A DNA stretch of 29,635 nucleotides. Origin: a virus. Of the stretch, positions 1-29,635 are shown piece by piece. How positions within the stretch are numbered: position 1 is the stretch's first letter; the number at the start of each line of letters is the position of its first letter. Where the stretch lies: positions 1 to 29,635 of the IMG/VR virus record IMGVR_UViG_3300042563_001410. One strand, given 5' to 3'. The notes under the pieces are model-generated. The model was not told the DNA's origin and ran no database searches. It saw only the letters and a program-made list of their open reading frames with translations. The position numbers and the translations under genes were made by a program.

Positions 1-1
1 T

Positions 2-1123
2 CTTGGAAAAGAGTTAGATACCAAGTTACAAACTATTTTATTGGATTTGTCTGATTACACTCCTATTGGCTTTAATCCTGACTCTACAAAACATAAACAA
101 CAGTTTTTGTTTAATAAGAAGCGTGAGGGTGGTTTAGCCCTTAAACCACACAAGACCACGGCTACAGGGCAACCATCTGTAGACGAAGAGAGTCTCAAGT
201 TTTTAGAGCACAAGCACCCTGCTCTTACAATGCTCTTAGGTTGGGCTGAAACTAAAAAACTTAAATCAACTTATGTTGATGGTCTTATCCCTCAGTTGAA
301 CCAGGGTCGCCTACACCCATCATTTCACCTTCACCGAACAGCCACTGGTCGCTTGTCATCTTCTGGACCCAACCTTCAAAACATCCCTCGTGAATCAAGT
401 ATTCGCAGTCTGTTTGTTGCTCCTGAAGGTCAAACTATGTTGGTTGCCGACTATGACCAGATTGAACTACGGGTAATGGCAATGTTTTCCCAAGACAAAG
501 AATTACTTAAAGTTTTTAACAACAACATTGACATTCACACTGGTGCGGCTGCCCTACTCTTTGGCAAGTCAATAGAAGACGTAACAAGTGAGGAACGCCA
601 GATTGGTAAGGGAGTTAACTTTCTAACGGCTTATGGAGGTGGCGCTGGTAAGTTGGCACGCACCACTGGTATCTCCTTTGAGCAAGCCCAACATATGATT
701 CAGGAGTATTACCGCCAATTCTCAGGTCTTACTGAATGGAAGCAGAAGGTAGTTGCACAGGGACGTAGGCTTGGTTACGTTGAAACCATCACAGGGAGGC
801 GTAGAAGGCTTCCTGACCTCCTTTCCGTCAACTCAGAGTTTAGGTCCCGTGCAGAGCGCCAAGCCGTTAATGCGGTGGTTCAGGGTTCAGCAGCAGACCT
901 TTGTAAGCAGGCTATGATTGACATTGACCGAGCCTTTAAGGGGACTAACTTAAAAGTCCTTGTTCAGGTTCATGACGAACTAATAGCAGTTGCTCCAATA
1001 GAAGAGGCAGTAGAAATGAAAGAATTGTTTATGAAGGCAATGGGGCATAATACTATTATCCAAGGTGTTCCTCTTCGTGTGTCCTGTGACATGGCAAGTA
1101 CCTGGGCGGAGGCAAAAGGGTGA
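2..1123 (+). CDS. polA: DNA polymerase I (family A), 3' part only
   Basis: Template-directed DNA synthesis for phage replication. The frame is open to the left edge, so the N-terminus (and any 3'-5' exonuclease domain) lies outside; the visible 373 codons are thumb, palm and fingers. Motif A reads DYDQIELR (near 449, usual form DYSQIELR), motif B has the R-x3-K-x2-NF-x3-YG pattern (near 595-636) and motif C is VHDE (near 968-979). The TGRLSS and NLQNIP segments upstream are also typical. The O-helix aromatic is Phe as in E. coli Pol I, not the Tyr of T7-like enzymes. It overlaps the next gene by 4 bp and starts the recombination cluster. The TTG near 41 is an internal codon, not a start. Confidence 0.96.
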   Translation, partial: LGKELDTKLQTILLDLSDYTPIGFNPDSTKHKQQFLFNKKREGGLALKPHKTTATGQPSVDEESLKFLEHKHPALTMLLGWAETKKLKSTYVDGLIPQLNQGRLHPSFHLHRTATGRLSSSGPNLQNIPRESSIRSLFVAPEGQTMLVADYDQIELRVMAMFSQDKELLKVFNNNIDIHTGAAALLFGKSIEDVTSEERQIGKGVNFLTAYGGGAGKLARTTGISFEQAQHMIQEYYRQFSGLTEWKQKVVAQGRRLGYVETITGRRRRLPDLLSVNSEFRSRAERQAVNAVVQGSAADLCKQAMIDIDRAFKGTNLKVLVQVHDELIAVAPIEEAVEMKELFMKAMGHNTIIQGVPLRVSCDMASTWAEAKG

Positions 1124-1473
1124 CAAGTCTAGATAAACGCAACTTTTATCTAAGAATGTCAACTGTAGAAGGTCAAACATTTGCAGCCGATATGGGGTTT
1201 GCATACCCCTCAGCAGATGTAGAAGAAGAAGAGCATAAAGATGTCTTGACAAGGTGGGCAGTTTTCATGCATTATGGTCTTCTTAAAGAAATTGAACAAT
1301 CATCTAAGTGGTTTACTCAATTTTTAAAGAAAACTGAAAAAGTTTCTCCAGAAACAAATAGCGAAGACTTTCAAAGCCTTCTCACTATTTATGGAGTAGC
1401 GATGCTCAACAAAATTATGGATGCTGAAAAACTGGCGTTCGTAGTACCTTATGGAGAAGAAGATTATGACTGA
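1120..1473 (+). CDS. hypothetical protein, 117 aa
   Basis: Not recognised. A GTG start overlaps the polymerase stop (GTGA), which implies translational coupling. The protein is largely helical in appearance, has an acidic EEEE stretch near residue 35 and an acidic C-terminus, and has no Cys-rich or catalytic motif. Its place between DNA polymerase and the zinc-ribbon/RecA genes suggests a replication accessory role, but nothing in the sequence proves this. Confidence 0.75.
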   Translation: MTSLDKRNFYLRMSTVEGQTFAADMGFAYPSADVEEEEHKDVLTRWAVFMHYGLLKEIEQSSKWFTQFLKKTEKVSPETNSEDFQSLLTIYGVAMLNKIMDAEKLAFVVPYGEEDYD

Positions 1474-1840
1474 CTGGTGGTCAAAAAAACTTGCAGGTGA
1501 AAAACCAACTGCACCACGACAACAATTTACGCATCCTGTTACATCTGTTCCTACACACATACAGCCTGTAACACAAACACCCATTACACAAAGTCCTTCA
1601 CAGCAACCAACTGCTCAACCAGAATCTTTTAGTGAAGCACTAAGAATGGGCATTACGAATGGCGGAGAGGCTACTCGCCGTGATACGATGACATGCCCTG
1701 CTTGCGGTGGCGGTTATGTTTTTAGTCGTACTAAGTCAACTGGGGGAACCACCGTAGGTGGTAATGCACCTGCTCCACGTTGTTATACATGTGGTTGGAA
1801 TGGCATCTACCACCAAGGTGACGAAGCAAACTGGTCATAA
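1466..1840 (+). CDS. zinc-ribbon protein with Pro/Gln/Thr-rich linker
   Basis: A 124-residue protein. The start at 1466 is chosen because GGAGAAG lies about 8 bases upstream; an in-frame ATG at 1451 would overlap that ribosome site. The N-terminus has an MTDWWSKK head followed by a low-complexity Pro/Gln/Thr linker to about residue 55. The C-terminus carries two CxxC knuckles (CPAC and CYTC) about 30 residues apart, a four-Cys zinc ribbon. Being immediately upstream of RecA, it may be a DNA- or protein-binding accessory factor; that is inferred from position only. Confidence 0.82.
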   Translation: MTDWWSKKLAGEKPTAPRQQFTHPVTSVPTHIQPVTQTPITQSPSQQPTAQPESFSEALRMGITNGGEATRRDTMTCPACGGGYVFSRTKSTGGTTVGGNAPAPRCYTCGWNGIYHQGDEANWS

Positions 1841-1849
1841 GGAGTCAAT

Positions 1850-2875
1850 ATGTCAACAGCAACACACGAAACATTACAAGCACTAATTTCATCTATGAAT
1901 AAAAAGTATGGAGAAGAGGTGGTTGTACAAGGTTCCCGCATTCAAGAAGAACTTCCTCGTATTACCACAGGCGTGCTGGCATACGACCTCATGCTTGGCG
2001 GAGGTTGGCCTGTCAATCAATGGAGTGAAATTATTGGTGAAGAATCATCAGGTAAGACTGCATTGGCATACAAAACCATTGCGGCTAACCAAGCGGCAGA
2101 CCCTGATTTTTGTGCCCTATGGATTGCTGCTGAAGAGTATGTACCTGAATACGCAAAGGCTATTGGTGTAGACCTTGACCGCTTGTGGGTAGTTGAATCC
2201 AACATCATGGAAAATGTGTATGACTTCGTATTGAAAGTTATGGACAACCGTGCAATTGATTTGATTGTTATTGACTCGCTTCCTGCACTTGTTCCAACAG
2301 ATGAGGCTGAGAAGACAATGGAGGAATTCACCATGGGGCTCGGAGCACGCCTTACTGGTAAGTTTTTTCGTAAGTCATCCAAATCACAGAAGCGTTCTCT
2401 TGTCCATGAGGACCGAGGTTGTACAGGGATTATCATTAATCAGTGGCGTGAAAAGATTGGTGTCATGTGGGGCGATAATCGCACTACACCAGGTGGAAAA
2501 GCAAAGAACTTTCATTACTTCTGCCGTGTAGAAGTTAAGCGTGATGAATGGCTCAAAGAGAAAGACGAGACTGTTGGTCAAACCATTAAGGCTCGTACTA
2601 TGAAGAACAAAACCTACAAGCCACAACAAGTAGCCGTTATTGATTTTTATTTTACACAGAGCAAAGGTTTTAACTTTGGTGACTTTGATGTTATTAAAGA
2701 CATTGTAAACATTGCAGCATCTGAAGACATCATTACTCGTGCTGGCGCTTTCTATTCGTACCATGACCAAAAGTGGCAAGGTAAAGAAGCACTCATTGCA
2801 GGTATTCGTGAAGACCTTGACCTACAGGCTGCTATCAAAGCAGAGGTTTGGGAAAAGTTTGGATTGGACGCTTAG
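1850..2875 (+). CDS. recA: RecA-like recombinase
   Basis: ATP-dependent strand-exchange protein, 341 residues, close to the usual RecA core length. Walker A is GEESSGKT (residues 63-70; bacterial RecA has GPESSGKT). Walker B is LIVIDSL near residue 140, followed by a TDEAEK stretch like the RecA L1 side, and IIINQWREKIGVMWG matches the L2-preceding strand. A clear AAGGAG lies 5 bases before the ATG. The following gene starts in its stop codon (TAGTG). It probably works with the polymerase, the two resolvase-like nucleases and the Cas4-like exonuclease nearby in recombination-dependent replication or repair. Confidence 0.95.
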   Translation: MSTATHETLQALISSMNKKYGEEVVVQGSRIQEELPRITTGVLAYDLMLGGGWPVNQWSEIIGEESSGKTALAYKTIAANQAADPDFCALWIAAEEYVPEYAKAIGVDLDRLWVVESNIMENVYDFVLKVMDNRAIDLIVIDSLPALVPTDEAEKTMEEFTMGLGARLTGKFFRKSSKSQKRSLVHEDRGCTGIIINQWREKIGVMWGDNRTTPGGKAKNFHYFCRVEVKRDEWLKEKDETVGQTIKARTMKNKTYKPQQVAVIDFYFTQSKGFNFGDFDVIKDIVNIAASEDIITRAGAFYSYHDQKWQGKEALIAGIREDLDLQAAIKAEVWEKFGLDA

Positions 2876-3210
2876 TGGCTCTTGATAAAGAAGACCGCAA
2901 AGCCATCCTTAAAAAGTCTGTAAAACAAGAGAAGCGTTCAGCGGGAGCCTACAAAGGAAGTCGTAACGCTGGTAGTGGCTCAGGTTGGCTTCGCAAAAAT
3001 GATGTTCGTTCTGAAACACTTCTTATTGAGAACAAGTTTACAACGGGCACCAAAAGCATTACAATCAAAGAACTAGATTTAAGGGAGTTAAGACAACGTG
3101 CGATTATTGAAGACCGCATACCTATTCTTCAATTTGACCTCAATAACCGTGGTTATGTGGTTCTTGTTGAGGACGATTTTTTAGCGATGATTGAAGAACA
3201 GAGTGACTAA
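2875..3210 (+). CDS. PD-(D/E)XK nuclease, Holliday-junction-resolvase-like
   Basis: A 111-residue protein beginning at a GTG that overlaps the RecA stop. A basic, glycine-rich N-terminus (to residue 38) leads into a short restriction-nuclease-like core: Asp43 in KNDVRSE, then Glu52-x-Lys54 in LIENKFT, followed by a helix (LDLRELRQRA) and a PILQFDLNNRGYVVL strand. This spacing matches small phage resolvase-type PD-(D/E)XK enzymes that cut branched DNA. The ORF could be extended upstream to a TTG at 2848, but that would lie inside recA. Fold assignment is fairly secure; the precise substrate is inferred. Confidence 0.7.
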   Translation: MALDKEDRKAILKKSVKQEKRSAGAYKGSRNAGSGSGWLRKNDVRSETLLIENKFTTGTKSITIKELDLRELRQRAIIEDRIPILQFDLNNRGYVVLVEDDFLAMIEEQSD

Positions 3211-3571
3211 AAGGGTTGACCATCTTTTAAATATCTTGTCTGGTTGTCCTGACGGTATGACTGCTGATGAACTTGTTGAGTTTCTGCGTAGTCATGGAGA
3301 AAACATTAAGTCAACAGGTCGTATAACAGGTCCTTTGAGTAACCTTCATGAGGAACAACAAATTTTTAATGTTGTTGGGCAAAAACGTAAAGGCCTAATT
3401 GTTTACTTCCATCATAAGTTTGCACACAACTACAAACCTATGGACATTGTTTTTAAACATAAAAAAATTGATGACAAAAAACGATGTCTTGACCTCTACC
3501 ATGATTACGTAACAACAGGCAATACACACTCTTTAGACTTAGCGGAACGTTTATACAAGGAACTAAAATGA
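3203..3571 (+). CDS. winged-helix-like protein
   Basis: A 122-residue protein. The GTG at 3203 overlaps the previous stop; a TTG at 3191 is the alternative start. Residues 5-60 have the look of a winged helix: a first helix (VDHLLNILSG), GMTADELVEFL as helix-turn, then GRITGPLSNLHEEQQIFNV as recognition helix and wing. A basic middle and a helical C-terminus follow. It is likely a DNA-binding protein of the replication cluster; target unknown. It overlaps the exonuclease gene by 4 bp. Confidence 0.7.
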   Translation: MTKRVDHLLNILSGCPDGMTADELVEFLRSHGENIKSTGRITGPLSNLHEEQQIFNVVGQKRKGLIVYFHHKFAHNYKPMDIVFKHKKIDDKKRCLDLYHDYVTTGNTHSLDLAERLYKELK

Positions 3572-4362
3572 CAGACACACCATGGCATCTCAAAAACTAT
3601 AAGAATTTGATTACTTCTAAAGGTCGTCTTGTTCCCGTAGTTGAAAAAGAACTTATTAAAGAACAACTCAATAGCACTCGTGATACTTTGCATCTTCACC
3701 CTTCGGAGATTTGTAAAAAGGATTGGTGCCCTCGTTCTTCTTGGTACACCATCAAGGGTTACGAAAAGCAAGGTGAGACCTTTACATTTCAGAAACTCAA
3801 CATCTTTGCTGAAGGCCATGCCATCCACGCTAAGTGGCAGAAGTGGCTCACAGACGCAGGTGTACTTGAACAAGTTGAAGTACCCATCCTTAATGAGGAA
3901 TATCGCCTTATGGGGCACGCTGATGGCATCATCAATGACAAGAAAGGTCGTGCCATCCTTGAGATTAAGAGCGTAGGCGCTGGCACTATCCGCATGGAAG
4001 ACTACGAGTCATTCAAATCTGCTACATCTGAGAATGACATGTGGAAGAGGGTGCGCCAACCCTTTCCAACACACCTGCGTCAACTTAACTTGTATATGTA
4101 CTGTCTTGGTATCCATGAAGGTGTGTTCCTTTATGAATGGAAAGCCAATCAGGACGTAAAAGAGTTTTCAGTTAAGTATCAAGCAGAGTTGATTGAAGAC
4201 ATCTTGGCAGGTTGTCAAAGTGTTATTAGGGCGCTAGATTCTGGGATACCACCAATGCGACCGACTCTTGCAGAAGATTCATCAAGTCGCATTTGCAAAT
4301 ATTGCCCTTATTCAAAAGTTTGTTGGAAGGAAGACTACATTGAACAATCCGCTGACTCCTAA
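3568..4362 (+). CDS. Cas4/RecB-like PD-(D/E)XK exonuclease with Fe-S cysteines
   Basis: A 264-residue protein of the RecB/Cas4 nuclease group, expected to degrade or process DNA ends. The core has GHADG (Asp119), LEIKS (Glu132-x-Lys134) and a later QLNLYMYCLG helix (motif QxxxY). Cys residues at 49 and 54, plus the C-terminal C243-x2-C246-x5-C252, are placed like the cysteines that hold a 4Fe-4S cluster in Cas4 and AddB-type enzymes. There is no Cas1 or Cas2 and no CRISPR array in the window, so it acts in phage recombination rather than CRISPR adaptation, as is common for phage Cas4-like proteins. ATGA overlap with the upstream gene. Confidence 0.9.
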   Translation: MTDTPWHLKNYKNLITSKGRLVPVVEKELIKEQLNSTRDTLHLHPSEICKKDWCPRSSWYTIKGYEKQGETFTFQKLNIFAEGHAIHAKWQKWLTDAGVLEQVEVPILNEEYRLMGHADGIINDKKGRAILEIKSVGAGTIRMEDYESFKSATSENDMWKRVRQPFPTHLRQLNLYMYCLGIHEGVFLYEWKANQDVKEFSVKYQAELIEDILAGCQSVIRALDSGIPPMRPTLAEDSSSRICKYCPYSKVCWKEDYIEQSADS

Positions 4363-4831
4363 GCATTCCATCATGGGAGACTTCCTTAAGAAGTTTTCGT
4401 TACCTGACCGCCCTGAAGGTAGCGTTCCTGATATTCCATTGTACCTAGATGAACTTCCAGACAACCAACTTATGGAGTTTTATACTCTTTTTATGGCCTG
4501 GGTTTCATTTGCTAAAGCCGATATGGTTTTGGCTGAGATTGATGAAGAGCGTGCTGCAAATGATTTAAAGGTCATTGAAGCAGAAACTCTTATCGGTCAA
4601 TGGAGTGACAAAGAAAAAGGTGACACTGTCACACTCGCTAAAGCACGTAGAGACACAAAACCTGAGGTTATTGAAGCCCAGCAATTGTACTCAGAAAAGC
4701 GTGCTTACCGTAAACTAGTTGAGTCTGTTTTTGAACGTTGTGAACGTGGTGCTCAGGTAATTAGTCGTGAGTTAAGCAGGCGCATTAGCCTTGCTCCTCA
4801 AGAGCGCAGGCAGGCACGGTACTCAGCATGA
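4340..4831 (+). CDS. helical coiled-coil hypothetical protein
   Basis: About 163 residues, not recognised. A TTG start at 4340 is chosen because AAGGAAG sits about 7 bases upstream; the ATG at 4373 is the alternative and has no clear ribosome site. After a Pro-rich head (SVPDIPLYLDELP) the protein is almost entirely charged helix, with an Arg-rich C-terminus (SRELSRRISLAPQERRQ). It overlaps the exonuclease gene by 23 bp and the next by 4 bp, so it belongs to the same replication operon. Possibly a scaffold or DNA-binding accessory. Confidence 0.75.
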   Translation: MNNPLTPKHSIMGDFLKKFSLPDRPEGSVPDIPLYLDELPDNQLMEFYTLFMAWVSFAKADMVLAEIDEERAANDLKVIEAETLIGQWSDKEKGDTVTLAKARRDTKPEVIEAQQLYSEKRAYRKLVESVFERCERGAQVISRELSRRISLAPQERRQARYSA

Positions 4832-5091
4832 GAGACAAATTTACTTATGGTGGGGGCACCCATGTTGCACTTCGCTACGCTCGTATGAACCGTACACGCC
4901 CAATTAGTGTTGAACAGACTCTGGCATTGTTCCCCCACAAGTTTAGTAAACCCAGCAGAGTTAAAGAATCTTTTAATACTTTAACCCGACATGGCCTCCT
5001 TACAGAAACTAAAAAAGGTTGGGTAATCACCACTCGTGGTATTGACCACCTTACAAACATCTCTAAACTTTATTTAGGTGAGTTTAAATGA
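4828..5091 (+). CDS. winged-helix DNA-binding-like protein
   Basis: An 87-residue protein. SVEQTLALFPHKFSKPSRVKESFNTLTRHGLLTETKKGWVITTRGIDHL has the helix-turn-helix plus wing pattern of small phage winged-helix proteins (recognition helix near residues 42-55, beta wing with GWVITTRG). The wing is encoded partly by a 12/13 match to the dispersed 13-bp repeat (4998-5010). ATGA overlaps with both neighbours. Probably a regulator or accessory DNA-binding protein; target unknown. Confidence 0.72.
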   Translation: MRDKFTYGGGTHVALRYARMNRTRPISVEQTLALFPHKFSKPSRVKESFNTLTRHGLLTETKKGWVITTRGIDHLTNISKLYLGEFK

Positions 5092-5231
5092 CCCACATGC
5101 CTGATTTACCGATTAGTGACCAACTGACAGAACAACGCAGGGTTATTAAGTTTTGGGTTGAACGTTGTAAAAAATTAGAAGAAGAAAACGAAAAACTAAA
5201 AGAAAAAGTAAGGTCATTTTATGGGCAATAA
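5088..5231 (+). CDS. small coiled-coil protein, 47 aa
   Basis: Starts at ATGA overlapping the previous stop and ends inside the next gene's start. The C-terminal half is a charged heptad-like helix (CKKLEEENEKLKEKV), suggesting dimerisation. No known family. Overlaps on both sides support it as a real coupled gene. Confidence 0.6.
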   Translation: MTHMPDLPISDQLTEQRRVIKFWVERCKKLEEENEKLKEKVRSFYGQ

Positions 5232-5412
5232 GTCATGTATTATTTGCGAATTTGCAATGCCAATTAATGGTTCTGATTGGGTGGAGTGTCGTAGGTATCC
5301 ACCTGTTGGTTCCACTACTACCAATTCTGGATTTCCAACATCTCCTATAAATGGCTGGTGTGGTGAATTTAAAAAGCACATTGTTTCTGTGCAAGTTACG
5401 GAGCGTGTATGA
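5221..5412 (+). CDS. small Cys-rich (CxxC) protein
   Basis: 63 residues with CIIC (6 and 9), VECRRYPPVG (Cys23) and FPTSPINGWCGEFK (Cys47). The pattern CxxC ... CRRYPP ... FP ... WCGEFK is a widespread small protein type in bacteria and phages, probably binding one zinc ion; its role is unknown. Starts inside the preceding gene and ends in an ATGA overlap with the next. Confidence 0.75.
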   Translation: MGNKSCIICEFAMPINGSDWVECRRYPPVGSTTTNSGFPTSPINGWCGEFKKHIVSVQVTERV

Positions 5413-5573
5413 CTTACGACCTTGTAGACGAACTTCTTGACCGTTTTGGTTACAGCGACCTTTTTGCTAACGAAATAGTTCATCGTGCTGCTGAGGAAAT
5501 TGTAAATCTACGCAGTAGAGTACGAGAACTTGAAGCAGAAATTGCACGACTAGAAAGGCTATCCTATGGCTGA
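5409..5573 (+). CDS. small coiled-coil protein, 54 aa
   Basis: Translation gives MTYDLVDELLDRFGYSDL followed by a helix rich in Glu, Arg and Leu in heptad register (IVNLRSRVRELEAEIARLER). ATGA overlap upstream and overlap with the next tiny gene downstream. Likely a dimeric helper protein; no family recognised. Confidence 0.6.
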   Translation: MTYDLVDELLDRFGYSDLFANEIVHRAAEEIVNLRSRVRELEAEIARLERLSYG

Positions 5574-5652
5574 TTTTTTTACACTCATAATTATGGTAAC
5601 CGCAGTCTTTTGCTGTGGTGCATTTACTGGACAAATGTTTAAGGACAAATAA
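5566..5652 (+). CDS. single-span membrane peptide, 28 aa
   Basis: ATG at 5566 preceded by AGAAAGG. The product has a hydrophobic segment (FFTLIIMVTAVFCCGAFTG) and a short basic tail (MFKDK), a one-helix membrane peptide. Too short for a confident call, but a similar 27-residue peptide occurs at 5932. Confidence 0.45.
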   Translation: MADFFTLIIMVTAVFCCGAFTGQMFKDK

Positions 5653-5657
5653 AAACA

Positions 5658-5939
5658 ATGGTTAATTTAGTATGTGTAGATGAATGCGCCGCATCATCTT
5701 TAAATGAAAAGTTAGTGCAAGCCCTCTCAGAGCGAGATGAGCACAAAAAGCACATTGAGTCTTTAATCTCAGAAATAGAACTGATTAGGTCTGAACTAGA
5801 TGTGACTCGTAGAGAAGTAGGTATTTGGCGTACTGAAGCCAAAAGGGAGGAAGCCAACGCAAAGCGTTGGTACTCAGAGTGGTCCCACATACTAGACATT
5901 CATAAAAACCTGACAAAAGAAGTAGTCCATAATGAGTAG
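5658..5939 (+). CDS. coiled-coil protein, 93 aa
   Basis: After a short head with two Cys (VCVDECAA) the whole chain is a charged helix with heptad spacing (LIRSELDVTRREVGIWRTEAKREE), a probable homodimer or oligomer. No recognised family. Its ATG lies 5 bases after the previous stop; the next gene begins in its end. Confidence 0.68.
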   Translation: MVNLVCVDECAASSLNEKLVQALSERDEHKKHIESLISEIELIRSELDVTRREVGIWRTEAKREEANAKRWYSEWSHILDIHKNLTKEVVHNE

Positions 5940-6015
5940 TTTTATTGCAGGTTTTTTTATTGGCGCAATGCTTGTCATTATTCTTTGGCAACGGGAAAAT
6001 TACCGTGTCAAATAA
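5932..6015 (+). CDS. single-span membrane peptide, 27 aa
   Basis: Begins at ATGAG inside the previous gene's last codons. The product has a glycine-containing hydrophobic helix (FIAGFFIGAMLVIILW) and a charged tail (QRENYRVK). Together with 5566 it makes a pair of tiny membrane peptides in the replication cluster; a holin-like or membrane-anchoring role is possible but unsupported. Confidence 0.48.
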   Translation: MSSFIAGFFIGAMLVIILWQRENYRVK

Positions 6016-6370
6016 GGCTAAAGCCAAAGGCACATCGTTTGAAGTTTCTGTAAGGGACTACTTAATCAACAAGGGGTTTATCAATGCTCACCGTCCTGCA
6101 TTATCTGGTGGCAATGACACTGGGGATATCAATGGGATTGCTCGCAAGAGCCCTCTTAGAAAAGTGGCGGTTCAATGCAAAAACCAAAAAGCATTCCAAC
6201 TGAGCCAATGGCTTAATGACACTGTAGAACAGGCTGAACGCCTTGGTGGTGCAGTTCCTGTGTTGGTTGTTAAACGCCCTGGTAAGGGGGAAAAAGCATT
6301 GGGTGATTCATACGTTGTGATGCGTCTAGAAGACCTCACAGGGCTCTTAGATGAGGCTGGTTATCAGTAA
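6005..6370 (+). CDS. PD-(D/E)XK resolvase-like nuclease
   Basis: 121 residues; the GTG at 6005 (GGGAAAA upstream) is preferred over extension to 5945. It has the Holliday-junction-resolvase layout: Glu13 in KGTSFEVSVRDYL, GDI with Asp41 after a SGGNDTGD loop, and VQCKN (Gln57-x-Lys59, with Gln where many have Glu), then a helix and VPVLVVKRPG strand. Such phage enzymes cut branched DNA. It is a second resolvase-like gene besides 2875-3210. No visible terminator before the next unit. Confidence 0.78.
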   Translation: MSNKAKAKGTSFEVSVRDYLINKGFINAHRPALSGGNDTGDINGIARKSPLRKVAVQCKNQKAFQLSQWLNDTVEQAERLGGAVPVLVVKRPGKGEKALGDSYVVMRLEDLTGLLDEAGYQ

Positions 6371-6404
6371 AATAAAGGTATAACTATTCTACTAGGAGTC
6401 TTTT

Positions 6405-6695
6405 ATGTCACAAGAACTGAACACCACCATTGACGATATTCTGAAGGTATCGGGTTCTAGTAACCCGCAATCCGTAGGTTCCATCATGGCTCGTGCTATT
6501 AATGCTGGGCAAATGCCTAAAATGCGTGCTATTGGCGCATCAGCAGTAAACCAAGCAGCCAAAGCCTGCGCTATCGCCCGTGGCTTTGTTGCCCCACGTG
6601 GAATTGATTTATCTTTTGTTATTGGGTTTGATGACATCCCAGGCAATGACGGAGAAACAATTTCTGCAATTTCTTTTAAACCAATTATTAAGTAA
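6405..6695 (+). CDS. SpoVS-family (Alba-like) protein
   Basis: 96 residues closely matching the stage V sporulation protein S pattern: LKVSGSSNPQSVGSIMARAI, then IGASAVNQAAKACAIARGFVAP, then GIDLSF. SpoVS is a small Alba-like protein considered to bind nucleic acid. The N-terminal extension MSQELNTTIDD is short. A strong ribosome site (CTAGGAG, 7 bases before ATG) and a gap from the previous gene suggest a new translation unit heading the long coupled operon up to 11.9 kb. In sporulators it affects spore coat and septation; in a phage, a nucleoid- or RNA-binding role is more likely (inference). Confidence 0.88.
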   Translation: MSQELNTTIDDILKVSGSSNPQSVGSIMARAINAGQMPKMRAIGASAVNQAAKACAIARGFVAPRGIDLSFVIGFDDIPGNDGETISAISFKPIIK

Positions 6696-6704
6696 GGACT
6701 GATT

Positions 6705-6875
6705 ATGACAACACATAACGGAAAACGTATTACGCAACGTGGTGGCATGGATGGCGAGTACGGGAAAGTATACGCAAAGTTGAATCCAGAAGAACAACAG
6801 ACCGCTTGGGAAGACGAACAATATCGGAAGATGGAGAAAGACCCGTCCCACGAACCACCGAAGACTTCATATTAA
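6705..6875 (+). CDS. small hydrophilic protein, 56 aa
   Basis: Starts 9 bases after the SpoVS stop with TAAGGA upstream; ends in TAATG shared with the next gene. The sequence is polar (QRGGMDGEYGKVYAKLNP) with many Glu and Lys. Unknown function. Confidence 0.62.
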   Translation: MTTHNGKRITQRGGMDGEYGKVYAKLNPEEQQTAWEDEQYRKMEKDPSHEPPKTSY

Positions 6876-7015
6876 TGCCTTCTCGTAAGCGTAACCGTCA
6901 ACCCGCTAGTGGCAAATACCAAAAGTTTATGTCACGCCCCCCTCGTCCCGTTTCCACAGTAGGTGGTGGTCAAGGGGGTCTTGTAGGTGGTCCTAGCGCA
7001 GGTGGGTTACAGTAA
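6875..7015 (+). CDS. small basic Gly-rich protein, 46 aa
   Basis: MPSRKRNRQP head with several Arg and Lys and a Gly-rich tail (VGGGQGGLVGGPSAGGLQ). TAATG overlaps on both sides. The basic head recalls the M-x-R starts of the following gene family. It may bind nucleic acid; not recognised. Confidence 0.62.
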   Translation: MPSRKRNRQPASGKYQKFMSRPPRPVSTVGGGQGGLVGGPSAGGLQ

Positions 7016-7506
7016 TGGCTGCTAATACATTTACTCAGTGGGGTAGCGCTAATGAACCTCCTGGTATGGGAACTGCTGCCAGCATGGGGCCTTCTCCAGT
7101 TTGGCGCAACTCTAAAGACCAGTTGCTATCGGGGTACCGCACAGGTGTAGAAGAACAGTATCCAGACGGATACCTTGGCACCATGTCTTCTAACCGCCGC
7201 CAAGACAAGATTCTTGGAACATTAAGTCGTATGAATGCTCGGCAGTACAGCCGTGGTGTCCATAAAGGTGAGCGCATCAACCCTGGTGACTACGTTTGGC
7301 CCGAAGAGTTTAACCTTTGGACAGGAATTCAATTAGAATCTCAAGGTCTTAAATTTGCTCCCCCTGGAGCAGAACCTGTTCGTCTTACCAATGATGGAAA
7401 AGTAGGTCCTCGTGGCATCCCTTCTCGCCAAGGAGAAGAACAGGTTCAAGAGATTAGTGCTGAACGGCGTGCTCTTCTTAAATCATTAGCACCGCCGTGG
7501 AAATAA
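7015..7506 (+). CDS. hypothetical protein, 163 aa
   Basis: Largest of the early members of this small-gene array. Gly/Pro/Ser-rich head, then an Arg-rich central helix (SSNRRQDKILGTLSRMNARQYSRG) and a conserved-looking segment GDYVWPEEFNLWTGIQLESQGLKFAPPGAEPVRL. No known catalytic motif. Could be a minor virion protein; not recognised. Confidence 0.75.
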   Translation: MAANTFTQWGSANEPPGMGTAASMGPSPVWRNSKDQLLSGYRTGVEEQYPDGYLGTMSSNRRQDKILGTLSRMNARQYSRGVHKGERINPGDYVWPEEFNLWTGIQLESQGLKFAPPGAEPVRLTNDGKVGPRGIPSRQGEEQVQEISAERRALLKSLAPPWK

Positions 7507-7520
7507 GGTAAAATAGAGTT

Positions 7521-7781
7521 ATGCCAAGAGGTAAAGATTCACGAGACCATCCAGGTCGCCGCCCAGTTGACCCACGTATCACGAATACCCAAGATAATGA
7601 TGATGCACCTCCACATGGTATCCCTCGCCCTGATACGTCTAACATCCGCCATGAAGATGACGCACCTCCACATGGTATCCCTCGCCCTAACTTAGATGAA
7701 GTACTTGACCCCTGGGACCCTGAAGATGTTGAAGAAGAGTATAACCTTAGAGAAGAGCGTCTGAAGAAAGGACACTACTAA
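7521..7781 (+). CDS. M-x-R-G-x-D family small protein with internal repeat
   Basis: 86 residues. The N-terminus MPRGKDSRDHPGR is shared with four later genes in this array. Residues about 28-57 hold two copies of DDAPPHGIPRP, encoded by a 27-bp identical direct repeat (7605-7631 and 7662-7688). The C-terminus is acidic then basic (DPEDVEEEYNLREERLKKGHY). Starts 14 bases after the previous stop and overlaps the next by one base (TAATG). Role unknown. Confidence 0.7.
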   Translation: MPRGKDSRDHPGRRPVDPRITNTQDNDDAPPHGIPRPDTSNIRHEDDAPPHGIPRPNLDEVLDPWDPEDVEEEYNLREERLKKGHY

Positions 7782-8176
7782 TGCCGCCAACTGACCATAG
7801 AGGAAATCCAGTAGGAAACCCTGATACATCACATGGTGGGCACCGCCCTACCCCCCGTGTTATCCAAGCGCTTCAACGTTACTATAAAATTGATTCAGAC
7901 ACCGCACAGGAAGTTATTGATGAGCACCGCAAAGGAAACGATTACCTAGACGATGCACATTATGGTGTTGACTACTCAACCCCTTACCACCCTGACAAAC
8001 CCGTTCCAGACGATGACAATGTTGGTAACCGTATTGACCACATTCCTACGGCTATTTCTGAAGCAGTAGACGCTCGTTCAGGTAAAAACTCAATGGGCTA
8101 CAGTTCTCCCTACGAGTACCCACCCACGGTAAAATACAAAGAGTCAAAAGACCCTGCTGAAGGTATTTTTTACTAA
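7781..8176 (+). CDS. hypothetical protein with TDHRGN head, 131 aa
   Basis: The head (PPTDHRGNPVGNP) resembles that of the next gene (TTDHRGNSVGGN), so the two probably share an N-terminal tag. A helical part follows (RVIQALQRYYKIDSDTAQEVIDEHRKG), then a Tyr/Pro-rich tail. TAATG coupling on both sides. No family recognised. Confidence 0.72.
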   Translation: MPPTDHRGNPVGNPDTSHGGHRPTPRVIQALQRYYKIDSDTAQEVIDEHRKGNDYLDDAHYGVDYSTPYHPDKPVPDDDNVGNRIDHIPTAISEAVDARSGKNSMGYSSPYEYPPTVKYKESKDPAEGIFY

Positions 8177-8472
8177 TGACTACTGACCATAGAGGAAATT
8201 CAGTTGGTGGTAACCACCGCTCAACACCACGTAGTGAGTTCCGTGGAATGACTAAAGACACTTTGGCAGGCTATAGAGCACAGGGATACACCCACCCCAC
8301 AGGACCAACAACTATGTTGAATCCATCAGGTGCTGCGAATGCTCGTTCATCGTATCGCACTTACCGAGGTTATGGTGAGTCACCTCAAAATGCTCGCCAT
8401 TTGGCTATTCGTGGAGCCATCACGCAAGGTGGCATGGTAGAGGGTGGCAAACTAGGATGGAATAATCAATAA
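8176..8472 (+). CDS. hypothetical protein with TDHRGN head, 98 aa
   Basis: Shares the N-terminal TDHRGN-x-VG head with the upstream gene. The rest is Gly-, Arg- and Ser-rich, with SSYRTYRGYGESPQNARHLAIRGAI. Low hydrophobicity and no catalytic motif. Coupled by TAATG to both neighbours. Confidence 0.7.
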   Translation: MTTDHRGNSVGGNHRSTPRSEFRGMTKDTLAGYRAQGYTHPTGPTTMLNPSGAANARSSYRTYRGYGESPQNARHLAIRGAITQGGMVEGGKLGWNNQ

Positions 8473-8663
8473 TGGCACGCAGAAAGTCTTTTGATGATGG
8501 ACATGGAATGGACCATCACAAACTACATAACATGTTGCGAGTAGCAGGTGGTGCTGCTATTGGTGCTGCTGGATATGGTCCAATAGGTGCTATTGTAGGT
8601 GGCGTAGCAGCGCATGCTACTAATCAGTATTTTGACAACCGTGAAGAAAACGAGGATTACTAA
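8472..8663 (+). CDS. glycine-zipper membrane-like protein, 63 aa
   Basis: Polar His/Asp-rich head, then a Gly/Ala-spaced hydrophobic stretch (VAGGAAIGAAGYGPIGAIVG, about residues 25-44) typical of glycine-zipper membrane segments, then an acidic tail. Possible membrane insertion or capsid-internal protein. TAATG overlaps on both sides. Confidence 0.7.
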   Translation: MARRKSFDDGHGMDHHKLHNMLRVAGGAAIGAAGYGPIGAIVGGVAAHATNQYFDNREENEDY

Positions 8664-8899
8664 TGCCTCGTGGAGAAGATACTAGTAAACACCCTAATCG
8701 TGGTGTTGACCGTCAATCATTCATGATGACGGGTGCAGATATGGAATACTACCAAAATCGTGCCAATGCTGGTCAAGACGAAGACGGACCACTTTGTAGC
8801 AATTGCACTGACGACATGGGAGAAGCATTGGAGTGGCACGACAGGGAATCTATCCACCCTAGTAAGCGTGTTCCTTGTGTTGGATGTGGAGCAAAATAA
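8663..8899 (+). CDS. M-x-R-G-x-D family protein with zinc knuckles
   Basis: 78 residues: head MPRGEDTSKHPNRG, a middle with DMEYYQNRANAG, and a C-terminal CSNC ... CVGC pair that probably binds zinc. The tag plus a different C-terminal domain is the pattern repeated across this array. TAATG coupled. Confidence 0.72.
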   Translation: MPRGEDTSKHPNRGVDRQSFMMTGADMEYYQNRANAGQDEDGPLCSNCTDDMGEALEWHDRESIHPSKRVPCVGCGAK

Positions 8900-9186
8900 T
8901 GCCTCGTGGAAAAGATACTCGTGACCACCCAAAGCGCCAAGTAGGTCGTCCAAAACCGACCCCTCAATTTGAACTTAATGATGGACCACAGCAAGTAGCC
9001 CGTGACTGGTCACAGGGTAATGATACTGCTTTAGGACGTTTTGCATCAAAAGGTGAAATCAGTGAAGGTACTTTTGCGGAAATTAACCAAACTTTAGATT
9101 ATGGCGCTCCTCACCCACGTGAAAAAGAGCGTCTTACAAATTTGCGTAAACACTTAGAAGCGCAAAAAGACAACGAGGAGCAGTAA
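8899..9186 (+). CDS. M-x-R-G-x-D family protein, 95 aa
   Basis: Starts at the ATG overlapping the previous stop (TAATG), which gives the head MPRGKDTRDHPKRQVGRPKP; an upstream in-frame start at 8875 would lie inside the previous zinc-knuckle gene. The C-terminal half is a charged helix (REKERLTNLRKHLEAQKDNEEQ). Function unknown. Confidence 0.72.
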   Translation: MPRGKDTRDHPKRQVGRPKPTPQFELNDGPQQVARDWSQGNDTALGRFASKGEISEGTFAEINQTLDYGAPHPREKERLTNLRKHLEAQKDNEEQ

Positions 9187-9386
9187 TGTCACGAGGGCGT
9201 GATGAACGAAATAATCCTAAGCGCAACCCAGTAGTTGTGCGGAATGTTAATACTCCTAATGTTCTTTGGGTTAACTTTGCTAATCCGTCTGAACCGCACG
9301 ATGCAGTTACAGAATATATTATGGAACAAAAACAACAAAGTTCTCGTGCCGCCCACCCATCTAATACACCTAAGGAACCCCAATGA
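9186..9386 (+). CDS. M-x-R-G-x-D family protein, 66 aa
   Basis: Head MSRGRDERNNPKRNP, then a short hydrophobic stretch (NVLWVNFANP) and a Gln/Ser-rich tail. TAATG coupled upstream and ATGA coupled downstream. Function unknown. Confidence 0.68.
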   Translation: MSRGRDERNNPKRNPVVVRNVNTPNVLWVNFANPSEPHDAVTEYIMEQKQQSSRAAHPSNTPKEPQ

Positions 9387-9637
9387 CTAGAGGAATTGAC
9401 GAGCGGGATAACCCCGCAAGAATTGCACACATGATGGCAGCAGAACCACAAGTTCTTGCTGCTGCTTTGGGCGCTTACAATGCTTTAAATGCAAATAACA
9501 TTCCAAATAGCCATGACCCAGGTGGCATTGCAGAAACTAACCATGACATGCGTGCAATGAGCCGTATGCAGGGTACCCGCCGTGACATTATTGCATCTCT
9601 TTCACAATCACCACAAGTTGTTGCTGACATCCAATAA
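9383..9637 (+). CDS. M-x-R-G-x-D family protein, 84 aa
   Basis: Head MTRGIDERDNPARI, then Ala/Met-rich helices (MMAAEPQVLAAALGAYNAL; MRAMSRMQGTRRDIIASL). Fifth and last member of the tagged set. ATGA upstream, TAATG downstream. Confidence 0.7.
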   Translation: MTRGIDERDNPARIAHMMAAEPQVLAAALGAYNALNANNIPNSHDPGGIAETNHDMRAMSRMQGTRRDIIASLSQSPQVVADIQ

Positions 9638-9942
9638 TGCAAGTTCCGTACAAGCCCAATCAGTCTCATACAGAGATGCTGGTAGACCAGGCTTTACAAT
9701 CTTATTTGCTACCCCCAGAACAAATTAGAGCAATTCGTCCGCTTGTACCACAACAGTTGTTTCCACAAACCCGTGGGTTTAACCGTCAAGAAATGACTAT
9801 AATGGATGTACTTGATACTCCAAGAACTATGCCAACTTATAGCCGTTGGGTTTCAGGTGCTCCAGTTATGTTCCGTAATGGTTTTATGGAAGACAACTTT
9901 GAAGGTTCTAGTCGCTACTCAATGCAAGGATTGTGGGCATAA
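9637..9942 (+). CDS. hypothetical protein, 101 aa
   Basis: No shared tag. Residues 10-45 look helical (MLVDQALQSYLLPPEQIRAIRPL); the remainder is Arg/Gly/Met-rich. TAATG coupling upstream and downstream places it in the same operon. Not recognised. Confidence 0.7.
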   Translation: MQVPYKPNQSHTEMLVDQALQSYLLPPEQIRAIRPLVPQQLFPQTRGFNRQEMTIMDVLDTPRTMPTYSRWVSGAPVMFRNGFMEDNFEGSSRYSMQGLWA

Positions 9943-10169
9943 TGGAAAATGAAACAAACTACCATGAAGAGGCTCGTAAATTGATGGAGACCCATTCTCC
10001 TCATGTTCTTACAGCCATTCTTGCGCAACATATCCAGCGCAACCATGGTATGTCAGAAACTGAAGCATGGGGAAGCGCCTCTGACCTTTTGAAGCAACAT
10101 GGCACCACATCTACTTTGCAAAGTATTCTTGCTAACCAAATTGAAAAGTCTGCACAAGCAGGTCAATAG
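9942..10169 (+). CDS. small helical protein, 75 aa
   Basis: The start at 9942 (TAATG) is preferred over the in-frame ATG at 9933. The chain is wholly helical in appearance: HEEARKLMETHSPHVLTAIL and SETEAWGSASDLLKQHG. Acidic. Possibly a scaffold-like or regulatory protein; no family recognised. Confidence 0.68.
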   Translation: MENETNYHEEARKLMETHSPHVLTAILAQHIQRNHGMSETEAWGSASDLLKQHGTTSTLQSILANQIEKSAQAGQ

Positions 10170-10171
10170 TA

Positions 10172-11701
10172 ATGACAGATTCAGACTTCAATACAAATAA
10201 AGATATTAACCGCTACTTGCAACAGCAAGGGCGTGCTCCACAAAGCCACATGGACTGGGAAATGTGGCGTAAGACAGGACAACCTGGGACGTACCAAGCA
10301 CCTCCAGGTTCACCTTCTACCTTTCGGGGTGTCCGTGGCGGTGGCGGTGGACCCAATTATGATACTGGTGTAAACCATTACAACATGTTTACAGGCTTGA
10401 ACGATACCATTGAAAAGACTGTTGGTGGCGTAGGTGGCTGGGCCGCTAAAAAATACAAAGACTCACGTGATGGTAAAATGGATAAAGACAATTCAGGCTC
10501 AACCGCCTCTTCAAGAAATGGTTCCGATATGGCAGACGATGGTTTAATGGGTCCTCCAGTTGCAGGTGGTGGACGAAGCCAAAATGCATCTATTACTTCC
10601 CCTGCTAATAGTCGTGGTATGCGCCGTGGTCGGCGTGGAGATTTTAGTGGTGCGTTAGCATCACATGGCATTACCATGGTTCAAGGTAACGACAACTACG
10701 GAACTGTCTACGGTAATATGGGAGGCGCTAATGTTGGAAACGGCGATTACGATAACTCCTTTCAATCCAAAAATAGTGGAGGACGACAGACAGCCTTCAG
10801 CGGAAACAACAGTACATTCGGTGGTGGTAGTCCAACTCCTCCAGTTGGTCCCACAACGCCGACTCCACCGCCGCCACCGCCGACTCCTCCAGTCGGTCCT
10901 ACTCCGCCTCCAACTCCGCCAGTAGGTCCTACTCCGCCAATTTATGGCCCACCACCGCCACCTCCTTTTCCACCAGCACCGCCACCAATAAAGATGCAGC
11001 CTCCTGGAACTCCTCCACAAATTGGTGCTCCTCCAGTAGGTCCTGGTCGCCCACAAATTCCAGTTGGACAGCAAACTAGTGCTCCACCAGTAGGTCCACA
11101 AACACCTGTTGCGGGTCCACAGCGTCCAGGTACTCCTGCAATTGGTGCAGGACCACAACCTGCTGGTGCTATTGAATCAGGTCCACAACCTATGGGTCAA
11201 CTTGACGAAAGTAACCGTACTAAAGTGCCAGATGGTCTTTACGCTCATGCTAATGACGAAAAGGGTGGTCCTGAGGCTGCCACAGCCCGTCAAAAATTAA
11301 ATGAAAAAGGTGTTAATGGACCTTGGCTTTCCGAAACAGCAGGTCCACAAGCGCCAGCAGCAGGACCAATGTCACAACCTGTTCAAGGTCCTAAGTCTGG
11401 GTATGCTACTGCTCAAGAAGCAACTGCTGCTGCTACAGGTAACATTGGTGCTCCCAAGACTCAGGGTCGTAAGATTAACGAGCAAGGTGGAGTTGGCGCT
11501 AAAAAATATGGTCCAGCAAAACCAAAACCAAAAATTGGTGACCCAGACTATAAACCAGTCATGGGTAAAAATCCTTTAAATGATAAAGCATCAATGAAAC
11601 CTTTAACTACTTTAATTCCACAAACAGTTGAAGGCCCAAAGTCAGTTGCCTCTAAAGCACCTGCTAAAAAAGCAGCCGCAAAACCCAAAGGAAAGAAGTA
11701 A
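10172..11701 (+). CDS. proline-rich repeat protein with lysine-rich tail, 509 aa
   Basis: The largest protein of the array, of low complexity. Residues 1-50 are folded-looking (YLQQQGRAPQSHMDWEMWRK). Residues 50-215 are Gly/Ser/Asn-rich. Residues about 220-340 are Pro-rich with five PPVGP units and several poly-Pro runs. Residues 340-480 carry GPQ/AGP repeats and, near 435, INEQGGVGAKKYGPAKP, which recurs at the start of the protein at 12891. The end is Ala/Lys-rich (SKAPAKKAAAKPKGKK), like histone-H1-type DNA-binding tails. Likely extended and nucleic-acid- or surface-binding; could be a virion or internal DNA-condensing protein, but this is inference. Confidence 0.78.
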   Translation: MTDSDFNTNKDINRYLQQQGRAPQSHMDWEMWRKTGQPGTYQAPPGSPSTFRGVRGGGGGPNYDTGVNHYNMFTGLNDTIEKTVGGVGGWAAKKYKDSRDGKMDKDNSGSTASSRNGSDMADDGLMGPPVAGGGRSQNASITSPANSRGMRRGRRGDFSGALASHGITMVQGNDNYGTVYGNMGGANVGNGDYDNSFQSKNSGGRQTAFSGNNSTFGGGSPTPPVGPTTPTPPPPPPTPPVGPTPPPTPPVGPTPPIYGPPPPPPFPPAPPPIKMQPPGTPPQIGAPPVGPGRPQIPVGQQTSAPPVGPQTPVAGPQRPGTPAIGAGPQPAGAIESGPQPMGQLDESNRTKVPDGLYAHANDEKGGPEAATARQKLNEKGVNGPWLSETAGPQAPAAGPMSQPVQGPKSGYATAQEATAAATGNIGAPKTQGRKINEQGGVGAKKYGPAKPKPKIGDPDYKPVMGKNPLNDKASMKPLTTLIPQTVEGPKSVASKAPAKKAAAKPKGKK

Positions 11702-11704
11702 ATT

Positions 11705-11902
11705 ATGGCAGTTAATGAATCCCGCTCATGCAATCGTGACCTCACTCTAGGTGCAGGCGATGGCAAGTTTAAATCACTTACCCCAAACCGTGGTGGCAAT
11801 GTTGACCCAACAGCAGCCGCTATTCGCAAAAACATGCTTCAAATTCAATATAATATTCAAGAAGCACCAAACTTCCCAAATTTTGAATCGCACCTTCAGT
11901 AA
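11705..11902 (+). CDS. small hypothetical protein, 65 aa
   Basis: Starts 3 bases after the previous stop. MAVNESRSCNRDLTLGAGDG head and a helical C-terminal part (AAAIRKNMLQIQYNIQ). Last gene of the coupled operon before a 61-bp intergenic region. Not recognised. Confidence 0.66.
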   Translation: MAVNESRSCNRDLTLGAGDGKFKSLTPNRGGNVDPTAAAIRKNMLQIQYNIQEAPNFPNFESHLQ

Positions 11903-11905
11903 CAG

Positions 11906-11935
11906 TAGACAACACCACTAGGTATCATGTAAGAT
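11906..11935 (+). promoter_or_regulatory. candidate promoter before the 11964 gene
   Basis: TAGACA (11906-11911), 18 bases, TAAGAT (11930-11935). The -10 lies in a small inverted repeat (AGGTATC 11920-11926 / GATACCT 11933-11939). A 12/13 copy of the dispersed 13-bp motif follows at 11937-11949 and runs into the ribosome site CTAGGAG. By-eye call. Confidence 0.4.
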
Positions 11936-11963
11936 ACCTTACAGAAACTACTAGGAGCACAAA

Positions 11964-12431
11964 ATGGCTGATAAAGACTTTGACCGTCTACTTGTATGCA
12001 AAACCCATGGGGTTATGTGGAAGATGCGTCCGTATGATGGACCACCTGAATATGACCAAGAGTTGCGTGAACTATGTGACCGACATAACGCACAGGTACC
12101 CGACCCTCAGAACTGTAGAGCATTAATCTATCGCACAGACCCAGAAACTGCATCTAAGTTAGATGTAGAAACAGCACTTAAAAGAGAGTTGCAAGACCAA
12201 GATGTTTACATCCGTGACTTCCGAGATGAGTTAAAAGTTGATGCACTCAAATGTTTTAGTCGTCACAACCGACCAAGTCAGGGTTGCATTGATTGGTGCA
12301 ATGACGATAAGACTATTGGACGTAAAACTGGTATTCCTAAAGAAAAACGACAATATGTGTGTATGTACTGCCCTGCCGCCGAATACTATACGCATCGCCA
12401 ACGCACTGAAATGGGTCTTTACGACAAGTGA
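11964..12431 (+). CDS. Cys/His-rich hypothetical protein, 155 aa
   Basis: Preceded by CTAGGAG 8 bases upstream, the same ribosome site as the SpoVS gene. Cys and His are spread through the chain: CKTHG near residue 12, CDRHN, then CFSRHNRPSQGCIDWC and CMYCPAAEYYTHRQR near the C-terminus, suggesting a zinc or iron-sulfur fold. Similar proteins seem familiar from actinophages without an assigned role. GTG overlap with the next gene. Confidence 0.75.
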   Translation: MADKDFDRLLVCKTHGVMWKMRPYDGPPEYDQELRELCDRHNAQVPDPQNCRALIYRTDPETASKLDVETALKRELQDQDVYIRDFRDELKVDALKCFSRHNRPSQGCIDWCNDDKTIGRKTGIPKEKRQYVCMYCPAAEYYTHRQRTEMGLYDK

Positions 12432-12904
12432 TTCTAATTAATTTTGATGCCATTGCTTCCCCTGGTGATGAAATTGGTGCTCGTATTCCACGAAAAGAAA
12501 TGCGCCGACTATGGGGAGCCCTAAATGCTGGGTACAACAACAAGTTAGCCATCATGGCTACAGGCATTACAAATACTCCCATTCTTCTTGAATGGTTAAA
12601 GCGTGAAGGCTACAAAGCCACTACCGTAGACATTGTTTTAGAAGACAGTGTGGATGTAAAGATTGACCGTGTTGCTTCTTTTAATGCTGTTTACGGCAAA
12701 ATTAATTGGTACATAGATATTGACCCAATTGCTGTTGCGAAGGTTGCGCATATGGGTATACCCACGCTACTATTGACGGTACCCGACACCATCCGACTTG
12801 AATGGAACGAAGAAAGAGTTCTAAAAAGTTGGGATGTACTTGTTGAGGAAATTGAAAGCCAAGCATTAGCGAAGGCAGAAAGGACATGGCGTGAGTCAGA
12901 TTAA
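12428..12904 (+). CDS. HAD-like fold protein, probably non-canonical
   Basis: 158 residues, GTG start overlapping the previous stop. The strand pattern MILINFDAIA, LAIMATGIT, WYIDIDPIAVAKVAHMGIPTLLLTVP follows a HAD-like Rossmann layout; the last segment is the phage HAD pattern D-x-x-P ... GIPTLL ... P. The usual DxDG nucleophile motif is replaced by NFDAI, so catalysis is doubtful. May bind nucleotides or act as a regulatory relative. Fold inferred by eye. Confidence 0.6.
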   Translation: MILINFDAIASPGDEIGARIPRKEMRRLWGALNAGYNNKLAIMATGITNTPILLEWLKREGYKATTVDIVLEDSVDVKIDRVASFNAVYGKINWYIDIDPIAVAKVAHMGIPTLLLTVPDTIRLEWNEERVLKSWDVLVEEIESQALAKAERTWRESD

Positions 12905-13184
12905 TGAACATGGGGGCGTTGGTTCAGAACCATACGGTCCACCAAAACCACTCATAATGAATTTTGATGAATGGATGGCTTACGGGTTGGAAAACAGTTT
13001 TTGTGGACCCCCTGTATGCATCACCCATGATGGAGAACCAATGACCGAGGGAGAATACGAAGAGTTTGAACAAGGGCTTGACCCCTGCATCCACATGATT
13101 CGCCCCTACCACGATGTTGCAGAGCGTCTACTCGTGGAATCTGCCCATTCTCCATCAATCTGGCGCAGGCCAGGTTGGGAGTGA
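12891..13184 (+). CDS. small protein with INE-GGVG motif, 97 aa
   Basis: GTG start with AAGGA 6 bases upstream. Residues 4-20 (INEHGGVGSEPYGPPKP) closely match a segment near residue 435 of the 509-residue proline-rich protein, suggesting a shared binding element. The remainder is acidic with three Cys (FCGPPVC ... DPCIHMI) and a C-terminal Trp/Arg/Pro end. Overlaps neighbours by 14 and 4 bp. Confidence 0.68.
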   Translation: MSQINEHGGVGSEPYGPPKPLIMNFDEWMAYGLENSFCGPPVCITHDGEPMTEGEYEEFEQGLDPCIHMIRPYHDVAERLLVESAHSPSIWRRPGWE

Positions 13185-14620
13185 AAGTCTTTTTCGGAGG
13201 GTCAGAAAAAGGTTCATATCGGCGTATGTTGCTTGACAACAACGTCAAGCATTTTGCTCTAAATCTCACACATTTACCAATTCCTAAAAAGAAGGAATTT
13301 GTATTGTCAGACATTTTTCAAGGTAACGAAATCATTATCTATACTTCTGAAAATGATGAAGATTTGACTCGTTTTGATGATTTTGTACGTAATTACGCAG
13401 ATGACATTTCCATTGTTATTGGTCGCCCTGATTATGATGGAGCATGGCTTGGGGATAAGTATGTTCCTGTATGGAATGATGAAACTGACTTAGAACGCCT
13501 TGCGTGGCTTTGTCAAAAGTATGGTCGTGTAGCCATCTCAGACAAGGCTGTAAACCCTCGTAACATGGTCAGAATTCGCCAATTGGCAGCCCGTTGGGGA
13601 GCCAAACTTATTGGCATTACTTCTAAGCCTGACCTCATTGAGCACCTTCCTTGGGATGCTGTTATTGTCAATTCTTGGACTTCTGTCATCCGCTACGGGG
13701 AAACTCAGGTTTGGGATGGTCATGGTTTGCGCCGTTATCCAGCCCAGCAAAAAGAGTCTGCCAGAAAGAAGCACCGAGCAGATATTATACGACTTGATGT
13801 GGACATAGATTCTGTAATGGAGGATGATGTTGCCACTGTTGGCACTCTTGCTATCCGTTCTTGGCAACAATGGGAGACCCATACTTTTGGGGCCTATGAC
13901 CCTTCTGTGGCTGATGACGAAGACGAGTTTGGACCCCCTTCTGACCCCCCAATAATTACTATTGGGGGTGTTACCCCTCCTTTTCAAAAAGTGGCTCCAG
14001 GGGGGTCAAGTATTACTACAGCCCCATCAAATGAGCGGCACGAAAGAGGGCGGTCATTACTACCCGTAATGGGCATTGAATCTGTGGTGTCTTTAGGCCA
14101 TAGAACCGTTGGAAATGATGGAGAAGAACTAGAAATTGAGCCTGAGAAGGTTAACCTTCTAAAATATAATGCTGACCCACTAAGGGAGTGCAATAATTGC
14201 TATTTGGCTCCCCGATGCCCTCAATTTAACGAAAATGCGACATGTGCGTTTTCTTTGCCTTTAGAGATTAAGTCCAAAGACCAACTTCAGGCTGCTATGA
14301 AGGCTTTATTGGAGATGCAAGTAGGTCGTGTAATGTTCGCTAGGTTCGCTGAAGAACTAGAAGGACAAGGTCTTGATTCCAGCCTTTCTACAGAAATTGA
14401 CCGAGTATTTAACCTTGTGGAGAAAATGGCTCGCATCAGTGACAACCGAGAAATGCTTCGTATTGAAGTTGAGACTCGTGGGTCTAGTGGCGTTCTTTCA
14501 AGACTGTTTGGACAAAAAGTTGGGGAGACCAGCAAGATGCTTCCTAATGGTGGATTAAGCGAAGAAGCCACCGATGCCCTGTATGCAGATGTCATTGACT
14601 TTTCTGATGAAGACTCTTGA
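13181..14620 (+). CDS. large two-part hypothetical protein (about 479 aa)
   Basis: GTG at 13181 overlaps the previous stop (GTGA); an in-frame TTG at 13175 is the alternative. The N-terminal part (to about 210) starts VKVFFGGSEKGSYRRMLLDNNVKHFALNLTHL and alternates strands and helices like an alpha/beta barrel. A Pro/Gly-rich linker follows (about 235-285). The C-terminal part has CNNCYLAPRCPQF ... CAF, then a long helical segment (LQAAMKALLEMQVGRVMFARFAEELEG ... LSTEIDRVFNLVEK) and GVLSRLFG. It resembles uncharacterised actinophage proteins. A terminase-small-subunit-like or base-modification role is possible but cannot be supported from the sequence. Confidence 0.75.
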   Translation: MKVFFGGSEKGSYRRMLLDNNVKHFALNLTHLPIPKKKEFVLSDIFQGNEIIIYTSENDEDLTRFDDFVRNYADDISIVIGRPDYDGAWLGDKYVPVWNDETDLERLAWLCQKYGRVAISDKAVNPRNMVRIRQLAARWGAKLIGITSKPDLIEHLPWDAVIVNSWTSVIRYGETQVWDGHGLRRYPAQQKESARKKHRADIIRLDVDIDSVMEDDVATVGTLAIRSWQQWETHTFGAYDPSVADDEDEFGPPSDPPIITIGGVTPPFQKVAPGGSSITTAPSNERHERGRSLLPVMGIESVVSLGHRTVGNDGEELEIEPEKVNLLKYNADPLRECNNCYLAPRCPQFNENATCAFSLPLEIKSKDQLQAAMKALLEMQVGRVMFARFAEELEGQGLDSSLSTEIDRVFNLVEKMARISDNREMLRIEVETRGSSGVLSRLFGQKVGETSKMLPNGGLSEEATDALYADVIDFSDEDS

Positions 14621-14645
14621 CATAACCATAAGTACCACCTAAAAT
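14617..14645 (+). promoter_or_regulatory. strong sigma70-type promoter
   Basis: TTGACA (14617-14622), 17 bases, TAAAAT (14640-14645): consensus -35, near-consensus -10 and optimal spacing. It overlaps the end of the large gene and faces the 14667 gene, so it probably drives the dehydratase-nucleotidase-WhiB operon to the terminator at 17.35 kb. No 13-bp repeat lies upstream of it. Confidence 0.75.
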
Positions 14646-14666
14646 CAACTGAGTTTGGAGCATAAA

Positions 14667-14819
14667 ATGATAATAATTGGTTTATTAGTATTTAACACTT
14701 ATCTTCTTTGGAAGATTCTCAGTACCCTTAGATACATGTCTCTAAACCCTACAAATGATGACCTTTGGGACATCTTTGCTGAATACATAGAATCACAAGA
14801 CCCTGAAGAGGAATATTAA
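14667..14819 (+). CDS. small membrane protein, 50 aa
   Basis: GGAG 6 bases before the ATG. An N-terminal hydrophobic helix (MIIIGLLVFNTYLLW) is followed by a polar, acidic tail (DDLWDIFAEYIESQDPEEEY). First gene downstream of a strong promoter; its TAA is directly followed by the ATG of the dehydratase. A one-span membrane anchor is the likely topology. Confidence 0.65.
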   Translation: MIIIGLLVFNTYLLWKILSTLRYMSLNPTNDDLWDIFAEYIESQDPEEEY

Positions 14820-15860
14820 ATGAAAATCCTAGTAACTGGGGGATGCGGCTTTGCTGGGCATCACCTTATTGAACACCTCCTTACCAATACCGATAGTGAA
14901 ATTTTGGTACTTGATTCGCTGACCTATGCGGGTAAAGTAGACAGAGTTCTGGATATCCATAATTACGACTCAAACCGAGTAAAAATTATGTGGCACGACC
15001 TAAGGGCACCTTTACAACCTGTTTCTGAAAAACTGAAGGATATTACGCATGTTTTACACCTTGCGTCTGAATCCCATGTTGACCGCAGTATTACTGACCC
15101 AGCACCTTTCATCCATAACAACGTTATTGGGTCACTCAACATGTATGAATGGGCACGCACTCATGACAACTTAGAGCACTTTGTTCAGATTTCAACAGAT
15201 GAAGTTTATGGAGCCGCACCAGCAGGGCACGCCCACCAAGAATGGCTTGACCCCATGCTCCCTTCCAACCCTTATGCAGCCAGCAAGGTTGGTCAAGAAG
15301 CAATTGGTATTTCATACTGGCGCACTTATGGTCTTCCATTGACCATTACCAACACAATGAACCTGTTTGGAGAACGCCAACATCCTGAGAAGTTCCTTCC
15401 AAAAACTATTCGTTCTATTGCAAATGGAACCTCTGTAGAACTTCATGGTATTTATCATGGTCTTACAGATGGGTTTCCAAACTGGCAAGCATCCGAGCGC
15501 CATTGGCTTCATGCCCGTAACCACGCCGATGCTTTATTGTGGGTTCTTACACAAGCACCAGCAGTACGTTACAAAAACTCTGTAGAAACTCAGAAACCAA
15601 ACCGTTGGAATGTCGCTGGTGAAGAAAAGTCTGTACTTGAGATGACTGAGATTATCTCGGACATCCTTAATACTGCCTGTGAGATTGACTGGGTGGATTA
15701 CCATTCAACACGCCCAGGTCATGACCATCGTTACGCTTTGGATTCTTCCAAGATTCATAACGCAGGGTGGAAACCACCTTTTAATCTTGAAACTGCTCTA
15801 GAAAAAACCGTAGCGTGGGTAACCCGTGATGAGAATAAGAGGTGGCTCAGTGATTACTGA
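14820..15860 (+). CDS. rmlB: dTDP-glucose 4,6-dehydratase-like SDR
   Basis: 346 residues of the extended short-chain dehydrogenase family, which convert NDP-hexoses to 4-keto-6-deoxy sugars with bound NAD. The Rossmann motif is GGCGFAG (G7-x2-G10-x2-G13), the active-site triad region STDEVYG has T126-D127-E128 as in RmlB, and the catalytic pair is Y152-x3-K156 (YAASK). HLASESHVDRSI is also characteristic. Length matches RmlB. No rmlA, rmlC or rmlD is adjacent, so the product may feed host pathways or the glycosyltransferase at 18094. RmlB versus a related NDP-sugar epimerase is not fully settled. Confidence 0.9.
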   Translation: MKILVTGGCGFAGHHLIEHLLTNTDSEILVLDSLTYAGKVDRVLDIHNYDSNRVKIMWHDLRAPLQPVSEKLKDITHVLHLASESHVDRSITDPAPFIHNNVIGSLNMYEWARTHDNLEHFVQISTDEVYGAAPAGHAHQEWLDPMLPSNPYAASKVGQEAIGISYWRTYGLPLTITNTMNLFGERQHPEKFLPKTIRSIANGTSVELHGIYHGLTDGFPNWQASERHWLHARNHADALLWVLTQAPAVRYKNSVETQKPNRWNVAGEEKSVLEMTEIISDILNTACEIDWVDYHSTRPGHDHRYALDSSKIHNAGWKPPFNLETALEKTVAWVTRDENKRWLSDY

Positions 15861-16569
15861 TGTTGGAATTGATATGGACGGAGTCATATACGACTTTGCC
15901 AAAGTGTTTCATGCATACGCTCAAACTAAGATGGGCAAAGAACTGCCCTTACCTACTACATGGGATTTTTATAAAGAGTGGGGTTTGACAGACCAACAGT
16001 TTGATGAATGGCTTGTAGAAGGTGTGCAGAAAGCACAATTGTTTAATTGTGATGCTCCTATGGACAACACTGTTGAAGGTTGGAACCTTCTGAAGGAAAA
16101 CAACATAAAAATTCATTTGCTGACCCACAGAGGTTCTGTTTCTTATGAACAAACTATTCAATGGCTAGAACGCTTTGGGTTTTATCCTGACAGCCTACAT
16201 TTTGGTACAAACAAAGGTATTTTAAAAGCGTTTGCTACAGACGAGTGTGCCGCAATAGATGACTATCCTTTGTATTACACCCAATATGACCGTGCAGGAG
16301 TTATTTCATTCCTTCGTACACAGCCATGGAACGAACAAGTGTACGCACGCAGAGTAACCGACCTTTTAGATTTTGCTAAAAAAGTTGTAACAATCAATGA
16401 AGCCCAAAAAATACTTATTGAGTTACCCGTAGCACCAAAATCAAAGTCACACATTATTTGGGAACCCAATAAAAACCCAACAAGCACCTACACACAGATT
16501 TACAAAGACACAAACCCTCACGCAAAGAAATCAAGCAAGTGGACATGGCCTAATGACAACTATAGATAA
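15850..16569 (+). CDS. HAD-family 5'(3')-nucleotidase-like phosphatase
   Basis: 239 residues. The GTG start at 15850, with AGAGG upstream, is preferred over ATG 15826, which would overlap the dehydratase further. HAD motifs are complete: D8-x-D10-G-V (IDMDGVIYDF), Thr in LLTHRG (motif II), Lys in the TNKG region (motif III) and AIDDYP (motif IV). The DGVIYDF form and length match NT5C-type deoxyribonucleotidases, which adjust dNTP pools. A C-terminal extension (HIIWEPNKNPTSTYTQ onward) is outside the core domain. 11-bp overlap upstream, 17-bp downstream. Confidence 0.85.
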   Translation: MITDVGIDMDGVIYDFAKVFHAYAQTKMGKELPLPTTWDFYKEWGLTDQQFDEWLVEGVQKAQLFNCDAPMDNTVEGWNLLKENNIKIHLLTHRGSVSYEQTIQWLERFGFYPDSLHFGTNKGILKAFATDECAAIDDYPLYYTQYDRAGVISFLRTQPWNEQVYARRVTDLLDFAKKVVTINEAQKILIELPVAPKSKSHIIWEPNKNPTSTYTQIYKDTNPHAKKSSKWTWPNDNYR

Positions 16570-16864
16570 TCACCGTACAGACATACTTAAAGAGTCAATT
16601 AATCTCATTAATGGTGACCGTAACGATGCTTACGGTGACCCAATATATGATTTTCAAACGACCGCTACATTTTGGCAGACGTACCTTGAACGCACCATAG
16701 AGGCACGTGGTGGTTTTGACATAAAGCCACATGACATAGCAGTCATGATGGACTTGTTAAAGATTGCACGAATCTCGTGGTCTCCTGAAAAAAGAGACCA
16801 TTGGGCTGACCTTGGGGGATACACAGGTCTTGGATGGGACTGTGTAGTTAGGCAAGATGAGTAG
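16553..16864 (+). CDS. DUF6378-like phage protein
   Basis: 103 residues matching a family common in phages: NGDRNDAYGDP near the N-terminus, FQTTATFWQTYLE, DIAVMMDLLKIARI and a C-terminal HWADLGGYTGLGWD. Family members are all-helical and often sit near nucleotide-metabolism genes, consistent with the HAD nucleotidase upstream. Biochemical role unknown. It overlaps its neighbours by 17 bp and 1 bp. Confidence 0.82.
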   Translation: MTTIDNHRTDILKESINLINGDRNDAYGDPIYDFQTTATFWQTYLERTIEARGGFDIKPHDIAVMMDLLKIARISWSPEKRDHWADLGGYTGLGWDCVVRQDE

Positions 16865-17274
16865 TGGACACACCACAATGGATTTCTAAGAGTCTTTGTA
16901 AAAACCGACATATTGATATTTGGTACCCCCCATTAGATACCGACAACCCTGACAAATACTATGGAGTTGCACGAGAAGTGTGTCGTAGATGCCCTGTATG
17001 GAAAGAATGCTTAGACGCAGGCACTACAGAAACTTGGGGAATGTGGGGTGGACTGACCCCCCTAGAACGGACAGTCATTACCAATAAGACACCAAAACCA
17101 AGTGCCATAAGGTCACACGGTACTTGGGTGCGTTACCGACAAGGTTGCCGATGCACAGATTGCAATGCTGTTGCAGAAACCAAGCATGAAACTTTGAATA
17201 TTAATTCGGTGCCACTTATGACCGAAGAATTGGGTGATTTAGATATCCTGAGGTTCTTGCTTTTCAACCAATAA
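16864..17274 (+). CDS. whiB: WhiB-family Fe-S transcription regulator with extra C-terminal zinc-type motif
   Basis: 136 residues, GTG start overlapping the previous stop. The four cluster-binding Cys are C12, C40, C43 and C49 (C-x2-C-x5-C), followed by the diagnostic turn GMWGGLTPLER (59-69). WhiB proteins hold a 4Fe-4S cluster and bind the main sigma factor; they occur only in Actinobacteria and their phages. Beyond the WhiB domain is HGTWVRYRQGCRCTDCNA, a motif frequent in actinophage proteins that probably binds zinc. It is the last gene before a strong terminator. Confidence 0.93.
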   Translation: MDTPQWISKSLCKNRHIDIWYPPLDTDNPDKYYGVAREVCRRCPVWKECLDAGTTETWGMWGGLTPLERTVITNKTPKPSAIRSHGTWVRYRQGCRCTDCNAVAETKHETLNINSVPLMTEELGDLDILRFLLFNQ

Positions 17275-17291
17275 CCCTGTAACCTGTAGAC

Positions 17292-17355
17292 AGACCCCAT
17301 ACCAAGGATTCACCTCCGAGTACCTCCAGTACTCAATTGGTACGGGGTCTTTTTT
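17292..17355 (+). terminator. intrinsic terminator with anti-SD-like loop
   Basis: Arms AGACCCCATACCAA (17292-17305) and TTGGTACGGGGTCT (17337-17350), 14 bp with one A-C mismatch, followed by a T run to 17355. The 31-base loop holds a second perfect hairpin (GAGTAC / GTACTC around CTCCA, 17318-17334) and GGATTCACCTCC (17306-17317), which resembles the 3' end of 16S rRNA. It ends the operon starting at 14.6 kb. Confidence 0.88.
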
Positions 17356-17377
17356 ATTGTATGGACATTGGAGAAAA

Positions 17378-17935
17378 ATGGTTTATCGCCTTCTTACCGC
17401 ACTCACCCTTTCAGTTACCACCACTTTTGGTGCCCTAACAACAACAGGAGGTGATGCGCCAGAGGCGAGTACAACAACTGTTGTAACCACTATTCCTGCA
17501 ATTCTCGTACACACTGCAAGTGTCAAAATAATCCACCCTGAACTTTTTGCACAATTACAGACACGGAAGGCTGGCTCAATAAAGTTTTGGGAAGCAGTCT
17601 CTTGGTGTGAAACCAACCATGATTGGAAAGACGGTGGTTATTACGCAGGTGGTCTTGGGATTGCCCAATCTACTTGGAAGGGTTACGGTGGATGGGAGTT
17701 TGCAAAGACAGCAAAGAAAGCCACCAAAGAAGAACAAATTATTGTTGGTAACCGTATTGCTTTTTTTGGGTACCAAACAACAAATGAGTACATTACATTG
17801 GACGACAAATTAAACAATGAGCCTTTTTTCCGTCCAGCCCAAGGTTGGAGGAACATGACAAAGTGGGGAAAGAATTGTGTTAATTGGAAGACACGCAAAC
17901 CACTCAGGGACAAGTACACAGAAACAGATAAGTAA
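17378..17935 (+). CDS. Rpf-like transglycosylase, secreted
   Basis: 185 residues. The ATG at 17378 with GGAG upstream is chosen over TTG at 17357. Residues 1-20 form a signal-peptide-like segment (MVYRLLTALTLSVTTTFGAL), then a Thr-rich linker. Residues about 68-130 carry the resuscitation-promoting-factor domain: FWEAVSWCETNHDWKDGGYY with likely catalytic Glu78, GGLGIAQSTWKGYGG, and EEQIIVGNRIAF. This domain cleaves peptidoglycan glycan strands in actinobacterial walls. A lysis or cell-entry role is expected; secretion suggests an exported enzyme. A C-terminal Trp/Lys-rich extension may bind the wall. Confidence 0.88.
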   Translation: MVYRLLTALTLSVTTTFGALTTTGGDAPEASTTTVVTTIPAILVHTASVKIIHPELFAQLQTRKAGSIKFWEAVSWCETNHDWKDGGYYAGGLGIAQSTWKGYGGWEFAKTAKKATKEEQIIVGNRIAFFGYQTTNEYITLDDKLNNEPFFRPAQGWRNMTKWGKNCVNWKTRKPLRDKYTETDK

Positions 17936-17938
17936 CTG

Positions 17939-17968
17939 TTGACAGAAACCGACTAAATAATCTAGACT
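17939..17968 (+). promoter_or_regulatory. promoter for a leaderless transcript
   Basis: TTGACA (17939-17944), 18 bases, TAGACT (17963-17968). The ATG at 17976 lies 7 bases after the -10, so transcription would start at or next to the start codon, as in actinobacterial leaderless mRNAs. Confidence 0.65.
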
Positions 17969-17975
17969 AGTACTT

Positions 17976-18152
17976 ATGTATAGGAAGACATATAAATGCG
18001 ACTCATGTAATGTCACACTGACAGTATTCGTACCCGTTACAGAAAATCCTACACACCCTTGCTCAAAGCACGCTAATAAAACGAGGAAATTAATTGAAGT
18101 TGAAACTGGGAATAGCCAGCGGGGACAGAGTCCCACCACAGAGGTCACCTGA
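17976..18152 (+). CDS. small zinc-ribbon protein, leaderless
   Basis: 58 residues: MYRKTYKCDSCNVTL ... HPCSKH ... RKLIEVE, a CxxC knuckle followed by a looser Cys/His pair, typical of short phage zinc ribbons. No ribosome site precedes the ATG, but a -10 hexamer ends 7 bases upstream, pointing to leaderless translation. The last 59 bp overlap the start of the glycosyltransferase gene in another frame. Confidence 0.66.
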   Translation: MYRKTYKCDSCNVTLTVFVPVTENPTHPCSKHANKTRKLIEVETGNSQRGQSPTTEVT

Positions 18153-19179
18153 TAACAAAAGCCATTGGGGTGGTGCAGGTTGGGTACGACTAGGACAGTA
18201 CGAACCCTTGCTAGAAACCGATACTTTTATTGGGACTCTTGTATGGAACAGAACGCACTTCTCTATACAAACCGATGGAGATTCTACGCTCCATGATGTT
18301 GACATCATTATCATGCAACGACTAATGCATGACACCCTTCCTGAACACATGAAGTTGGCACAGAAAGCGGGTCAGATTATTATCAATGACCTTGATGACT
18401 GGTACTGGGGACTGGACACAACCAACCTTGCTTTTGCTGCAAGTCACCCAAAAACCAGCCCAAACGAAAACACCAATCATTACAAAAAGGTACTTGCTAC
18501 AAGCGACAGAATAACCGTATCCACACCGTACCTAAGAGACCGACTACTAAAAATGTTTAGTAATTGTCCACCCATAGATGTGTTACTGAATACTGTTGAT
18601 GTAAAGCGATTCAATATCCACGAACACATTACAGAAACTAAACCAATTGTTGGATGGGTGGGCTCAACCAACCACAGAAGTGGTGACCTTGAAACTGTTG
18701 CTGGCACTATCCCACCATTACAGAAACTTGGTTTAATCTCTCTCCAGCATAGTGGTGCGCACCCCAATGCACCTTCGCTTGCATCCAAATGGAACATTAC
18801 AGAAACTTCTGTAACTTCGCTCCCAGCAACTGACCCTGAAGATTATCCAAACTTACTCACAATGGATATTGGTATTGCACCTCTACGGGACACCCCATTC
18901 AATCATGCTAAGTCTGACATCAAGATTCTTGAATACTCTGCTTCAGGTATTCCGTGGGTTGCATCGGGGTTACCTGCTTATGAGACATTACAGAAACTTT
19001 GGGGAGTTGGCAGAGTTGCCAAAAAGAACAAAGCAAAAGAATGGCAGAAGCACATCACAGCATTATGTGACCCAAAGGTTCGTGCAGAAGAAGGGCAAGC
19101 ACTACGAGAAGCCTCTTGGTCAAGAGACATCCTCGTAGGTGCTGATACCTTTAACTCTTACCTAAACGCTTTGCTCTGA
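18094..19179 (+). CDS. glycosyltransferase (GT-B, GT4-like)
   Basis: 361 residues, TTG start with GAGGAA 6 bases upstream. The N-terminal half has a phage GT pattern (DVDIIIMQRL, IINDLDDWYW, TVSTPYLRDRL); the C-terminal half has IVGWVGSTNHRSGDLE and DIGIAPLRDTPFNHAKSDIKILEYSASGIPWVAS, the donor-binding region of GT4-like enzymes with conserved Glu and Gly. Likely transfers a sugar to phage DNA, virion protein or host wall; the dehydratase at 14820 could supply the donor. Four copies of the 13-bp repeat lie inside it in two reading frames. Ends 18 bp inside the convergent WhiB gene. Confidence 0.87.
   Translation: MKLKLGIASGDRVPPQRSPDNKSHWGGAGWVRLGQYEPLLETDTFIGTLVWNRTHFSIQTDGDSTLHDVDIIIMQRLMHDTLPEHMKLAQKAGQIIINDLDDWYWGLDTTNLAFAASHPKTSPNENTNHYKKVLATSDRITVSTPYLRDRLLKMFSNCPPIDVLLNTVDVKRFNIHEHITETKPIVGWVGSTNHRSGDLETVAGTIPPLQKLGLISLQHSGAHPNAPSLASKWNITETSVTSLPATDPEDYPNLLTMDIGIAPLRDTPFNHAKSDIKILEYSASGIPWVASGLPAYETLQKLWGVGRVAKKNKAKEWQKHITALCDPKVRAEEGQALREASWSRDILVGADTFNSYLNALL
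18627..18639 (+). repeat. 13-bp dispersed motif, exact
   Basis: CATTACAGAAACT inside the glycosyltransferase gene, read as ITET. Confidence 0.85.
18716..18728 (+). repeat. 13-bp dispersed motif, exact
   Basis: CATTACAGAAACT inside the glycosyltransferase gene, read in another frame as PLQKL. Confidence 0.85.
18795..18807 (+). repeat. 13-bp dispersed motif, exact
   Basis: CATTACAGAAACT inside the glycosyltransferase gene, read as ITET. Confidence 0.85.
18986..18998 (+). repeat. 13-bp dispersed motif, exact
   Basis: CATTACAGAAACT inside the glycosyltransferase gene, read as TLQKL. Confidence 0.85.
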
Positions 19180-19470
19180 AACATTACAGAAACTCTTTAG
19201 AAGACCCTTACGCTCTTTAGGCATCAACCCACCCCAAATACCATGCTTGATGTCATTGTCTACTGCAAAGCGCAAACACTCAACTGTCACGGGGCATTCA
19301 GCACAAGTGTCAACTGCCTTGGCAATACTTAACGCCACTGTTTTGACAGTGCGCCCAGCACCAAACTCAAAAAAGTGAGTGTTGCCCATACCAGCACACA
19401 ATGCATGGTCACGCCATGCACCATTGTCAGGTGATTTCAACATATTGTATTCAATTTGCTCTACGGTCAT
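19162..19470 (-). CDS. whiB: WhiB-family Fe-S transcription regulator, leftward
   Basis: 102 residues, the only convincing leftward gene. Cluster Cys are C25, C56, C59 and C65 (C-x2-C-x5-C), followed by HGIWGGLMPKER (76-87), the WhiB signature. GGAGGAAT directly precedes its ATG. It converges with the glycosyltransferase (18-bp overlap) and diverges from the 19544 operon, so it is placed like a control gene for the right-hand region. It probably binds the host primary sigma factor and changes promoter choice. A 13-bp motif lies in its 3' end, oriented opposite to the gene. Confidence 0.95.
   Translation of the reverse strand: MTVEQIEYNMLKSPDNGAWRDHALCAGMGNTHFFEFGAGRTVKTVALSIAKAVDTCAECPVTVECLRFAVDNDIKHGIWGGLMPKERKGLLKSFCNVSEQSV
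19182..19194 (+). repeat. 13-bp dispersed motif, exact
   Basis: CATTACAGAAACT just after the glycosyltransferase stop, within the 3' end of the leftward WhiB gene but still on the plus strand. Orientation therefore follows the genome arm, not the local gene. Confidence 0.85.
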
Positions 19471-19488
19471 ATTCCTCCAAAATAATTG

Positions 19489-19517
19489 TTGCTTTTTGTT
19501 TGTGGTGGTTGTACTCT
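19489..19517 (+). promoter_or_regulatory. rightward promoter of the 19.5 kb operon
   Basis: TTGCTT (19489-19494), 17 bases, TACTCT (19512-19517), in the 73-bp gap between divergent genes. No 13-bp motif upstream. Confidence 0.55.
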
Positions 19518-19543
19518 ATCGGCAGGGAAGAAAGGAACCCAAC

Positions 19544-19726
19544 ATGAAATATGCAATTTATGTAACTGAAACTGTTAACCATATGTATGTGGTTGAAGCA
19601 AACTCAGCCGAAGAAGCCGAGGCAGTTTATTACTCTTATGATGATGACCAACTCATCACAGAAGATTCAGATGGTTCTGTGGGCTGGGACAGCCCATGGG
19701 AAATTACCTTGTACGAGGAGGACTAA
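19544..19726 (+). CDS. DpnD/PcfM-like small protein, 60 aa
   Basis: Start at 19544 with AAGGAA 4 bases upstream. KYAIYVTETVNHMYVVEANSAEEAEAVYY fits the short DpnD/PcfM-like pattern (beta strand ending in VTET, then V-V-EA-S-EEA before a helix), with an acidic tail. Such proteins are small beta-alpha-beta units of unknown role in phages and mobile elements. First gene after a candidate promoter. Confidence 0.7.
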   Translation: MKYAIYVTETVNHMYVVEANSAEEAEAVYYSYDDDQLITEDSDGSVGWDSPWEITLYEED

Positions 19727-19728
19727 TC

Positions 19729-19902
19729 ATGGCAACTTACAAAGTATATGTTCGTGTTGACTTGGAATACGAAGTGGAATGCGACAACGAGGAAGACGCA
19801 ACCAACCAAGGTTGGAATTGGGAAGAATACATCCAATACAGCGAGGTCTACTCCATTGATGTAGAAGACATTACAGAATCTGACGAAGAAGAAGAGGGAT
19901 AA
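19729..19902 (+). CDS. small acidic protein, DpnD-like pattern, 57 aa
   Basis: GAGGAGG precedes the ATG. YKVYVRVDLEYEVECDNEEDAT follows the same strand-strand-EEA pattern as the upstream gene, so the two may be paralogues. The strongly acidic end (VEDITESDEEEEG) is encoded partly by CATTACAGAATCTGACG, a fused relative of the dispersed motif. Confidence 0.66.
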   Translation: MATYKVYVRVDLEYEVECDNEEDATNQGWNWEEYIQYSEVYSIDVEDITESDEEEEG

Positions 19903-19904
19903 AA

Positions 19905-20531
19905 ATGCCAAACTGGGTATCAACCACACTGAGCGTCAAAGGCTCCAAAGAAGAAGTACATCGTTTCATTGATGGGATAACTGACTCAAAGATTCTTCAA
20001 TCTTATGTGCCATGTCCTGAAGAACTTCAAAACACTGTTGCAGGCTCTGTCCCCGAAGACAAGGCAGAAGAACACCGTAAGCAAAAAGAGTCCAACATTG
20101 CCAAGTATGGTCACAAAGATTGGTACGACTGGGCTTATGATAACTGGGGTAGCAAATGGGGTGACTGTGATACAGACATCCAACCAGTTTCTGAAGACTC
20201 TTTTGGTGTGTGGGAAGTCATCATTCAATACCAAACTGCTTGGTCTTGTGCTGACACAGGCTTTCTCAAAGTCTCTCAAATGTTTCCATCTTTGTATTTT
20301 ACTTTTGACTATGACGAAGAGGCTGGATTCTTCTCAGGTCTTCATGTATTTCATAACGGCAACATCATCTTTGAATCCATGTACGAGCCTTGCAATTACC
20401 CACATCCGATTGATTGGGACGATTGTGAATCTATGGACAAGTACGAAGAGTGGAAAGTAAAAAACAGCGATACGATTCATGCCGAGTATGTGTTGTTTAT
20501 GGCAAACAAACATTACACAAACTCTAATTAA
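19905..20531 (+). CDS. YubB/DUF1281-like ferredoxin-fold protein
   Basis: 208 residues. The N-terminus MPNWVSTTLSVKGSKEEVHRFIDGI matches the YubB ferredoxin-like domain (MPNW ... L-V-G ... F), common on plasmids and phages. A Trp/Asp-rich middle (WYDWAYDNWGSKWGDCDTD) and a second half (FFSGLHVFHNG) complete the usual two-part layout. No catalytic role is established for the family. GAGGGA ribosome site. The last codons contain a CATTACACAAACT copy read as HYTNS. Confidence 0.8.
   Translation: MPNWVSTTLSVKGSKEEVHRFIDGITDSKILQSYVPCPEELQNTVAGSVPEDKAEEHRKQKESNIAKYGHKDWYDWAYDNWGSKWGDCDTDIQPVSEDSFGVWEVIIQYQTAWSCADTGFLKVSQMFPSLYFTFDYDEEAGFFSGLHVFHNGNIIFESMYEPCNYPHPIDWDDCESMDKYEEWKVKNSDTIHAEYVLFMANKHYTNSN
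20511..20523 (+). repeat. 13-bp dispersed motif, C variant
   Basis: CATTACACAAACT at the 3' end of the YubB-like gene, read as HYTNS, the third reading frame. Confidence 0.8.
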
Positions 20532-20548
20532 GAAAAGGAACCATTTTG

Positions 20549-20896
20549 ATGTTGACACACAAACCGATTGGATTTGAAGGGACTGTCTGTTGGAAGGACA
20601 GCCCTGATAGCCAAGATTACTTTTACTTCTCATTTAGTGAAGAGTTGTTGAACCACGAAGGACAACCAGCCGAAGAGGACATCTACGGAGTCCGTGATGA
20701 CAACATCTTCTTTTATTTAGATGATGCTCAACAAGAGTCATTACATAAAGCGATAGAAAAAAACTATGTCAATGCTTTTGACATTGGTGAAGAGTGGTTT
20801 ATTGACCTCTCAGAACCATACGAGTTTATTTACGAACTTGCGTATGAGGACAACATCGTCCACATGGCAGTCACCAAAGATGAGATGGTGGACTGA
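20549..20896 (+). CDS. acidic hypothetical protein, 115 aa
   Basis: ATG at 20549 with AAGGAA about 8 bases upstream. Rich in aromatic and acidic residues (DYFYFSFSEELL, NIFFYLDDAQQ, EPYEFIYELAYEDN), probably an alpha/beta fold. No family recognised. Its stop overlaps the next start (TGATG). Confidence 0.7.
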   Translation: MLTHKPIGFEGTVCWKDSPDSQDYFYFSFSEELLNHEGQPAEEDIYGVRDDNIFFYLDDAQQESLHKAIEKNYVNAFDIGEEWFIDLSEPYEFIYELAYEDNIVHMAVTKDEMVD

Positions 20897-21306
20897 TGCA
20901 AACTTTTGTACCCGAACGCACTTTTGCAGACATTGCTTTAGTTCTTGACTACAAGCGTCTTGGTAAACAGCGTGTAGAAGTATTACAAATCTTGCGTGCC
21001 AACCTTGGGCTCACCAAAGGATGGGTCAACCATCCAGCATCAAAGATGTGGGCAGGTCACGAAGCAGGTCTCTGCGCTTATGGTCTCGCAATGTGTGACG
21101 CATGGACTGCCAAAGGTTACAAAGATACTTGTGCTTATAAAATGCAAGAGTTAATACGACCCGATGCGAATGACCTTCCCGACTGGTGGGGACGCACTGA
21201 CATCATTGAATCACATCGTTCTAACCTCGTTGCAAAGTTCCCCGAACATTACAGAAACTTTTATCCCAATGTGGTGAGTGATTTGCCATATGTGTGGGTA
21301 GTCTGA
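20896..21306 (+). CDS. pyrimidine-dimer DNA glycosylase / endonuclease V-like
   Basis: 136 residues in the pattern I associate with the Pyr_excise group: MQTFVPERTFADIALVLDYKRLGKQRVE, NHPASKMWAGHEAGLCAYGLAM, ESHRSNLVAKFPEHYRNFYP and a PYVWV end. Enzymes of this type remove UV-induced pyrimidine dimers; a repair function suits a phage exposed to sunlight in surface water (inference). The distant T4 DenV is not obviously alignable by eye. It contains a 13-bp motif read as HYRNF. Confidence 0.72.
   Translation: MQTFVPERTFADIALVLDYKRLGKQRVEVLQILRANLGLTKGWVNHPASKMWAGHEAGLCAYGLAMCDAWTAKGYKDTCAYKMQELIRPDANDLPDWWGRTDIIESHRSNLVAKFPEHYRNFYPNVVSDLPYVWVV
21247..21259 (+). repeat. 13-bp dispersed motif, exact
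   Basis: CATTACAGAAACT near the end of the glycosylase-like gene, read as HYRNF, a third reading frame. Confidence 0.85.
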
Positions 21307-21334
21307 CAACAACGCCAACAGGAGGCAACAAACA

Positions 21335-21622
21335 ATGAATTATCAGCAATTACAGGATTACGCACTGTTCTGTTCTTTAGAACACCATCTTTGCAATGTA
21401 GAAGAACTGATGGATAATGGTTTTATCCTCAGTGACATCCTCGCACTCGTAGAGGCTGGCTCTAACGCACCCTTGATTTGGGAACAGTACGAGTACGCAC
21501 CACGAGAAGATGTCGTAGAGATGATTGAAGACGCACGAGGTGTGCATCTGTATAACTTTATGCGCCTTCTGACAGAAATCAATGGAACAGAATGGGCAAC
21601 CAATTTCAAGGCAGGTAATTAG
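21335..21622 (+). CDS. acidic helical protein, 95 aa
   Basis: CAGGAGG ribosome site about 9 bases upstream. Helical, acidic sequence (SLEHHLCNVEELMDNGFILSDILALVEAG ... REDVVEMIEDARGVHLYNFMRLL). No known family. Confidence 0.7.
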   Translation: MNYQQLQDYALFCSLEHHLCNVEELMDNGFILSDILALVEAGSNAPLIWEQYEYAPREDVVEMIEDARGVHLYNFMRLLTEINGTEWATNFKAGN

Positions 21623-21624
21623 TC

Positions 21625-21930
21625 ATGCAAGCACAAGAGTTCTACGAACACATTGCACAAAATTACACAGAGATTCGCAGTAAATGTTTAAAGGCTGTGT
21701 GGAAGATGCGCAAAGACCCCGAAGTGTGGGACAAAGAAAACAAAAGTTGGTTCCCTGAAGTTGACCAGTGGGATTCATTTGATGTAGTCACCGACCTCAA
21801 TTACTATACAGACGGTAATCAAATGGATTACCCAAGTGACCAAAAGCCAACCATGTATGTAACTGCTTACCTTTACGATGGTGAAAATATCATTACAGAA
21901 ACTTATGTAAAGATTGATTTGAGCAAGTAA
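21625..21930 (+). CDS. hypothetical protein, 101 aa
   Basis: Starts 2 bases after the previous stop. Helical N-terminus (FYEHIAQNYTEIRSKCLKAVWKM) and a beta-rich C-terminus (MYVTAYLYDGENIITETYVKIDL) that includes a 13-bp motif read as ITET. Coupled to the next gene by TAATG. Not recognised. Confidence 0.7.
   Translation: MQAQEFYEHIAQNYTEIRSKCLKAVWKMRKDPEVWDKENKSWFPEVDQWDSFDVVTDLNYYTDGNQMDYPSDQKPTMYVTAYLYDGENIITETYVKIDLSK
21891..21903 (+). repeat. 13-bp dispersed motif, exact
   Basis: CATTACAGAAACT in the 3' part of the 21625 gene, read as ITET. Confidence 0.85.
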
Positions 21931-22235
21931 TGACAACATCACAGCAGATTGCACGATTTATTACAAACCTTGACGATGACGAGTTTGTTGGCTTCAATGT
22001 TTTTGACAAACTCTGTGAGCAGTTCAACTGGCAAGGATTGGTGTTTGGTGATTTAGACATCAGCGCAGTATTCCATGAAGTTGCAGGGCACCCCATTACA
22101 GAAACTGAACTTGAAACAATTCGTGACACCATTGATTTGCATGACATTCTTATGTCGGCTTCACAGGTTGTGATTGAACATCTCACAACTGTAGTATCTC
22201 AATATCTTGACCAACAGGAGGACAAAGATGAGTAA
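21930..22235 (+). CDS. hypothetical protein, 101 aa
   Basis: TAATG coupled. Mostly helical: FITNLDDDEFVGFNVFDKLCEQFN and TELETIRDTIDLHDILMSASQVVIEHL. Holds a 13-bp motif (22094) read as ITET. Overlaps the next gene by 8 bp. Unknown family. Confidence 0.7.
   Translation: MTTSQQIARFITNLDDDEFVGFNVFDKLCEQFNWQGLVFGDLDISAVFHEVAGHPITETELETIRDTIDLHDILMSASQVVIEHLTTVVSQYLDQQEDKDE
22094..22106 (+). repeat. 13-bp dispersed motif, exact
   Basis: CATTACAGAAACT inside the 21930 gene, read as ITET. Confidence 0.85.
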
Positions 22236-22581
22236 GTGGATTTTAGACATCCAATCAGGCACATTAGTAGACGCAGAGAACTGTGTAATCGTTGACGATT
22301 CCAATACTGACTTTGACGAAGAGGAAGCCTTTATGGATTATGCCGAATCAGTAGGTATACCAGTTCTTGAGTACCGTAACCCCGACCAAGTTCACATCTC
22401 TTGGGATGCAGAAGATGTACAAACATTGTCAATGCATTTGACATACGAAGAGGCTCTTGAGGCATTACAGAAAGTTTCAAAGCCCCTACGAGAAGTCTCC
22501 ACGCAATACGGCTGGGAGATTTTAGAAACGGCTCTTGAATCCGAAGGATACGAAATTACAATTATTAAGGCACCATTCTGA
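22228..22581 (+). CDS. hypothetical protein, paralogue of the 22709 product
   Basis: 117 residues; start at 22228 with AGGAGG 6 bases upstream. The head WILDIQSGTLVDAENCVIVDD has the same hydrophobic-G-x-(I/L)-x-D-x2-x-C-x-I-x-D pattern as the protein at 22709 (IVGTDDGIILDVNRCAIFDE), suggesting duplication. The C-terminal half is helical (LTYEEALEALQKVSKPLREV). Function unknown. Contains a 12/13 motif copy at 22463. TGATG coupling to the next gene. Confidence 0.72.
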   Translation: MSKWILDIQSGTLVDAENCVIVDDSNTDFDEEEAFMDYAESVGIPVLEYRNPDQVHISWDAEDVQTLSMHLTYEEALEALQKVSKPLREVSTQYGWEILETALESEGYEITIIKAPF

Positions 22582-22712
22582 TGTTGACTTATGTAATCAT
22601 TGGCATTGGTGCTTTGTGGGGCATCCTGACACTCATTGGTCTTCACGAAGAAGAAAAAGATATCAAAGAACTTTGCGAGTCTGCTCGTAACGCAACAAAA
22701 GGAAAGAAATGA
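22581..22712 (+). CDS. small membrane protein, 43 aa
   Basis: TGATG coupling upstream and ATGA coupling downstream. One hydrophobic helix (MLTYVIIGIGALWGILTLIG) then a charged cytoplasmic-type tail (HEEEKDIKELCESARNATKGKK). Another one-span membrane protein set between soluble small genes. Confidence 0.62.
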   Translation: MLTYVIIGIGALWGILTLIGLHEEEKDIKELCESARNATKGKK

Positions 22713-23188
22713 AAAAGAAAATGATTATTGTAGGTACCGATGATGGCATCATTCTTGATGTCAATCGTTGTGCAATCTTTGATGAGAACGAGTTGAGCGA
22801 AGCAGACCAAACACTGTTGAACTTTGGTACAGAATCTGACGCACTCTCTGTGTCCAATCGTCACGGTACAAAATTGTCTGACATCTTAGAAGGATGTGGT
22901 TACGGTGATTTACATTACGGAAACTGTCTTGCGTTGACACCAATCACACTGCAACAAGAGTTTGAAGAGATTCCTGCAATGATTGGTGATGTTGACCACA
23001 TTGAAGGTGCCCAAGAGATTAAAAAGATTCTTGAGTGGGGCGCACATCTAAACAAAAACCAATTTGATTTGCTGTCCAGTTACATTTTACAAGATGATGA
23101 ACTATGGATTCATTGGCGCACAGCCGTTGTCACAGCATTGGATTGGATGTACGCCGAATACAACAATACAGAAAGTGATGAGTCATGA
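22709..23188 (+). CDS. hypothetical protein, 159 aa
   Basis: Shares the N-terminal D-G-I-I-L-D-x-N-R-C-A-I-F-D-E pattern with the 22228 product, so the two are probable paralogues. The centre is LSVSNRHGTKLSDILEGCGYGDLHYGN and the end is Trp-rich and helical (LWIHWRTAVVTALDWMYAEYN). Contains a 12/13 motif (CATTACGGAAACT, 22913-22925). ATGA coupled downstream. Confidence 0.72.
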   Translation: MKKKMIIVGTDDGIILDVNRCAIFDENELSEADQTLLNFGTESDALSVSNRHGTKLSDILEGCGYGDLHYGNCLALTPITLQQEFEEIPAMIGDVDHIEGAQEIKKILEWGAHLNKNQFDLLSSYILQDDELWIHWRTAVVTALDWMYAEYNNTESDES

Positions 23189-23370
23189 AAGTAGCAGATT
23201 GGCATAAATGGACACGCTTCAAGAAACGCTTGAGCGTCAGTTTACTTCTTGTCGGAATCTTTCTTTCATTTGGTATGGAAAATGGTTCTATTGCTTACGG
23301 AGTATGGGGAATCATTTTTGCAGGAGTTGGAGCAATGATTGCTTCTTCAGTTCGCACAAATGAGTGGTGA
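23185..23370 (+). CDS. small two-span membrane protein, 61 aa
   Basis: A basic head (KVADWHKWTRFKKRL) is followed by two hydrophobic segments (SVSLLLVGIFLSFG and GVWGIIFAGVGAMIAS) joined by a short loop. Possibly a holin-like or membrane regulator; length fits small phage membrane proteins but nothing specific proves lysis. Last gene before an intergenic region with promoter and repeats. Confidence 0.68.
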   Translation: MKVADWHKWTRFKKRLSVSLLLVGIFLSFGMENGSIAYGVWGIIFAGVGAMIASSVRTNEW

Positions 23371-23417
23371 CATTACACAAACTTTGTGTTGTTTTCTTAT
23401 TACCTCTCCTGTAAGGT
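23371..23417 (+). promoter_or_regulatory. 13-bp motif (C variant) coupled to promoter
   Basis: CATTACACAAACT (23371-23383), 5 bases, TTGTTT (23389-23394), 17 bases, TAAGGT (23412-23417). The motif and following bases make the palindrome ACACAAA-C-TTTGTGT. It would drive the 23525 gene. The -10 is partly in a hairpin arm. Confidence 0.58.
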
Positions 23418-23423
23418 AATAAG
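23396..23423 (+). repeat. perfect 10-bp inverted repeat
   Basis: CTTATTACCT and AGGTAATAAG around an 8-base loop (CTCCTGTA). It straddles the candidate -10, so it is an operator or leader hairpin. There is no T run, so it is not an intrinsic terminator. Confidence 0.7.
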
Positions 23424-23431
23424 TGTGTGGG

Positions 23432-23486
23432 GGTTCCCCGATTTCTTACACGAGATTAATTTCTTACACGAGAATGACAGGGAACC
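23432..23486 (+). repeat. direct repeat pair inside an inverted repeat
   Basis: ATTTCTTACACGAGA occurs at 23441-23455 and 23459-23473 (18-bp period), flanked by GGTTCCC (23432-23438) and GGGAACC (23480-23486). It lies between the candidate promoter and the ribosome site of the 23525 gene, so it would be in the leader RNA. Confidence 0.7.
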
Positions 23487-23524
23487 TTTCACATAAAACA
23501 AACTAATTTTCTGAGGAGGGAATT

Positions 23525-23827
23525 ATGAATGTAGCAGAACAAGCACTGGGGACAGTTGACCCATGTGTATATTGCAAACGCTCAACAGCGTTTGGTGCGG
23601 GATTTGGTTTATTCGTTAACCGTATCCCAGTTGACGATGGTTGGGGCTGTGCCGAGTGTTCAGGATTTGAATGTGACGAGTGCAACCAACAGATTTATCT
23701 TGACTGTGAGATTCGTGTGGAGTTCACAGATGAAGAAGGTAACTACCATTACGGAAACTACCACGAAGAATGCTATGACTCTGAGAAGCATGGCATCAGC
23801 GAAGACCACGAAGAAACCGAGGAATAA
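23525..23827 (+). CDS. Cys-rich zinc-binding protein, 100 aa
   Basis: GAGGAGG about 8 bases upstream. CVYC near residue 14, then a cluster CAECSGFECDEC (about 42-53), CE and a C-terminal HEECYD: enough ligands for two zinc sites, LIM- or RING-like in spacing. Acidic C-terminus (SEDHEETEE) whose codons GAGGAA serve as ribosome site for the next gene. Possible adaptor or transcription-modifying protein; not recognised. Confidence 0.74.
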   Translation: MNVAEQALGTVDPCVYCKRSTAFGAGFGLFVNRIPVDDGWGCAECSGFECDECNQQIYLDCEIRVEFTDEEGNYHYGNYHEECYDSEKHGISEDHEETEE

Positions 23828-23830
23828 ATA

Positions 23831-24139
23831 ATGTCTAACAAAAAGCCATACACCGTAACCATGACAGGAACTTATTTTGTTTTTGCCGAATCAGAAAGTG
23901 AAGCAAATGACATTGTCTCTGAAGCAATCTTGCACATTGACAAAGTTGACAACAGGATTCATGATAGCGAAACCCATTGGGCACAAGCAGTCATTCTTCA
24001 AGGTCACTACACAACTATTGTCTATGACGGGTGTGATGCCAGCGATTATGATGCCCGAATCGCATCGTTGGCAGGTACTGCCGCAACTCATGACTGGTAC
24101 CTTGCCCTCATGAACACCATTACAGAAACTGAGGAATAA
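23831..24139 (+). CDS. small alpha/beta protein, DpnD-like start, 102 aa
   Basis: Ribosome site GAGGAA lies in the end of the previous gene. Head KPYTVTMTGTYFVFAESESEANDIVSEAI follows the strand-strand-E-S-EA pattern of the 19544 product. The C-terminus ends TITETEE, encoded by a 13-bp motif (24118) directly followed by the ribosome site of the next gene. Function unknown. Confidence 0.7.
   Translation: MSNKKPYTVTMTGTYFVFAESESEANDIVSEAILHIDKVDNRIHDSETHWAQAVILQGHYTTIVYDGCDASDYDARIASLAGTAATHDWYLALMNTITETEE
24118..24130 (+). repeat. 13-bp dispersed motif, exact
   Basis: CATTACAGAAACT at the end of the 23831 gene, read as ITET, 12 bases before the next ATG. Confidence 0.85.
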
Positions 24140-24142
24140 ACA

Positions 24143-24385
24143 ATGTCTTACCCAATCATCTATCTTGAAGAATCCAATAAAGAAATTGAAGACTGTACAG
24201 TTCTTCACGCACTCAAGGATTTGTTTGTTCGCATACAACTCCGTGATGGTCATTCATGGGGTTATGTAGAAGTCACCGATTACAGCGATGGAGTTCTGTG
24301 GTTCACTGTTGGCTCTTCAGTTGACGAACCTTCATACCAAGTCATGGCACCAATCACATCAATTCAGACAATCACCTACATCTGA
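24143..24385 (+). CDS. small beta-rich protein, 80 aa
   Basis: GAGGAA in the preceding stop region. Sequence of alternating beta-type segments (FVRIQLRDGHSWGYVEVTDYS; VLWFTVGSSVDEPSYQVMAP), a probable small barrel or SH3-like fold. No family recognised. Confidence 0.68.
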   Translation: MSYPIIYLEESNKEIEDCTVLHALKDLFVRIQLRDGHSWGYVEVTDYSDGVLWFTVGSSVDEPSYQVMAPITSIQTITYI

Positions 24386-24432
24386 CATTACACAAACTTT
24401 GTGTTGTGTTTCCATAAACCGACCGTTATATT
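24386..24432 (+). promoter_or_regulatory. 13-bp motif (C variant) coupled to strong promoter
   Basis: CATTACACAAACT (24386-24398), 5 bases, TTGTGT (24404-24409), 17 bases, TATATT (24427-24432). The palindrome ACACAAA-C-TTTGTGT overlaps the start of the -35. It drives the 24467 gene; it is the clearest of the motif-promoter pairs. Confidence 0.75.
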
Positions 24433-24466
24433 TACAACTACCAACAACTAGTTCCGAGGAGGGACA

Positions 24467-24808
24467 ATGTCACGAGACATGAGCACATCAACAAATATCC
24501 ATCCACACTCAAAAGAAATGTCATTTGACTTACACCATATGCCTCAGTTTGGCACGACAACTTTTAAGGTTGTTTTGAATGATTACAACGCAATAAACAT
24601 CTTTCTTCCAATGACACCACAAGAAATTATTGCATTGCTTGAAGAGCAAGTTGCCAACTTAGTTGACAACTTCAATGCCATTACCGAAGACGATGACATT
24701 ACAGAAACTGATACAGAATCTGACGAGTCCACAGAACTCAAGACCCTTGCAGAAAAGTTCAACGCTTCACCAATCGGTTTAGTCGTGAATAACATTCTCA
24801 ACAAATAA
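24467..24808 (+). CDS. acidic hypothetical protein, 113 aa
   Basis: GAGGAGG ribosome site. The head is His/Met-rich (NIHPHSKEMSFDLHHMPQFG), the middle helical (MTPQEIIALLEEQVANLVDNF), and then EDDDITETDTESDESTE, an acidic tract encoded by the 13-bp motif plus ACAGAATCTGACG. First gene behind a motif-linked promoter. Not recognised. Confidence 0.7.
   Translation: MSRDMSTSTNIHPHSKEMSFDLHHMPQFGTTTFKVVLNDYNAINIFLPMTPQEIIALLEEQVANLVDNFNAITEDDDITETDTESDESTELKTLAEKFNASPIGLVVNNILNK
24697..24709 (+). repeat. 13-bp dispersed motif, exact
   Basis: CATTACAGAAACT inside the 24467 gene, read as ITET. The following 17 bases are nearly identical to those after the intergenic copy at 25893. Confidence 0.85.
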
Positions 24809-24840
24809 ACAACATCTCAACATTACAGGAAGTAGAGAAA

Positions 24841-25266
24841 ATGGAAAACAGTACAAAAAATGGATGGACACTCGTAGGAGAATGTGCAGTTGACTCAGGT
24901 CAACTCATGGTCTGCGACCCGTGTTACATCAAGTCACATTGGGATAGCAATGAGTTCACATCCAGCACTGATGAAGACAAGAATGATTTCTCGTATGACG
25001 GTGCGTGCGTTACAACAATTCGTCACACAGCAGGTCAGTTAGGAAAGAGTCTCGGCGTAGCAACATCCACTGCTGGTGGGGACGGTGTGTTCCCTGTGTA
25101 TGTGCGTTACGAGAATGGCACAGCAATGGAGTTTCGTATAATGCTTGACGGTGCAAGGTTGACCAAGAATGGTGACCCCGTTGAGGAGTGCCCTGACTGT
25201 GGCTCTGACATGACAGAAACTTCATGCGACTGGTGCGCCGAAGAAGACGAGGACGAGGACGAGTGA
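24841..25266 (+). CDS. DUF4241-like hypothetical protein with C-terminal zinc knuckles
   Basis: 141 residues. VGECAVDSGQLMVCDPCYI near the N-terminus and GKSLGVATSTAGGDGVFPVYVRYENG in the middle recall a phage family in which a D-SG-DPCY motif precedes a GDG-YPVYV strand. The end holds CPDCGSDMTETSCDWC and a poly-Glu/Asp tail. Role unknown. The ribosome site is a degenerate motif copy (CATTACAGGAAGT, 24821-24833). Confidence 0.7.
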   Translation: MENSTKNGWTLVGECAVDSGQLMVCDPCYIKSHWDSNEFTSSTDEDKNDFSYDGACVTTIRHTAGQLGKSLGVATSTAGGDGVFPVYVRYENGTAMEFRIMLDGARLTKNGDPVEECPDCGSDMTETSCDWCAEEDEDEDE

Positions 25267-25514
25267 TGGCACCACAAGAGTTACTCAAGACGGTAAAGGA
25301 ACTGCGTAAAACCTTTGATGGCATTCTTTCTTTCTACAACGAACTTAGTGATGAAGCGTTTGAAGAATTGTATGCACGCATGGAAACACTCATCAAAAAA
25401 CTTGAGCAAGACGCACAATCCAACTTGGCAGACATTACACAAACTCCTAAGTTGCAAGTCCTGACCAAGACCGATACATTTATCAACAACCAAGTTCCAC
25501 AGGAGGAATCATGA
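25266..25514 (+). CDS. helical hypothetical protein, 82 aa
   Basis: TGATG coupling selects the ATG at 25266 over upstream in-frame codons. The chain is helical (LLKTVKELRKTFDGILSFYNELSDEAFEELYARMETLIKKLE), suggesting a coiled coil. Contains a C-variant motif (25433) read as ITQT. ATGA overlap with the next gene. Confidence 0.68.
   Translation: MAPQELLKTVKELRKTFDGILSFYNELSDEAFEELYARMETLIKKLEQDAQSNLADITQTPKLQVLTKTDTFINNQVPQEES
25433..25445 (+). repeat. 13-bp dispersed motif, C variant
   Basis: CATTACACAAACT inside the 25266 gene, read as ITQT. Confidence 0.8.
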
Positions 25515-25828
25515 CAACCAAATACCCCGAAGCACAAGTGCAACTAGTAGGTGAGGACGGTAATGCGTTCTCAATCCTTGCTCGCACGATGAAGGCATTG
25601 CGCAAAGCAGGCGTGCCCAGCGATGAAGTAACTGCGTACCACGAGGAAGCCACATCAGCCGACTACGGTCACTTGCTCCGCACCACGATGGCGTGGGTCA
25701 CCTGTGACATTGGTATGAGCGAAGAAACAGTAACATACTGTGGTATCTGTGGAATGGACTCTGACATCTATGCAGATGCAATGTGCGAAGATTGCTGGAA
25801 CGAAGCAGAAGACGAAGAAGAGAACTAA
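25511..25828 (+). CDS. conserved small protein with C-terminal zinc ribbon, 105 aa
   Basis: The N-terminal domain VQLVGEDGNAFSILARTMKALRKAG ... EEATSADYGHLLRTTMAWV follows a pattern I recall as widespread in phages and bacteria with no assigned role. Its C-terminus adds CGICGMDSDIYADAMCEDC, a four-Cys zinc ribbon, and an acidic tail. AGGAGG ribosome site. Last gene before a terminator. Confidence 0.76.
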   Translation: MTTKYPEAQVQLVGEDGNAFSILARTMKALRKAGVPSDEVTAYHEEATSADYGHLLRTTMAWVTCDIGMSEETVTYCGICGMDSDIYADAMCEDCWNEAEDEEEN

Positions 25829-25856
25829 GTAACATCTCACGCCCCCAGTGAGGGAG

Positions 25857-25883
25857 AAGGGACGGTGCAAACCGTCCCTTTTT
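25857..25883 (+). terminator. intrinsic terminator, GCAA loop
   Basis: Arms AAGGGACGGT (25857-25866) and ACCGTCCCTT (25871-25880), 10 perfect pairs around a GCAA tetraloop, then T run to 25883. Ends the operon of the preceding small genes. Confidence 0.92.
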
Positions 25884-25892
25884 CTTGCACCC

Positions 25893-25905
25893 CATTACAG
25901 AAACT
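25893..25905 (+). repeat. 13-bp dispersed motif, exact
   Basis: Intergenic CATTACAGAAACT, first of a doublet spaced 69 bp (next at 25962). No promoter hexamers at the usual offset. Confidence 0.85.
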
Positions 25906-25921
25906 AATACAGAATCTGACG

Positions 25922-25960
25922 AACCGATGTCACTGAAAAACCGATGTCACTAAAAAACCA
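25922..25960 (+). repeat. second intergenic repeat, two units
   Basis: ACCGATGTCACTGAAAAACC and a degenerate second unit CCGATGTCACTAAAAAACC lie back to back. Twenty-three bases from 25922 recur identically at 29335-29357. Confidence 0.82.
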
Positions 25961-25961
25961 A

Positions 25962-26008
25962 CATTACAGAAACTCTCTGTTGCAACCGACCGTTTTATTC
26001 CCTACGAT
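25962..26008 (+). promoter_or_regulatory. 13-bp motif coupled to promoter
   Basis: CATTACAGAAACT (25962-25974), 5 bases, TTGCAA (25980-25985), 17 bases, TACGAT (26003-26008). Faces the 26038 gene. Confidence 0.7.
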
Positions 26009-26037
26009 GAAGTCAACCCAACCACAGGAGGATGGAC

Positions 26038-26361
26038 ATGACAGTAATAACGGATTACTCGCAAGCAGTGCGTGACACACGCAACGCTTTGCGTTACCAC
26101 AAGCAACCAAGAACTTATACAAAAGCACATCTTGAGAAGTGGGGCGAGATTGCACAAATGACATACCCTGACACCAACGATTGTGTAAACCTTGACCTGC
26201 GCAACGCATTCGTACACGGATGCCTCTTGGGCTATGAGTTTGTACTCGTTCTTGACTCACCATCGTGCTACGACCGTTTGCAGGCTGATGCCTTCATTGC
26301 TGGTGTTGTCACTGGTGAGGTCTGCTGGAGTTTTGAGCATCGTGATGAGGACGACCTGTAA
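26038..26361 (+). CDS. hypothetical protein, 107 aa
   Basis: ATG at 26038 has AGGAGG exactly 6 bases upstream; the in-frame ATG at 26032 would abut that site. Helical head (YSQAVRDTRNALRYHKQPRTYTKAHLEKWGEIAQM), then NAFVHGCLLGYEFVLVLD and DAFIAGVVTGEVCWSFEH. No family recognised. First gene behind the motif-promoter at 25962. Confidence 0.7.
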   Translation: MTVITDYSQAVRDTRNALRYHKQPRTYTKAHLEKWGEIAQMTYPDTNDCVNLDLRNAFVHGCLLGYEFVLVLDSPSCYDRLQADAFIAGVVTGEVCWSFEHRDEDDL

Positions 26362-26366
26362 TGGAA

Positions 26367-26379
26367 CATTACACAAACT
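26367..26379 (+). repeat. 13-bp dispersed motif, C variant
   Basis: Intergenic CATTACACAAACT, 5 bases after the previous stop and about 50 bases before the next ATG. No clear -35/-10 pair follows. Confidence 0.8.
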
Positions 26380-26417
26380 CTCACGGACTCACTCCCAACT
26401 AAACGAAAGACAAGGAC

Positions 26418-26792
26418 ATGACAGAAACTCTTCCCAACACCTGTGACGGGTGTGGTGCGCCAGTCACACGGTGGTTGCCTGAAGAACCACCTGACCGTGG
26501 GTTGTCATTTGACATCACTGGTTCATACGCAGGCTTCACCGACAACTTTCAGAAACCTTTACATTTCCTTAGCCGACTTGACATTTGCCATGACTGTGTA
26601 ATTCGCCTTGTGGAATTGTTTCCAATCTTGCGACTCAAGTTTGGCGCAGGGTGCCACCCCTGTTGGGAAGACAAGCCCTGCTGTGCGCATTCATTTTCTA
26701 CCACGGAAGATAACTCACCACGAGTTCCAAATGACTCCCTGACAGGGTGGGTCAACATCAGTTATGACGAGTTGCGAGAACGGATTGTCTGA
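26418..26792 (+). CDS. Cys-rich zinc-binding protein, 124 aa
   Basis: CDGCG near the N-terminus, CHDC in the middle and CHPCWEDKPCCAH near residue 86 give several metal-ligand pairs. The start codon lies inside a motif variant (CATGACAGAAACT, 26417-26429), so the protein begins MTET. The ribosome site (AAGGA) is unusually close to the ATG. Unknown function. Confidence 0.7.
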   Translation: MTETLPNTCDGCGAPVTRWLPEEPPDRGLSFDITGSYAGFTDNFQKPLHFLSRLDICHDCVIRLVELFPILRLKFGAGCHPCWEDKPCCAHSFSTTEDNSPRVPNDSLTGWVNISYDELRERIV

Positions 26793-26799
26793 TGAATCA

Positions 26800-26862
26800 C
26801 ATTACAGAAACTTTCATGTTGCTCTTCGCAAGAGATTGCCCTATCTTTGGCAGTGGGCAATC
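26800..26862 (+). promoter_or_regulatory. 13-bp motif coupled to promoter with inverted repeat
   Basis: CATTACAGAAACT (26800-26812), 6 bases, TTGCTC (26819-26824), 17 bases, TATCTT (26842-26847). GATTGCCC (26834-26841) and GGGCAATC (26855-26862) flank the -10 as an inverted repeat, a possible operator. The region resembles that before the 27395 gene. Confidence 0.7.
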
Positions 26863-26888
26863 CCGTCCAATTCCACAGGAGGAATCAA

Positions 26889-27242
26889 ATGTCAACTATC
26901 TCACCTAACCCAACAGGGACAGCAGTGTTTGGTGCTTACCCATACACAGTTTGCACAGAGTGCGAATGGGAGCAGTTCTATCATCGTGGCAACGAGCGTG
27001 GTGCCAAGAACTGGGGTCATCGTCACAGCGCAGACACAGGTCACAAAGTTCGCATGAAGAATCACCACGAGTTCGCAGATGTGCTGTGGACGCAAGAGTT
27101 CGTGACCACAAACTTTGGCGAGCCTGCAATGCAGATGTGGCTCGGCACATTGAAGCCATTCGTCAACCACCTCGTTGGCAAGTATTCGGCTGGCACATAT
27201 TCACTTGAGCAGTGCGAGCAACTGTACGCAATCTTCTGCTAA
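26889..27242 (+). CDS. zinc-finger-like protein, 117 aa (DUF7848-like)
   Basis: CAGGAGG about 7 bases upstream selects the ATG at 26889. CTECEWEQFYH ... HRHSADTGHKV has the CxxC ... H-x-TGH layout of small phage/actinobacterial zinc proteins. The C-terminus is helical with two Cys. Single-gene unit: motif, promoter, gene, UUCG terminator. Confidence 0.75.
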   Translation: MSTISPNPTGTAVFGAYPYTVCTECEWEQFYHRGNERGAKNWGHRHSADTGHKVRMKNHHEFADVLWTQEFVTTNFGEPAMQMWLGTLKPFVNHLVGKYSAGTYSLEQCEQLYAIFC

Positions 27243-27260
27243 TCAGCCCCCCACGGAACG

Positions 27261-27291
27261 AGCCCTCGCACTTCGGTGCGGGGGCTTTTTT
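27261..27291 (+). terminator. intrinsic terminator, UUCG loop
   Basis: Arms AGCCCTCGCAC (27261-27271) and GTGCGGGGGCT (27276-27286), 11 pairs with one G-U, around TTCG, then six T. Nearly the same stem as those at 28058 and 29252. Confidence 0.95.
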
Positions 27292-27302
27292 CGTTGTCAG
27301 GA

Positions 27303-27350
27303 CATTACACAAACTTTGGTGTTGTGTCTTGTGGGCGATTGCTCTATCTT
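27303..27350 (+). promoter_or_regulatory. 13-bp motif (C variant) coupled to promoter
   Basis: CATTACACAAACT (27303-27315), 6 bases, TTGTGT (27322-27327), 17 bases, TATCTT (27345-27350). The 5' leader after it (CATCCCGTCC ... CCACAGGAGGAATCAA) is nearly identical to the one before 26889. Confidence 0.72.
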
Positions 27351-27394
27351 TGGTGGTGGGGCATCCCGTCCCGTTTCCACAGGAGGAATCAAAA

Positions 27395-28033
27395 ATGACA
27401 ACATACAAACCACGACCTGCGCCATCTGAGCGTGAGCAAAAAGTCATCATGCACTTGATGACCTATGCCAATGGCAACTCTTTCTACACCGACATCTTGA
27501 ACAAGTCCATGCGCTTCGTTCTCTCTGAAGGTCAGATGGCTTGCGTTGAGCGCAACTTTGAGACCGACAAGGTCAAGGCTGAGAAGAAGGCTGAAATGAT
27601 TGCCAACAAGCAAGTTGTCGTAGGCGGTCGCAACAAGAGCGTCATTGGCAAAATTGTGTCTCTCAAGTTTGACACCGATGGGCGCAACAACAACACCCCG
27701 ATTGCCAAGGTCATCCTTGAGCGTGAAGATGGCACCAAGTTGTGGGGCACCATTCCCGTGGTTGACTTCACCAAGATGCGTGTGGTTCTCAACGAGGGTG
27801 ACACACTTGCGTTCTTGGCAAACATCACCAAGTCGTCTGACGACCCCACATTCGGGTTCTTCAGGTACGGCGCAAAGTTGGCTCACTGGGGCGAGAAGGG
27901 TGGCACTGCCACCCTTCCTGATGGCACTTACAAGTTCGTGTCTTACTCGGACGAGACCGAGTTGTTCGGCGGCGAGCCTGACGAATTGCCCGAACCAGCA
28001 GACGAGATTGATGGCTTCACCGAGCCCTTCTAG
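27395..28033 (+). CDS. hypothetical protein, 212 aa, highly GC-biased codons
   Basis: The ATG at 27395 follows CAGGAGGAATCAAAA; longer upstream reading would run through the terminator. The N-terminus is helical (SEREQKVIMHLMTYANG), the centre basic (KVKAEKKAEMIANKQVVVGGRNKSVIGKIV) and the remainder beta-rich (IAKVILEREDGTKLWGTIPVVDF). The C-terminus is acidic, a layout seen in many single-strand DNA-binding or other nucleic-acid proteins, though no family is recognised. Third positions are markedly C/G, unlike the left half, which suggests high expression. Single-gene unit next to the DUF932 gene. Confidence 0.8.
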   Translation: MTTYKPRPAPSEREQKVIMHLMTYANGNSFYTDILNKSMRFVLSEGQMACVERNFETDKVKAEKKAEMIANKQVVVGGRNKSVIGKIVSLKFDTDGRNNNTPIAKVILEREDGTKLWGTIPVVDFTKMRVVLNEGDTLAFLANITKSSDDPTFGFFRYGAKLAHWGEKGGTATLPDGTYKFVSYSDETELFGGEPDELPEPADEIDGFTEPF

Positions 28034-28057
28034 CCCCCCAACAACTCCCCCAGCAGG

Positions 28058-28086
28058 AGCCCTCGCCCTTACGGGCGGGGGCTTTT
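28058..28086 (+). terminator. intrinsic terminator, UUAC loop
   Basis: Arms AGCCCTCGCCC (28058-28068) and GGGCGGGGGCT (28073-28083) around TTAC, then TTTT to 28086. Confidence 0.92.
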
Positions 28087-28099
28087 GTCGTTCTCAGAC

Positions 28100-28157
28100 C
28101 ATTACAGAAACTTTCACCGAGCGATTGTTGCTTTACTCACATGACCGCCCCTACAAT
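28100..28157 (+). promoter_or_regulatory. 13-bp motif coupled to promoter
   Basis: CATTACAGAAACT (28100-28112), 15 bases, TTGCTT (28128-28133), 18 bases, TACAAT (28152-28157). The gap to the -35 is about one helical turn longer than at the other sites. Confidence 0.65.
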
Positions 28158-28202
28158 CGGTCGTGGGGCAATACCGCCCCTTCCGATACAGGAGGACATC
28201 AA

Positions 28203-29228
28203 ATGTCACAGGAAACACTGGAATGGCTCAATCAGAACACTCTGATTGGATTCACTGAACGCCGTGGAAACGCATGGCACTACAAAGCATCTGAGCAGGG
28301 CTCGGAAAGCAATCACTACATTGGCGCAATCCCCGTTGCCGATGTGTATCGCCGTTTGCTCAACTGGCAGGCAGTAGAGGCACCAGCATTCGTTGGTATC
28401 CCGACCGCTGAGGGCTTCAACTATGTCTTGCAAAATGACCGCAAGTTCATCGTTCGCTCCGATGACCAGAGCGTGCTTGGCATCTTCAAGGATGGCTACC
28501 AAATCCACCAGTATGGCGAATGGCTCATTGACGCAGTCGCCAACATCGTGGACGACAGCAACCTTGCCATCGGTCAGGCTGGGCTTCTCAAGGGTGGCGC
28601 AGTTGCATGGGTCAGCATTGAGTTGCCTGAGAACATTGAAACCCCATCGGGCTTCACCGTTCGCCCGCAGTTGCTCGCAACGACCAGCCACAACGGCTCG
28701 CTTGCCACGACCCACAAGATGACCAACACCGTGGTCGTCTGCGACAACACGCTGTCCATGGGTCTCAACGATGGCAAGTCTGCTCACCGCACCCGTCACT
28801 CAAAGCACTCAGGCTTCAAGGTTCAGTCAGTGCGTGATGCCATCGGCGTGGTTCACACCATGACCGACAACATCATGGCTGAGATTGAGGCTTTGGCTTC
28901 TGTCTCGGTGACCGACAAGCAGTTCTTTGACATCGTGAACCGCCTTGTGCCAATCGCTGAGATGGGTGAAACCACCAACAGCGCACGCACCAAGTTGGGC
29001 AACAAGCAGGACGCAATCTTTGACCTGTACAGCAAGAACCCAATGGTCGCTCCATGGAAGGGCACCAAGTTGGGAGTCATTCAGGCTTTCAACACCTATG
29101 CCCACCACATCAGTGGCACCGACAAGAATCGTGCCCAGCGCAACCTGAGCAACGCAGTCATGGGCAAGACCGATGACGCTGACCTTCAGGTCTTGCAAGC
29201 GATTGACCTCGTCCTCGCCAACGCCTAA
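28203..29228 (+). CDS. DUF932 family protein, 341 aa
   Basis: The ATG at 28203 follows AGGAGGACATCAA. Features of the phage/plasmid DUF932 family: an N-terminal W-x-A-xx-Y-like region, VADVYRRLLNWQAVE, FNYVLQNDRKFIVRSDDQSVLG, then TNTVVVCDNTLSMGLNDG with HSKHSG, and a helical C-terminus. Members are common on actinobacterial phages and plasmids; biochemical role is unsettled, with links to replication and recombination proposed. Codons are strongly C/G-ending, as in the gene before. Own promoter and own UUCG terminator. Confidence 0.9.
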   Translation: MSQETLEWLNQNTLIGFTERRGNAWHYKASEQGSESNHYIGAIPVADVYRRLLNWQAVEAPAFVGIPTAEGFNYVLQNDRKFIVRSDDQSVLGIFKDGYQIHQYGEWLIDAVANIVDDSNLAIGQAGLLKGGAVAWVSIELPENIETPSGFTVRPQLLATTSHNGSLATTHKMTNTVVVCDNTLSMGLNDGKSAHRTRHSKHSGFKVQSVRDAIGVVHTMTDNIMAEIEALASVSVTDKQFFDIVNRLVPIAEMGETTNSARTKLGNKQDAIFDLYSKNPMVAPWKGTKLGVIQAFNTYAHHISGTDKNRAQRNLSNAVMGKTDDADLQVLQAIDLVLANA

Positions 29229-29251
29229 CAGCACAGCGACCCTCCACTGTG

Positions 29252-29280
29252 AGCCCTCGCCCTTCGGGGCGGGGGCTTTT
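29252..29280 (+). terminator. intrinsic terminator, UUCG loop
   Basis: Arms AGCCCTCGCCC (29252-29262) and GGGCGGGGGCT (29267-29277) around TTCG, then TTTT. Ends the DUF932 unit. Confidence 0.95.
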
Positions 29281-29281
29281 C

Positions 29282-29294
29282 AGTTTCTGTAATG
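29282..29294 (-). repeat. 13-bp dispersed motif, exact, inverted
   Basis: AGTTTCTGTAATG on the plus strand, i.e. CATTACAGAAACT on the minus strand, 2 bases beyond the terminator T run. First copy in the opposite direction. Confidence 0.85.
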
Positions 29295-29334
29295 TCTCCA
29301 GCAAAACCGATGGTGTTTTTTGATGTCTCCAAAA

Positions 29335-29357
29335 AACCGATGTCACTGAAAAACCGA
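29335..29357 (+). repeat. second intergenic repeat, copy at the right end
   Basis: Twenty-three bases identical to 25922-25944, containing ACCGATGTCACTGAAAAACC. Confidence 0.82.
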
Positions 29358-29392
29358 CCTCGTTTTTTTGAGCCTTTCCCAATGCCTGCAAG

Positions 29393-29405
29393 AGTTTCTG
29401 TAATG
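29393..29405 (-). repeat. 13-bp dispersed motif, exact, inverted
   Basis: Second minus-strand CATTACAGAAACT; both inverted copies are preceded on the minus strand by GGRGA. Confidence 0.85.
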
Positions 29406-29471
29406 TCCCCACGGCGTGTCAGCCCGTGTGCTGTGATGTCTGCGCTCGGTGGTGTTGCTTCATTCACGCTG

Positions 29472-29568
29472 TCCGTGAGGGATTGTTTCGTTGTTCGCTG
29501 TTGTTGTGATTCCGTGAGGGATTGTTTGATTGTTGTCGGGTTCGTTGTGGGTTCGTGAAAGTTTGTTT
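29472..29568 (+). repeat. degenerate repeats about 40 bp apart
   Basis: TCCGTGAGGGATTGTTT at 29472-29488 and 29511-29527 (17 bp identical), and a diverged TTCGTGAAAGTTTGTTT at 29552-29568. Spacing is 39 and 41 bp. Possible iterons or regulator sites. Confidence 0.7.
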
Positions 29569-29635
29569 GATTGTTTACGAGTTCGCCCAACACATTTGAA
29601 TCCGTGAAACACAAAACAAAAACACACGCATACAC

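Follow-up and report, generated by a model that had tools for sequence, protein, structure and literature searches.

Known delivery peptides and the tagged proteins

The closest described system is the capsid-targeting sequence (CTS) of phage T4, an N-terminal peptide of 10–19 residues borne by the small, dissimilar and fast-varying internal proteins IPI, IPII and IPIII (PMC9026906). It places unrelated internal proteins, as well as foreign proteins fused to it, in the virion head (PMC9026906, PMC9958956), and has been proposed as a general route for loading varied proteins in T4-like phages (PMC9026906). The polyvalent proteins of phages and conjugative elements, which include ART domains, are predicted to be co-injected with DNA in portal–terminase phages (PMC5512222), and ADP-ribosyltransferases prototyped by T4 Alt are known virion-injected effectors (PMC5512222, PMC9958956). 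A further parallel is the terminal reassortment of type III effectors, in which shuffling attaches an N-terminal delivery signal to effector bodies that are unrelated.

Here we describe a locus from a 29,635-base stretch of one virus record (the window), which overlaps a 77.7-kb IMG/VR contig (G001) with the same genes. As with the T4 CTS, a short N-terminal peptide (the tag) is common to small proteins that are otherwise unrelated in sequence; we found no earlier description of it in the open-access literature. The two are likened by working principle, not kinship, and they differ in several respects: the tag is borne by >130 proteins, has several alternative N-terminal segments (heads) as counterparts and has a predicted virion destination; the regions following it (bodies) are acidic on average (net −2.2), whereas the T4 internal proteins are basic; and neither a processing protease nor its site was recognized here. 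Specifically, the sequence displays no cleavage motif after the tag, no T4-like prohead protease was recognized in a non-exhaustive search, and no protease family was detected on the capsid and scaffold proteins scanned. ART domains are found near tagged genes, as they are among polyvalent proteins; however, the latter are large and multidomain, whereas each tagged one is a small single protein bearing the shared head. Few of them have any Pfam domain, and the polyvalent layout of at least two unrelated domains in one large polypeptide does not apply to them. The type III effectors provide an evolutionary analogy only, as they are delivered by a secretion system and the proteins described here presumably by the virion.

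The tag and its extent

The original prediction was that five neighboring genes of the window encode proteins sharing an N-terminal tag and differing thereafter. All five exist at the predicted starts and carry the tag (Table 1): exactly five start sites of the window match the pattern M[PSTA]RGxDx[RS]x[HN]PxR, whereas 60 order-2 Markov windows yield no match. Their bodies are indeed unrelated, e.g., two copies of a mobile motif (DDAPPHGIPRP) in the 7521 protein and two CxxC pairs in the 8663 protein. The second head, TDHRGN, which had been noted on the 7781 and 8176 products, is likewise real and recurs in relatives. The window genes from 7521 to 10169 form ten in a row with nine overlaps of 1 base (TAATG) or 4 bases (ATGA), and are thus joined as a coupled unit. 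For the 8899 gene, the table of open reading frames mechanically gives a TTG start at 8875, whereas the gene chain fits the ATG at 8899.

Table 1. Features of the window in and around the variable block
Feature	Position	Strand	Length	Evidence and remarks
SpoVS-family protein	6405..6695	+		Upstream of block; Pfam PF04232, E 2e-20; synteny marker
Conserved border gene of variable block	7015..7506	+	163 aa	No known family; 134 IMG/VR relatives; AF2 pLDDT 51, no usable fold
Tagged protein 1	7521..7781	+	86 aa	Head MPRGKDSRDHPGRR; ORF and tag census
Second-head protein	7781..8176	+	131 aa	MPPTDHRGNPVG; body start RPTPRxxxAL; head class in relatives
Second-head protein	8176..8472	+	98 aa	MTTDHRGNSVGG; body GYTHPTGPTT..; BLASTP of bodies
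Third-head protein	8472..8663	+	63 aa	MARRKSFDDGHGMDHH; head recurs on different bodies in L213 and L179
Tagged protein 2	8663..8899	+	78 aa	Head MPRGEDTSKHPNRG; CxxC pairs zinc-ribbon-like; ORF and tag census
Tagged protein 3	8899..9186	+	95 aa	Head MPRGKDTRDHPKRQV; ORF from ATG 8899; close relatives in 6 IMG/VR contigs
Tagged protein 4	9186..9386	+	66 aa	Head MSRGRDERNNPKRN, E7..N10 sub-type; ORF and related tagged proteins in relatives
Tagged protein 5	9383..9637	+	84 aa	Head MTRGIDERDNPARI, E7..N10 sub-type; ORF; related tagged proteins in L041 and L015
Conserved gene, opposite border of variable block	9637..9942	+		29 relatives; AF2 pLDDT 55, no usable fold
Small conserved gene	11705..11902	+		MAVNxSRSMN..; downstream of block; in relatives and Streptomyces phages GiJojo and Alone3

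Relatives were collected via the 8899, 9637 and 7015 proteins and a DNA pattern for the tag itself, and their genes were called by a simple tiling script, so that their starts are predictions. A search for the tag in relatives had been set beforehand as a check: the tag is kept, and absence from homologues was not borne out. The wider set holds 137 distinct tagged genes; 106 of 2,066 unique proteins match the 13-column tag, against 0.06 per shuffle of the proteins, and the same census found only 5 internal occurrences. Thus, the tagged set is far larger than the five first noted, amounting to well over a hundred proteins whose tag is swapped with a few others. The consensus is M-[APST]-[RKN]-G-x-[DN]-[T/E]-x-x-[H/N]-[P]-x-R-x-[V/P]. 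Across 116 non-redundant tagged proteins (median length 82.5 aa), M1, G4 and R13 never vary, though for G4 and R13 this is partly by construction, since the search pattern fixes columns 4 and 13; variants beyond that pattern exist, e.g., MARGVDSGGDGARVV and MARGEHRPNGAGRVD. At the other end of these proteins, Tyr is the last residue in 16% of the tagged and 26% of the DHRG-headed proteins, as against at most 6% of other genes, where it is outside the six commonest terminal residues.

Selection on the peptide

Pairs of heads differ in the codon used at a conserved column about as often as expected for a random draw of phage codons (for Arg13, 0.72 versus 0.77). When tagged proteins of the same locus whose bodies are unrelated are compared over eight core columns, the differences amount to 0.68 per site for synonymous and 0.195 for non-synonymous changes, and pairs of window heads share 40–74% of their nucleotides over codons 2–15, in agreement with the earlier observation that their codons differ. 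Since the synonymous codons of the tag are almost random, it is the peptide that is under selection. Moreover, residues 7 and 10 fall into two sub-types: of 94 heads, 54 have T7..H10, 34 have E7..N10 and only 6 show other combinations. As related bodies are found with either pair, these two residues change as a unit.

These observations bear on the alternative that the heads serve as recombination handles at the DNA level, or as signals for translation start located at the TAATG junctions, with the peptide itself having no role. The presence of such junctions at the gene joints is in line with it, and so is the closeness in DNA of the 8663 and 8899 heads (a single difference across their first 21 bases, which may reflect a recent copying event) and of the two DHRG heads of the window, which indicates that recent copying occurs. 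Nevertheless, a DNA-level signal fails to account for synonymous positions that are near saturation while the residues are kept, or for the paired change of residues 7 and 10, and we regard this explanation as very improbable. Simple tandem duplication of the window neighbors was also rejected as a candidate: the 42 bases following the heads show only 14–43% nucleotide identity, thereby excluding simple recent duplication. Within orthologous pairs, the head was not found to be more constrained than the body (pN/pS 0.40 versus 0.43); the special feature of the head is hence its sharing between unrelated bodies, not unusual slowness.

Alternative heads and their exchange between bodies

The tag is one of several heads recurring in these viruses: the DHRG (TDHRGN) head of the 7781 and 8176 products is seen on 47 non-redundant proteins in the relatives, the GAGRGD/RGG head on 19, the FxGxxVxR head on 13 and the FDxGHG head on 6 (including the 8472 product), with DHI..Q defining a further recurrent group. 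The heads are exchanged between bodies. For instance, in L066:8649 and L070:9712 the body of the TDHRGN-headed 8176 protein follows the RGxD tag (BLASTP, 53% identity, E about 2e-14); a QPLLGYxMxGQA body has the RGxD head in L102 and an NHRG head in L050; and a TYLGxxG..HxFSAEST body is combined with RGxD, GAGRGD, FxG-type and two DHRG-like heads and one more, i.e., five or six heads. A mobile motif, D-[DEN]-A-[PN]-x-x-G-[IM]-x-R-P, the one present twice in the 7521 protein, is found in 24 places on proteins with various heads. In a motif-free comparison, at least 8 of 15 N-terminal residues were shared by 3,891 pairs whose bodies are dissimilar; an internal control stretch gave 84 such pairs, and part of the excess comes from ordinary conserved families.

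An old paralogous family, in which a single ancestral gene kept a functional N-terminus while its bodies diverged, would be consistent with the tandem arrangement of the genes and the relationship among some of the bodies. Yet a single body can be found with five or six heads, and a single head with numerous bodies that are unrelated, LysM and zinc ribbons included. As divergence alone does not produce such head swapping, paralogy is largely refuted, and we consider it an unlikely explanation.

Phyletic spread

The tag carriers belong to one supergroup of freshwater and soil viruses of actinobacteria, and the tag was found only there. When 84,980 prokaryote species were scanned with a DNA pattern for the T..H, V15 form of the tag, a single match came up, which is off-frame on a contig from an archaeon and which we judged to be chance; a DNA search with the block gave no match among phage records; and a tblastn search with the consensus tag likewise gave none among them, albeit with the limited power of such a short query. 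Several isolated Streptomyces phages are related to the carriers. GiJojo has terminase, portal, scaffold, capsid and tail genes in common with the tagged phages; GiJojo and Alone3 share the SpoVS, 7015 and 11705 border genes with the window; and the 7015 gene is present in all five of GiJojo, Alone3, LuckySocke, BRock and pSt2308. Unlike in the tagged phages, the variable block of these Streptomyces phages is nearly empty, with no tag in the genes examined and no tblastn match to the consensus query.

Genomic location and predicted role

All 137 tagged genes lie on the same strand as the nearest marker gene, 119 of them in the variable block and 15 near the terminase or portal. In most contigs they make up the variable block between the border genes SpoVS, 7015, 9637 and 11705. 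For the phage of the window, the block lies downstream of recombination genes, at ~35 kb from the genes for portal and capsid, and the tag was not found elsewhere on its contig. In a second subgroup, recognized by the relationship of its terminase, portal, scaffold and capsid proteins to those of GiJojo, the tagged genes are instead located in the terminase–portal interval or immediately upstream of the portal, near the scaffold and capsid genes (loci L162, L166, L169, L170, L171, L187, L190, L197, L198, L199, L210, L212, L215, L216 and L221). Both terminase and portal are visible, with a tagged gene between them, in L162, L166, L169, L199 and L210 and in the contigs G025 and G026. In G025, the genes 7015 and 9637 are retained but the sole tagged gene adjoins the portal, and in G006 the tagged gene is in a third place; the 7015 gene was not found on the tag-carrying fragments of G026 and G027. 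These differing positions indicate that the tagged class moves between a few loci, one of which is inside the run of virion-head genes. The terminase–portal interval also has accessory genes coding for proteasome-like and GP88 family proteins; hence, the position points to co-location with virion-head genes rather than incorporation.

We propose that the first 13–17 residues constitute an exchangeable N-terminal targeting peptide that would be recognized by one phage receptor, such that many unrelated small accessory proteins could be handled as one cargo class through their heads. The likeliest destination would be the assembling virion head, with the tag serving to dock its carriers on the scaffold, capsid or portal; packaged alongside the DNA, these would reach the next host, and there their fast-changing bodies might act as anti-defense or takeover effectors. 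Capsid packaging draws contextual support from the terminase–portal position, a tagged LysM protein, nearby ADP-ribosyltransferases and the T4 precedent. Against it stand the distance of the window's tagged genes from the virion-head genes, the accessory genes of the terminase–portal interval, the outcome of the protease and cleavage-motif searches, the lack of extra constraint on the head within orthologous pairs, and the GiJojo-type isolates without a tag match. On balance, we tentatively favor the tag being an N-terminal cargo or targeting signal, most likely for virion incorporation, as a plausible reading.

In the main alternative, the heads dock on one partner within the cell, either a host enzyme or a phage hub protein, and the bodies are recruited takeover or inhibitor modules rather than packaged ones. 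Selection on the peptide and head swapping would fit this equally; the main block is near recombination rather than capsid genes; and the proteins encoded by the border genes 7015 and 9637, which are without a confident fold, could be the partners. However, tagged genes also move into the terminase–portal interval, the only tagged gene of G025 adjoins the portal although both border genes are kept, and the 7015 gene was not found on the tag-bearing fragments of G026 and G027. Docking within the cell is thus possible but, to us, less likely than virion incorporation. As for the original prediction of a common targeting signal, codon saturation, the coupled residues 7 and 10, head swapping and confinement to one phage supergroup give good support to selection on the peptide and to a common role in targeting or docking; packaging, a single receptor, ejection and effector function are predicted.

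Extending the virion-loading proposal to the other heads, one might envisage a modular cargo-loading code with about half a dozen interchangeable heads (RGxD, DHRG, FDxGHG, GAGRGD, FxGxxVxR and DHI..Q) on open-ended effector bodies, making up a swappable injected arsenal, wherein different heads would perhaps address different sites of one particle; this is speculative, and the odds are probably against it.

Should the tag prove to be a packaging signal, virion-delivered effectors of phages of uncultured actinobacteria could be predicted directly from metagenomic sequence, and the T4 principle would gain a second, independent example. Should it be a docking peptide instead, dozens of phage proteins would converge on a single strong hub protein as their target. 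Under either reading, the shuffling of heads and bodies illustrates how phages change their effector set while keeping the address.

Bodies and neighboring genes

The tagged proteins of the window have no significant Pfam or PHROGs family, and across the relatives Pfam gave almost no matches to tagged bodies beyond a few zinc-ribbon types and one LysM, the sole clear domain. The latter is at the C-terminus of the tagged protein L036:3437 and suggests contact with the cell wall. Two ADP-ribosyltransferases, one Arr-like (L220:3270-3599) and one PARP-like (L174:6789-7274), have other heads but are encoded in the same stretches as tagged genes. GNAT and ParB_N matches on other-head proteins were set aside as being below the Pfam cut-offs.

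Between terminase and portal, at 14596-15201 of the oriented contig G001, lies a gene for a proteasome-family protein (PF00227; start MTTIVG), present in G001 and G018 and not seen in G004; it is possible that it is a head-maturation or cargo protease. In the window, positions 13175-14620 code for a protein related to queuine tRNA-ribosyltransferase and DpdA-like proteins (phrog_887; DpdA-like in GiJojo), which suggests 7-deazaguanine DNA modification in this phage group. Window positions 10172-11701 encode a long low-complexity protein, rich in proline and glycine and with a lysine-rich C-terminus, in which an KINEQGGVGAKKYGPAKP stretch is similar to the 12891 ORF at its N-terminus (QINEHGGVGSEPYGPPKP). 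In L074 and L110 (about 10980-14660), the variable block includes genes for small lysine-rich proteins (MAKKKQVWDKKNPKKKSEKL.., MAKQGPCWDGYVQKGMKKKNGK.. and MAKSAAWQRKEGKNPEGG..).

Follow-up and report, generated by a model that had tools for sequence, protein, structure and literature searches.

A directional 13-bp word at promoters and within genes as the putative recognition site of a phage transcription regulator

An asymmetric 13-bp word, CATTACASAAACT, occurs genome-wide in one phage lineage, where it is preserved at the DNA level, points along the direction of transcription, and is phased to seven promoters of the window, the 29,635-nucleotide stretch of viral DNA analyzed here. The source is probably an uncultured contractile-tailed phage of Actinobacteria. 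We favor, with modest confidence, the reading that CATTACA[G/C]AAACT is a directional site recognized by a phage-encoded regulator of transcription. Such a regulator would act at promoters and, in this lineage, also within transcription units at polar sites, as stoperators do.

The word in the window and its lineage

When both strands were counted, the window held 22 exact copies, 16 of CATTACAGAAACT and 6 of CATTACACAAACT, compared with 0.01 expected from 100 dinucleotide shuffles. All of the exact copies given by the first-pass annotation were found at their positions, as were the 12/13 matches it had placed at 22463, 22913, 23747, 4998, 11937, and 17022, and additional 12/13 matches lay at 1582, 3785, 6043 (minus strand), 9526, 13807 (minus strand), 19869, 25209, and 26417. 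Twenty exact copies were on the plus strand and two (29282 and 29393) were on the minus strand, and the rightward polarity claimed between 18.6 and 28.1 kb was borne out. By our gene calls, 12 of the 22 copies were in genes and 10 were intergenic, and copies inside genes were indeed read in three frames (ITET, TLQKL/PLQKL, and HYRNF). The range originally given, 18.6 to 29.4 kb, proved too narrow. The near-identical relative G001 (77.7 kb) carried 51 sites at one mismatch or fewer against a decoy mean of 0.32, and its left 65 kb, which precede the region of dense copies, contained 20 plus-strand near-matches, most of them inside genes, compared with 4.3 after synonymous codon shuffling and with at most 3 in any of 1500 letter-shuffled decoys. 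Forty-seven of the G001 sites were on the plus strand and four on the minus strand in a genome that is mostly rightward, its leftward regions being too short to show the converse.

Four exact plus-strand copies were located in a glycosyltransferase gene (18627, 18716, 18795, and 18986; 18627 to 18998), and all four were kept in G002, a second relative of this lineage. The residues encoded at these copies go against the protein family and are mostly absent from relatives, which argues that the DNA word itself is what is kept. Moreover, G002 was 95.8% identical to the window within the motif and 88.5% identical in the flanks. The earlier proposal that the DNA is kept rather than the protein is thus supported by the off-family residues, by the G002 identity, and by the codon-shuffle and decoy counts. 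Chance or codon bias was ruled out by the shuffles, decoys, and synonymous shuffling, and a protein repeat was ruled out because three frames are used and because the residues run contrary to the family.

A further exact plus-strand copy (19182 to 19194) lay 3 bp past the stop codon of the glycosyltransferase gene, at a convergent junction within the 3′-terminal part of a leftward WhiB-like gene, and shared the rightward polarity as had been claimed. Plus-strand copies in small genes were found at 20511, 21247, 21891, and 22094 (20511 to 22106), none with a linked promoter; at 24118 to 24130, where the set offsets revealed no linked promoter; and at 24697 to 24709. Two plus-strand intergenic copies also had no linked promoter, one 3′ of a terminator-like hairpin (25893 to 25905) and one at 26367 to 26379. 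Finally, the two reversed exact copies (29282 to 29405) sat just past the terminator-like hairpin of a DUF932 gene, and both were kept in G002, one with a mismatch.

Promoters phased to the word

Seven of the 22 exact copies preceded a promoter of the form TTGNNN-17/18-TANNNT, at 41/42 or 52 bp from its −10 element (P of about 4e-12, a somewhat flattering value because the promoter pattern was seen before it was tested). In each arrangement of the window lineage, the TTGNNN −35 element sits between the site and the −10 element. All seven were on the plus strand. Two copies followed directly behind stop codons: that at 23371 to 23417 (coordinates run through the −10 element), with −35 TTGTTT (23389 to 23394) and −10 TAAGGT (23412 to 23417), and that at 24386 to 24432, with −35 TTGTGT (24404 to 24409) and −10 TATATT (24427 to 24432). 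A third copy lay within the 3′ portion of a gene (25433 to 25480; −35 TTGCAA, 25452 to 25457; −10 TACATT, 25475 to 25480). The next two spanned 25962 to 26008 (−35 TTGCAA, 25980 to 25985; −10 TACGAT, 26003 to 26008) and 26800 to 26847 (−35 TTGCTC, 26819 to 26824; −10 TATCTT, 26842 to 26847). The last two were 3′ of terminator-like hairpins, at 27303 to 27350 (−35 TTGTGT, 27322 to 27327; −10 TATCTT, 27345 to 27350) and, with the +52 spacing, at 28100 to 28157 (−35 TTGCTT, 28128 to 28133; −10 TACAAT, 28152 to 28157). The spacing recurred in G002, where position 18711 was arranged like 23371, positions 19418, 20318, and 21444 corresponded to 24386, 25433, and 26800, and position 21880 repeated the layout at 28100 with one mismatch in the motif. 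The distances of 41/42 and 52 bp at these seven promoters fall on one helical face.

The copy at 28100 precedes the DUF932 gene (28203 to 29228, plus strand), a likely target; a motif-linked promoter lies upstream of it in the window and also, judged by gene order, in sister phages. The other 15 window copies, like 43 of the 51 sites in G001, had no promoter at the +41, +42, or +52 offsets. We propose that a phage protein would bind the word beside the −35 box and thereby set the timing of early-gene initiation. At in-gene copies and convergent gene ends, the same protein might pause or stop RNA polymerase that moves along the orientation of the site, or insulate against it; by analogy with stoperators, the 15 promoter-less copies may affect elongation.

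Sister phages and candidate readers

The word of the window lineage was absent from sister phages. Several of these had an asymmetric word of their own, which in every case occupied the −35 position of a promoter (28 of 28, 16 of 16, and 11 of 11 sites), with no copies away from promoters; a role inside genes is therefore not shared by the family. In two sisters, G006 and G007, the word substituted for the −35 box, and no more than 2 of 6 positions matched TTGACA. Site loss among relatives thus followed a pattern, in that near relatives kept the sites and distant ones had another word at promoters. The similar layout of different, promoter-restricted words suggests a regulator whose DNA specificity shifts from one lineage to the next. 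Outside the window lineage, scanning viral contigs for the motif alone yielded only single matches among the matches listed, and a megablast search of the region against cultured phages gave none. Streptomyces phage BRock, a cultured relative (RecA 43%; 100 of 112 kb covered), had neither a repeated word nor the winged-helix protein described next.

Of possible readers, among them the helix-turn-helix protein that the first-pass annotation advised seeking, an 87-amino-acid winged-helix protein (4828 to 5091, plus strand) was examined most closely; no HTH_3 protein over the cutoff was found in five possibly incomplete relatives. The gene was present in all five word-bearing lineages with a record covering the locus, and records without the protein had no such promoter word. 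Moreover, the protein diverges fast, at 27 to 40% identity while most neighbors are at 65 to 98%; one alignment of these winged-helix proteins was too diverse for a contig search. Five records with the protein had no detectable word, and the close relative G038 kept sites, one of them exact, but lacked the gene at its locus. The 87-amino-acid protein is the best candidate, weakened by G038, and is only a lead. Other proteins were rejected. The 122-amino-acid protein encoded at 3203 to 3571 shows just 29% identity from G001 to G002, though the word is common to both; the second WhiB-like protein (19162 to 19470, minus strand), a weaker candidate, was not detected in the word-bearing G006 and G007; and no phage sigma factor was found.

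At middle promoters of phage T4, the MotA box stands where a −35 box would otherwise be, together with sigma appropriation (PMC6755090). Like the MotA box, the sister words are short, asymmetric, located at the −35 position (two sisters being without a −35 box), and at a fixed distance from the −10 element, and a winged-helix protein is encoded as well. Unlike the MotA box, the site of the window lineage lies upstream of a TTGNNN −35 element and also in gene bodies, so that a box replacing the −35 element was found in G006 and G007 and not in the window lineage. One alternative is that the word is the box of an activator that works at promoters only, as the MotA box does, with in-gene copies as decoys, weak internal promoters, or by-products. 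Consistent with such an activator, the spacing to the −10 element is fixed and phased, the words of G006 and G007 replace the −35 box, and the candidate winged helix is, among solved structures, nearest to the MotA activation domain (E = 0.01; profile probability of 93.7 versus 0.6 for a control family). That likeness is generic, however, as comparable scores were reached by other winged helices; a different domain of MotA recognizes DNA, and the candidate has a single winged-helix domain. Most copies are promoter-less at the offsets and yet are under DNA-level selection. We consider this alternative rather unlikely.

Known site systems and other readings

The directional recognition site that we favor resembles the stoperators known from mycobacteriophages of cluster A (L5, Bxb1, and relatives), in which an asymmetric 13-bp word is present in 20 to 50 copies per genome and oriented with transcription, some copies being at promoters and most not, and in which the word differs between related phages (PMC9283540, PMC6550527). 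The parallel drawn by the first-pass annotation held for length, asymmetry, number (22 exact copies in the window and 51 sites in G001), orientation with transcription, and the mixture of promoter and non-promoter sites, which supports a likeness to that system and not membership in it. The promoter-linked window copies lie upstream of the −35 element and not over it, and the sister phages, unlike cluster A, carry their word at promoters only. In the cluster A phage Tomathan, scanned likewise, 8 of 31 sites at two mismatches or fewer were in genes, whereas in the window lineage about half of the exact copies and most near-matches of the left 65 kb were. In five possibly incomplete records, integrases (PF00589 and PF07508) were absent, as was any HTH_3 protein over the cutoff. 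A search with gp78 of Tomathan, for the two-domain immunity repressor of cluster A, left five relatives, two of this lineage and all possibly incomplete, without a match at E ≤ 1, although no positive control matched in that search either. Lysogeny genes did not turn up in the records searched, so a need for a lasting repressor is not apparent.

Two other mycobacteriophage repeats compare less well. The start-associated sequences of cluster K are likewise a repeated 13-bp word of actinobacteriophages but are tied to translation starts (PMC3203893). The window copies are not, as the next start was 51 to 154 nt from intergenic copies and positions within genes varied, and this suggested parallel does not fit. 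Cluster O phages, not obviously temperate, carry more than 30 dispersed copies of a 17-bp repeat, about a third of them within coding sequence (PMC4351075), but that repeat is a palindrome without orientation, whereas the window word is asymmetric and polar.

The word could instead act in the messenger, for example by being bound by an RNA-binding protein or cut by a nuclease of the phage. Most in-gene copies are sense to their own gene, and an inverted half follows a few copies (18795, 23371, and 24386) more often than in controls. Such a stem is impossible in most copies, however, the seven promoter-linked copies lie upstream of the promoter and outside its message, and the reversed near-matches at 6043 and 13807 sit in rightward genes and are both kept in G002. 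We regard an RNA-level site as improbable. A Chi- or KOPS-like polar signal for replication or recombination, both suggested by the first-pass annotation, or for packaging would account for the strong orientation bias over the whole contig but would leave the promoter spacing unexplained. Moreover, the reversed copies form a local pair beyond which plus-strand copies resume, and the word is wholly different between sister phages, which would not be so if host machinery read it. We judge such a signal very unlikely. Spread of a short word without function, by neutral or selfish copying, is hardly credible: the identical 13-mers do lack common flanks, but in-gene copies match codon and residue constraints, and the word is better kept than its flanks, has one orientation, and shares its promoter spacing among copies.

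More broadly, and only tentatively, we suggest an uncultured family of contractile-tailed phages whose early genes may be run by a lineage-specific promoter word, either replacing the −35 box or assisting it. This would be a MotA-like mode of control in actinobacterial phages, in which word and reader change in step from sister to sister. In the window lineage, the word would also have spread into gene bodies and would steer elongating polymerase. Stoperators are known from the temperate actinobacteriophages of cluster A. If the proposal is true, a polar array with no detected lysogeny module, beside sisters with promoter-only words, would indicate how a dispersed site system arises from a promoter box. 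The promoter words of the family would form a natural series, and their turnover could be related to a regulator; outside cluster A, it would become possible to test whether a sequence-specific phage protein controls elongation.

Number, polarity, and selection of the motif

Exact copies of CATTACA[G/C]AAACT numbered 22 in the window, a 29.6-kb virus record, with 20 on the plus strand and 2 on the minus strand compared to 0.01 expected, and 45 matches were found at ≤2 mismatches compared to 2.4 expected. The only clear preference in the flanks of the 13-mer was at position −1, which was A in 16 of 22 copies. Simple gene calls made in the analysis placed 12 of the 22 exact copies within genes and 10 between them. 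The near-identical relative G001 (IMGVR_UViG_3300042887_000976; 77.7 kb) carried 51 sites at ≤1 mismatch, 47 on the plus strand and 4 on the minus strand, whereas letter-shuffled decoys gave 0.32. The first-pass annotation had placed the exact copies at 18.6 to 29.4 kb, and density was indeed highest in that small-gene region, but the left 65 kb of G001, mainly virion and replication genes, held 20 plus-strand sites at ≤1 mismatch, compared to 4.3 after synonymous codon shuffling and a maximum of 3 among 1500 decoys. Thus, the motif is genome-wide and densest among small genes. Because G001 products resemble tail sheath, baseplate proteins, and terminase, as judged by eye, the phage is probably contractile tailed, and WhiB-like genes suggest that the host is an actinobacterium.

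Within the glycosyltransferase gene, the four copies encode HITET, PLQKL, NITET, and TLQKL, and 14 of these 20 residues were common to at most 22% of relatives (<80% identity), compared to a protein-wide mean of 55%; anchor residues (H, PL, L) were respected. Identity between the window and G002, a 39.9-kb relative with two marker proteins 93 to 98% identical, was 95.8% at motif copies and 88.5% in flanks, and genes of the dense region held 17 near-matches compared to about 3 after synonymous shuffling. The earlier suggestion that the DNA word, not the protein, is kept was therefore supported. We conclude that the motif forms a site system that is real, under selection, polar, and spread over the whole genome. 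A pyrimidine dimer DNA glycosylase gene (20896 to 21306; Pfam Pyr_excise, E 1e-18) was present in the window lineage and absent from G002.

Promoters and convergent gene ends in the window lineage

The function of the system is most likely transcription control. Seven of 22 copies were followed by TTGNNN, a 17/18 spacer, and TANNNT, with the −10 element at motif +41 or +42 (23371, 24386, 25433, 25962, 26800, and 27303) or at +52 (28100). The arrangement occurred at 0.4% of places throughout the same region, giving a P of about 4e-12 that is somewhat flattering, as the pattern was spotted before the test was set. G002 had the same fixed spacing at 16579, 18711, 19418, 20318, 21444, and 21880, partly the same sites by descent. 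An inverted half (e.g., ACACAAA C TTTGTGT) followed the motif at 18795, 23371, and 24386; at 7 of 8 matches, it was found at 3 of 22 window copies compared to 0.6% in controls.

Copies at convergent gene ends point into the opposing gene: 19182 faces into the WhiB gene, 29282 and 29393 face back into the DUF932 gene (28203 to 29228, plus strand), and 24163 of G002 faces into a leftward helicase gene. These copies, a handful of cases, would be consistent with a barrier that stops read-through from one direction; the G002 junction at 33.6 kb was without a site. Stoperators block elongation in a single orientation (PMC9283540, PMC6550527), and the likeness lies in convergent-end copies together with the in-gene copies of the window lineage. 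In a cluster A phage used as a yardstick, the same scan gave 31 sites at ≤2 mismatches, of which 8 lay in genes, compared to 12 of 22 exact copies in the window.

Other repeats lie nearby. TACAGAATCTGACG, close to the motif in sequence, recurs at 19870, 22829, 24713, and 25908, in two cases directly downstream of it, and ACCGATGTCACT[G/A]AAAAACC is repeated in intergenic DNA near motif copies (25930 to 25960 and 29300 to 29355). A noncoding, repeat-rich stretch of >1 kb between the DUF932 and leftward helicase genes (29235 to 29635, continuing for about 1.2 kb in G001) has motif copies at its flanks and is possibly an origin or regulatory region.

The candidate reader

A phage-encoded regulator would bind the word. 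Searches of G001, G002, G006, G007, and G008 gave neither a sigma factor nor an integrase, no HTH_3 protein above the cutoff, and no homologue of the cluster A repressor. Of the cluster A parallel proposed earlier, the likeness in behavior stands, and the system resembles stoperators in that respect, but its membership in the cluster A stoperator system would be conjectural. One candidate reader is an 87-amino-acid protein (4828 to 5091) with a predicted winged helix (mean pLDDT, 83), which diverges much faster than its neighbors and was found in every word-bearing lineage with a record spanning the locus. Among solved structures, its closest match was the T4 MotA activation domain (E 0.01); when compared with MotA by profile, it reached a probability of 93.7, versus 0.6 for a control family, but other winged helices scored about as well. 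Moreover, five records had the protein and no detectable word, and four sites were retained over 15 kb of G038, a near relative (RecA, 93%), which lacks the gene at this locus. The assignment is therefore weakened.

Promoter words of the sister phages

The window word had no copy in 16 of 18 related records scanned. Word counting instead indicated different asymmetric words in sister phages: TAGGA[A/T]TCGTGAC in G008, CCCCCTACCCCA[C/T]GCAC in G005 and G006, CCCTCCCCCT[C/T]GGCT in G007 (locus L037), TAGGATTTGGACAA in loci L026 and L028, and TAGGATTCGT[T/C]ACTC in L030. In each of the words of G006, G007, G008, L030, and the window, a single position (S, W, or Y) varied freely within a stretch of 12 to 16 bp that was otherwise fixed. 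Separately, G009, G010, G011, G019/G022, and loci such as L040, L042, L051, L053, L062, and L071 had no promoter word and repeated ACCTGAGGAGGT, an inverted repeat enclosing the Shine-Dalgarno sequence; this repeat may act at translation, like start-associated sequences. Another repeated element, promoter-like or leader, was TTGGTGAAACACTA in G017 (19692 to 33146). Its 17 copies at ≤2 mismatches occupy intergenic DNA, with both strands represented, and frequently precede a gene by about 150 nt.

Sister words occupy the −35 place of promoters with a −10 element of TAAGGT, TAAGAT, or similar, and no −35 box could be recognized in G006 and G007 (at most 2 of 6 matches). Among all sites at ≤1 mismatch, the −10 element lay at set offsets in 28 of 28 cases in G008, 16 of 16 in G006, and 11 of 11 in G007. 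Word-to-ATG distance was usually constant (e.g., 42 bp in G008 and L026), and because the ATG lies mostly about six bases past the −10 element, many of the transcripts probably lack a leader. The window-lineage word lies farther upstream than sister words, by one or two turns of the helix, and also differs from them in having dozens of copies away from promoters. The DUF932 gene, judged by gene order, had a word-linked promoter in G006, G007, G008, L026, and L028, and the +52 arrangement in the window; it is therefore a shared target despite the different word. The most interesting part of the analysis is the sister comparison, in which several lineages each had their own promoter word.

What the first reader, a model, noticed from the sequence alone, without database searches (positions are those of the whole stretch)
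23371..28157. The motif sits 5-6 bp upstream of -35 hexamers
At 23371, 24386, 25962, 26800 and 27303 the motif is followed after 5-6 bp by TTGTTT, TTGTGT, TTGCAA, TTGCTC or TTGTGT, then exactly 17 bp and a TANNNT -10. At 28100 the gap is 15 bp, roughly one helical turn more. A fixed face-of-helix position is expected of a bound activator or repressor. Promoters at 14617, 17939 and 19489 lack the motif, so two promoter classes may exist.
Basis: seen in the sequence. Interest (0 to 1): 0.82.

Follow-up and report, generated by a model that had tools for sequence, protein, structure and literature searches.

The report
Phage promoters with a shared upstream motif
A group of closely related bacterial viruses carries about two dozen copies of one 13-letter DNA word, and seven copies sit at a set distance in front of promoters with a weak -35 box, which suggests that a still unidentified protein binds the word and switches on small phage genes.

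Summary
CATTACASAAACT occurs exactly 20 times on + (18.6-28.1 kb) and twice on -. At 28100 the gap is 15 bp, but the spacer is 18, so the -10 lies 10-11 bp further away. The geometry recurs in a ~88%-identical relative (G002), including one promoter of its own, and spacer sequences are mostly unrelated. The -35s are TTG plus non-ACA; two of three motif-less promoters have perfect TTGACA. This favours an activator touching polymerase.

Eleven copies lie inside genes, in all three frames (0.41 expected under synonymous shuffling), with silent positions conserved. Copies point with transcription, and those without promoters cluster at gene 3' ends. This is also the anatomy of cluster A mycobacteriophage stoperators. 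No integrase or ParA was found in three partial genomes.

The binder is unknown. A small winged-helix protein (4828-5091) and WhiB-2 (19162-19470) are candidates. The motif is confined to one narrow actinophage lineage. Best reading: a lineage-specific regulon, activator at promoters, with stoperator-like repression the main rival.

The parts
23371..23417 (+). motif (23371-23383), gap 5, -35 TTGTTT at 23389, spacer 17, -10 TAAGGT at 23412; gene at 23525
   Evidence: kept in G002 at 18711
24386..24432 (+). motif (24386-24398), gap 5, -35 TTGTGT at 24404, spacer 17, -10 TATATT at 24427; gene at 24467
   Evidence: kept in G002 at 19418
   Evidence: in G002 at 20318 with one changed base in the motif
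25962..26008 (+). motif (25962-25974), gap 5, -35 TTGCAA at 25980, spacer 17, -10 TACGAT at 26003; gene at 26038
   Evidence: not kept as a promoter in G002
26800..26847 (+). motif (26800-26812), gap 6, -35 TTGCTC at 26819, spacer 17, -10 TATCTT at 26842; gene at 26889
   Evidence: kept in G002 at 21444
27303..27350 (+). motif (27303-27315), gap 6, -35 TTGTGT at 27322, spacer 17, -10 TATCTT at 27345; gene at 27395; partial duplicate of the 26800 promoter
28100..28157 (+). motif (28100-28112), gap 15, -35 TTGCTT at 28128, spacer 18, -10 TACAAT at 28152; DUF932 gene at 28203
   Evidence: same gap 15 and spacer 18 in G002 at 21880
18627..19194 (+). five exact motif copies without promoter (18627, 18716, 18795, 18986 inside the glycosyltransferase gene 18094-19179; 19182 just after it, antisense to whiB-2)
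   Evidence: first four identical in G002
20511..22106 (+). four exact motif copies without promoter inside genes (20511, 21247, 21891, 22094)
24118..24130 (+). exact motif copy without promoter, 9 nt before a stop codon
24697..24709 (+). exact motif copy without promoter, inside the gene 24467-24808
25893..25905 (+). exact intergenic motif copy without promoter
26367..26379 (+). exact intergenic motif copy without promoter; the G002 copy (21384) stands just before a terminator hairpin
29282..29294 (-). reverse motif copy behind the terminator of the DUF932 gene
29393..29405 (-). second reverse motif copy in the non-coding right end
   Evidence: identical in G002
27260..27289 (+). terminator-like hairpin and T run ahead of the 27303 motif promoter
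   Evidence: repeat family D12
28057..28086 (+). terminator-like hairpin and T run ahead of the 28100 motif promoter
   Evidence: repeat family D12
29251..29280 (+). terminator-like hairpin after the DUF932 gene
   Evidence: repeat family D12
4828..5091 (+). 87-aa winged-helix protein, candidate binder (conserved in G002, no tblastn match in G012, which lacks the motif)
   Evidence: binding not tested
19162..19470 (-). WhiB-2, WhiB-like transcription factor divergent from the motif-bearing arm; candidate co-activator
   Evidence: Pfam Whib E 1.1e-17; best PDB matches are WhiB chains 8dy9/8dy7
16864..17274 (+). WhiB-1, second WhiB-like protein with a Cys-rich C-terminal tail
   Evidence: Pfam Whib E 2.5e-11

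Best explanation
The 13-mer is the asymmetric binding site of a sequence-specific DNA-binding protein, most likely encoded by the phage. At seven right-arm promoters the bound protein lies just upstream of a -35 box that matches the primary sigma consensus only in TTG, and by contact with sigma region 4 or the alpha subunit it recruits host RNA polymerase (class II-like activation; motif at about -53 to -41, or one helical turn further out at 28100). This would switch on the small right-arm genes as a group. The copies without promoters are bound by the same protein and are kept by selection; they may act on elongation or on DNA structure. Shown: motif abundance, orientation, fixed gap, weak -35s, constraint on silent sites, confinement to one lineage. 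Inferred: the protein, its binding, the sign of regulation, the timing, and the role of the copies without promoters.
For: Gap 5-6 with spacer 17 in 6 of 20 copies, 0.07 expected. One-turn variant (gap 15, spacer 18) at 28100 kept in G002. G002 has its own further case (16579, gap 5, TTGCAA-17-TACCAT). Spacers mostly unrelated, so spacing is not just a copied promoter. Positions 4-6 of the motif-linked -35s match ACA at 2 of 21 places, while motif-less 14617 and 17939 have TTGACA. Coding copies 11 against 0.41 under synonymous shuffling; third positions 37/37 identical to G002 against 84% background. Motif absent from a syntenic 95-kb relative that keeps two WhiB genes, and the promoter pattern has only 7 scattered hits in 84,980 species genomes, about chance, which argues against a known host regulon.
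Against: 13 of 20 + copies have no promoter, which an activator does not need. Orientation with transcription and the bias of promoter-less copies to gene 3' ends (p 0.004) fit stoperators as well or better. The weak -35 of motif-less 19489 breaks a clean two-class rule. No binder is identified, and no transcription start is mapped.
Confidence: 0.45

Rival explanations
1. Stoperator-like repressor sites, as in cluster A mycobacteriophages: one protein binds the asymmetric 13-mer, blocks initiation at promoters by covering the -35 region, and blocks elongation at copies in and between genes.
For: Same anatomy as described for cluster A: more than twenty asymmetric 13-mers, oriented with transcription, some in promoters and most not (PMC9283540; PMC6550527). 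Here about 22 exact copies, all 20 right-arm copies in transcription orientation, promoter-less copies biased to gene ends.
Against: Fixed distance to seven promoters with a helical-turn variant, and non-consensus -35s, are not needed for repression. No tyrosine or serine integrase and no ParA ATPase was found in G001, G002 or G012, though all three records are possibly incomplete. No repressor homologue was recognised, but the L5 sequence could not be fetched for a direct test.
Confidence: 0.33
2. WhiB-like activation: WhiB-2 (or WhiB-1) bound to sigma region 4 reads the DNA just upstream of the -35, as WhiB7 does with its AT-rich site, perhaps with a DNA-binding partner as WhiB with WhiA.
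For: Two WhiB genes in the window. WhiB7 binds just upstream of the -35 (PMC10245118; PMC6282962). WhiB-2 is closest to WhiB chains 8dy9/8dy7, is encoded divergently from the motif-bearing arm, and has diverged strongly (39%) in the relative without the motif.
Against: Wbl proteins other than WhiB7 lack a recognised DNA-binding motif and depend on partners; WhiB-2 has no AT-hook; copies in coding sequence without a promoter are not expected for a sigma-dependent reader. G012 has two WhiB genes but no such motif.
Confidence: 0.12
3. The motif is an UP-like element bound directly by the alpha subunit of host RNA polymerase, or a boundary sequence that spreads with shuffled gene cassettes, and no dedicated binder exists.
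For: The motif lies at about -53 to -41, where UP elements act. Terminator-motif-promoter units bound exchangeable genes (27250-28203).
Against: Exact 13-bp conservation instead of mere A+T richness; exact copies in coding sequence in three frames with constrained silent sites.
Confidence: 0.07

Closest known systems
Cluster A mycobacteriophage (L5) operators and stoperators
   Same: Asymmetric 13-mer, more than 20 copies, oriented with transcription, partly at promoters and partly in genes or between them.
   Different: Different sequence; seven copies at a fixed distance from weak -35 boxes; no integrase, ParA or repressor recognised; contractile-tailed phage.
WhiB7-dependent promoters of actinobacteria
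   Same: Regulatory element immediately upstream of the primary sigma -35; WhiB-like proteins encoded nearby.
   Different: WhiB7 site is AT-rich and not a fixed 13-mer; phage WhiBs lack an AT-hook; many copies lie away from promoters.
Class II activator promoters (lambda CI at PRM, CRP class II; from own knowledge)
   Same: Site abutting a weak -35; helical phasing.
   Different: Those sites are palindromic and bound by dimers; here the conserved part is asymmetric and the TGT on the right varies in spacing.
T4 middle promoters (MotA box; from own knowledge)
   Same: Phage-specific box and activator working with the host sigma factor.
   Different: MotA box replaces the -35 near -30; here it lies upstream of a retained TTG.

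Membership tests
Cluster A-type stoperator system | 20-30 copies of an asymmetric 13-mer oriented with transcription | tested here: met
   20 + copies in a rightward arm, 2 - copies in the non-coding end
Cluster A-type stoperator system | Most sites not at promoters, in genes or short intergenic spaces | tested here: met
   13 of 20 + copies without promoter, biased to gene 3' ends
Cluster A-type stoperator system | Cognate two-domain immunity repressor in the genome | tested here: inconclusive
   No repressor among proteins scanned; direct comparison with the L5 repressor not possible; genomes partial
Cluster A-type stoperator system | Temperate phage with integrase or parABS | tested here: inconclusive
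   PF00589, PF00239 and PF13614 absent from G001, G002, G012, but these records may be incomplete
Cluster A-type stoperator system | Binder stops transcription in an orientation-dependent way | not testable with these tools
   needs transcription assays
Activator-dependent (class II-like) promoter | Site at a fixed distance upstream of the -35 | tested here: met
Activator-dependent (class II-like) promoter | Poor match of the -35 to consensus | tested here: met
   2 of 21 matches to ACA in motif promoters against TTGACA in two of three motif-less ones
Activator-dependent (class II-like) promoter | Activity depends on the site and on a bound activator | not testable with these tools
   needs reporter assays
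WhiB7-type promoter | AT-hook in the WhiB protein | tested here: not met
   no RGRP-type sequence in WhiB-1 or WhiB-2 (sequences)

The most novel reading that the evidence does not exclude
A lytic actinophage lineage carries a stoperator-like set of oriented 13-mers whose protein activates initiation at promoter copies and acts on elongation at copies in genes, giving one phage protein control over both steps in an arm of individually promoted small genes.
Probability: 0.15. Interest if true: 0.75.

Novelty: new variant of a known kind. Interest (0 to 1): 0.5.

Why it matters
If true, it defines an unrecognised regulon in an uncultured actinophage lineage and gives a ready set of about two dozen sites for finding its regulator. 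It would also show a stoperator-like site layout outside cluster A, tied here to promoters with weak -35 boxes, so that activation and elongation control by one site could be separated by experiment.

Tried and rejected
Palindromic operator: 23371 and 24386 read ACACAAACTTTGTGT, but the right half varies in spacing at 26800, 27303 and 18795 and is missing at 25433 and 28100, so a fixed dimer site is unlikely. Copied promoters as the cause of the fixed gap: spacers mostly unrelated. Protein-level repeat (ITET): copies occur in three frames. Host regulon: 7 single hits in 84,980 genomes, about chance. Related loci of DUF932 (45% identical) and of WhiB-1 (56-58%) lack the motif; the CCTGAGGAGG repeat found there is an RBS element. 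Viral scan hits L027-L030 are single chance matches. Structure of WhiB-2: model too poor to use (pLDDT 35). Fold match of the 4828 protein to the T4 MotA activation domain (Foldseek E 0.01) is not distinctive: many winged-helix proteins score alike. L5 record not held. Rfam: nothing in the window.

Full report
What is there. The 13-mer CATTACASAAACT occurs exactly 20 times on the + strand between 18627 and 28112 and twice on the - strand (29405-29393, 29294-29282); with up to 3 mismatches of the 14-mer there are 54 matches against 8.5 in shuffles. The window is 99.9% identical to part of a 77.7-kb viral contig, G001. In G001 only two further exact copies lie in the 65 kb to the left, and one more lies beyond the window's right end. 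The genome has a tail-sheath-like gene, a DUF932 gene and two WhiB genes, and its DUF932 relatives are mostly phages of actinobacteria, so it is an actinophage.

Promoter geometry. Six + copies are followed after 5 or 6 bp by TTGNNN-N17-TANNNT: the five listed and 25433, which lies in the end of a gene and was missed. The matched null gives 0.07. At 28100 the gap is 15 and the spacer 18, so the distance from motif end to -10 is 39 instead of 28-29, that is 10-11 bp more; G002 keeps exactly this. G002 has its own case at 16579. The spacers are mostly unrelated in sequence, though 26800 and 27303 are partial duplicates. All seven promoters precede a gene, nearly all with an AGGAGG-type ribosome-binding site.

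Promoter strength. Beyond TTG the -35 hexamers match ACA at 2 of 21 places. Motif-less 14617 and 17939 carry TTGACA. 19489 carries TTGCTT and no motif. The contrast fits activator dependence but rests on three motif-less promoters.

Copies without promoters. Eleven exact copies lie inside genes, in frames 0, 1 and 2; synonymous shuffling gives 0.41. Ten of these lack a promoter; 25433 has one. In the promoter-less coding copies that align to G002 the third codon positions are identical in 37 of 37 cases against 84% background, p 0.0016. Over all aligned copies 11 of 20 are identical, against 33% for any 13-mer, p 0.036. From 19.18 kb on, promoter-less copies lie nearer gene ends than expected (p 0.004). 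Four copies sit in the glycosyltransferase gene ahead of the arm. So the word is constrained as DNA, or as RNA, beyond its role at promoters.

Distribution among relatives. Only near-identical contigs and the G002/G003 pair carry it. A syntenic 95-kb relative, G012, has two WhiB genes but not the motif, and its small-gene arm runs the other way.

Candidate binders. The 87-aa protein at 4828-5091 models as a winged helix (pLDDT 75), weakly matches a phage transcriptional-regulator family (E 7.6e-4), is 86% identical in G002 and has no tblastn match in G012. WhiB-2 is encoded divergently from the arm and is 84% identical in G002 but 39% in G012. Neither has been shown to bind.

Mechanism. I think the protein bound at the motif helps polymerase at weak promoters (0.45). 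Stoperator-like repression (0.33) fits the oriented copies in and after genes, as described for cluster A phages (PMC9283540; PMC6550527). Absence of integrase and ParA families in three partial records weakens but does not exclude it. One protein might do both.

Limits. All evidence is sequence. The contigs are metagenomic and possibly incomplete, the host is not identified, and only two independent genomes of the lineage (about 88% alike) inform conservation.

Noticed in passing
G012 (IMG/VR 3300032233_001072), L057:10876-14098 +; L051 near 19935 and 20174: In a syntenic relative, many small genes are preceded by a type II hammerhead ribozyme shortly upstream of a CCTGAGGAGG ribosome-binding site. 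Five match Rfam Hammerhead_II at E 7e-5 to 0.01, just under its gathering score; further copies are visible by eye.
   Followed up: partly
G012 versus window 19.5-29.2 kb: The small-gene arm with DUF932 runs leftward in G012 and rightward here, next to the same WhiB-2 gene.
   Followed up: partly
window 29230-29635 and G001 beyond: About 1.1 kb without clear genes lies between the DUF932 terminator and the terminator of a leftward helicase gene, bracketed by motif copies that point towards the two hairpins.
   Followed up: partly
window 25909-25979 and 29322-29358: A 17-bp unit GATGTCACTGAAAAACC is repeated next to motif copies (repeat family D3).
   Followed up: no
window 29464-29584: Three imperfect copies of a 41-bp unit around TTGTTTGATTGTT in the non-coding right end.
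   Followed up: no
window 6405-6695: SpoVS-like protein (Pfam E 2.3e-20) in a phage.
   Followed up: no
window 27250-28203: Terminator-motif-promoter units flank a gene (27395-28033) that is absent from G002, suggesting exchange of gene cassettes at these units.
   Followed up: partly
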